Assembly: GCA_023258975.1 (NCBI GenBank)
Contig: JAHFRD010000026.1
Location: forward strand, 1 to 33,721
Direction: 5' to 3'
Source of the DNA: Hydrogenophilales bacterium
GTDB taxonomy: Bacteria > Pseudomonadota > Gammaproteobacteria > Burkholderiales > Thiobacillaceae
Length of the DNA stretch: 33,721 bases
Under the pieces are notes generated by a model. It did no database searches. It worked only from the letters and a program-made list of their open reading frames with translations, and was not told the origin of the DNA. The translations under genes and the position numbers were made by a program. Positions 1 through 33,721 of this stretch are shown here, piece by piece. The first letter of the stretch is position 1, and each line of letters begins with the position of its first letter.

Positions 1-1
1 A

Positions 2-120
2 CGCCAAATATCATTGGCGTGCCTTCAAATCCTGGTCCAAGGACGTCTTGGTCGATGAGGTTAGCTCCCTCCTGGCCGGCTTTGGCAATAAATTCCATAT
101 CCGTTATGCGTGATTACTTA
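2..120. repeat. Left terminal inverted repeat (119 bp)
   Basis: Positions 2-120 are, as far as I can check base by base, the exact reverse complement of 33603-33721. The match stops abruptly inside (base 121 against 33602 differs), so the inner boundary is a real divergence point. The outer boundary is simply the end of the sequence. The outermost 20 bases also form a short imperfect hairpin (acgccaa/ttggcgt arms). The repeat carries the start of an outward-reading open frame. It may be a true terminal repeat, or the edge of a longer inverted repeat where the contig stopped. Confidence 0.95.
3..98 (-). CDS. 5' end of an unrecognised gene reading off the left edge (partial)
   Basis: An ATG at 98 on the minus strand opens a frame of 32 codons running off the edge. 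It begins MEFIAKAGQEG and continues with LIDQDVLGPGF. The identical frame is at 33625-33720 on the plus strand. On this side it follows the 87-residue membrane protein gene (stop at 114) in the same direction, so it could be the next operon member. No strong ribosome binding site is visible. I do not recognise the family, and only the start is available. Confidence 0.45.
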   Translation of the reverse strand, partial: MEFIAKAGQEGANLIDQDVLGPGFEGTPMIFG

Positions 121-377
121 TCCGTATCCCAACGATCATCGTCAAATAGCCCTTGCGCTGTGAGTGGCCGCACAGATTGCGAATTCAAGCCAATCCAGAT
201 CAGCGCCAGCGCGATCCCACCGCCCAGGCCCACCATCCACCAGGAATCGAACACATACAGCCCGATGCCCACCGCAACCGCGAGCCAAAGCAGCACCCAC
301 AGGGCAATGGCGACACGATAAGTTTCACGGGTCATACCCTTCCGGGGTGCCGTATTCCTTCCTCCAACGACGATCAT
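114..377 (-). CDS. Small predicted membrane protein
   Basis: An 87-residue protein with two hydrophobic segments: about residues 22-37 (ALWVLLWLAVAVGIGLYVF) and 43-58 (MVGLGGGIALALIWIG). The tail is acidic and hydrophilic (FDDDRWDTDK). I chose the ATG at 377 because a strong ribosome binding site (ggaggaagg) lies just upstream and the codon overlaps the stop of the preceding 44-residue gene (ATGA), suggesting translational coupling. A shorter start at 335 (MTRETYRV) is possible. The stop codon lies inside the terminal repeat. It is probably the last gene of the mazE-mazF operon before the repeat. Family unknown. Confidence 0.55.
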   Translation of the reverse strand: MIVVGGRNTAPRKGMTRETYRVAIALWVLLWLAVAVGIGLYVFDSWWMVGLGGGIALALIWIGLNSQSVRPLTAQGLFDDDRWDTDK

Positions 378-508
378 GGTTTTCCTTCCTCCGGCAGCCA
401 GTCCGGGCCAAGTATTTCGGTAGCCGTCCAAGGACAGGTTTCCGGGAAGTCGTCATACCACTTCCCGGTATCCCTGGTGGCGATGTTTAGGGCATCCAAG
501 TTTTTCAT
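374..508 (-). CDS. Short hypothetical protein (44 aa)
   Basis: This short frame encodes a 44-residue acidic, soluble peptide (starts MKNLDALNIATRDTGKWYDD, ends PEEGKP). A ribosome binding site (gagggg) lies a few bases before the ATG, 17 bases after the mazF stop. Its stop overlaps the start of the 87-residue membrane protein gene. The tight spacing on both sides is the main evidence that it is translated. There is no recognisable family. Confidence 0.45.
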   Translation of the reverse strand: MKNLDALNIATRDTGKWYDDFPETCPWTATEILGPDWLPEEGKP

Positions 509-525
509 GTTGACCCCTCGGGCTC

Positions 526-852
526 TCAGGCAATTCCGATCCAGACTGCCAGCGCCCGGTTGACTCTGACGAGAACATCTTGATCCAGCCGTCCGATGAC
601 TTCACCAATTCGCTCTCGCCGGATGGTCATGATTTTGTCGACCTGGATCTGCGTGAGCTTGGCCAGTCCGTTTTCTTGGGCTGGCTCTATCGTTATCCGG
701 AAAATTGGCGCATCAACGATCTCGCTGGACATCAGCAGCACCGTAACGGTTGCATGAGTCTCACTGAATACATCCGACTGGATGACCATTGCTGGGCGCG
801 GCTTACCGAAATCGCCCTGCATCGCCACTGTGACGATGTCACCCCGTCTCAT
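526..852 (-). CDS. mazF: MazF/PemK-family mRNA interferase toxin
   Basis: A 108-residue protein with the MazF/PemK fold pattern. It has an N-terminal RRGDIVTVAMQGDFGKPRPAMVIQ (the conserved GD...GKPRPA-VI block, shown here as spaced pieces), a central beta-rich VTVLLMSS stretch, and a C-terminal LAKLTQIQVDKIMTI block, which is where this family keeps its conserved Q-D-K residues. MazF toxins are ribosome-independent RNases that cut at short sequences. The start overlaps the stop of the upstream antitoxin gene (ATGA), the usual antitoxin-then-toxin arrangement. Length is normal for the family. It probably serves to maintain the element. Confidence 0.88.
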   Translation of the reverse strand: MRRGDIVTVAMQGDFGKPRPAMVIQSDVFSETHATVTVLLMSSEIVDAPIFRITIEPAQENGLAKLTQIQVDKIMTIRRERIGEVIGRLDQDVLVRVNRALAVWIGIA

Positions 853-1076
853 GCTTGCCAGCCCTCGACGTCATCGAGCGCGGCATCCATGAATTCGATA
901 AGCCCGGCATCTTCGCTGTCCGCTGCGGCCGCCAACACGGACTGCCGCCGGCATTCCTCCGAGAATCCTGGGCGGCGTATATCCGGTACCCAAATCTGTA
1001 GCGGCCTCAGTCCAGCCGCTCGCAACCCTGCGCGGTGTTTCTCGACTCGTTCTGAAACGCTGCCACTGCTCATCAT
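849..1076 (-). CDS. MazE-like antitoxin (DUF3018 type)
   Basis: About 75 residues from the ATGATG at 1076/1073. The sequence SVSERVEKHRAGLRAAGLRP followed by QIWVPDIRRPGF and EECRRQS is characteristic of the DUF3018 antitoxin family that pairs with MazF. The C-terminus is acidic (FMDAALDDVEGWQA), the toxin-binding part in this family. A longer in-frame start at 1151 exists. However, the conserved N-terminus and a gaggg ribosome binding site upstream favour 1076 or 1073. It overlaps mazF by four bases. The direct repeats at 1100-1141 lie just upstream and may be its operator. Confidence 0.85.
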   Translation of the reverse strand: MMSSGSVSERVEKHRAGLRAAGLRPLQIWVPDIRRPGFSEECRRQSVLAAAADSEDAGLIEFMDAALDDVEGWQA

Positions 1077-1099
1077 TGCATTGCCCTCAATAGTCGGTT

Positions 1100-1141
1100 T
1101 GTTACATGTACTTGCAGGGTAGTCGCCCGGCATGTTACATG
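1100..1141. promoter_or_regulatory. Candidate mazEF operator: direct repeats
   Basis: The 9-base sequence tgttacatg occurs at 1100-1108 and again at 1133-1141, 33 bases apart (about three helical turns), just upstream of the antitoxin start. TA operons are normally autoregulated through repeats in this position. Binding is inferred, not shown. Confidence 0.35.
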
Positions 1142-1222
1142 CAACCCACATTCAAAAAGTCGGGTTTCAGCAACCGGGGTGTGTGGCAACAATCCGCATC
1201 GGTTTCCGATGCCGCTCTTTTT

Positions 1223-1456
1223 TCATGGCTCGCCAGCGAACTGTACATGGCATTCCCCGCAAATGAGTTTGAGGCTTGGTTTGCCCCAGGCGTTGGCGGC
1301 GCATCCAGGACAGGTGTACTTGATCCGATTGCTGCGGTTGCCCGTCCGTTCCATGAAAAGCTCCGGCAGGGCATGGGCCGGAGGACGGGCGGCGTGGCCA
1401 CCAGAAGCGGAAGGCGGTGCCGGCAGATGGGCGGGGTGCTGGATAGCCCAGGCCAT
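1223..1456 (-). pseudogene. C-terminal fragment with a zinc ribbon (SprT-like tail)
   Basis: The last 35-40 residues (IKYTCPGCAANAWGKP, then LICGECHVQF) form a CPxC...CGEC zinc ribbon. This resembles the tail of SprT-like and related plasmid proteins. The upstream part of the frame (to 1456) is low-complexity Pro/Ala-rich and may be a disordered linker. No SprT metalloprotease domain is found, because the sequence upstream belongs to an IS21-type end. I therefore read this as a 3' gene remnant. Reliable coding similarity covers only about 1223-1350. Confidence 0.45.
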
Positions 1457-1640
1457 TCCTCCGCCGGCGTGGCCGGCAGTGGGGCAGGGTAGCGGTCATA
1501 CCAGGTGATCGCCCACCCGTTGCCTCTGGGCGGCTGGATCGGAGTGAGGCGCAGAGTTATCCACGGCCGCCCGCCAGACGCGCGCCCCATACGCAGGCTG
1601 GCTGGCGGCGGTGGGTAACTCGTCGAACCGGGCACGGCGC

Positions 1641-1810
1641 TCATTCGGGCCTCCCCTTCTTGCGCAGGGATTCGCCGGCAAGATCCAGGCTATGTGCCTG
1701 ATGCACCAGGCGGTCGAGGATGGCATCGGCCAGGGTCGGGTCGCCGATCGATTCATGCCAATGCGCCACCGGCAACTGGCTGGTGATGAGGGTCGAGCGG
1801 GCGCCATGGC
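1641..1810 (-). pseudogene. istB: istB 3' remnant (IS21-family helper ATPase)
   Basis: The C-terminal 50 or so residues are clear: [16 protein letters not shown], then [16 protein letters not shown] and SLRKK before the stop. These match the C-terminal block of IstB/DnaC-like ATPases that accompany IS21 transposases. The rest of istB (Walker motifs) and all of istA are missing. Coding similarity ends abruptly near 1800-1820, where a plus-strand gene tail begins, marking a rearrangement junction. The 140 bases between this stop and the zinc-ribbon fragment contain no gene I recognise and may be the IS end. Confidence 0.8.
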
Positions 1811-1818
1811 GCTGGATC

Positions 1819-1917
1819 GAAGCCGTTCGCGCGGAAAGCAACCGCGTCGAGGATCTCATTCTCGCGGCCCTCGATGCCGACGCCATCGCCGCCGCCGTGC
1901 CGGCGTGGCCGGCGTGA
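1819..1917 (+). pseudogene. 3' tail of an unrecognised gene
   Basis: A short open stretch ([20 protein letters not shown], ending VPAWPA) with strong G/C preference at third positions ends at a TGA three bases before the next ATG at 1921. Close spacing to the following plus-strand gene and the composition suggest the true end of a gene. Its 5' part was lost at the junction with the istB remnant. Product unknown. Confidence 0.3.
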
Positions 1918-1920
1918 TCC

Positions 1921-2428
1921 ATGAAATCCATCGCCCTCTGGGCCGGTGCTCTGGTCGCCCTCTGGTGGACAGACCAGGCCGGAGAACGTCGGCAAAGCCA
2001 TTGTCGGCACCGCCGATGGACTGGCGTCCGGCGTCGTCAAGGGGATTGGCGGAATCTTCGGCATCCCCGATACCGACGCCGCCAAGTGTGACGCCGCGAT
2101 TGCCGCCAATGATGGCGGCGAGGCCGGCAAATTCTGCTCCGCCTGGCGACTCGCCGCCGCCATCCCCGGCAGCTTCGTGCAATCGCTCCAGGGCGTTCTC
2201 AGCCCGACCCGTCCGAGTGCCCCCGCCGCCTACACCACCACCAAGCCCGCCGGCCAGGCCTCGCCCTCGCCAACGGGTGGCTTGCGGCCCGACGGAATCG
2301 TCTGTGTTGCCGGCGTGTGCGGCGGCTCGTTCGAGTCGATGAGCCAGCCCAACCTGTTCGACGTACAAGGCTGGATTGAACAGAAAAACACCGTCACCCC
2401 GGTTGCGGTCGCGGGCATTCGCGGCTGA
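1921..2428 (+). pseudogene. Phage- or plasmid-like secreted protein, apparently frameshifted
   Basis: From the ATG at 1921 the first frame gives a signal-peptide-like start ([21 protein letters not shown]). It then turns into Arg-rich nonsense and stops near 2090. From about 1965 the second frame reads well to 2428: [37 protein letters not shown], ...CVAGVCGGSFES. A one-base error or mutation between about 1965 and 1985 would join the two into a roughly 169-residue secreted or membrane-associated protein with Gly-rich and Cys-containing segments. An alternative GTG start at 1946 avoids the shift but loses the signal peptide. Family not recognised. Its neighbours look phage-derived. Confidence 0.45.
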
Positions 2429-2451
2429 CCCTTACACCCTGGAGCCACACC

Positions 2452-2619
2452 ATGAAAGCTATTTTTTCCCGCCTGCAAGAACCTTCAACCTGGGCTGGAC
2501 TGGCCGTCCTCGCCGGCCTGTTCGGCAACCATTGGGCACCCGCCCACCTCGACAGCATCGTCCAGGCCGGCACCGCCGTTGCCAGCATGGCCGCCGTGCT
2601 CCTCCCGGAAAAGTCGTGA
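2452..2619 (+). CDS. Small holin-like membrane protein
   Basis: A 55-residue protein beginning MKAIFSRLQEPSTWAGLAVL with hydrophobic stretches at about residues 14-26 and 37-50. The N-terminal (R)L-EPSTWAGL motif is typical of small phage holin-like proteins. It lies 23 bases after the preceding gene and overlaps the next one (TGATG). Holins form pores that release phage lysins. In this context it is more likely a phage remnant. The assignment rests only on that N-terminal pattern, size and membrane character. Confidence 0.5.
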   Translation: MKAIFSRLQEPSTWAGLAVLAGLFGNHWAPAHLDSIVQAGTAVASMAAVLLPEKS

Positions 2620-2795
2620 TGGACTGGGCGTTGCTTATGCAGGTCGTCGGCATCGTCGTCGGTGCGGGCGCCATCTATGGCGGAATCCGGGCCGACCTCA
2701 AGGCCATGCATGAGCGCATTGAATCGAATGCCGTCGCCGTTGGGCGGGCACACGAACGCATCGACAGACACGTAGAAGCCTTCCACTTGAAATAG
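2619..2795 (+). CDS. Small membrane-anchored phage-type protein
   Basis: A 58-residue protein with one N-terminal hydrophobic segment (LLMQVVGIVVGAGAIYGGI). A helical, charged tail follows (RADLKAMHERIESNAVAVGR) that could form a coiled coil. Its start overlaps the stop of the holin-like gene. Size, topology and position resemble small inner-membrane spanin or accessory lysis proteins beside phage holins. No specific family is certain. Confidence 0.45.
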   Translation: MDWALLMQVVGIVVGAGAIYGGIRADLKAMHERIESNAVAVGRAHERIDRHVEAFHLK

Positions 2796-2804
2796 GAGAC
2801 AGCC

Positions 2805-2864
2805 ATGAGCAAGCGTAGGAAGACCCCGCCGCGCGCCAAGAACGGGCGTTTCAAGCGGCGCTGA
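2805..2864 (+). CDS. Very short basic peptide (19 aa)
   Basis: An ATG 9 bases after the preceding stop, with a good ribosome binding site (aggag), opens a 19-residue Lys/Arg-rich peptide (MSKRRKTPPRAKNGRFKRR). Its last codons and stop form part of the left arm of the hairpin at 2854-2923. Short basic peptides of this kind occur in phage structural clusters. The spacing and ribosome binding site suggest translation; the function is unknown. Confidence 0.4.
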   Translation: MSKRRKTPPRAKNGRFKRR

Positions 2865-2923
2865 ACAAACGAAGCCCCGGTACGGTGTGCAGCCGTCCGG
2901 GGCTTCGTTTGTTCAGCGCCGCT
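2854..2923. terminator. Bidirectional terminator hairpin with 27-bp perfect arms
   Basis: Arms 2854-2880 and 2897-2923 are perfect inverted repeats around a 16-base loop, which itself contains a short acgg/ccgt stem. The hairpin spans the stop of the plus-strand 19-residue gene and directly abuts the stop of the convergent minus-strand gene at 2924. The outer arm sequence includes gtttgtt, giving modest T-runs in both directions. Position between convergent genes supports a shared terminator. Confidence 0.75.
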
Positions 2924-3355
2924 CTAAGCATCCGCCAGCATCAACGCCAGGCGGCTTTCACTGACCAACTGGCGGTGAAGCCAGTCCGCCCGATCTTCCG
3001 CCGCCGCCTGCGCCTCGTGGGCGTGTTCCAGCTCCCTGGCCAGGCGCTCACATTCCCGCCGCAAGCCCTCCACCTGTTGCATGCGCCAGAAGGACGCGCG
3101 CAGTTCTCCGGGAGGAATGGGATTCCGCCATCCCGGCAGCGACAGGCCGTATCGGCTGAACTCGACGCCGGCCCATTCCTTCCCGAACAGTGCCGCCGCA
3201 TCGCCGCGCAAGGTGAAGCGCAGTAGTTTTTCCGCGTGGCCAGGCGGCTTTGAATTGCCGGATTGCCAACGGCGGGCTGTGGCCACGTCCACCTGGCAGA
3301 CCTCGGCAATGGTCGAGGCGGGTAGTTCGTGGAGGAAATCCCTGTAATCTGTCAT
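2924..3355 (-). CDS. Phage-type HTH regulator (DUF3653-like)
   Basis: A 143-residue protein. The N-terminus (LPASTIAEVCQVDVATARRW) reads as a helix-turn-helix of the kind in DUF3653 phage proteins. It is followed by a KPPGHAEKLLRFTLRGD segment and WAGVEFSRYGLSLPGW. The C-terminal half (VEGLRRECERLARELEHAHE) is a predicted coiled coil. It is convergent with the small phage-like genes and has a dyad just upstream of its start (3368-3389), fitting an autoregulated repressor-like protein. Family assignment is from pattern only. Confidence 0.55.
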   Translation of the reverse strand: MTDYRDFLHELPASTIAEVCQVDVATARRWQSGNSKPPGHAEKLLRFTLRGDAAALFGKEWAGVEFSRYGLSLPGWRNPIPPGELRASFWRMQQVEGLRRECERLARELEHAHEAQAAAEDRADWLHRQLVSESRLALMLADA

Positions 3356-3367
3356 GAGTTATTTCAA

Positions 3368-3389
3368 TCAATATCATGTTTACTATTGA
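3368..3389. promoter_or_regulatory. Candidate operator upstream of the HTH gene
   Basis: The dyad tcaata-N10-tattga sits 13 bases upstream of the ATG at 3355, in AT-rich DNA. This is a natural place for autoregulation by the HTH protein it precedes. Confidence 0.35.
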
Positions 3390-3710
3390 AGCCGCCAATT
3401 CACGGACAGCTTCCCCCCTGGTGGTGCAAAGTTATCGGCAGAGGGGGGAAAAACCGAAGAGCGGGTAAACGGTGCTCAAAAGCAAATCTAGGGGTTTTGA
3501 CTTGGGCCGCTGGAGGTTTGACATAATCTTCATTGAGATCTTCAATGAGCCGTACTATGCTAAATCGCCTTGCGCGATTTGACGTGTGGTGATGCTTTCT
3601 TGATTTGTGGCTGTCTTGACAGGCCAATCCCACACATACTCAGTGTATTTACAACGACTCTTGATTGTCAACATCTGATCTTCATGGGTTGTCGATTGAT
3701 TTTAAAGGGT
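3390..3710. other. Intergenic region with a palindrome and promoter-like hexamers
   Basis: No convincing gene is present in these roughly 320 bases. A perfect CATTGA-N5-TCAATG palindrome lies at 3531-3547, a short aaatcgc/gcgattt stem near 3559-3577, and ttgaca-like hexamers at 3497, 3518 and around 3614. None has a well placed -10 partner, and no plus-strand gene follows. The stretch is noticeably more AT-rich than its flanks. It may be an orphan regulatory segment left by rearrangement. Confidence 0.4.
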
Positions 3711-5600
3711 TTATGACTTTTCCCCATCCACCGTACTGGTGAAAGGCTCGATATGGGGGTTTGGCGAAGGGAGTGGGTTCACAAATCGTTCTGGATGGGG
3801 AATCACAACGACCGATAACAGGCTGCCCTCAGAGCCGCGACGTTTGACGCGGTAGCGCAGGATGTTCATCTTCTTCGGCCCGGCCCGGTGCCATTGCGCC
3901 TTAAAAAAATCCCTTTGCAGCGCGGCGCCAATTTTGTCCTCGGGCTCACCAGTGGTGCTCTCGCCGATGTCGTCGAGGTAGTGCCGGAAGGTGCGTGGCG
4001 ACACCAGTAGCATCAGCGTCCTGCCGTTTTCCTCCACGAAATGGATCAATGCGCCTGGGACGTTGTAGGCCAGCGCTCCATTGCCGATACCTTCCTGTAT
4101 CCAGGCCATGAGGCGCTTGGCGTTCTCAGGCGTGTTTTCCGGGCCTGTGTTGAGCCTTGTCGGGGGAGCCGTTGTATGAGGCACCACCGGCGCTAGAACC
4201 TGGGGCAAGGGAACCTTGGGTTGCTTGACAGCCTGCACTGATCTGCCTGACTGCGGAGCCTTGGTTCTCTCCGTTTTCATGGGTTGGCTTGCTAACGTCT
4301 GTTCCACGGCCACATCCATCAGGGCTTCGTCATCATCAAGAAATACGTCATCAGGATTGCCAGGTTGTGGCTGCACCAGCGTCACGGCGGCTTGCATATC
4401 CTTCTGGGGCAGGGATCCGGTTGATTCGTTGCCATTGGCGTCCCCATCAATCAAAGCCCTCAGCCCTGCAAGCGCATCGACCTTTGGTGAATCGCTGTCC
4501 TGTGGTGGCTCCGTCGACACGGCTTCATGCGCGGCTGGCGGTACCGGCTGTATCGCCGACACGGTTTCATCGGTTTGCGTTGTAGCGACACCAGCCGCTG
4601 TTTTTTTCTCCAGCACCTTGATGGTGCCGGGGAAGTCTCCTGGAATCCTGGTTGGCTGGTAGAGCTGCTCCAGAGGAAACCGCAGCATGGTCAGCGAATG
4701 CGACCAACCCGTATCTCCGACCTGAACCGTCCAGACGGCGCCGCCGGTGGTGGGGTTCGGTGTGAGCGCACCGTACTCCTGGAACGTGTCGAAAATTCGG
4801 TCATTCTTGAAACTGGAAGGCAGTCCAGGCGCGCCGTCAGGGGCCGCGAGTTCGTGTTTTTCCAGGTATTCGCGCAGTTCGTCCGCTGTCCGCTTGCAGA
4901 CCAGCCAGATACTTCCGTCCGCGACGAAGCCGGCGGCGCCGTCGCGATTGAGTGGCAGCAGGCCTTCGGCCAACATGCCACGCAAGCCTGCCATCAGGCG
5001 TTCAACCAGCGGCACATCGCGTGCGCTGGTGAATCGCACACGAGGTCCGGCCATCAGATTCGCGGCCACGGATTGCCTGTCCGCCTGGGTCACCAGGTCT
5101 GTCAGCGCCCCGGTCTTGGCTTCTCCCGACAGGTAGGTAATCAAGTCCGGCATGGGGCCGCCCGGCGCAGATAGCCAGGCGATGGCCTCGGCGGGCACAA
5201 GTTTCTGCAACAGCAACACGGCCAGGCGCTGATGCAGTGTGTAGCTGCGCCCCCGCACGAACTCCACCCTGTACCAGTCCTTCCGCTGATCAACGAGGCT
5301 ACCCGCCAGAGGATGCCAAGGCCCGTCGCCGCGATCACCGCCGCACGTCACGGCGAGATCGGCCAGCGGCTTGGCTTTCGCCAGGATCGCGGCCTGGTTC
5401 GCGCCGCATCCAGCGACAAGAATCCTCAAGCCTGCCGGCACAGCGGCGCGTGGCCATATCTTCCAGCGCAACCGGGACGGGTCCGAATAATCACGGCCCC
5501 CCGCCGCCACATAGGCATCCAGGTCCGCTATGGGTTCCGGGTAGACCCACTGCTCGTATTGGGCAATCAGCGGATCGCCGAGCATGGGAGAGCTAAGCAT
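3711..5600 (-). CDS. traI: Methyltransferase N-terminus fused to the C-terminal part of a MobH/TraI relaxase
   Basis: One open frame of 629 residues from the ATG at 5600, which has a gaggaggt ribosome binding site. Residues 1-76 are the start of a class I SAM methyltransferase: YEQWVYPEP, DPSRLRWKIWPR, and the SAM-binding ILVAGCGANQAA. From about residue 77 the sequence is MobH-type TraI: PLADLAVTCGG, WHPLAGS, WYRVEFVRGRSYTLHQR, ADRQSVAANL, GPRVRFTSARDVPLVERLM, LPLNRDGAAGFV. A Pro/Thr-rich linker follows. Near the C-terminus is a TraI_2_C-like domain: GIGNGALAYNVPGALIHFVE, LLVSPRTFRHY. The relaxase HD core is absent here and lies at 13115-13594 on the other strand. The fusion is in frame, but neither activity should survive alone. 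The frame is also open upstream to 6074, but that part only shadows virB4. Confidence 0.88.
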   Translation of the reverse strand: MLSSPMLGDPLIAQYEQWVYPEPIADLDAYVAAGGRDYSDPSRLRWKIWPRAAVPAGLRILVAGCGANQAAILAKAKPLADLAVTCGGDRGDGPWHPLAGSLVDQRKDWYRVEFVRGRSYTLHQRLAVLLLQKLVPAEAIAWLSAPGGPMPDLITYLSGEAKTGALTDLVTQADRQSVAANLMAGPRVRFTSARDVPLVERLMAGLRGMLAEGLLPLNRDGAAGFVADGSIWLVCKRTADELREYLEKHELAAPDGAPGLPSSFKNDRIFDTFQEYGALTPNPTTGGAVWTVQVGDTGWSHSLTMLRFPLEQLYQPTRIPGDFPGTIKVLEKKTAAGVATTQTDETVSAIQPVPPAAHEAVSTEPPQDSDSPKVDALAGLRALIDGDANGNESTGSLPQKDMQAAVTLVQPQPGNPDDVFLDDDEALMDVAVEQTLASQPMKTERTKAPQSGRSVQAVKQPKVPLPQVLAPVVPHTTAPPTRLNTGPENTPENAKRLMAWIQEGIGNGALAYNVPGALIHFVEENGRTLMLLVSPRTFRHYLDDIGESTTGEPEDKIGAALQRDFFKAQWHRAGPKKMNILRYRVKRRGSEGSLLSVVVIPHPERFVNPLPSPNPHIEPFTSTVDGEKS

Positions 5601-7372
5601 GCTGCTTGACCTCCTCGATATAGCGTTCCCGCCACCAACATCTCTACCCACCGCGCAATCCAGCTCCACTCGCCGGGGTCGGACAGCCAGGCCAGCGGAT
5701 TGACCTTGACGCCACTTGCGGCGCCGCTTGACGGCACCACGTGACGCCCGCCCATGAGCAGGGTCTGTATCTTGCAGGAGAAATCCTTGTCGAAAATAAC
5801 CACCCGGCAGGGGTGGTACTTGCGCCACTGCGCCATCAGAAACGTCACGATGATCGTCTTGCCGGAGCCAGTTGGGCCGAGGATCAAGCCATGTGCCACA
5901 TCCCCCACGAACGGATCGAAATAGAACGGCATCCCATGCGCCGTCGGCATTACCGCCAGTGCCGGACAATGCCTGCCTGTTTGAGTCGACAGATGGCGGG
6001 AGACCGGATCCCCCTGACGTATGGAAAAAAGCGGCGCCACGCAGGCCTGGGCGAGCGAGGACAGCACTCGCCACCGACGGACCTGGGCATGCTGTCCAGG
6101 CATCGTTCCGGCGTAAGCCGATACCAGATGCAAGCGTTCTCGCACCAGGACCACGCCCTGGTAGCGCAACGCGGCCGTGACGATGCCGAGACTTTCTTCC
6201 AACTCCTCCGGCGACTCAGCAAACACCAGTATCGTCGTGTTGTGCCAGCCGAACTGGCGTTTGCCGGAATTCAAGGCGGTTAAAGCCTCATCGGCCTGCT
6301 TCTCGTCATCGGAGCGCGCCTTGTTGGTCGGCACGCCACTGGTATCACCGCCTTTGGCGGCGCTGTTGAGCACCGACTTGAAAGTCCACTTGGCCATGCC
6401 GTTGTACCAGCGCACCCGCTCGATGTGCTCATGCGCCGCCGCGCGCGGCATCAACCGGAAGATGTGGCTGACCGTCAACTCCACGGGCAGCCGCGCCAAT
6501 GTATCGAGAAACCCTGGATGCAACTCCGGACGCTCCGCGCCCTCACGCCACGCAGTGATCGTGATGGCCGCAACGAACTGCCGGCGATCTCCCTCGAATG
6601 ACAGGCAGTCATCGAAAACGCCTAGCGCGGCATCGGGTAAACCGGTGTCGAGAAACCACTCCGGAAAGCCCTCCGACAAGCCGGGAGGCATGACATGCTC
6701 CTGCCGGTCATGGACCGGTGAGGCCTGCCCATGCAGAAAGGACAGCAATGACGCACCAGAGAGCCGTGTCAGAACCAGATCGCGCAGCGGTTCCGTGAAA
6801 TCCGTGAGCAAGGACTCAAAACGTTCCACCTGGGTGTCCAGCTCACCCGCCGAGTAGGCGAATGCCACAGATGGATCGAACGTGAGCCGCAACGCCCCCC
6901 AAAGCGCAGCCCAGAAGCCCCGCCCCTCCTGCATGCCATTGCGAACCCGATCCCCCAGCCTCGCACTGGCCCGCTCCGGCATCAGGCACGGGCTCAGGAA
7001 ATGGGTATTGCGGAACTGGCGCCCTTCGACGAACGCGCGCCTGCGGTTGGCGTCGATGCGCGCGGAAATCGGATCCGGGAATGAAGCGTCCGGGTAATCA
7101 AGGATGCGACGCCGGCGTAGCGTCCACCAGAGATGAACCGGACGATCATCCCAGCCGCGCAACGCAGAACCGACCCGGCGAACCAGATCATTGAGCGCCG
7201 AAGGCGCCATACCCTCTTCATCCATCCCGGAGAAGGCATAGCTGGCCAGCAAGGTGGAATCCTTGTTCACCACCACCCCCTCGCCGGCCATGAACAACCA
7301 GGGTGCGAGCTCCGCCAATGCGCGGATCTCGCCATTTCCAGGAGTGGGCACCTGGTGCGTCACCTGGCTCAT
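5567..7372 (-). pseudogene. virB4: VirB4 T4SS ATPase, C-terminally truncated
   Basis: VirB4/TrbE energises pilus biogenesis and substrate transfer at the inner membrane. About 580 recognisable residues are present: the N-terminal VirB4 domain (LAELAPWLFMAGEGVVVNKD), a long central region, and a Walker A (LILGPTGSGKTIIVTFLMAQ) near residue 500. VVIFDKDFSC and VKVNPLAWL follow. After WSWIARWVEMLVAG, near 5630, the homology stops. The frame runs out through the start of the methyltransferase gene to a stop at 5567. The Walker B and C-terminal ATPase part, roughly 200 residues in typical VirB4, is missing, so the protein should be inactive. The start at 7372 overlaps the virB3 stop (ATGA). Confidence 0.9.
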
Positions 7373-7686
7373 GCGAGCGTCCCTCGACCCATCCCGGCGG
7401 GCCGTGCCCCTTGAAGCATCACCACCGTCGACTGCGGTTCATAACGCGCCGACTGTCTGGCATAGGCCAGATAGATGCCCAGCATGTCCGCATCCCGCCG
7501 ATTGGCGTACCAGAGCACCAGATGTATGACCACAGCGGGAACGATCCACCAGAACTGCTTCAGCGTGCCGGCCATGAGGATCAGCACCATCGCATTGCCG
7601 GCGAACTGCTGCCACTCCACGCCGAACACCACCATAGGTGCCGACAGGCAGGGGTAGACGGGTTCTTTGTCGAGTCCGGCGCGCAT
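7369..7686 (-). CDS. virB3: VirB3-like inner-membrane T4SS protein
   Basis: 105 residues from the ATG at 7686, which overlaps the virB2 stop (TGATG). The sequence begins MRAGLDKEPVYPCLSAPMVV, the conserved N-terminal 'xxP-Y-ALxRP' type region of VirB3/TrbD. Two hydrophobic segments follow (NAMVLILMAG and WWIVPAVVIHLVLWYA), then a soluble tail. VirB3 associates with VirB4 in the inner membrane, and virB4 overlaps directly downstream. A longer open frame to 7839 exists but overlaps virB2 entirely, so the shorter start is right. Confidence 0.82.
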   Translation of the reverse strand: MRAGLDKEPVYPCLSAPMVVFGVEWQQFAGNAMVLILMAGTLKQFWWIVPAVVIHLVLWYANRRDADMLGIYLAYARQSARYEPQSTVVMLQGARPAGMGRGTLA

Positions 7687-8048
7687 CAGAGATTCCGGAT
7701 GATTTGCTGCATGGCGCCGGCCCCGCCGGCGCAGTTGAACAGTGCCTGCGCTTTTGCACCTGCCATGTAACCGCCGATTGAAGCGATGCTGGCCATAAAT
7801 CCGGCCGCCAGAACGCCCTTCAAGGCACTCTGAACCCACTCGCCCCCCATTTTCATGTACAGCGCCCAGGACGCCCCGGCCACGGCCGCCAGAGAAATCA
7901 CAGCGGGAAGAATCGACTCGGTGATACTGACCCCAACGCAGATGCCGTCTTTTACGGGGCCGGCCAGGGCCGGATCCGCGATTAGCATGGACACGCAGGC
8001 CAGGAAAAATAGATTCAAGAATTTGCCAGGCAACGCAGAGAGGTTCAT
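7686..8048 (-). CDS. virB2: VirB2/TrbC-like T4SS pilin
   Basis: 120 residues with a signal peptide (FLNLFFLACVSMLIADPALA, cleavage likely after ALA). Two hydrophobic segments of the mature pilin follow (ITESILPAVISLAAVAGASW and VLAAGFMASIASIGGYMAG). Charged residues MKMGGEWVQSALK lie between them, the standard VirB2/TrbC layout. It forms the conjugative pilus shaft. It overlaps virB11 upstream by four bases and virB3 downstream by one. Confidence 0.82.
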   Translation of the reverse strand: MNLSALPGKFLNLFFLACVSMLIADPALAGPVKDGICVGVSITESILPAVISLAAVAGASWALYMKMGGEWVQSALKGVLAAGFMASIASIGGYMAGAKAQALFNCAGGAGAMQQIIRNL

Positions 8049-9073
8049 GTAGTCATCCTTTTTTTGAAGATGGAGCGTGTGACATAGGCGCCGTCTTCCA
8101 CCCCCAGCACCTCGATGATTTCGTCCGGGCCACGCATGCCGCCCACTCGGGCGGCCTGAACGACAAAGCGGAAGACGGCGGCGATTTGCGCGCGTAACGC
8201 CGGCAGCGGCCAGCCGGCCGCCTCCGGCGCCATGCGCACCATGTTTTCAAGTCGGGCTAGGGCCATGAGCGCGCTGTTGGCGTGCAGGGAACACGCGCCG
8301 CCGGAGTGGCCGGTATTAAGGGCGTCAAGAAGGTCGAACGCCTCAAAGCCACGCACCTCGCCGACCAGGATGCGATCCGGGCGGAAGCGCAACGCCAGTC
8401 GAATCAAATCGCGCGTGGAGACCCCCTTATCCAGGTTGGACTCGAAACTCACATAATTGGGCGCCTGCACCATCAACTCGGCGGTGTCCTCAATCGTGAG
8501 AATCCGGTCGCCATCCGGCATGGCCGCGACCAGCGCATTCAGAAACATGGTTTTGCCACTCGAAGTCCCACCGGCGACCAACACGTTCTGGCGCGACTCC
8601 ACCGACCAGGCCAGGAACTGCATCAGGGCTTCCCCACCCCGCGCCGTCTCGGCATCACTCGGCCGACTCACCGGCACATGTCCAGCAGCCGGCCATTCCA
8701 GAGAGAAAGCGCCCTGGGCCAGATAATCAGACAGTTCTAGCTGTCGCCGCGCGTGCTTGCGGATGGACAGGCAAGCCCCCTTCACCGCGACAGGCTGCAA
8801 AGCCGCCGCGATGCGAAGGCCGGGCATTCGTAGATCGAGGATCAATGCCTCGTCCTTATGGCACGACGCCGCCAGAGACTTGATGGCGGCCCGTACCACT
8901 GTCTCGGAGAGGGTGATGTCGGTCTTGGAGACGACTCCCAGGCGTTCCACCCAGATGTCGCTCGCATGGTTGACCATGATTTCCTGCACCGTCTGGTCCT
9001 CCATGAGCGGCACCAGAGGCGCCAAGTGGGCGCGCGCGACACGGATGGCCTGTTCCTCAAGCGCGCGGCTCAT
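8045..9073 (-). CDS. virB11: VirB11/TrbB T4SS traffic ATPase
   Basis: 342 residues from the ATG at 9073 (MSRALEEQAIRVARAHLAPL), overlapping the virB1 stop. It has an N-terminal VQEIMVNHASDIWVER domain and a Walker A-like VAGGTSSGKTMFLNAL. An ILTIEDTAEL Asp box, a Walker B DRILVGEVRG and a HSGGACSLHA His box follow. VirB11 ATPases are cytoplasmic hexamers that switch the T4SS between pilus assembly and DNA transfer. All ATPase motifs are intact. The open frame runs upstream to 9481, but that part shadows virB1. Confidence 0.95.
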   Translation of the reverse strand: MSRALEEQAIRVARAHLAPLVPLMEDQTVQEIMVNHASDIWVERLGVVSKTDITLSETVVRAAIKSLAASCHKDEALILDLRMPGLRIAAALQPVAVKGACLSIRKHARRQLELSDYLAQGAFSLEWPAAGHVPVSRPSDAETARGGEALMQFLAWSVESRQNVLVAGGTSSGKTMFLNALVAAMPDGDRILTIEDTAELMVQAPNYVSFESNLDKGVSTRDLIRLALRFRPDRILVGEVRGFEAFDLLDALNTGHSGGACSLHANSALMALARLENMVRMAPEAAGWPLPALRAQIAAVFRFVVQAARVGGMRGPDEIIEVLGVEDGAYVTRSIFKKRMTT

Positions 9074-9543
9074 CCCCGCTCCCCCACCGAATCGCGAATC
9101 CTCTTGTACGCGGCGGCCACCTTGTTCGCATACCAGGCACGCCGCCGTTGGCAATCCGGCCCCTTGAGTGACGTACACGCCGCGTTGTAGGCGCCCACCG
9201 CCTCCCAGGTAGCGCCATGGCGAGCAAACAAGTCCGCGAGAATCCAGGCACCGACATGGACGTTGACGCAAGGCTGCATCAATCGCTTGGCGTCGATCCC
9301 GTACTTGTCCAGTCTCGACAGCCAGCGGGAATTGATCTGCATCAGCCCCAGGTCCACGGACTGAGTGCGTTCCACATGACCACGGTTGACGGCGGCCGGA
9401 TTGACCGACGACTCGACATCGGCGATGGCGTACAGAAGCCACGGATGAATGTTGTAGCGTTGACCGGCCGCCACAAAGCAATCCCCGGCCAATGCCGGCA
9501 CGGCAAACAGGAACGCCAGAAAAATAGGGATGAATCTCATCAT
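9070..9543 (-). CDS. virB1: VirB1-like lytic transglycosylase
   Basis: About 157 residues with a signal peptide (MMRFIPIFLAFLFAVPALA|GDC). The SLT/lysozyme-like fold follows: YNIHPWLLYAIADVESSVNP supplies the catalytic Glu in 'ADVES', then DLGLMQINSRWL, and VGAYNAACTSLK near the end. It opens peptidoglycan for the transfer apparatus. It is the first gene of the virB1-B11-B2-B3-B4 operon. The start is ATG 9543 or 9540. A hairpin plus T-run sits 14 bases upstream of the start (9557-9601), so expression may be set by attenuation. Confidence 0.9.
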   Translation of the reverse strand: MMRFIPIFLAFLFAVPALAGDCFVAAGQRYNIHPWLLYAIADVESSVNPAAVNRGHVERTQSVDLGLMQINSRWLSRLDKYGIDAKRLMQPCVNVHVGAWILADLFARHGATWEAVGAYNAACTSLKGPDCQRRRAWYANKVAAAYKRIRDSVGERG

Positions 9544-9556
9544 TCGTTCACGCGAG

Positions 9557-9601
9557 AAAAAAGGGTAGCCGTCGCCTGGGAGGAGAGTCGCGACGGCTAC
9601 C
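9557..9601 (-). terminator. Intrinsic terminator in the virB1 leader (possible attenuator)
   Basis: Read on the minus strand, perfect 12-bp arms (9590-9601 with 9564-9575, ggtagccgtcgc) enclose a 14-base loop and are followed by c and six T (9557-9562). This is a textbook intrinsic terminator, yet it lies between the likely promoter region and the virB1 start at 9543. The RNA loop (gacucuccucccag) contains a CUCCUCC run complementary to a Shine-Dalgarno sequence. It would suit attenuation, or insulation from readthrough. Confidence 0.7.
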
Positions 9602-9670
9602 AAGCCTCAACAGCGATGCCTGGGATCAGGCAGAACGAACGGTATGTGGGAACGTGAGAGATTTCAGCCG

Positions 9671-9698
9671 TAAATAGGGTTTACGATGAAACCCTATT
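9671..9698. promoter_or_regulatory. Palindromic site upstream of the virB operon (copy 1)
   Basis: An aaatagggttt-N6-aaaccctatt dyad centred on acgatg. The 28 bases 9671-9698 are the exact reverse complement of 10861-10888. Relative to the minus-strand virB operon it has the same orientation as copy 2 has relative to the plus-strand tra operon, about 130 bases upstream of virB1. It is best read as a shared operator. A tyrosine-recombinase site is an alternative. Confidence 0.6.
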
Positions 9699-9884
9699 CT
9701 TTGTAGAAATAAATAAATCAAACTGCTACAGTGCGCGGTTTCGCGAAAACTCCGCAAACACACAAATAATAATAAAAACAAAGACATACACAAAAAACAC
9801 AAAACCCGACCAGAGCATCATACGAAAATAGTTTTCGTATGAAATTGGCAAAAGCAGCCGCAACAGAGCAACCCTTGCATGTGT
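9699..9884. other. AT-rich intergenic segment with A/C-rich tract and palindrome
   Basis: No gene is seen between the virB leader and fitA. From 9755 to 9807 the plus strand is almost only A and C (about four T and one G). A perfect catacgaaaa-tag-ttttcgtatg palindrome follows at 9819-9841, and a ttcgcgaa dyad lies at 9740-9747. Strand asymmetry next to dyads between the two transfer operons is the kind of structure found at oriT or replication origins. Function is inferred. Confidence 0.45.
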
Positions 9885-9909
9885 GCATTCAATTAATCAG
9901 AATGAATGC
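9885..9909. promoter_or_regulatory. Candidate fitAB operator
   Basis: Arms gcattca (9885-9891) and tgaatgc (9903-9909) form a dyad about 30 bases upstream of the antitoxin start. FitA/VapB ribbon-helix-helix antitoxins bind dyads in this position. The pair is unique in this intergenic region. Confidence 0.4.
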
Positions 9910-9937
9910 GTTGAATGTGTTTTGATGAGGTGACGCC

Positions 9938-10192
9938 GTGGCAATGCTGACAGTACGCAATCTGCCCGACGACGTGCATCGCGCGTTGAGGGCGCAGGCC
10001 GCTCTACATGGGCGAAGCACCGAGGCCGAGGTTCGTGAGATTCTGGCCATCGCGGTCAAGCCGGAGATGCGCGTCCACCTGGGCGAAGCACTCGCGGCAT
10101 TGGGCCGCAAGATCGGTCTGACAAACGAGGATTTCCAGGTCTGCGACCGGGTGAGAGACAAGACGCCAGCCGAACCGCTGAGGTTTGAATGA
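9938..10192 (+). CDS. FitA/VapB-type ribbon-helix-helix antitoxin
   Basis: 84 residues starting at GTG 9938, or ATG 9944, after a gaggtg ribosome binding site. The N-terminal MLTVRNLPDDVHRALRAQAA with HGRSTEAEVREIL is the classic FitA-type Arc/MetJ ribbon-helix-helix. The C-terminal part would wrap the toxin. It overlaps the PIN toxin gene by four bases (ATGA). It lies between the two matching 28-bp palindromes at 9671 and 10861, so the TA pair sits as a cassette in the regulatory hub between the transfer operons. Confidence 0.88.
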   Translation: MAMLTVRNLPDDVHRALRAQAALHGRSTEAEVREILAIAVKPEMRVHLGEALAALGRKIGLTNEDFQVCDRVRDKTPAEPLRFE

Positions 10193-10605
10193 TCGTCCTT
10201 GATACCAATGTCGTCTCCGAAGCGATGAAGCCCGAGCCGCACCCGTCCGTGCGGGCATGGCTGAACGATCAAGCCGCCGAAACGCTGTACCTGTCCAGCG
10301 TGACGCTGGCCGAACTGTTGTTTGGCATCGCCGCGCTCCCGGCCGGTAAGCGCAAGGACATGTTGGCACAAGCCCTTGACGGTCTGATGGGACTATTCAG
10401 GGAGCGAATACTGCCCTTCGATACCGATGCGGCTCGACGCTATGCCGAGTTGGCCGTGACAGCAAAAACAGAAGGTCGTGGATTCCCGACGCCTGACGGC
10501 TACATCGCCGCAATTGCGGCCTCGCGGGGGTTCATTGTGGCGTCACGCGACACCGCCCCTTTTGAGGCGGTCGGTGTAACCGTCATCAATCCCTGGAAAG
10601 ACTGA
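10189..10605 (+). CDS. FitB/VapC-type PIN-domain RNase toxin
   Basis: 138 residues with the PIN signature: MIVLDTNVVSE supplies the first Asp, SSVTLAELLFGI the conserved Glu, TPDGYIAAIA the next acidic residue, and VASRDTAPF the last Asp. PIN toxins are Mg-dependent endoribonucleases, often acting on tRNA. Length is standard and all acidic residues are present, so it looks functional. It is coupled to the antitoxin by an ATGA overlap. Confidence 0.9.
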   Translation: MIVLDTNVVSEAMKPEPHPSVRAWLNDQAAETLYLSSVTLAELLFGIAALPAGKRKDMLAQALDGLMGLFRERILPFDTDAARRYAELAVTAKTEGRGFPTPDGYIAAIAASRGFIVASRDTAPFEAVGVTVINPWKD

Positions 10606-10608
10606 GTG

Positions 10609-10752
10609 ATGTCTCGAAAAAACGGCGCAAAGGGGCGGCCGTGGGCGGCCGCTTCCAAGGGGAAGGGGCTTATCTTAAAGGGCACGCCCCCCGCTAATAA
10701 GACGCGGGGGGCGTTATCCAAATGGCTTAATGGGGAACGGGGCAGGCCCTAA
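10609..10752 (+). CDS. Possible small basic protein (47 aa), doubtful
   Basis: An ATG three bases after the fitB stop opens a 47-residue Lys/Arg/Gly-rich frame (MSRKNGAKGRPWAAASKGKG, ending NGERGRP). The 11-bp-arm GC hairpin at 10684-10714 lies inside it. There is no clear ribosome binding site and no family. It may be an accident of a GC-rich 3' untranslated region. Confidence 0.2.
   Translation: MSRKNGAKGRPWAAASKGKGLILKGTPPANKTRGALSKWLNGERGRP
10684..10714. terminator. Strong GC hairpin downstream of fitAB
   Basis: Perfect 11-bp arms (acgccccccgc at 10684-10694, reverse complement at 10704-10714) around a 9-base loop. It lies 80 bases after the fitB stop. No T-run follows, so it may act as an RNA 3'-end stabiliser or a weak terminator. 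The remainder of 10753-10850 holds no gene, only a small gccct/agggc stem near 10800. Confidence 0.5.
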
Positions 10753-10850
10753 TGGACAAGGGAAAACCACCTGAAGGGGTAAGGGCCGAAAACGAAAAAA
10801 GCCCTCAAAGGGCCGGTGACCGCGCGAGCATACCGTTTCTGGCGCAGGCC

Positions 10851-10896
10851 CGCCACAATAAATAGGGTTTCATCGTAAACCCTATTTATTGTGGCG
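10851..10896. promoter_or_regulatory. Long palindrome upstream of the tra operon (copy 2)
   Basis: Perfect 20-bp arms (10851-10870 and 10877-10896) flank a 6-base centre, catcgt. Its inner 28 bases (10861-10888) are the exact reverse complement of copy 1 at 9671-9698. It ends 54 bases before the GTG of the first tra-operon gene. The same site upstream of both transfer operons, in matching orientation, points to common regulation. Confidence 0.65.
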
Positions 10897-10949
10897 AAAG
10901 CTGTCTCGGGTGGGCAGTCTCCGGCGCATTGCGTCTCTGGAGCGAAACC

Positions 10950-11270
10950 GTGCATTTGTCACGACTCAACGGTCCCAATTCCGTACTCCCCATCATCGAC
11001 ACCTTTGTCGCACGGAAACATCCGCGCACGGTGTTCATCATCAATGGGGAAATCAAAACATACCCGTGCGACAGCCTGAGCGAAGCGCGCTGCCTGAAAA
11101 ACCAGGATGCGGTCATGGTCGGAACCTACGATGCCGGCGCCGACGCCAGGCGGCTCTACGAAGACATCCAGGCCTCACTGCCACAGAACTTCCTCGGCCA
11201 TCGACTGGTGCTGGGCACAACCCGTAGTGGCATGAACCCCAATGCCGAGTTACTGCATCAGGTGGCTTGA
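10950..11270 (+). CDS. Hypothetical protein at the head of the tra operon
   Basis: About 106 residues from the GTG at 10950, which has ggag eight bases upstream. A TTG at 10929 is an alternative but has no ribosome binding site. Soluble and mixed alpha/beta: it contains PRTVFIINGEIKTYPCD, DAVMVGTYDAGADARRL and a C-terminal NPNAELLHQVA. No family recognised. It overlaps the next gene (TGATG) and starts a chain of coupled genes leading to traD and traI, so a transfer-related or regulatory role is likely. Confidence 0.6.
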   Translation: MHLSRLNGPNSVLPIIDTFVARKHPRTVFIINGEIKTYPCDSLSEARCLKNQDAVMVGTYDAGADARRLYEDIQASLPQNFLGHRLVLGTTRSGMNPNAELLHQVA

Positions 11271-11722
11271 TGGATACCCCCGTCGAAGAAATCATGGATC
11301 GTATCTCCGAGCGCCTGGTGATGCTCAAGGCGTCGCGTTGGTTGCCGGTACTGCATCGGTGGCTGTCACAGTATCGTGGGCTGTACGACGTCATTTCAGG
11401 CGACTCCGAGTCGCCCGAGAGCCAGATAGCAGCCCTACTGGAGCAGATGAGTGTCCCCGTTGATGACGGTGTGCTGGCGGCACGTTTGGCTAGGCTCGAC
11501 TTCCTGACTTGGCGCGCCAGAATCGGAAATCAGCCCTGGCGTCCGCTCAAAGCGCCCTTCCTGTCCATCTGGAGCAAGAGAGTTTCAAATGAGGCGGCAA
11601 CTGAGGCGCCAGAGGTCGCGGTATCGGTATGGCAGTCGGACCGCGAGTATCCGGAGCCCGCTGAAACAGAAAAGTGGCTGCTGGCCTGCCTCAGGGAAAT
11701 CGCTCCATGCCCTACCCGCTAG
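11270..11722 (+). CDS. Hypothetical protein upstream of traD
   Basis: 150 residues from the ATG at 11270. It is predominantly helical and soluble (MDRISERLVMLKASRWLPVL, LTWRARIGNQPWRP), with a C-terminal EPAETEKWLLACLREI helix. It overlaps its upstream neighbour by one base and traD by 16 bases. I do not recognise a family. Its position between the operon head and the coupling protein is like that of small accessory genes in SXT/PFL-type conjugative elements. Confidence 0.6.
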   Translation: MDTPVEEIMDRISERLVMLKASRWLPVLHRWLSQYRGLYDVISGDSESPESQIAALLEQMSVPVDDGVLAARLARLDFLTWRARIGNQPWRPLKAPFLSIWSKRVSNEAATEAPEVAVSVWQSDREYPEPAETEKWLLACLREIAPCPTR

Positions 11723-12807
11723 AGAATCTGGTCAGACCTCCCTATCGCATCTATGCCGCGACCGCTAATTCCTGTCTGGCGGTCGGCACATTGGTGGTGT
11801 CCTACTGGCGCATCCCCTTCGGCCCGACGCCGGATCTGGCCTGGCCCCTGTCCACGGGCCTGCTGGCCTGGTCGGCCTATCGTGCCTGGCTGGATTGGCG
11901 CTTGGTACGTTACAAGCGCGGCCTGCGCAAGCTGCCGGCCTTCATGCTGGGGATGGATCAGATTCCGCACTCGACCAAGGCGTATTACGTCGGTCGCGGC
12001 TTCGAGTGGGATGCCCGGCATGTTCAGCGCCTGCATATGGCGCGGGAGCCGAAATACATCCATCTGTCCCGCCCGAGTCGCCTGTATGAAGCCGTTCGCA
12101 CCCTGGAATTGCGCGCGGAGAACGCGGGGTGTGACATTCGGCCCTACACCGAAAGCAAGTCCTGGTGGAATCCGGTCAAGCCCCTGCCCCAGGTGGGTGG
12201 GGATCCCCTGCTTCACGCCGTTGGGTTGTGGGAGGGAGAGAAAGATGTCTGGTTCGACCTCTATTCCCGCGTAGGCCATGTATTGGTGCTGGGCACGACG
12301 CGGGTCGGCAAAACCCGTTTCCTGGAGCTACAAGTCACGCAAGACATCCGCCGGGGCGACACAGTCATCGTGTTCGACCCCAAAGGGGACGCCGACTTGC
12401 TCAAGCGCATGTACGCCGAGGCGAAGAGGGCGGGGCGCCTGGACCAGTTCTATGTTTTTCACCTGGGATTTCCTGAACTTTCGGCGCGCTACAACCCCGT
12501 GAGCGATTTCAGCCGGGTGACCGAAATCGCCACGCGCATCACCAACCAACTGCCGCAGGAAGGCGAGGGCGCGAACTTTGCGCAGTTCGTCTGGGGCTTC
12601 GTCAACTCCATGTCCCGCGCCATGGTGAACGTCTTGGAATGCGGGGGGATTCTCGCGCCTGGCGTCTTGGGCGAACACTGGCCGAAGCCATCTACACCCT
12701 GGAATTTCGCGCCACGGGCCTGCACCGGGCCGTGGTCGATGGCCAACGTGTGCCCGTCGTCAGCAAGATCGCCACACGCTACGAGGAAGACATCCGTGTC
12801 GCCATGA
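11707..12807 (+). pseudogene. traD: TraD/VirD4-type coupling protein, truncated
   Basis: Begins MPYPLENLVRPPYRIYAATA at 11707. Two N-terminal membrane segments follow, then the SXT/PFL TraD hallmarks: IPHSTKAYYVGRGFEWDARH with VQRLHM, a Walker A (VLVLGTTRVGKTRFLELQV), IVFDPKGDADLLKRMYAEAK and FVWGFVNSMSRAMVN. Coupling proteins hand the relaxosome to the T4SS. After about residue 313 (near 12645) the similarity ends. The remaining codons to 12807 are out of frame with the next gene. Family members are about 600 residues or longer, so the Walker B half is missing. It appears joined by deletion to the following membrane gene. Confidence 0.88.
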
Positions 12808-13118
12808 CGGGCACCTGGCTCATCGGCTTACGCCTGGCCATTGCCGCCAGTGTTTTCTGGCCGGTCGGCATGCTCTGGCTGAGTGGCTGCCTGGATGGCC
12901 TTTCCGAGCGCGCCACGAGACGAGACGGCGCCGGTCGCGAATCTGCCAACATCTACCACCGGGCGAAATATTTCCACTTCTTCGGCTTGCCCATGGCGAT
13001 AGTCGCCTATTGTGTGCTGCCCTTCGCGATCAGCCCCGCCTGGATATTCGGGCCTTTGGCGGCGACCTCCGGCTGGTTCAGTTGGTTTCAGTTCAAGTAT
13101 TACAAGAAGTACCTATGA
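12639..13118 (+). pseudogene. TIGR03747/DUF4400-type conjugative membrane protein, N-terminally truncated
   Basis: From about 12660 this frame reads RTLAEAIYTLEFRATGLHRA. It continues to a membrane segment (IAASVFWPVGMLWLSGCLDG) and then ATRRDGAGRESANIYHRAK. A second membrane segment and the terminal FKYYKKYL complete it. The RRD--GAGRES--IYHRAK block and the KKYL end are hallmarks of the integrating-conjugative-element membrane protein family, normally encoded between traD and its partners. The N-terminal membrane segment is missing. It is replaced by traD sequence in another frame, consistent with one deletion through both genes. The ATG at 12639 is not its native start. It overlaps traI (ATGA). 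Confidence 0.75.
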
Positions 13119-13834
13119 GCCTGTGGCAAACCGTCTCGATTACCCTGGGGCTGGGCTGTCTGGCTGGGGGCGCCTGGGTATTGTGGCGGCGCTGGCCGGC
13201 GGATGCCAAGCTGTCTGGTGTCCCCGGCCAAGCCGCCCTGCCCCAGGGTGCGTTGCGCGTGCTACCCGCCGAATCCCTATTACAACCTCATGCGAGCCTG
13301 GTCACCGAGATCACTCGGGTTGTTGGCCTGCCGACGCCAGTCTGGAACAGCCTGGGGGATCCCCTGCTCACCCGTTTCGCCGAATTCTGCCAGCGGATGC
13401 CTGCGTCCGAGGCTCACCACCACGCCCATCCCGGTGGGCTGCTTGAACATACGCTGGACGTGGCGGTACGGGCATTGCGTCTGCGCCAGGGCTTGATGCT
13501 GCCGCCCGGCGCCGACGCGGAAGACATCTCGCGCCTCAAGTCACGCTGGAGTTATGCGGTGCTGGCCGCAGCCTTGCTCCATGACATCGGCAATCCGTTG
13601 GCCAGCGTTCTGGGAATCGACCTGTCTGGCCAGGCGATTGCTCACCATGAGCGTCTCAAAAGCGCACACAAACTGCACAACCTGGATCTGTTGCGAGTGG
13701 CTGTGGAGGATGTGGCCACCCTGGGCCGTGAGTTCGCGTCCGGCGTGGGCTGGAGGCTGTCTTCTTTGGTGAACATGGTCCAGATCGGGTCATCGCTTGG
13801 CTGGTGCGAGCGAATGCGGCCGACCAGGTGCTGA
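13115..13834 (+). CDS. traI: MobH/TraI relaxase N-terminus fused to the middle of a methyltransferase
   Basis: The start at 13115 overlaps the preceding stop. Residues 5-25 form a membrane segment. LRVLPAESLLQPHASLVTEI and a metal-binding MPASEAHHHAHPGGLLEHTL follow (three His at 101-103). The HD core LAAALLHDIGN is at 151-160. MobH relaxases nick oriT and remain bound to the DNA. At residue 160 the family has Lys (HDxGKP), but here Asn appears. From there the sequence is methyltransferase: SVLGIDLSGQAIAHHERLK, NLDLLRVAVEDVATLGREF. It ends out of frame after about 13736. The missing relaxase part is at 3711-5372 on the minus strand, and the missing methyltransferase start is at 5373-5600. Confidence 0.85.
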   Translation: MSLWQTVSITLGLGCLAGGAWVLWRRWPADAKLSGVPGQAALPQGALRVLPAESLLQPHASLVTEITRVVGLPTPVWNSLGDPLLTRFAEFCQRMPASEAHHHAHPGGLLEHTLDVAVRALRLRQGLMLPPGADAEDISRLKSRWSYAVLAAALLHDIGNPLASVLGIDLSGQAIAHHERLKSAHKLHNLDLLRVAVEDVATLGREFASGVGWRLSSLVNMVQIGSSLGWCERMRPTRC

Positions 13835-14076
13835 TTACCCGTGTCTTCAAGGGCCGTCTGGCCTTCGGGCCGGATGGCGCGCGCGGCGATTACATGCCCA
13901 TCGAGCGTGTGGCGTGGCGCCGTGAACATCGCTGGCGCCTGGAATTGGCATGGGGCCTGATCGTCCTGGTGCAGGACCAGCCTGTGCTGGTCTTCCTCGA
14001 CCTGATTCTGATCGGCATCGCGCTGGTCGCGCTTTTCAACACGGTAACCAACATGGTCATGGGGTGGTTTCTATGA
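13736..14076 (+). pseudogene. 3' part of an unrecognised transfer-region membrane protein
   Basis: From about 13745 a different frame reads LEAVFFGEHGPDRVIAWLVR. It continues with DQVLITRVFKGRLAFGPDGA and ends in a membrane segment (VFLDLILIGIALVALFNTV, MGWFL). It begins abruptly where the methyltransferase sequence breaks off, so its 5' end is missing. The closest ATG (13804) is only a convenience start. Its stop overlaps the next gene (ATGA). I do not recognise the family. Position before virB6 in a VirB-type operon suggests a T4SS accessory protein. Confidence 0.45.
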
Positions 14077-14480
14077 ATCAGCGATGCATGTTGGACTTTG
14101 CTGATTTCACGGTCGAAGACCGTGAGCGGTATCAACGCGCCATCGAAAGGGCGAGGGCGCTGGGCGCCGAGAAGCAGGCATTACAGGCACATTTCGAGAA
14201 GCACAGGAGTGATTCCCGGGTGGAGTCACAGATATGGCGGTTGACGCAGTTCGATCGCTATCTTGATCGCTTGCGCGATTCCTATTGCGCCGCTTCCGAC
14301 CTGTTCAGCCTGTCCATTGAGCCGGCTGATGAGTGGCCGTTGCTCGATTTCGATCGGTTGCCGAGGGGCGAGGAAGTGCAGAGCATGGTTGTGCTGGTCT
14401 CCATCAAACACGAACGCATCAAGGCCATGTCCATTGTGGCGCTGCTCAATGAGCTGCAGGGCTTGGTACGGGTGCATTGA
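14073..14480 (+). CDS. Hypothetical coiled-coil protein
   Basis: 135 residues starting MNQRCMLDFADFTVEDRERY at an ATG overlapping the previous stop. It is highly charged and helical (RYQRAIERARALGAEKQALQ, YLDRLRDSY) with no signal or membrane segment. The C-terminal half carries IKHERIKAMSIVALLNELQG. It sits 13 bases before the Rha-like gene and is probably co-transcribed. There is no known family. Confidence 0.6.
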   Translation: MNQRCMLDFADFTVEDRERYQRAIERARALGAEKQALQAHFEKHRSDSRVESQIWRLTQFDRYLDRLRDSYCAASDLFSLSIEPADEWPLLDFDRLPRGEEVQSMVVLVSIKHERIKAMSIVALLNELQGLVRVH

Positions 14481-14493
14481 GGAGGGATTGAAG

Positions 14494-15252
14494 ATGATTT
14501 CCGGGATGTATACGACTTCGCTGACGGTGGCTGAGTACTTCGGGAAGCGGCATGGCGGGGTGCTGCGTGACATCAGGTTTTTGGATTGCAGTCTGGCATT
14601 CAGGGAGTGCCACTTCGAGAAGCACCACGAGCCCAGTGAAGTCCAGAACGGCAAGCCGCAACCGTACTACCGCATCACCCGTGACGGTTTCACATTCCTG
14701 GCTATGGGTTTTATCGGCAAGGAAGCGGCCAGGTGGAAGGAGAGCTACATCACCGCCTTCAACCTCATGGAAACCCATTTAGTGGAGGCCACCCGCACGA
14801 TTCAGCGCCTCGAACGCTCAGGGCTGGGCAAGCCCCTCGACTTCTCCGACCCGGACAACCTACCGGCGCTGTCGTCGGACATGTTCGTCTGCTTGATGGA
14901 CGTCTTCGACAACAAGGCGGTGGTGTTGATGCTGCAATGGGCACTAGCACACGAAGCCCACAAGTCCCCGGTGGTCGCCACCTTCCGTGACATTGAGCGC
15001 GATTTGAACCACCTGGCGGGGAAGTCATCGCTCAACACCGCAAGCAAGCGCCTGGCGGTGGACGAGATATTGCGAGTCACGGAGGCGTTGAATGCCACCG
15101 GCCACAAGGCGACCAGCTTCGAACTGCTCCTTGACGCACTGGCGGATAAAGTCGCCGCACGCCTGGCTAAAGGCGGAGGGCTCACGCAGCTTTTTTCCGA
15201 TGAGGACTTGACCGCCTTGGCGGCCGAAGTTCAGTCCACGTTGTTGCATTGA
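14494..15252 (+). CDS. Rha-family (pRha) phage-type regulatory protein
   Basis: 252 residues from the ATG at 14494 with a strong gaggaggg ribosome binding site. The N-terminus TTSLTVAEYFGKRHGGVLRD with a Cys/His-containing CHFEKHH is followed by PQPYYRITRDGFTFLAMGFI, GKEAARWKESYITAFN and FNLMETHL. This is the Rha/pRha domain signature found in temperate phages and their mobile relatives. The C-terminal half is helical and of unknown role. Rha proteins are linked to phage regulation. Its place inside a T4SS operon is unusual and suggests cargo picked up from a phage. Confidence 0.85.
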   Translation: MISGMYTTSLTVAEYFGKRHGGVLRDIRFLDCSLAFRECHFEKHHEPSEVQNGKPQPYYRITRDGFTFLAMGFIGKEAARWKESYITAFNLMETHLVEATRTIQRLERSGLGKPLDFSDPDNLPALSSDMFVCLMDVFDNKAVVLMLQWALAHEAHKSPVVATFRDIERDLNHLAGKSSLNTASKRLAVDEILRVTEALNATGHKATSFELLLDALADKVAARLAKGGGLTQLFSDEDLTALAAEVQSTLLH

Positions 15253-15373
15253 TCTGGAGCCGAGTCGCCATGCTGCAAGCCCTGTTCTCCCGTTTGGCAA
15301 TGCACGGCGCGCCGTTTGCGGGCGCGCATTGGCCTAATCCGGATCATCTGCCTTTGCTGAGATCAGGCCCGCA

Positions 15374-15733
15374 TCACGCCGCTTTCATCATGAAATCCAC
15401 ATGCACGTCGTCATACGGGAAGACGATGCCGCCGTCGTCGGTACGGTCAACCAGGCCGGCTTTGATCAAGGCGTGCACGTCGTCATGCACGGCTTTGATG
15501 TCGCGGTCGAGCCGCCTCGCCAGTTCGCGCTGGCTCATGGGGCCGGCGCCGGCCATGGCGCCCAGGAGTTCCCAGCGTTTGCCGGTCAGCGTGCGCCAGA
15601 ACAGTTCATGCGTGGCGAAGCTGAAGCGGGGCGGGGAGGCTTCGCCGGTTTTCCAGGCGTGGACCACTTCTTTCAGGGTGTCTTCCAGACTGCAAACGCC
15701 GATGGTGACCACTCTCATGGCTTTGGTGTCCAC
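15374..15733 (-). CDS. HTH DNA-binding protein (HVO_A0114-like, orphan antitoxin type)
   Basis: 119 residues from 15733, or 114 from ATG 15718 (MRVVTIGVCSLEDTLKEVV). It contains FATHELFWRTLTGKRWELL. A winged helix-turn-helix follows (MSQRELARRLDRDIKAVHDD, VHALIKAGLVDRTDDG). It ends FPYDDVHVDFMMKAA. This matches putative transcriptional regulators usually encoded beside small toxin genes, but no partner is seen here. It lies opposite in direction to the T4SS genes, in the Rha-virB6 gap. Confidence 0.75.
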   Translation of the reverse strand: MDTKAMRVVTIGVCSLEDTLKEVVHAWKTGEASPPRFSFATHELFWRTLTGKRWELLGAMAGAGPMSQRELARRLDRDIKAVHDDVHALIKAGLVDRTDDGGIVFPYDDVHVDFMMKAA

Positions 15734-15769
15734 CGTGCTGGAGATGATGAATGCGCGAGAGGCTGCGGC

Positions 15770-16042
15770 TCAGTGCGGTATGCGTAACACGGCAATGATG
15801 ACGCCGCCAACGGCCGCGACGAACGCGCCGAGTTTGATGGTGAGCCGTAATTCCATCGCGAGAATTTCTTTGCGCAAGTCGTCGATGTCGCGCTTGGTGG
15901 CTACGTCCACTTCGCCGATAGCGGCGGCCACGGCGCGGGCTTCGGCTTCGGCCTGGGCGGCGGGGACGCCGGCGGCCTTGAGTGTGTCGGCGAATTTGAG
16001 TGTGTCGGCGAATTTGAGTGTGTCGAAAGTAATGGTGCTCAT
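15770..16042 (-). CDS. DUF1640-like coiled-coil membrane protein with tandem repeat
   Basis: 90 residues. An N-terminal ITFDTLKFADTLKFADTLKA contains the hexapeptide FADTLK in tandem, from an 18-bp DNA repeat. AAQAEAEARAVAAAIGEVDV, an ATKRDIDDLRKEILAMELRL coiled coil and a C-terminal membrane anchor (LGAFVAAVGGVIIAVL) follow. The layout resembles DUF1640/CCDC90-like proteins, small bacterial coiled-coil membrane proteins of unclear role. A second member lies at 22227-22442. Antisense to the T4SS operon, like the TA genes. Confidence 0.65.
   Translation of the reverse strand: MSTITFDTLKFADTLKFADTLKAAGVPAAQAEAEARAVAAAIGEVDVATKRDIDDLRKEILAMELRLTIKLGAFVAAVGGVIIAVLRIPH
15978..16025. repeat. 18-bp tandem repeat inside the coiled-coil gene
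   Basis: The 18-base unit ttgagtgtgtcggcgaat occurs at 15978-15995 and 15996-16013 with a 12-base partial third copy (16014-16025). It is in frame and adds FADTLK units. Copy number may vary by slippage. Confidence 0.9.
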
Positions 16043-16099
16043 GGCTCGAATGCTATCCGCCCTGGGCTTGGTTCGTCAAAAACAACAATGGGAGTTCGC

Positions 16100-17275
16100 A
16101 TGACGCGCGGCGTGACATGGTTCTACTGGGTTGGGGTGGTGGTTTTGTCCGCCCTGGCGCTTTGGGCGCCGCGGGCTGAGTCGATGCCGCCAGTGCTTGT
16201 CGCGGTTGTGGCGGGCGTGGCCGCCGTCGGTATGGCTGAGCCGGTGGCCGCTCAGGCGGTGCCGGCGGCGGCCAATCCTCCCGCCGGACAGCAGGCGGGC
16301 CGAGCGCTTTCGCGGGTGATGAACGGCATCCAGGCGGCCGGCGTGCGGATGGCGGGTTCGCTGTGGCAGGAGGGCTGGGAGCTTTTCTGGCTGGTGTGGA
16401 CCTTGATGCTGGGTTGGACCATCTACAAGAACTATCACCAGAGCGATGACCTGGTCGGTTCCCTGTCGATCTTTGGCGCGACCAGCATGTTCATTTACCT
16501 CGTCCTGATGCTCTACATGCCACCACGCGCGGGGGTGTCCACCTGGGGCGGCTCGCCGGTGTACATGGCGCAGATATTTACCGGTGGGTTCGAGGAGTAC
16601 GCCAGGAAGATTGCCGCGAACTCGGGGATCAATGTGCCCGGCATGGGGGCGAACTGGAACAGCTTGCAGGCGGTGGGGGCGAAAATGTTCTGGAACAGCA
16701 TCAGGGAGCTACTGGAATACGCAGCTGGGCTCCATCTTTTGCCGGAAAAACCGGACATGCTGGATTACCTGAAGGCGTTGGCTATCGGCCTGCCGCGCTT
16801 CCTGCACGTCGGCCTCGCGTTGATCGCGTCGATCTTCGTCGGGCTGGCGATGGTGGTCTACGTTTTCGTGGTGCTCATGGCCGATGTGCTGGTGGCCGTC
16901 GGCCTGACGCTGGGGCCGATCATGATCCCCTTCTACCTGATGCCGGTGCTGTCATTCCTGTTCGACGGCTGGTTGCGTTTCATGATCACGGCGGGTTTCT
17001 ACAAGCTGGTGGCCACGGTCATGCTGGCGCTGACCTACAACCTCGTGAAGGAATTGGAGGTGACGTCCCAATCTCTTGCGGGGGATGGCGTCTGGTGGGG
17101 CGATCTGATGAGCCTGTCACTGGCTGTGGTGATCGCCGTCATCACGCTCTTGTTGATGTGGCAGGTGCCGAGTATTGCCAGTGCGCTGACTCAGGGTAGT
17201 GCGGGTGGGGATATGAGTAAGGCGTCCAGGACACTCGAAAACGCAGCAAAGCTTCTGACGCGAGGGAAACCATGA
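16100..17275 (+). CDS. virB6: VirB6/TrbL-like polytopic T4SS protein
   Basis: 391 residues from ATG 16100 (ggag eight bases upstream); ATG 16088 is four codons longer. An N-terminal signal-like segment precedes MPPVLVAVVAGVAAVGMAEP. Several membrane helices follow (FWLVWTLMLGWTIY, SMFIYLVLMLY, FLHVGLALIASIFVGLAMVV, LMADVLVAVGLTLGPIMIPF, LAVVIAVITLLLMW). The GP-x-IPF stretch and the helix-rich C-terminal half are typical of VirB6/TrbL. It forms part of the inner-membrane DNA channel. The C-terminal tail is soluble. The TA block follows on the opposite strand, so the virB operon is interrupted here. Confidence 0.88.
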   Translation: MTRGVTWFYWVGVVVLSALALWAPRAESMPPVLVAVVAGVAAVGMAEPVAAQAVPAAANPPAGQQAGRALSRVMNGIQAAGVRMAGSLWQEGWELFWLVWTLMLGWTIYKNYHQSDDLVGSLSIFGATSMFIYLVLMLYMPPRAGVSTWGGSPVYMAQIFTGGFEEYARKIAANSGINVPGMGANWNSLQAVGAKMFWNSIRELLEYAAGLHLLPEKPDMLDYLKALAIGLPRFLHVGLALIASIFVGLAMVVYVFVVLMADVLVAVGLTLGPIMIPFYLMPVLSFLFDGWLRFMITAGFYKLVATVMLALTYNLVKELEVTSQSLAGDGVWWGDLMSLSLAVVIAVITLLLMWQVPSIASALTQGSAGGDMSKASRTLENAAKLLTRGKP

Positions 17276-17277
17276 AG

Positions 17278-17616
17278 TCAGGTATTTCCCTCGTCGCCAT
17301 AAAGCAACCAATAACCATCTTCGTCGTATTTGGCGGCCTCGTATTCGATTCGTTCGGTGCGATCCGCAGCCATAGCAGCCGCCATCGCAGCGGCAGACAT
17401 CGGCACCACCCGCTTGGTATAGCCATCCCGATGGCCGATGTACCAGGCAGACCAGACCGCCCAGACCAGACCGGCGCCGTAGCACAAGGCTTGCATCTCG
17501 CGGGTCGGCATGACCTCGGCGAGCCACGTAGCCGGCATCAGCCCGACCATGGCGAGCAGCCACCAATGCACGAACGCCTTGACGGCGCTGAATCGGGTGT
17601 CTCGGGTGATCATCAT
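17278..17616 (-). CDS. Hypothetical membrane protein
   Basis: 112 residues from MMITRDTRFSAVKAFVHWWL with two hydrophobic segments (WWLLAMVGLMPATWLAEV and ALCYGAGLVWAVWSAWYIG). A Met/Ala-rich stretch and an acidic tail (EYEAAKYDEDGYWLLYGDEG) follow. Its stop lies three bases beyond the virB6 stop, so the two are convergent. No family recognised. It may be expressed downstream of the brnTA genes. Confidence 0.6.
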   Translation of the reverse strand: MMITRDTRFSAVKAFVHWWLLAMVGLMPATWLAEVMPTREMQALCYGAGLVWAVWSAWYIGHRDGYTKRVVPMSAAAMAAAMAADRTERIEYEAAKYDEDGYWLLYGDEGNT

Positions 17617-17702
17617 GATGGGGTGCCTCTTGGTGGTTTTGTTGGTTTTGACGATTCGTACTGTAGACGCCTCTTTGCCTCGCGGGAAGTGATGCCGCTC
17701 AC
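17613..17702 (-). CDS. Possible 29-aa peptide, doubtful
   Basis: A GTG at 17702 opens a 29-residue basic frame (VSGITSREAKRRLQYESSKP, then TKPPRGTPS). Its stop overlaps the ATGATG of the membrane-protein gene, suggesting coupling. It could equally be the tail of a lost gene or chance. Confidence 0.2.
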   Translation of the reverse strand: MSGITSREAKRRLQYESSKPTKPPRGTPS

Positions 17703-17726
17703 TTCAGCGCGTCGAAAGTCGTCCGG

Positions 17727-18089
17727 CTATGCCGGTGTGTGGTCTTTTATCCACTCGCGCATGGCGTCGTTCACGCGCGTCTGCCAGCCGCGGCCGGTGG
17801 CCTTGAGCGTTGCCAGCACGTCGGCGTCGAAGCGGATCGTGGTCGGCACCTTGACCGGCGCCTTCTGCGTCCCCCGCTGCCGGCGCTTTTCGGCCAGCGC
17901 CGCGCGCAACGCCGGAATGCCGCCTTCGAGCACCCAAACGGCGTCTTTCCAGTATGCCTCGACGGCCGCCGGGTCGTTCGGGTCATACGGCGAGTCCGGA
18001 TCGTCCACATGCTCCGGCGCTGCGGCGATCAGTTTTTCCCACGCTTCAGGGGTGGTGGGGAAGCCCTTGGGCAAGGCGTTTTGTTTCAT
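17727..18089 (-). CDS. brnA: BrnA-family antitoxin
   Basis: 120 residues starting MKQNALPKGFPTTPEAWEKL. The C-terminal VPTTIRFDADVLATLKATGR with GWQTRVNDAMREWIK is the ribbon-helix-helix of BrnA antitoxins, which bind BrnT and repress their own promoter. The N-terminal part is acidic. It overlaps the end of brnT by 44 bases, in the usual toxin-first order. The dyad at 18334-18374 upstream of brnT is a plausible operator. Confidence 0.82.
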   Translation of the reverse strand: MKQNALPKGFPTTPEAWEKLIAAAPEHVDDPDSPYDPNDPAAVEAYWKDAVWVLEGGIPALRAALAEKRRQRGTQKAPVKVPTTIRFDADVLATLKATGRGWQTRVNDAMREWIKDHTPA

Positions 18090-18324
18090 GGCGTGTGGCC
18101 CTTCTCAGGCTGATGACATGGAGGTCGTTGCCGCGCTCGGTGTAAGTCATGAACACAACCTCGCCGCGCAGGAAACCAATCACGTTGATGCGTTGCTCGC
18201 TGTAGGCGCTTCGCGCATCTTCTTCCGAGATCACCGGGCCGCTGAAAATCGCCTCGCATCCCACGAAATCCAGCTCGTGTTTACGGATGTTCTCTCGGCG
18301 CTTGGCTTCGTCCCAGGTGACCAT
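18046..18324 (-). CDS. brnT: BrnT-family RNase toxin
   Basis: 92 residues: MVTWDEAKRRENIRKHELDF opens with the family's W-x-x-AK--N--KH-v-F pattern. GPVISEEDARSAYSEQR, VVFMTYTERGNDLHVISLRR and the final R-A--HE block follow. BrnT is a RelE-fold ribonuclease inhibiting translation. All signature segments are present. The toxin gene comes first and the antitoxin overlaps it. Antisense to the T4SS direction. Confidence 0.88.
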   Translation of the reverse strand: MVTWDEAKRRENIRKHELDFVGCEAIFSGPVISEEDARSAYSEQRINVIGFLRGEVVFMTYTERGNDLHVISLRRATRHETKRLAQGLPHHP

Positions 18325-18333
18325 GAGCTAACT

Positions 18334-18374
18334 GTATTAACAAATAGTCAGAAGTTCAAGCAAATCGTTAATAC
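18334..18374. promoter_or_regulatory. Candidate brnTA operator
   Basis: Arms gtattaac (18334-18341) and gttaatac (18367-18374) form an 8-bp inverted repeat in AT-rich DNA directly upstream of brnT. On the minus strand, ttgaac with tacagt 17 bases later could serve as a promoter in the same region. Confidence 0.4.
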
Positions 18375-18378
18375 ACAT

Positions 18379-18675
18379 TCACGCCGCTTGCTGGAGGGGG
18401 ATAGGTGTGACACCAAGATTGCCGCCACGTTGCCGTGCCTGCCAGAGGTCGTGGGCGTCCTGGTGGGCAAGCCAGGATTCGGCGCTCTTGCCGAAGGCAA
18501 TTTCCAGCCGCAACGCCATCTCCGGGCTGATTCCAGCACGGCCGTTGACGATTTCAGACAGCGTTTTACGCGAGACGTTGAGCTTTGCGGCGGCATCGGT
18601 AATAGACACCCCCAGTGGTTCAAGCCACATCTCGGCCAGGATTTCTCCAGGATGGGGCGGGTTGTACATGCGCAT
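18379..18675 (-). CDS. higA: HigA-family HTH antitoxin (no HigB partner seen)
   Basis: 98 residues. [20 protein letters not shown] is the near-invariant start of HigA/VapI antitoxins. An XRE-type helix-turn-helix follows ([20 protein letters not shown]) and ends ...[20 protein letters not shown]. HigA normally represses and neutralises HigB, which is encoded just upstream. Here the gene upstream, three bases away, is hicB instead, and no HigB is visible. It may act as a third gene of the hicAB operon, or be an orphan. Confidence 0.85.
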
Positions 18676-18678
18676 GGT

Positions 18679-19110
18679 TCAGACCGCTTCACGCACATCC
18701 ACAACCAGTCGCTTGCCCAGTACCGCCAAGGCCGTTTCGATCTGCTCGATGCGGCTTTTGTGGCGGAGAGACAAGAGACGATCCACCAGTGTGGGGGCGA
18801 GATTGAGCATTCGCGCCAGATCGGCCTTGCGTTTGTCATTGGTCAAAAGTGCGTTGTAGAGGGCAACCTTGCCCGCCATCACGACGGGCAGCACGACGAC
18901 GGGTTGTGCCTTTCTCGGGGAGGAGGGCGTGGGGATCGGCTCGCGCCGTTCTTCAAAGACCTCAAAGGCCGTGGCCAGCGCATCGGTGGCGTTAAGCAGC
19001 GCCTCGGCCTCGTCTTCACCCACCGAATGAGCAAACGGAATGTCGGGAAATTCAACGACGACAGCGCCGGTGGCCGGGTCTTTCGAGAGATTTACGGGAT
19101 AGCACAGCAT
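18679..19110 (-). CDS. hicB: HicB-family antitoxin
   Basis: 143 residues with an N-terminal partial RNase H-like HicB domain: MLCYPVNLSKDPATGAVVVE, FPDIPFAHSVGEDEAEALLN, then NATDALATAFEVFEERREPI. The C-terminal part contains a DNA-binding helix-turn-helix (RKADLARMLNLAPTLVDRLL, SLRHKSRIEQIETAL). It neutralises HicA and represses the operon. hicA ends 12 bases upstream, with an aaggagc ribosome binding site in the gap. The higA-like gene follows three bases after its stop. Confidence 0.9.
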   Translation of the reverse strand: MLCYPVNLSKDPATGAVVVEFPDIPFAHSVGEDEAEALLNATDALATAFEVFEERREPIPTPSSPRKAQPVVVLPVVMAGKVALYNALLTNDKRKADLARMLNLAPTLVDRLLSLRHKSRIEQIETALAVLGKRLVVDVREAV

Positions 19111-19122
19111 CTTTTTGCTCCT

Positions 19123-19302
19123 TTACTTCAGTCCCAGGTCTTTCTTGATGGCGTTGGCCAGTGGCTGAGGGATTTCCTTGGCGCCATGAAACGGAAATAC
19201 GGCTCGGCGGCCATTCAATTCGGCGTGCTGATGGCTACCTCTACCAGGCCTGAAGCGAACTCCCTGCCGCTCAAGCCATCGCTTGAATTCACTGTATTTC
19301 AC
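19123..19302 (-). CDS. hicA: HicA-family mRNA interferase toxin
   Basis: 59 residues from a GTG at 19302 (ggag ribosome binding site). It reads VKYSEFKRWLERQGVRFRPG, RGSHQHAEL, then RAVFPFHGAKEIPQPLANAI and KKDLGLK. The G-SH catalytic histidine and the FPxHGxKEIPxPLxxxIxKxLGL block are the HicA signature. HicA is a double-stranded-RNA-binding-fold RNase that cleaves mRNA. It is short and GTG-started, so easily missed. hicB follows 12 bases downstream. Confidence 0.9.
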   Translation of the reverse strand: MKYSEFKRWLERQGVRFRPGRGSHQHAELNGRRAVFPFHGAKEIPQPLANAIKKDLGLK

Positions 19303-19330
19303 GCGCCACTCCGTTCGCCCTCACAGGTCA

Positions 19331-19359
19331 TGAATAAACATATCTGTTTATTTTGTCAA
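19331..19359 (-). promoter_or_regulatory. hicAB promoter with overlapping palindromic operator
   Basis: On the minus strand, ttgaca (19359-19354) and tattca (19336-19331) are spaced by 17 bases. A perfect palindrome (aataaaca-tatc-tgtttatt, 19333-19352) covers the spacer and -10 box. A repressor there, most likely HicB, would block RNA polymerase. hicA starts 29 bases downstream of the -10 box. Confidence 0.65.
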
Positions 19360-19385
19360 CGTAATCCTATCCCGCAAATCAATTT

Positions 19386-20084
19386 ATGACTTCCAACGCA
19401 ACCTCTCCCGGCAATCCCCCTCCCGCCTCGGTCACCGGCACGCCTGTTCTCGCCCGGGACGCGCTGCTGTCCACCGAGCGCAACCGCGCCTGGGCCTTCG
19501 CGCTGGCCGCCATTCTGGTGGCGTTGGTGGAGGGCTTCGTGATCTTGTCCATGCCGCCGCCGACGGCGATTCCGTATTTCCTGGAAGTGGACAAGCTGAC
19601 CGGCGAGGTCAGGCCGTCCGAGCGGGTGGCGACGCGCTTTGACGCGGGCAGCGCCGAGTTGACCTTGCGTTACTTCATGAACTTGTGGGCGAAGCGGCGC
19701 TTGGGGTTGGATCCGGCTGCCCGCGTTGCCGAAAGGGAAATCGCGCAGGCTTATGTCATGACCACGGGTGCCGCGACCACGCAGTTCGACCAGTGGTTGG
19801 ACAAGGAACGCCCGTTCGAGCGGCTCAAGCGTGAACCGGGGTATTCCCGCGAAGTGGCGTTGATGCCGGCCTCCTTCCTCTCCGAGGGCGTGGCGGTGAT
19901 CGACGCGACCGTGACAGAGCAGATGGCCGGCAACACGATCGCCACCCTGCATCAGCGGCTCACCCTGCATTTCACGCTGCTTCCGCCTTCCGCCGACGGT
20001 TCGGATGAAGACATCAAGCGGCGCTTACGCATCAATCCCATCGGCTTCTATGTGAAGCATTACAGCCTGGATGACATCAAATGA
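19386..20084 (+). CDS. virB8: VirB8/TrbF-like T4SS inner-membrane protein
   Basis: 232 residues: a cytoplasmic N-terminus with SVTGTPVLARDALLSTERNR, a membrane segment (WAFALAAILVALVEGFVILS) and a periplasmic NTF2-like domain. The domain starts PYFLEVDKLTGEV and has YFMNLWAKRR, REVALMPASF and a final INPIGFYVKHYSLDDIK. The closing P-G-F-V--Y--D motif is standard in VirB8/TrbF. It nucleates the inner-membrane core complex. virB9 overlaps by four bases. Confidence 0.92.
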   Translation: MTSNATSPGNPPPASVTGTPVLARDALLSTERNRAWAFALAAILVALVEGFVILSMPPPTAIPYFLEVDKLTGEVRPSERVATRFDAGSAELTLRYFMNLWAKRRLGLDPAARVAEREIAQAYVMTTGAATTQFDQWLDKERPFERLKREPGYSREVALMPASFLSEGVAVIDATVTEQMAGNTIATLHQRLTLHFTLLPPSADGSDEDIKRRLRINPIGFYVKHYSLDDIK

Positions 20085-20977
20085 GGACACCATCACTTTT
20101 GGCCCTGTTTTTGTCCACGCTCATGGCCACGCCGGCCTGGGCCGAGACACCCATCCGGGAATCCGCGCCACGCGCGGCGCCGGAGGCGGCGACATTCGCC
20201 GATACCCGTCTGGCGGTCTATGCCTGGAACCCCGATCAGGTGTTTCCGGTGTTGGCGCGCGCGGGCATGTATAGCGTGCTGGCCTTCGAGCCGGGCGAGC
20301 GGGTGCAGGGCTTGTATCTGTCCGACACGGCGCGCTGGCAACACCATGTGGCAGGCGACAAGCGCCACGTGTTCATTCGTCCGTTCGAGGCTGGGGCGTT
20401 CAACTCCGGCACCGTGATCACGGATCGGCGCGTCTATCAGTTGGTGCTGGAATCGCGCGGTGAGAAGGAACGCTGGCACCAGCGCGTTTCCTGGTACATC
20501 CCGGGCGCGGCATTCGATGAACTGGAAGCCGCTTTGCAGGTGCGGGAGGGGAGGGCGCCGTCGATGATGGGCGGCGGGGCCGCCGAGGCGGTTGCCAGTG
20601 TGGCCGACGCCTCTCCGACGAAGGTGGATCTTGCGCGATCCTCATTCGACTACGCGATTGAGGGCAATGCCGAGTTTCGCCCGGCATCGGTCTTCGATGA
20701 TGGCCGTTTCACCTGGTTCAGGATGCCCAAAGGCGCGCAGGTTTCGCCGGCCCTGTTCGCCGTGGACGCCAAGGGGGAGACCGAACTCGCGGCCTATGTG
20801 CTGGTGGAGGGCGACTGGTTCAAGGCCACGCGCACCGCGCCTGGCTGGCGGCTGTTGCTGGGTGACGAGGAAGTGCGGGTTCAAGCGCGTGGCCGCAAGG
20901 TGACGTTCCCCTCGCGCGGCGCGTCTTCTTCCTCGTCGTCTTCCACATCATTTTCTTTCTGGTCCTGGGGCGAGTGA
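20081..20977 (+). CDS. virB9: VirB9/TrbG-like outer-membrane core protein
   Basis: 298 residues with a signal peptide (LLALFLSTLMATPAWA). The N-terminal domain contains YAWNPDQVFPVLARAGMYSV and LAFEPGERVQGLYLSDTARW. The C-terminal domain contains YAIEGNAEFRPASVFDDGRF, TWFRMPKG, ALFAVDAKGE and WRLLLGDEEVRVQ. VirB9 binds VirB7 and VirB10 in the outer-membrane core; no VirB7 lipoprotein is seen. The C-terminus has an unusual Ser-rich run (SSSSSSTSFSF). It is coupled to virB8 and virB10 by overlaps. Confidence 0.93.
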   Translation: MRTPSLLALFLSTLMATPAWAETPIRESAPRAAPEAATFADTRLAVYAWNPDQVFPVLARAGMYSVLAFEPGERVQGLYLSDTARWQHHVAGDKRHVFIRPFEAGAFNSGTVITDRRVYQLVLESRGEKERWHQRVSWYIPGAAFDELEAALQVREGRAPSMMGGGAAEAVASVADASPTKVDLARSSFDYAIEGNAEFRPASVFDDGRFTWFRMPKGAQVSPALFAVDAKGETELAAYVLVEGDWFKATRTAPGWRLLLGDEEVRVQARGRKVTFPSRGASSSSSSSTSFSFWSWGE

Positions 20978-22488
20978 TGGCGCGCGCGCAGCGCTTTCCT
21001 CGCAATCTGTTGCCGATCCTGGCCGGCGTTCTCTTTGTGCTGGTGGGGGCTGGGCTGCTGTATACGGCCTTCCATAAAGGGGATGCCGTCGAGGAAAAAC
21101 CCTTTGAGGCGCCCGTCCAGCCTGGCCGTGCGGAAAACATCACGGCCCGCGCGCGCGCGCAGGCGGATCCAACGGGAGCCGAGACTGCCCCTGTTCTCCC
21201 CGCATCGCCGGGCATGGCATTGCCGCACCCGGTGCCGGGCGCGGATTACCGGATGCCGGATGGCTCTGCTAGCACCTTGCCTGCTACCCCCGCCGCTGAT
21301 GTGGATGCCTACGCGCAACGCAAGGAGGAGGCGCGTAGCGCCACGGCGAGCCTCGCCGCTTATGAAGAGTTCGACACCGCTACACGGGCGGCGCCGTCGC
21401 CCCAAGGCGACACGCTCGCCGCCCTGGAGAAAGCCCTCGCCGGATCGGTTCAGCCGGTATCCGCCGGTGCCGATACAACGGCGGATCTGCTTCAGCGCGC
21501 CATGCAGGCGGCGCAGGGCGCACAAGGCGGTAGCGCTGTGACAGCCAAGACACAGAACGCCTGGTCCAGAGATCAGCGCGCCGTGGCGGACGTGGAACCG
21601 CCCTTGACCGCAACGGCCGCGTCATCGCCATGGATGTTGTTTCAGGGCACGGTGATTCCGGCCGTGCTGGTGACCCCGGTGACCAGCGATGCGCCAGGTA
21701 GCCTCACCGCGCGCGTGACGCGTGACGTGTATGACGACGTGCGCGCGCGGCGACTGCTGATCCCCAAGGGTTCGCGGCTGTATGGCGCCTACATGAGTGA
21801 AGTCGGCGAGGGACAGGAGCGTCTCCTCATGGCGTTCTCGCGGGTGATTTTCCCGGACGGGCAGAGTGTGCGGCTGTCCGGCTTCAGCGGCGCCGATGCA
21901 ATGGGGAGGTCGGGGCTACCGGCGAACGTGAATACCCATTTCTGGAAGATGTTCGGCACGGGTTTCCTGATCGCCGGCATCGCCAAGGTGTTCGACCGCG
22001 CATCGTCCGGGCAGAACATCACCGTCATCAATCAGGCCGGTGGCTCCACCACGCTGACTGATTCAGCGGGGCAGATTCTCACCGAGACCGCCCGCCGGGT
22101 GCTGGAGAAGAACCAGAACATCAGCCCGACGCTGAGCTTGCCCGAGGGCTTCAAGTTCAACGTGATCGTCAACCGCGATATGGCGCTGGCGCCCTATGTA
22201 CCGGGCTGGCGGGAAAGCGCGGCGGGTTACGCCAGGAACATTTTGAGCAGGGGCAAGACTTCGGCCGCGATGACCAAGCCCACCATCCATTTGATGACCA
22301 GCAACTCCCGTTCGATTTTGTCGATGTCGGATTTGGTGGCCAGGTTTTCTGCGGAAAGCGCCTCGGCGGCCTTGCGCGCGGCCTCCTCGGGCACGCCGAT
22401 GGAGCGGAAGGCTTCATATACCTCGGAAATCATCATGGCCATGTCAAAACCTCGTTTATTCGTCTCACCAGGGAGATTTTATGCGTAA
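20974..22488 (+). CDS. virB10: VirB10/TrbI-like T4SS protein with an aberrant C-terminal tail
   Basis: VirB10 spans both membranes and gates the channel. A single N-terminal membrane segment (LLPILAGVLFVLVGAGLLYT) is followed by an Ala/Pro-rich periplasmic linker. The TrbI domain reads LFQGTVIPAVLVTPVTSDAP, VTRDVYDDVRARRLLIPKGS, RLYGAYMSEVGEGQERLLMA, RVIFPDGQSVRLSGFSGADA, and ends EGFKFNVIVNRDMALAPYVP. Family members normally stop soon after that point. Here the frame continues about 85 residues, exactly antisense to the coiled-coil gene at 22227-22442. The native end may have been displaced by that gene's insertion. The frame overlaps the next gene by eight bases. Confidence 0.9.
   Translation: MMARAQRFPRNLLPILAGVLFVLVGAGLLYTAFHKGDAVEEKPFEAPVQPGRAENITARARAQADPTGAETAPVLPASPGMALPHPVPGADYRMPDGSASTLPATPAADVDAYAQRKEEARSATASLAAYEEFDTATRAAPSPQGDTLAALEKALAGSVQPVSAGADTTADLLQRAMQAAQGAQGGSAVTAKTQNAWSRDQRAVADVEPPLTATAASSPWMLFQGTVIPAVLVTPVTSDAPGSLTARVTRDVYDDVRARRLLIPKGSRLYGAYMSEVGEGQERLLMAFSRVIFPDGQSVRLSGFSGADAMGRSGLPANVNTHFWKMFGTGFLIAGIAKVFDRASSGQNITVINQAGGSTTLTDSAGQILTETARRVLEKNQNISPTLSLPEGFKFNVIVNRDMALAPYVPGWRESAAGYARNILSRGKTSAAMTKPTIHLMTSNSRSILSMSDLVARFSAESASAALRAASSGTPMERKASYTSEIIMAMSKPRLFVSPGRFYA
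22227..22442 (-). CDS. Second DUF1640-like coiled-coil membrane protein, antisense to the virB10 end
   Basis: 71 residues: MAMMISEVYEAFRSIGVPEE, AARKAAEALSAE, an ATKSDIDKIERELLVIKW coiled coil and a C-terminal hydrophobic anchor (MVGLVIAAEVLPLLKMFL). It shares the layout (N-terminal helix, ATK-DI--- coiled coil, anchor) with the gene at 15770-16042. A gagg ribosome binding site lies seven bases before the start. Lies wholly within the 3' end of the virB10 frame on the other strand. Confidence 0.65.
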   Translation of the reverse strand: MAMMISEVYEAFRSIGVPEEAARKAAEALSAENLATKSDIDKIERELLVIKWMVGLVIAAEVLPLLKMFLA

Positions 22489-23431
22489 CCGGCTACTCGC
22501 GTTAATGGGATTGCTTTGGGCGGGAATGTCCGTCGCCGCCTACGATTTCGATTATCGGACCGTGGGTGATCCTGAAGCCCGCCCGGCCAACGTCTTCGAT
22601 GATGGCGCGGCGACCTTCTTCCAGTTCGCTCCCGGCCATCCGGTACCCGCCATCCTCAAGGTGGGCCCCAGCGGCGAGCAGCTCGCCACCTGGCGTATCG
22701 ACGGACCCTATGTGGTGGTCGATGGGGTGCTCACGGACTGGCGTCTTCGTCTCGGGCGCGGCATCGCGGCGGTACGTTATTCGGGCACTCGCCAGTTGGC
22801 GCTTAAAGGCACTTTGTACGGCGCGGCCGTGCCACTTTCCGAGGCCGGGCCGGTTGCGACGCCGGTCGTACCGACGTTATCGCGAAGCCAGGTGCCGGTT
22901 GCTCCAATGGTCTCGCCGGCGCCGACGCCTGGACTCGTAACAGAACCCACCAGGACGGCAACCGCCACCTCTGTTCCCGTTCCCGCCGTCCCCGTACCGC
23001 TACCGGATTTCTCCGGGAGCTTCGTGGTGCGGATGAACGCCGCTGTCGCACAGCCACCCATGCGCGAGCCGTCGGCGGAGGCGGTTCCGGCGCCCATGTT
23101 GAAACTGGCGAGAGCCTCCCACCGCGTGATTGAACGCCTGTCGGTGCGTTTTTCCGATCTGGCACCCAGCGCATCGGATCAGGAAACACTCGACGATGCC
23201 GCGCGGCAGGCGGTCGGCATGGGCAACACGAGCTACATCGTCGTGCGCGCCTACAGCGGTGCCAGGGCGCTCAAGTCCCGGCAGCGTTATGCCGCATTGA
23301 GGGGTGAGGAAGTCAGGTCGGCGTTGATGCGTGCCGGCGTCGATTCGGCTCGTATCCGCGTCGTGACCGCCACCCGGCGCACCGCATCGCGTGCCGACAT
23401 CCTGTTCATCGGGCGGGGGACTCAGGTATGA
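22481..23431 (+). CDS. VirB9-like C-terminal domain fused to an OmpA-like domain
   Basis: 316 residues with a signal peptide (LLALMGLLWAGMSVAA). Residues about 21-110 read YDFDYRTVGDPEARPANVFD, DGAATFFQFAPGHPVPAILK, then WRIDGPYVVVDGV and WRLRLGRG. This is the VirB9/TrbG C-terminal fold, closely resembling the same region of the virB9 gene upstream. A Pro/Thr-rich linker follows (about 115-180). The final domain (TSYIVVRAYSGARALKSRQR, LRGEEVRSALMRAGVDSARI) resembles a divergent OmpA-like peptidoglycan-binding domain. It bridges the T4SS genes and the pilus genes and may anchor a secretin or core to the cell wall. The combined architecture is inferred. Confidence 0.65.
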   Translation: MRNRLLALMGLLWAGMSVAAYDFDYRTVGDPEARPANVFDDGAATFFQFAPGHPVPAILKVGPSGEQLATWRIDGPYVVVDGVLTDWRLRLGRGIAAVRYSGTRQLALKGTLYGAAVPLSEAGPVATPVVPTLSRSQVPVAPMVSPAPTPGLVTEPTRTATATSVPVPAVPVPLPDFSGSFVVRMNAAVAQPPMREPSAEAVPAPMLKLARASHRVIERLSVRFSDLAPSASDQETLDDAARQAVGMGNTSYIVVRAYSGARALKSRQRYAALRGEEVRSALMRAGVDSARIRVVTATRRTASRADILFIGRGTQV

Positions 23432-24174
23432 GATACCGCATCGGTACAACGCTCATTTATGCCTGCGCGCTTGCCGCAGGCGCGGCCAACAGCGCCGATT
23501 TCTCGGAACGGCGCATCTCCGGCCTGGACTTCGAGGCCGTTCCGGCCGCCGAGGCTTTCGTGAAGATCGCCACGCAAGCAGGGATGGTCGTCACGTTGGA
23601 GGATTGTCCCCCGGCCGATGCGCGGGTTTCCGCCAGGGCGGTGTCGGGTCGGCTGCCCGTCGTACTGGATCGGCTGACCGCCGCGCTGGGCTGCACCTGG
23701 CGTGAGCGCGCCGGCGTGGTTTACATCCACGGCAAGGCGGGGTCGCCGTCGGCCAGACTGCCAGCGGCGCCTGTTTCACCCGTGGGCAAAGAGGCCGAGA
23801 AAGCCGCAACGGCGCCAGCCGCCATCGCCCAGCCCGCGCCTGACACCGTGCCATCGGCATCCGATGGGAAGGCGAGCACCGGCGTTGCAGCCGGGGTGGC
23901 CATTGCAGCCATCACACCGCCAGCCCTGCCTACGACCACACCCTCCGTCACCCTGCGGCTCGGCGGCGCCGATATTCCGACCTATGCGCTTCGAGATTTC
24001 CTGCATGGCCACGGCCTGGCGCTGGTCTGGGGTGCGGGTGACGTGGGCAGCGTGACCGCGATTGCCGGTGACTACACAGGGGATACCCCGCTGGCCGCAG
24101 TCGATGCATTGCTGCGCGCGCATGGCTTGCATGGTGTCTATGCCCGTTCCAATAAAACGCTTTACGTGAGGTGA
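23428..24174 (+). CDS. TcpQ/PilL-like pilus assembly protein
   Basis: 248 residues with a signal peptide (LIYACALAAGAANSA). An N-terminal secretin-N/STN-like module follows: LDFEAVPAAEAFVKIATQAG, GMVVTLEDCPP, LPVVLDRLTAALGCTWRERA. After an Ala/Pro linker comes a C-terminal second module (YALRDFLHGHGLALVWGAGD, TPLAAVDALLRAHGLHGVYA, RSNKTLYVR), the pattern of TcpQ/PilL proteins that stabilise a pilus secretin. It directly precedes the secretin gene and overlaps its upstream neighbour, consistent with an outer-membrane secretin partner. Confidence 0.65.
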   Translation: MRYRIGTTLIYACALAAGAANSADFSERRISGLDFEAVPAAEAFVKIATQAGMVVTLEDCPPADARVSARAVSGRLPVVLDRLTAALGCTWRERAGVVYIHGKAGSPSARLPAAPVSPVGKEAEKAATAPAAIAQPAPDTVPSASDGKASTGVAAGVAIAAITPPALPTTTPSVTLRLGGADIPTYALRDFLHGHGLALVWGAGDVGSVTAIAGDYTGDTPLAAVDALLRAHGLHGVYARSNKTLYVR

Positions 24175-24178
24175 ACCC

Positions 24179-25690
24179 GTGACACATTCCCATCCCTTGG
24201 CGGCCTTCTCCGTCCTCGCCGTCGCGCTGTTGCTGGCCGGCTGCGCCACTGATCGTCCAGCCAGGACCGCCGCGTTGGCCAAGGATGCCTCCCAGTCCGT
24301 CCGTACGGCCATCACCGCGATCCAGGCGGATGATCGGCGCGTCGGGCTGGTCGAGGTTGAAACCGCCGATCAGGTGCCCGACATCCAGCCGACCGACCTG
24401 GATCCCGGCGCCGGCAATGTCACCATCGACATGGCTGGCAAGGTGGCCGATGTGCTGGCCAGCATCGCCGACCGCTACGGGTTTGCGCTGGCGTTCAGTA
24501 GCGATGTGGACCGCTCTCGCGTCATCGGCCTCAAGCTCGCGCGCGTTTCCCCGGAGTACGCGCTACGCCGCGCTGCGCTGGCGGCCGGCATGGTCGCCGT
24601 GATCGATACGCAAACCCGTAGCGTTACCCTGGCCGATCAGGCGGTGTACACCTTCCGTCTGCCGCCGCACGTCATGCAAAAACTGGAAGCGGAATACACG
24701 GTCGGCGGAAACCCCGTGTCGGCGGGCGGTGGATCCTCCAGTGGCGGCGCAGGTCAGTCGGTGGGGGCTGTCGGCGGGATCGAGGCAAAGTTCAAGGTCA
24801 CCGGCAAGTCGGCCAACAATGCGGGCGCCTTGTCCCTGTTCATCACCCAGTTGGCCGGCGCCAACGCCAGCGTGAACGTCGCGACCGACGCGGGCCTGGT
24901 CATGGTGCGGGGTAACGGGCCGGCGCTGGAGCGGGTACGTGATTTCCTGAATCGCTATGTCCAGACCGCGATGCGGCGCGTGGAAATCCAGGCGGCGATC
25001 ATCGAGGTCACCCTGTCCGACGAATTCGCCTATGGCATCGACTGGCGGCGGATATTCGGTACCGGCAACCTCAAGGGGACGACCCTGGCGGTCACCGGCG
25101 CCGCCGCCGTCACCAGCCCGGCCTTCACGCTCTCCTATGCCGGCGCCAACATCAGCAGCGCGTTGAAGCTCCTCAAGGACAAGACGAAGGTCAAGGTCAT
25201 CAGCCAGCCGTCGATCACGGCGATGAACCGCACGCCCGCGACGATTTTCAATGGCGAGCAGGTGCCTTATGTGGGTTCCGTCACGCCACCGACCACGACC
25301 GGCACGACCACGACGGCCGGCTCCAGCACGCTCTCCTTCGCGGTTGACGGACTGTCCTTGTCGGTCATTCCCGACATCCTGGACGACCGCCAGGTGGACA
25401 TCACCCTGGTGCCGGTCATCTCCGCCGTCAAGGAACTCCGCGAGTTCGACGTCGGTGGCGGCATGAAGCTGACCGGGCCACGCCAATCGTCCAAACAGTT
25501 GCTGATGCAGGTGCTGGCCGAGAACGGCAAGACCGTGGTGATCAGTGGCATCCGGCAGAGCGCCAGCAACGATGCGGACAAGCTCGCTTCCGGTGATTAC
25601 CAAAATTCCGCGACCGACATCGCCGTGCTGTTGCAGGCCAACATCATTCCCGCCCGAAGGACGGACACCTTGTTCACGGAGTCGCTATGA
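24179..25690 (+). CDS. pilN: PilN-type secretin lipoprotein
   Basis: 503 residues from a GTG at 24179 (gaggtg upstream). Lipobox LLLAGC gives an acylated Cys near residue 22. Then an STN/N-domain (ITIDMAGKV-like: GNVTIDMAGKVADVLASIAD), a secretin N1 region (SLFITQLAGANASVNVATDA) and the secretin core: QAAIIEVTLSDEFAYGIDWR, KVKVISQPSITAMNRTPATI, VPYVGSVTPPTTTG, LSVIPDILDDRQVDITLVPV, ENGKTVVISGIRQSAS. PilN of R64-type conjugative pili forms the outer-membrane pore through which the thin pilus exits. The gene is intact and overlaps pilQ by four bases. Confidence 0.92.
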   Translation: MTHSHPLAAFSVLAVALLLAGCATDRPARTAALAKDASQSVRTAITAIQADDRRVGLVEVETADQVPDIQPTDLDPGAGNVTIDMAGKVADVLASIADRYGFALAFSSDVDRSRVIGLKLARVSPEYALRRAALAAGMVAVIDTQTRSVTLADQAVYTFRLPPHVMQKLEAEYTVGGNPVSAGGGSSSGGAGQSVGAVGGIEAKFKVTGKSANNAGALSLFITQLAGANASVNVATDAGLVMVRGNGPALERVRDFLNRYVQTAMRRVEIQAAIIEVTLSDEFAYGIDWRRIFGTGNLKGTTLAVTGAAAVTSPAFTLSYAGANISSALKLLKDKTKVKVISQPSITAMNRTPATIFNGEQVPYVGSVTPPTTTGTTTTAGSSTLSFAVDGLSLSVIPDILDDRQVDITLVPVISAVKELREFDVGGGMKLTGPRQSSKQLLMQVLAENGKTVVISGIRQSASNDADKLASGDYQNSATDIAVLLQANIIPARRTDTLFTESL

Positions 25691-27384
25691 AGGCACTGGC
25701 CGTATTGGCACGCCTCTTCGCGCGCCGGCCGAAGGTACAGGGGCCGTCGCCAGATGCCGAGGACACAGGGAAGGGTGCGTCGGCGTTGTCTCAATCCGCC
25801 GAGGCCAACACAACCCACGCGCCGACCCGCAAAGGACGCCAGTCTGGCTCCTGGTTACGCCGCATGGTCAACCCGGCATTGCGCAAGCACGCCGCGCCGG
25901 CGTGCCTGCTTGCGCGGCTGGAAAACGGCGTCGAGGTGATTTACGCGCTGCATGGCGATGGTCGTGCTGAACGCATTCAAGAAGTGCCCGCCGATTGCGC
26001 GCTGGTGTTGTCGGCGACGGATGACGATTTGCGTATCGTCGCGCCCGGCAATCTGTCGCACGCGGCGGGCAAGAGCCTGCTCGTCAGGGAGGCCGCCTTG
26101 TTCGAGGCGTTGGATGCGCTCGATACCACCATCGCCGCGCTGGCGCGCGCAATCGAGACGGGCACGGAATCCGATAACCCCGGCCTGGTGCAAGAGGTCG
26201 TCTGCTGCATCCTGCGCCATGCCTGTTATCGCGGCGCGTCCGACGTGTATCTGTCGCGTACCGCCCTGGGCGGTACGGTACGCATGAAACGGGATGGCAC
26301 CGGCGAGGCCGTGCGCAGCTTGCCGGATGTGGTGTATGAGCGGGTGATGACCATGCTCGCGGGGAGTTCCGGCGCTACCGAGCGCCTGGCCACCGGTCCT
26401 GTGGATACGCGCGTCACCGTGGATTCACCGGCGGTTGTCGAAAAGTTCGCGGACATTCTGAACCGTTACAACTTCCGTATGGCCATCACGCCCGCCATGA
26501 AGAAGCGACTGTTGGCCGTGATCCGGATCCAGGACGCCAAGGCGCAGGAGGTGGAATTCGATTCGATCGGGTTCGATGCCCGCACCAGCGAGATATTGCG
26601 CGGCTGGTCGCGGCGGCCAGCTGGTCTGGTGCTGGTCACCGGCCCGACAGGTTCCGGCAAGACGACCTCTTTGTATTCCATGCTCCAGTTGATCGACCCG
26701 CTCTCCAAACAGGTAGCCAGCGTCGAGAACCCGGTCGAGGCTGAGTTCGGCATGTGGGCGCAACAGGAAATCGAGGTCAAGGGGGATGCGAAAGAAGGGG
26801 AAGTGTTCCATCGCCAACTGGTGTCACTGCTGAGGCAGGCGCCGGATGTCATCCTGCTGGGCGAAATGCGCGACGGCAAGATGGTGGAGACCGTACTCGC
26901 GGCGGCCAACACGGGCCACCTGGTCTTTACCACGCTGCATACCAATTCGGCCGCCGGCACGATCCTGCGCTTGCGCGAGATGAAAGCTTCGACAGACGCC
27001 CTGGCCTATACCCTGATCGGTGTACTCGCGCAGCGCCTCGTGCCGACGCTGTGCCCTCATTGCAAAGTGCCCGACACACGCGATGCGGTGACACGCGAAC
27101 TTGACCAACCCTGGCTGTCCGGTGTCTCGAAGACCCCGAAGCGCCGGACGGAGACCGGCTGCGAGCGCTGCGGGTGGACCGGAATCCGGGGCCGGCGCAT
27201 GGTTTACGAGATTCTTGAGGGCGACAAGGTAAGGTCGCTGATCGAGACCGGAGCCGGCATCGCCCGCATTCATGATGCCGGCATCCAGAACGGCCAGAGC
27301 ATGTGGGCGAGGGGCTTGACGCTGGTCGCAGGCGGCCTGGTCGATTTCGATGAGTTGCTGGATCGCGTGGAGCGGAGTTCATGA
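25687..27384 (+). CDS. pilQ: PilQ/GspE-family pilus assembly ATPase
   Basis: 565 residues. After a variable N-terminal region of about 170 residues comes the GspE domain: VCCILRHACYRGASDVYLSR, Walker A LVLVTGPTGSGKTTSLYSML, Asp box VASVENPVEAEFGMW, Walker B DVILLGEMRDGKM, and His box LVFTTLHTNSAAG. A four-Cys zinc motif (LCPHCK and CERCGW) follows. It powers pilin polymerisation at the inner membrane with PilR. No separate pilO is present. The long N-terminal region (LLARLENGVEVIYALHGDGR) may cover some of that role, but this is speculation. Confidence 0.9.
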   Translation: MKALAVLARLFARRPKVQGPSPDAEDTGKGASALSQSAEANTTHAPTRKGRQSGSWLRRMVNPALRKHAAPACLLARLENGVEVIYALHGDGRAERIQEVPADCALVLSATDDDLRIVAPGNLSHAAGKSLLVREAALFEALDALDTTIAALARAIETGTESDNPGLVQEVVCCILRHACYRGASDVYLSRTALGGTVRMKRDGTGEAVRSLPDVVYERVMTMLAGSSGATERLATGPVDTRVTVDSPAVVEKFADILNRYNFRMAITPAMKKRLLAVIRIQDAKAQEVEFDSIGFDARTSEILRGWSRRPAGLVLVTGPTGSGKTTSLYSMLQLIDPLSKQVASVENPVEAEFGMWAQQEIEVKGDAKEGEVFHRQLVSLLRQAPDVILLGEMRDGKMVETVLAAANTGHLVFTTLHTNSAAGTILRLREMKASTDALAYTLIGVLAQRLVPTLCPHCKVPDTRDAVTRELDQPWLSGVSKTPKRRTETGCERCGWTGIRGRRMVYEILEGDKVRSLIETGAGIARIHDAGIQNGQSMWARGLTLVAGGLVDFDELLDRVERSS

Positions 27385-28574
27385 TGGAACTTGCTTATGC
27401 CTACCGCGCCACCAACGCCCGAGGACAGGATGTTCTGGGGGTGATCTACGCACCCGATGTAGACATGGCTTACGCGCGGATTCGCCAATCCGCGTTGAAG
27501 GCGCGGACGGTGACGCTGGACCCGAAGGCCACGGTTACACGGTGGCTGTCCGGTGGTCAGATGTCACGGCCGGAGCTGGCCCGCTTCTACAAGGTCTTGT
27601 CACGACGCTACCGATCCAGCCGATCAGTGCGAGAGACCCTGGAGAATGCCTCCGCCTATGTCCGCGACGACGTCATCCGGGAAGCCGCCATGCTGATGGG
27701 GCAGCGTATCCAGGACGGCGTATCGGTCAGTGAGGCCATGCTGGTGGCCGGCTTCCCTCGCATCCATGCCATGTCCATTCGTGCCGCCGAGGGCGCGGGC
27801 AACTATGGCGACACGTTCGCGCGTCTGTCCGAGGACATGGAAAGGGAAAACCGCCTGGCCAAGGGCATCGGCAGCGCCATGCGCATGCCGAAGATGCTGG
27901 GCCTGTTCATGTATGTCGCGCTTTTTGCGGCGACCTGGTTCCTCGCCCCCCTCCCAGAAAAGTTCATGAAGGAGATCGGCGCCAAACCGGAGGTGATGCA
28001 CCAGGTGTATTTCGCGGCTTCGCACGCGCTCCATGCGAACCTGCCCTTGTGGGGCGGCCTCTATCTCGGCCTGCCCGCCATCGCGCTGGCGCTGGGTCGC
28101 AAGATCAAGCCCGCGCGCCTGCTCGATGTCTGGCCCGCCTGGCGGGACATGTCCACCAAATCCGATCACGGCACCTGTTGGACCGCGTTCGCCATGCTCT
28201 ATCAGGCCGGTATCTCACCGGCGGAGTGCGCCACCGTGGTTTCCGGAGCCGCCCGCAGGGACGACACCCGGCGCTCATTCGGGCTGATGGCGCGGCTGTT
28301 GATGGCGGGCCAGACCCTGTCCATGTCGGTCGCGCGCGCCGAGTTTCCCGATTTCGCCGTCACCGGCATTACCGCCGCCGAGGAGAGCGGCGGATCGCTC
28401 GCGCAATCGATCCAGGAATTCGCCAAAGAACTCTCCCTGGATGTCGAGGACGCCACCAGCGCCGTACAGGCCGGCATGCAGGTGGCGGCGACCACGCTCG
28501 GCGGCCTGCTGATGATGTTCTTCATTTATTTGACCCTGTTTCCGATCCTGACCGCGGCCGTGTCCAGGGTTTGA
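27381..28574 (+). CDS. pilR: PilR/GspF-family inner-membrane platform protein
   Basis: 397 residues with two T2SSF domains: YKVLSRRYRSSRSVRETLEN, GVSVSEAMLVAGFPRIHAMS, IRAAEGAGNYGDTFARLSED, and the second copy MLYQAGISPAECATVV, LSMSVARAEFPDFAVTGITA, AEESGGSLAQSIQEFAKELS. Three hydrophobic regions (LFMYVALFAATWFLAP, LPLWGGLYLGLPAIALAL, TTLGGLLMMFFIYLTLFPIL) complete the family topology. It couples PilQ to the growing pilus. The start overlaps pilQ (ATGATG). Confidence 0.9.
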   Translation: MMELAYAYRATNARGQDVLGVIYAPDVDMAYARIRQSALKARTVTLDPKATVTRWLSGGQMSRPELARFYKVLSRRYRSSRSVRETLENASAYVRDDVIREAAMLMGQRIQDGVSVSEAMLVAGFPRIHAMSIRAAEGAGNYGDTFARLSEDMERENRLAKGIGSAMRMPKMLGLFMYVALFAATWFLAPLPEKFMKEIGAKPEVMHQVYFAASHALHANLPLWGGLYLGLPAIALALGRKIKPARLLDVWPAWRDMSTKSDHGTCWTAFAMLYQAGISPAECATVVSGAARRDDTRRSFGLMARLLMAGQTLSMSVARAEFPDFAVTGITAAEESGGSLAQSIQEFAKELSLDVEDATSAVQAGMQVAATTLGGLLMMFFIYLTLFPILTAAVSRV

Positions 28575-28631
28575 ACGCAGTTTCTTGACGTCGCATTGAC
28601 TCAGTTTCCACAACCTCGTAGGAGAAACACC

Positions 28632-29255
28632 ATGCAACACCGTAATCGCTTTTCCAGCTTTTCCATCACCCCCCCCGCCCAGACCGGCTTTTCGCTGATT
28701 GAACTCATGGTTGTCGTCGTGGTCATCGGCATCCTGGCCGCCGTCTTGCTCAACAAGTTCGCCGGCAGCACGGTTCCGACCAAGGCCACGGGACTGGTCA
28801 CCACCATGCAATTGACGGCCGGAGCGCTTGATCGCTACAAAGCCGAACTGGGTTGCTATCCCAACCGGTTCGATGCGTTGTGGGATCGGACCAAGGCGAA
28901 CGCGGCGGATAACTTCTGTGGCATCGACCATCGCCCCGGCTGGATGTCGGAAGCCATGAAACCGCAGCCGGTCAACGCCGATGCGCCGAACAACCTGATG
29001 TTGCTCGACGACGTGCAGCAGGGCGTGACACTGGCCATCGCGCGCCAGAACGGCGGTATGGGGCGTCAGTGGCTGCTGACCGCCGCCAACGTGCCCAACG
29101 ACATCGCACGTCTGGCCGTGGCCAAGTGCAATGCCACCGACCCCAACAACGCCAATCCGGTCACGTTTATCGGCAACAACAACATCAAGTGCATCGGGGT
29201 GGCCAACGGCGCGGAATTGACCAACGTGACCCTGAAGTTCGCGGAAACCCGGTAA
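28632..29255 (+). CDS. pilS: PilS-type major prepilin
   Basis: 207 residues from ATG 28632 (aggag upstream). A 19-residue leader ends ...PPAQTG, followed by FSLIELMVVVVVIGILAAVL, with the G|F cleavage site and Glu at +5 of type IV pilins. The mature domain has Cys residues (ELGCYPNRFDAL, NFCGIDHRPGW, AKCNATD, IKCIGVANGAELTNV), suited to disulphides. It is likely the shaft subunit of the thin pilus. No prepilin peptidase (PilU) gene is in this window. Cleavage would need a host PilD or a gene beyond the ends. Confidence 0.9.
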   Translation: MQHRNRFSSFSITPPAQTGFSLIELMVVVVVIGILAAVLLNKFAGSTVPTKATGLVTTMQLTAGALDRYKAELGCYPNRFDALWDRTKANAADNFCGIDHRPGWMSEAMKPQPVNADAPNNLMLLDDVQQGVTLAIARQNGGMGRQWLLTAANVPNDIARLAVAKCNATDPNNANPVTFIGNNNIKCIGVANGAELTNVTLKFAETR

Positions 29256-29273
29256 TCGTACAGCCGCGTACAG

Positions 29274-30116
29274 ATGCGTACAGCCGCGATGTCCAAGATG
29301 CCCCGTCAGACCGGCTTCGCCTCCTATCTCTGGCTGGTGTCGCTGGCCGGACTGGTCATGGCCGTCAGCGTCGGATTGCTGATGGCGAGTGACCAGGAGC
29401 AGAGCAACCGCGCCGATGTGGAGCGGGGCGCTTATCTGCGCGACGCGGCGGATCGGCTGGCCCGCTGGTACAACGTGGGCGCAACCGGCGCACAGGCGGG
29501 GCCGATCGACGTGGCGCTGGCGCTGTCTCAGGCCGGCGTCACGCCCCGTTACGGCATTCAGTTCGCGTCGAGCAATCGCCTGGCCGATGGCATGGTGTCG
29601 TGGCATGTGCTGGCGCTATGGCTGCCGGAGCCGGATAGCGTGCAGGGCACGGCACTGGATCCGGTGACCGGCGTTTTCACCCAAGGTACCTATAGCGTGG
29701 ATGGTCAGCCGGCACGGGTGATCCATGCCGTCATTGATGGTCATGGATCCCAGTTGCGGCGCTATTCGGAGACCAGCCGGCGGCTGCGTGAGGTGGTCGC
29801 GCGTCTGGAGAACCGTTTCACGGCCATGCGCGCCACGCACCCGCTTGTGCCGGCATCGACGAACTGGTACCGCGCCGCCGATTGTGGCGCCCCACAGGGT
29901 GGGGAACTGCCTTGCTACGACGCCTATGTGGACATCACCGCCACCGATGTATCTGTGTCGGCCGGCACATCGCCAAGCGCTGAAGTCAATGCCTGGGGCG
30001 GTGCTGTTCAGGTCTCCAATCTGGCCGACTCCAGCACGATTCCGCCTTTTTCCATGTCCATCCGCACCGCGCTGCCCTGGGGCGGGCAGTTGCAGGTGAC
30101 TGCTCAGGAGCCTTGA
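29274..30116 (+). CDS. Prepilin-like minor pilus protein lacking Glu5
   Basis: 280 residues from ATG 29274; ATG 29289 (MSKMPRQTG) is equally possible. The start MPRQTG followed by FASYLWLVSLAGLVMAVSVG looks like a prepilin leader and membrane helix. However, there is no Glu at +5 and no polar residue where it is expected. The C-terminal two thirds is a soluble domain with NWYRAADCGAPQGGELPCYD. Placed between the major prepilin and the ATPase, it may be a pseudopilin, tip or initiator protein. Family not recognised. Confidence 0.55.
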   Translation: MRTAAMSKMPRQTGFASYLWLVSLAGLVMAVSVGLLMASDQEQSNRADVERGAYLRDAADRLARWYNVGATGAQAGPIDVALALSQAGVTPRYGIQFASSNRLADGMVSWHVLALWLPEPDSVQGTALDPVTGVFTQGTYSVDGQPARVIHAVIDGHGSQLRRYSETSRRLREVVARLENRFTAMRATHPLVPASTNWYRAADCGAPQGGELPCYDAYVDITATDVSVSAGTSPSAEVNAWGGAVQVSNLADSSTIPPFSMSIRTALPWGGQLQVTAQEP

Positions 30117-30133
30117 ATGCAGAGGAGACTCAA

Positions 30134-31228
30134 ATGCAGTTAAGCGATTTCATCACCGAGGCGCTGTCACAGCCCGGCATCTCTGATGTACACCTCACCT
30201 CCAACAGCCCGCCCTGGATACGCCAGGACGGCAGGTTGTTCTCCGTGCCGGAGGCACGGGTGGAGGATGGCGACCTGCGCACGCTACTGGAACGGTTCAA
30301 GATTACCGATCCCGTGGCGGCATTGGCGGCGGTGGAGGCGCGCGAGTCATCCATGCCGCGCGAAGATGCACGCACCGGACTTGATTTCGGTGGCGAGCTT
30401 TCCGGGACACGGCTGCGCTGCAACTTGTCCCTAGCCAACGGCGGATTGCTGAGCCTGGTCATCCGCCGCCTCAACGACCATATTCCGCCGCTGGGTGATC
30501 TAGGGTTCGGTGATTCCGTCACCCGCTATCTGGAGCACGCCACCGGCCTGATCCTGGTGACCGGGCAGACCGGGTCGGGCAAGTCGACCACGTTGGCGTC
30601 CATGCTGGACCATATCAACAGGCGTCTCGATGGCCACATCATCACCATCGAGGATCCGATCGAATACGTGTTGCCTCCGGGAAGGTGCAAAGTCACCCGG
30701 AAAGAAATCGGCTTCGACGCACCCTCTTTTCATGCCGCGCTGCGGGCGGCGATGCGCCAGGATCCGGACGTGATCATGATCGGCGAGATCCGCGACCGCG
30801 AGACCCTGACGGCGGCGCTCGCGGCGGCCGACACCGGCCATCTGGTGCTGGGTACGCTGCACACCAAGTCCGCCGTGAAAGCGGTCGATCGCATCCTCAG
30901 CCTGGCCGGATCGGAAAGCCAGGAACTGGCACGCAGTTCATTCGCCTCGGTCATCAATTGCATCGTCGCGCAAACCCTGGTGCCGAAATCGGGCGGCGGG
31001 CGGGTTCTGGCCTACGAAATCATGGCCGGCACGTCGGGTGTGTGCTCGAACATCGCGATGGGCCAGGTTGGCCAGATCCCCAACGTGATGGCCACCGGCC
31101 GCGGCGACGGCCACGTGCTGATGTCCGCCACGCTTGCGGATCTGGTGCGTCGTGGCGTGATCGACCGGGCTGCCGCTCAATCCGCCGCCTATGACCGAAC
31201 CGGCCTGGAGCGGGAGTTGAAACAATGA
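30134..31228 (+). CDS. pilT: PilT-type retraction ATPase
   Basis: 364 residues from ATG 30134 (agagga ribosome binding site); the TTG at 30113 is less likely. N-terminal LSDFITEALSQPGISDVHLT and SPPWIRQDGRLFSVPEA form the PAS-like PilT N-domain. Then Walker A LILVTGQTGSGKSTTLASML, Asp box IITIEDPIEYVLPPG, Walker B DPDVIMIGEIRDRETLTAAL and His box TGHLVLGTLHTKSAVKAVDR. PilT hexamers disassemble pili and pull. In R64 the gene called pilT is instead a lytic transglycosylase, so a retraction-type ATPase here is a notable difference. Active retraction during mating is inferred. Confidence 0.85.
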   Translation: MQLSDFITEALSQPGISDVHLTSNSPPWIRQDGRLFSVPEARVEDGDLRTLLERFKITDPVAALAAVEARESSMPREDARTGLDFGGELSGTRLRCNLSLANGGLLSLVIRRLNDHIPPLGDLGFGDSVTRYLEHATGLILVTGQTGSGKSTTLASMLDHINRRLDGHIITIEDPIEYVLPPGRCKVTRKEIGFDAPSFHAALRAAMRQDPDVIMIGEIRDRETLTAALAAADTGHLVLGTLHTKSAVKAVDRILSLAGSESQELARSSFASVINCIVAQTLVPKSGGGRVLAYEIMAGTSGVCSNIAMGQVGQIPNVMATGRGDGHVLMSATLADLVRRGVIDRAAAQSAAYDRTGLERELKQ

Positions 31229-32202
31229 CCGCCAGGCAGCGACAGTCGGGCTTCACCTTGATCGAGATGGCGGTGGCCACGGTGGTGCTCGGCCTGATGG
31301 TCGGCATCATTTACAAGTCCTTGGGCCCCATGCTGGCCTGGAAGTCGCGCACCGACACTGAACAGCGTATGGGGCAACTCAAGAACGCCTTGGAGACGGC
31401 CTATCGGCAGAACATGGTCGCCATCGACGGGGATGCTCAGCCGCGACTGAACTTCGGGGCGGCCGGCGTCATTGATCCAGTCTTCCCCAATGCCGCCGGC
31501 TACTGCGTCCCCGTCGCCAATACTTTGGCGCCCATCGCTTTGCTGTTGCGCTCGTCGCCCAATGAAGCCATCCGAGATGGCTACGGCCTCAACTTTTGTC
31601 TGGCGATCGATCCGCGCGCGCTGATCGCCTACAACGGCCAGAACTTGCCGTATCACCCGGTGGCCATTATCAGCGGCGGGCCGAACGGCCAGATCGATGC
31701 GGGTACCGTCTTCGTCGCTGGCCAGCTCACCCTGGCCAGCGACGACACCGGCGTGGTGGTCGACAGCGCCGCGCAAGTGATTGCCGCCTATGACCGCACG
31801 ATGGCGGCGCTGTCGAAAGCCGCGACCGCCCTGCAACAGTATTACGTGGCCCGTTACCAGTCCGACCCGGCACGCACGCCCGGCACCGATTATTTCGGCT
31901 GCGGCGCCGTCGCCTGCCCACCCGCCGCCGCCGTGAACTGGGATGCGGCGAACGGTTTGCCCACAACCTGCGCGGCCCCCGTCGATATGACCACAACCGC
32001 GATCGGCGTGGTCGGCCTGACGCGCGAGGACGTGACCGATGGCTACGGCCAGATTATCCAGTACGACAACTGCGGCGCCGGCATCCGGAGCCCGGCCAAC
32101 GCCAATGCCGCCATGCAACTCCCGCCTTTCACCACCGCCATGCAGTCCACGCTGCCAGACGGCACTCAATTGATCGCCACCGCCGTAGGCATGGCGTACT
32201 GA
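31225..32202 (+). CDS. Second type IV prepilin (large, PilV- or minor-pilin-like)
   Basis: 325 residues with a short 9-residue leader (MTARQRQSG) and FTLIEMAVATVVLGLMVGII, which has Glu at +5. The mature part is large and Cys-containing (FPNAAGYCVPVANTL, YGLNFCLAIDPR, YFGCGAVACPPAAA, IQYDNCGAGIRSP), including a probable central helix (YDRTMAALSKAATALQQYYV). In R64, the large minor pilin PilV at the tip recognises recipients and is diversified by a shufflon. No shufflon repeats or recombinase are seen here, so tip adhesin is only an inference. It overlaps pilT by four bases. Confidence 0.75.
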   Translation: MTARQRQSGFTLIEMAVATVVLGLMVGIIYKSLGPMLAWKSRTDTEQRMGQLKNALETAYRQNMVAIDGDAQPRLNFGAAGVIDPVFPNAAGYCVPVANTLAPIALLLRSSPNEAIRDGYGLNFCLAIDPRALIAYNGQNLPYHPVAIISGGPNGQIDAGTVFVAGQLTLASDDTGVVVDSAAQVIAAYDRTMAALSKAATALQQYYVARYQSDPARTPGTDYFGCGAVACPPAAAVNWDAANGLPTTCAAPVDMTTTAIGVVGLTREDVTDGYGQIIQYDNCGAGIRSPANANAAMQLPPFTTAMQSTLPDGTQLIATAVGMAY

Positions 32203-32215
32203 CCCAGGAGCTTCC

Positions 32216-32881
32216 ATGAAAATCCCCACCACACTGATTTGCGCCCTTCTTCTTGCTACGTCCAACGCCCAGTCCGCCGACGTGAACCCGTTTACGGGTA
32301 CCGAGGCCTCGGTGGCGGATCTCAAGCGGCAATTGGAGATCGCCAATCTGGAAAATCAGATCGCCACGGCGAAGGCGGCGAAGGCGCGAACTGATCGGGA
32401 ACTCAAGGAACCCAAGGCACTTCCGCCGTCGGCGCCAGACAAGTTCGGGACATTGAAATACCCGACAGACAAGCTCCCCATTCCTGACCTGGGAAGTTTT
32501 TTGAAGCCCAAGGGCAAAGGGCCGATCCAACCCGACCCCGCCGCCACGCCCGCCGCGCCGCCGCCCGCCATTGTCCAGGGGCCGCGCCTGATGGGCGTGA
32601 TCAGCGATGGGGAAGGGCGGGTGGCGATCGTCGAACAGGGCGGGAAGCTGATGCAGGCCGCTACCGGCGAATCCGCGCATGGACAGAAGGTCGGCAAGAT
32701 CGGTGAGGGCTGGGCCGAGTTGGGTGGCAAGCGTCTGGTTCAGGACAAGAGCAACCTGGCGCTGGTGACCAACGTCGATAAGCAACCCATGGCGCCACGA
32801 GTGGGTGGTTCACCCGTGCCGACGACGATGCCGGCCGGTCAGCCGATGTCGTTCATGCCCCCTGGATTTGGTGGGCAATAA
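32216..32881 (+). CDS. pilP: PilP-family pilus biogenesis protein
   Basis: 221 residues: a signal peptide (LICALLLATSNAQSA), a coiled coil (VADLKRQLEIANLENQIATA, KAAKARTDREL), a Pro-rich linker, and a C-terminal beta domain (GVISDGEGRVAIVEQGGKLM, GQKVGKIGEGWAELGG). This matches the TIGR03021-type PilP family of conjugative thin pili, which links inner-membrane parts to the secretin. In R64 pilP lies near pilN, whereas here it is at the end of the cluster. No PilM or PilO is seen. Confidence 0.7.
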   Translation: MKIPTTLICALLLATSNAQSADVNPFTGTEASVADLKRQLEIANLENQIATAKAAKARTDRELKEPKALPPSAPDKFGTLKYPTDKLPIPDLGSFLKPKGKGPIQPDPAATPAAPPPAIVQGPRLMGVISDGEGRVAIVEQGGKLMQAATGESAHGQKVGKIGEGWAELGGKRLVQDKSNLALVTNVDKQPMAPRVGGSPVPTTMPAGQPMSFMPPGFGGQ

Positions 32882-32895
32882 GGAACGAGGACCGC

Positions 32896-33108
32896 ATGAA
32901 ATCCGAGGCAGACATCCTGAAATATCTCCCCTGGATCGGTGTGGTGATCGCACTGGTGTTCGGGGCCGCCTACAAGGTGGCGTTGGAGTATGGCATCCCG
33001 CATGAGCGGGAAGCCATACGCGAGGTGTCGCGCGGCACCAGCACTACCGTGTCGGCCGCGAAGTGTCCCGCGAAGACTTCCAGCGTGTCGGCGGTGTGCC
33101 GTGGCTAA
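32896..33108 (+). CDS. Small single-pass membrane protein
   Basis: 70 residues beginning MKSEADILKYLPWIGVVIAL, with one hydrophobic segment (YLPWIGVVIALVFGAAYKVA). A soluble tail with two Cys (KCPAKTSSVSAVCRG) follows. It starts 14 bases after pilP and overlaps the next gene. No family recognised. Likely part of the pilus operon. Confidence 0.5.
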   Translation: MKSEADILKYLPWIGVVIALVFGAAYKVALEYGIPHEREAIREVSRGTSTTVSAAKCPAKTSSVSAVCRG

Positions 33109-33598
33109 AGGGCGACTTCATGACCTGTTCCGGCGGAGCGGGCCACGATCCGAACGGGACTATGCCGTGATCGAGCCGAAGATACGCCCCCTGGTGGAGG
33201 GCATGAACGCCACGGGCGTCATCAAGACGGTCGCATCCTGTCAGGGGCACCTGGGGCTGTTCCGCTCACCCTACGTGTACTTCAAAGCGACCGTGGAAGT
33301 CGCGGCGGCCATCGATCAGGTGCTGAGGGAAGCCGAGAGCAACGATGAGGCAAACACACGCTTCGGATGGACAGTCAATGGCATGTTCGATGCCGACCAC
33401 GAACTGACTTTCCGACTGCATTCTCCGGAATTGGAGTGGCGATCCCGGTCATTCCTGGATCTCGCCTGGTATTTTGGGCTGAACCGGGAAAGGCTGGATT
33501 CGGACTTATCGGCTCTGGTGGATATTGTGAAACAGGCCGTGCTGCTTGAAGTCCGGGAGAAACACAAACCACAGGGTGCTGCCCAGGGCAACCAGTGA
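33101..33598 (+). CDS. Hypothetical protein with TYW3-like SCxGH motif
   Basis: 165 residues from a GTG at 33101 that overlaps the previous stop. Contains YAVIEPKIRPLVEGMNATGV, TVASCQGHLGLFRSPYVYFK and NGMFDADHELTFRLHSPELE. The T-x-SCxGH ... PYVYF pattern is seen in small plasmid-borne proteins and recalls the TYW3/wybutosine Ser-Cys motif, but overall similarity is not established. It is the last gene before the right terminal repeat. Confidence 0.5.
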   Translation: MAKGRLHDLFRRSGPRSERDYAVIEPKIRPLVEGMNATGVIKTVASCQGHLGLFRSPYVYFKATVEVAAAIDQVLREAESNDEANTRFGWTVNGMFDADHELTFRLHSPELEWRSRSFLDLAWYFGLNRERLDSDLSALVDIVKQAVLLEVREKHKPQGAAQGNQ

Positions 33599-33602
33599 GG
33601 AT

Positions 33603-33721
33603 TAAGTAATCACGCATAACGGATATGGAATTTATTGCCAAAGCCGGCCAGGAGGGAGCTAACCTCATCGACCAAGACGTCCTTGGACCAGGATTTGAAG
33701 GCACGCCAATGATATTTGGCG
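33603..33721. repeat. Right terminal inverted repeat (119 bp)
   Basis: Exact reverse complement of 2-120. It begins four bases after the stop of the preceding gene and runs to the end of the window, so its true length is unknown. It carries the plus-strand copy of the outward-reading open frame. Confidence 0.95.
33625..33720 (+). CDS. 5' end of an unrecognised gene reading off the right edge (partial)
   Basis: The same 32-codon frame as at the left edge (starts MEFIAKAGQEG, ends EGTPMIFG). It opens 26 bases after the preceding gene and continues past the window. Because both operons lead outward into the same gene start, the repeat probably extends well beyond the 119 bases seen. Family unknown. 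Confidence 0.45.
   Translation, partial: MEFIAKAGQEGANLIDQDVLGPGFEGTPMIFG

Follow-up and report, generated by a model that had tools for sequence, protein, structure and literature searches.

An 8.2-kb inversion splits the relaxase and methyltransferase genes of a probable relic of a MobH conjugative element

The window, i.e. the whole stretch of 33,721 nucleotides analysed here, is contig C31 of a 3.63-Mb genome in 37 contigs, probably of the Thiobacillus family, and another of its contigs, C23 (43,313 bases), was used for comparison. Genes of the window match VirB4 (PF03135), TrbL/VirB6, VirB8, CagX (VirB9), TrbI (VirB10), T2SSE (read as VirB11) and the coupling-protein family. At the two ends of one segment of this contig lie parts of a relaxase gene and of a methyltransferase gene:

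3711-5372, minus strand: relaxase C-terminal part, KPLADL to the stop, MobH (TraI_2; PF07514, PF07515), tblastn match to residues 208-768 of the C23 relaxase with 70% identity
5361-5373, minus strand: left breakpoint site CAAGCCGCTGGCC, the methyltransferase-to-relaxase joint, matching the right site at 11 of 13 positions
5367-13603: inverted segment of about 8.2 kb, from blastn against C23 and against the relative G020
5370-5600, minus strand: first 77 codons (N-terminal) of a class I SAM methyltransferase gene, running in frame into the relaxase C-terminal part, 87% amino acid identity to C23
13115-13591, plus strand: relaxase N-terminal part, ending in LLHDIG, tblastn match to residues 52-213 of the C23 relaxase with 62% identity, PF07514 positions 4-146
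13591-13603, plus strand: right breakpoint site CAATCCGTTGGCC, the relaxase-to-methyltransferase joint, matching the left site at 11 of 13 positions
13592-13738, plus strand: the next 49 codons of the methyltransferase, in frame behind the relaxase N-terminal part, 88% amino acid identity to C23 residues 76-124

The first-pass annotation had described two reciprocal fusion frames, and both are present and open as described. The minus-strand frame with its stop at 3711 reads ILVAGCGANQAAILAKA followed directly by KPLADLAVT, i.e. methyltransferase then relaxase, with the methyltransferase start codon still ahead of the relaxase part. The plus-strand frame from the ATG at 13115 reads LLHDIG followed directly by NPLASVLGIDLS, i.e. 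relaxase then methyltransferase. Since the Pfam family TraI_2 is covered at positions 4-146 by the plus frame and at positions 115-319, together with TraI_2_C, by the minus frame, the two frames complement each other as parts of a single relaxase. On C23 this relaxase occupies one open frame (40734-43040, 768 codons), whose true start probably lies about 47 codons further in, and it scores above both NCBIfam cut-offs, NF041494 (MobH) and TIGR03760 (ICE_TraI_Pfluor). The C23 methyltransferase, with matches to Methyltransf_12 and related Pfam families, is likewise one intact gene (24571-25815, 414 aa), flanked by virB4 (845 aa) on one side and by a trbJ-like gene on the other. Exchanging the ends of the two fusions had been expected to restore both genes. 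This holds for the relaxase, the halves of which adjoin in C23, but only in part for the methyltransferase, of which 77 + 49 = 126 of 414 codons remain in the window and which has been cut by more than the inversion.

The proposal of one inversion between the two points is borne out by the comparison of both contigs. In blastn of the window against C23, the rows inside 5367-13603 run on the plus strand to C23 25582-41366, while the flanks keep the opposite orientation on the minus strand (3566-5373 to C23 43184-41354, and 13591-25690 to C23 25588-10109). Reversal of 5367-13603 alone restores the collinearity of both contigs in this region. In C23 coordinates there is an overlap of 13 bp (41354-41366) between the relaxase pieces and one of 7 bp (25582-25588) between those of the methyltransferase, and therefore no base was lost at either of the reciprocal joints. 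The rows show 67-92% identity, with a length-weighted mean of about 77% in the transfer part, and no second near-identical copy of the window element was found in the assembly among the scored matches. By its gene order, C23 carries an uninverted sister element of the window element, in which virB4, trbJ and the relaxase gene are whole.

The imperfect inverted homology that had been noted at the Pro-Leu-Ala switch points, with 13-bp blocks at 5361-5373 and 13591-13603 matching in 11 positions, was recovered as well. Among 200,000 random inverted point pairs drawn as a null from the same window, only a fraction of 2.0e-4 had a 13-mer match of at least 11 across the point. The translation is GKPLAD at the relaxase site and ANPLAS at the methyltransferase site, from similar codons in the same phase. 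The GKPLAD motif is conserved in four aligned relatives of the relaxase, and the methyltransferase motif of the ANPLAS site is probably conserved, too. The inverted microhomology of 11 in 13 bases arises because GKPxAD and ANPxAS have similar codons, and both products are in-frame fusions because the 13-bp match is codon-aligned. In the homologous site pair of C23 the bases differ, yet 10 of 13 match. As judged from the codons, the microhomology at the joints is a coding coincidence. Comparison with C23 of the bases flanking CAA at each joint places the crossover within this shared CAA.

The polarity of the rearrangement follows from relatives. On contig C6 of G020 the order of C23 is found across the part compared, 3.7-14.4 kb of the window, except for the methyltransferase, which is absent from G020, trbJ following directly after virB4. 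The relaxase halves are adjacent in this relative (26819/26825, coordinates of the joined stretch) and also on contig C82 of G011 (9983/9989). A relaxase homologue at E <= 1e-20 occurs in 43 of the 299 relatives searched, the own genome counted, and in 42 of the 42 other genomes with a homologue at least one match row runs across residues 207-213, where the gene is cut in the window. Several of these genomes yield two relaxase rows due to a variable linker after residue 470, and five of the rows (in G001, G010, G016, G022 and G065) contain one in-frame TGA. From at least 521 relatives found, 80 named loci reaching 10 kb to each side were kept, and a single tblastn alignment spans relaxase residues 190-230 in 79 of them. 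The remaining locus, L118, gave the C-terminal part only in tblastn, while its translated stretch aligns unbroken over 114-448. It had been stated in advance that intact relatives normally carrying the pieces as separate genes would speak against the inversion. The opposite was found, with a continuous relaxase in 42/42 genomes and 80/80 loci and a methyltransferase that is one gene on C23. Since the relaxase is uninterrupted in relatives, the inverted order is the derived one, and among the relatives compared it occurs in the window only. The reverse assignment, with C31 ancestral and C23 derived, was rejected, as the relaxase crosses the break in every relative that has a homologue, G020 and G011 included.

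The junction 27-mer has no exact match in IMG/VR, and megablast of window positions 3700-14200 against a plasmid collection gave 62 records, with the vapBC stretch alone covered in the 20 matches listed. In plasmids, the relatives of the relaxase (3365 records) and of the methyltransferase (24 records) all stay below 60% identity. No published relaxase-switching inversion was found among the titles and abstract openings listed by a literature search.

Divergence from C23 gives some indication of age. For the two relaxase pieces Ks amounts to 1.58 and 1.27, for virB4 to 1.06 and for virB11 to 0.67, with Ka/Ks of 0.12-0.16 for all of these; values of Ks above 1 are near saturation (pS 0.57-0.66) and thus rough. 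The similar Ks and the low Ka/Ks of the relaxase halves indicate that they formed one constrained gene for most of their history. There are no stop codons in the four fragments, although under unselected substitution a stop is expected at 95% probability by about 0.04 substitutions per site. On this reasoning the inversion is young, unless the fragments are under selection. The methyltransferase pieces have Ks values of only 0.54 and 0.34 (Ka/Ks 0.11 and 0.25). As this gene is less diverged than the transfer genes, a later spread between these elements, or into them, is probable. Of the 299 relatives searched, 10 match it, the own genome being the sole one of the same genus and the nine others showing 30-45% identity, and tblastn found no methyltransferase match in the 80 named loci, of which only 14 also reach virB4.

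Besides the inversion, the window contains three deletions that had been overlooked in the first-pass annotation, which brings the structural breaks to at least four:

5634-5636: deletion joint J1, where 777 bp of C23 virB4 (25850-26626) have no counterpart
5639-7372, minus strand: virB4 (CagE/TrbE/VirB ATPase; PF03135), its 3' part lost at J1, match stopping at residue 575 of 845
8045-9073, minus strand: T2SSE-family ATPase read as virB11 (PF00437), reading frame intact, 89% amino acid identity to C23
11674-12640, plus strand: coupling-protein (traD-type) gene, N-terminal part (PF02534), blastn match stopping at 12620
12620-12691: deletion joint J2, where 70 bp replace 1440 bp of C23 (39003-40442), in which the coupling-protein gene ends and a DUF4400 gene starts
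12639-13118, plus strand: DUF4400 gene, 5'-truncated by J2, PF14348 positions 44-192 of 196
13736-13744: deletion joint J3, where 7 bp replace 1757 bp of C23 (23686-25442), containing the remainder of the methyltransferase gene, a trbJ-like gene and the first part of the gene after it

In G020 virB4 (residues 1-845), trbJ and a 700-aa coupling-protein frame are all whole, and J1-J3 are therefore deletions in the window. C23, which matches the transfer part at only about 77% identity, gives no more than an approximation of the ancestral sequence at these joints. VirB4, a coupling protein and a relaxase define a putative conjugative system according to PMC3158045. All three are broken in the window, so that the set is incomplete.

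We consider one microhomology-guided illegitimate inversion in a decaying conjugative element to be very probable from the sequence comparisons. A different origin of the joints would be an artefact of amplification or assembly, in which pieces of the two genes were brought together by chimeric molecules, such as the fold-backs of multiple displacement amplification (MDA), or by a misassembly. According to PMC1855051, most MDA chimeras consist of inverted sequence with an intervening deletion, and most prime at 2-21 nt of complementarity. Inverted orientation and short complementary priming would suit the present joints, and a 119-nt terminal inverted repeat at the end of C31 itself recurs on five other contigs. 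However, two reciprocal joints without loss differ from the product with intervening deletion that this source describes. The end of 119-120 bases common to the contigs also points to an assembly word of much more than 13 bp, and a 13-bp match should therefore hardly mislead the assembler. Furthermore, the pieces are 77-88% identical to C23 at the joints, which leaves no room for a mix-up with the sister contig. Together, these points make an artefact very unlikely.

We assign a similarly small chance to a site-specific and possibly reversible inversion by a recombinase of the shufflon type (Rci) or by another tyrosine or serine recombinase. As in the R64-type shufflon, the inversion affects a conjugative element that also has pilus-like genes, and the crossover falls within CAA, the triplet with which the 7-bp sfx core (GTGCCAA) ends. 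At the methyltransferase site of C23, 11 of 13 positions agree with the 13-nt sfx block (PMC4176322, with arm and core anatomy after PMC11852207), and this is one of two places on C23 with such a score. Rci matches of 40-48% identity exist in some relatives, and the own genome holds seven tyrosine recombinases and five Resolvase-family (PF00239) matches, one of them a small serine recombinase of 192 aa on contig C13. Both joint sites, however, match the sfx block at only 9 of 13 positions, a score reached or exceeded at 92 positions of the window. Unlike the R64 system, the window has no identical sfx cores, a single segment, and a relaxase gene instead of pilV. No match to a tyrosine (PF00589) or serine (PF00239) recombinase lies on C31 or C23, all of the profile matches being elsewhere in the genome. 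By NCBIfam, XerD, XerC and an integron integrase among the seven tyrosine recombinases score above cut-offs, and the other four reach no specific cut-off, one being XerC-like below it and three being without a specific name. The best match of the pEK204 Rci in this genome has 29% identity. An Rci/sfx shufflon was rejected because the joint sites score 9/13 and no Rci-like gene was found in the genome, and a recombinase acting from elsewhere in the genome is unlikely. Since G020, the 80 named loci (14 of which reach virB4) and the same-genus genomes searched, except the own one (G000), gave no match to the methyltransferase partner, no conserved site pair was found.

The same reasoning bears on the idea that the 8.2-kb segment is a reversible conjugation switch, in which a recombinase flips the DNA between the codon-matched sites, with transfer off in the present orientation and on in the other; we regard this as extremely improbable. 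That the fusions are functional and selected, for example as a deliberately split relaxase or as a relaxase C-terminal part tagged with methyltransferase, is scarcely credible, since the open frames, the low Ka/Ks of the pieces and the methyltransferase start codon in place have to be set against the 126 codons left of the methyltransferase, the broken virB4 and coupling-protein genes, and a divergence preceding the inversion that accounts for the low Ka/Ks.

For the illegitimate inversion, which we prefer, we infer the following recombination pathway and order of events. In the ancestral state, a lineage-specific methyltransferase gene would have been located between virB4 and trbJ, as it still is in the element on C23. 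The 13-bp imperfect inverted match would then have served as the site of one intramolecular illegitimate recombination, by which 8.2 kb were flipped, with the crossover in the CAA common to the relaxase GKPLAD and methyltransferase ANPLAS codons. One product is methyltransferase residues 1-77 joined in frame to the relaxase C-terminal part, and the other the relaxase N-terminal part with its HHH and HD motifs followed in frame by a methyltransferase fragment. Three deletions took parts of virB4, of traD/DUF4400 and of methyltransferase/trbJ, and self-transfer was most likely lost as the outcome. The fusion proteins are probably without function, and what the window holds is most likely the remnant of a MobH conjugative element, no longer transmissible. 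It looks like ordinary, though tidy, structural decay and not like a switch.

The element resembles the PFGI-1 class of MobH elements, as the C23 relaxase passes NF041494 and TIGR03760 and the transfer gene families are present in the window. It departs from this class in a relaxase split by inversion, in truncated virB4 and coupling-protein genes, and in that a tyrosine integrase was found on neither C31 nor C23. According to PMC11389934, proto-hitchers arise by reductive evolution of conjugative elements. The window element fits this model, being defective and residing beside a relative with whole genes that could in principle act as a helper. In contrast to the proto-hitchers of this source, the window relaxase itself is broken, which would leave only a hitcher of the oriT type.

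While the case leaves the general view unchanged, it provides a clean example of how a conjugative element loses autonomy, as at least five transfer genes were broken or removed by one reciprocal inversion at a codon-aligned 13-bp microhomology together with three deletions, while the sister element with virB4, trbJ and the relaxase whole persists in the genome. It also holds a warning for annotators, since the two odd fusion proteins found here represent broken genes and not new multidomain enzymes.

The vapBC pair of the window is flanked by two inverted arms that are 94% complementary, and its stretch at 9884-10610 shows 83-84% identity to plasmid-borne vapBC from Pseudomonas syringae-group and Xanthomonas strains, among the 20 matches listed. 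At the position of this pair, unaligned DNA is present both in C23, the contig of the same genome that holds the sister element (∼6.2 kb), and in the relative genome G020 (∼1.15 kb). Since both carry unaligned DNA there, the vapBC site looks, on sequence comparison, like a cargo hotspot. For a row of toxin-antitoxin genes on the minus strand (17727-19302, assigned by Pfam), most of the DNA has no aligned counterpart in C23. Features of the window include:

2-120 and 33603-33721, perfect inverted repeat of 119 nt, at both contig ends
526-852, PemK/MazF-type gene
9671-9704 and 10855-10888, inverted arms of 34 nt, either side of the vapBC pair
17727-18089, minus, BrnA
18046-18324, minus, BrnT
18379-18675, minus, helix-turn-helix protein
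18679-19110, minus, HicB-like
19123-19302, minus, HicA

Two stretches, 14668-15718 and 32579-33589, reach ∼90-91% identity to C23, compared to ∼76% for the rest of the element, which may mean that the elements exchanged DNA recently or that these stretches are under stronger constraint. The region 22481-32881 has secretin, T2SSE-type ATPase and prepilin-like genes, a set similar to the operons for conjugative type IV pili. Searches for tyrosine and serine recombinases found no match on this contig. Window positions 1238-1527 share 93% identity with positions 2882-3172 of contig C13 in the same genome, and C13 also encodes a XerC-like recombinase and a small serine recombinase.

The 119-nt end repeat is also carried by five further contigs of this genome, C14, C16, C17, C18 and C20 (97-100% identity), with the copies in C17, C18 and C20 beginning at base 1 or 2. 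The repeat is probably where a mobile element present in several copies has its border.
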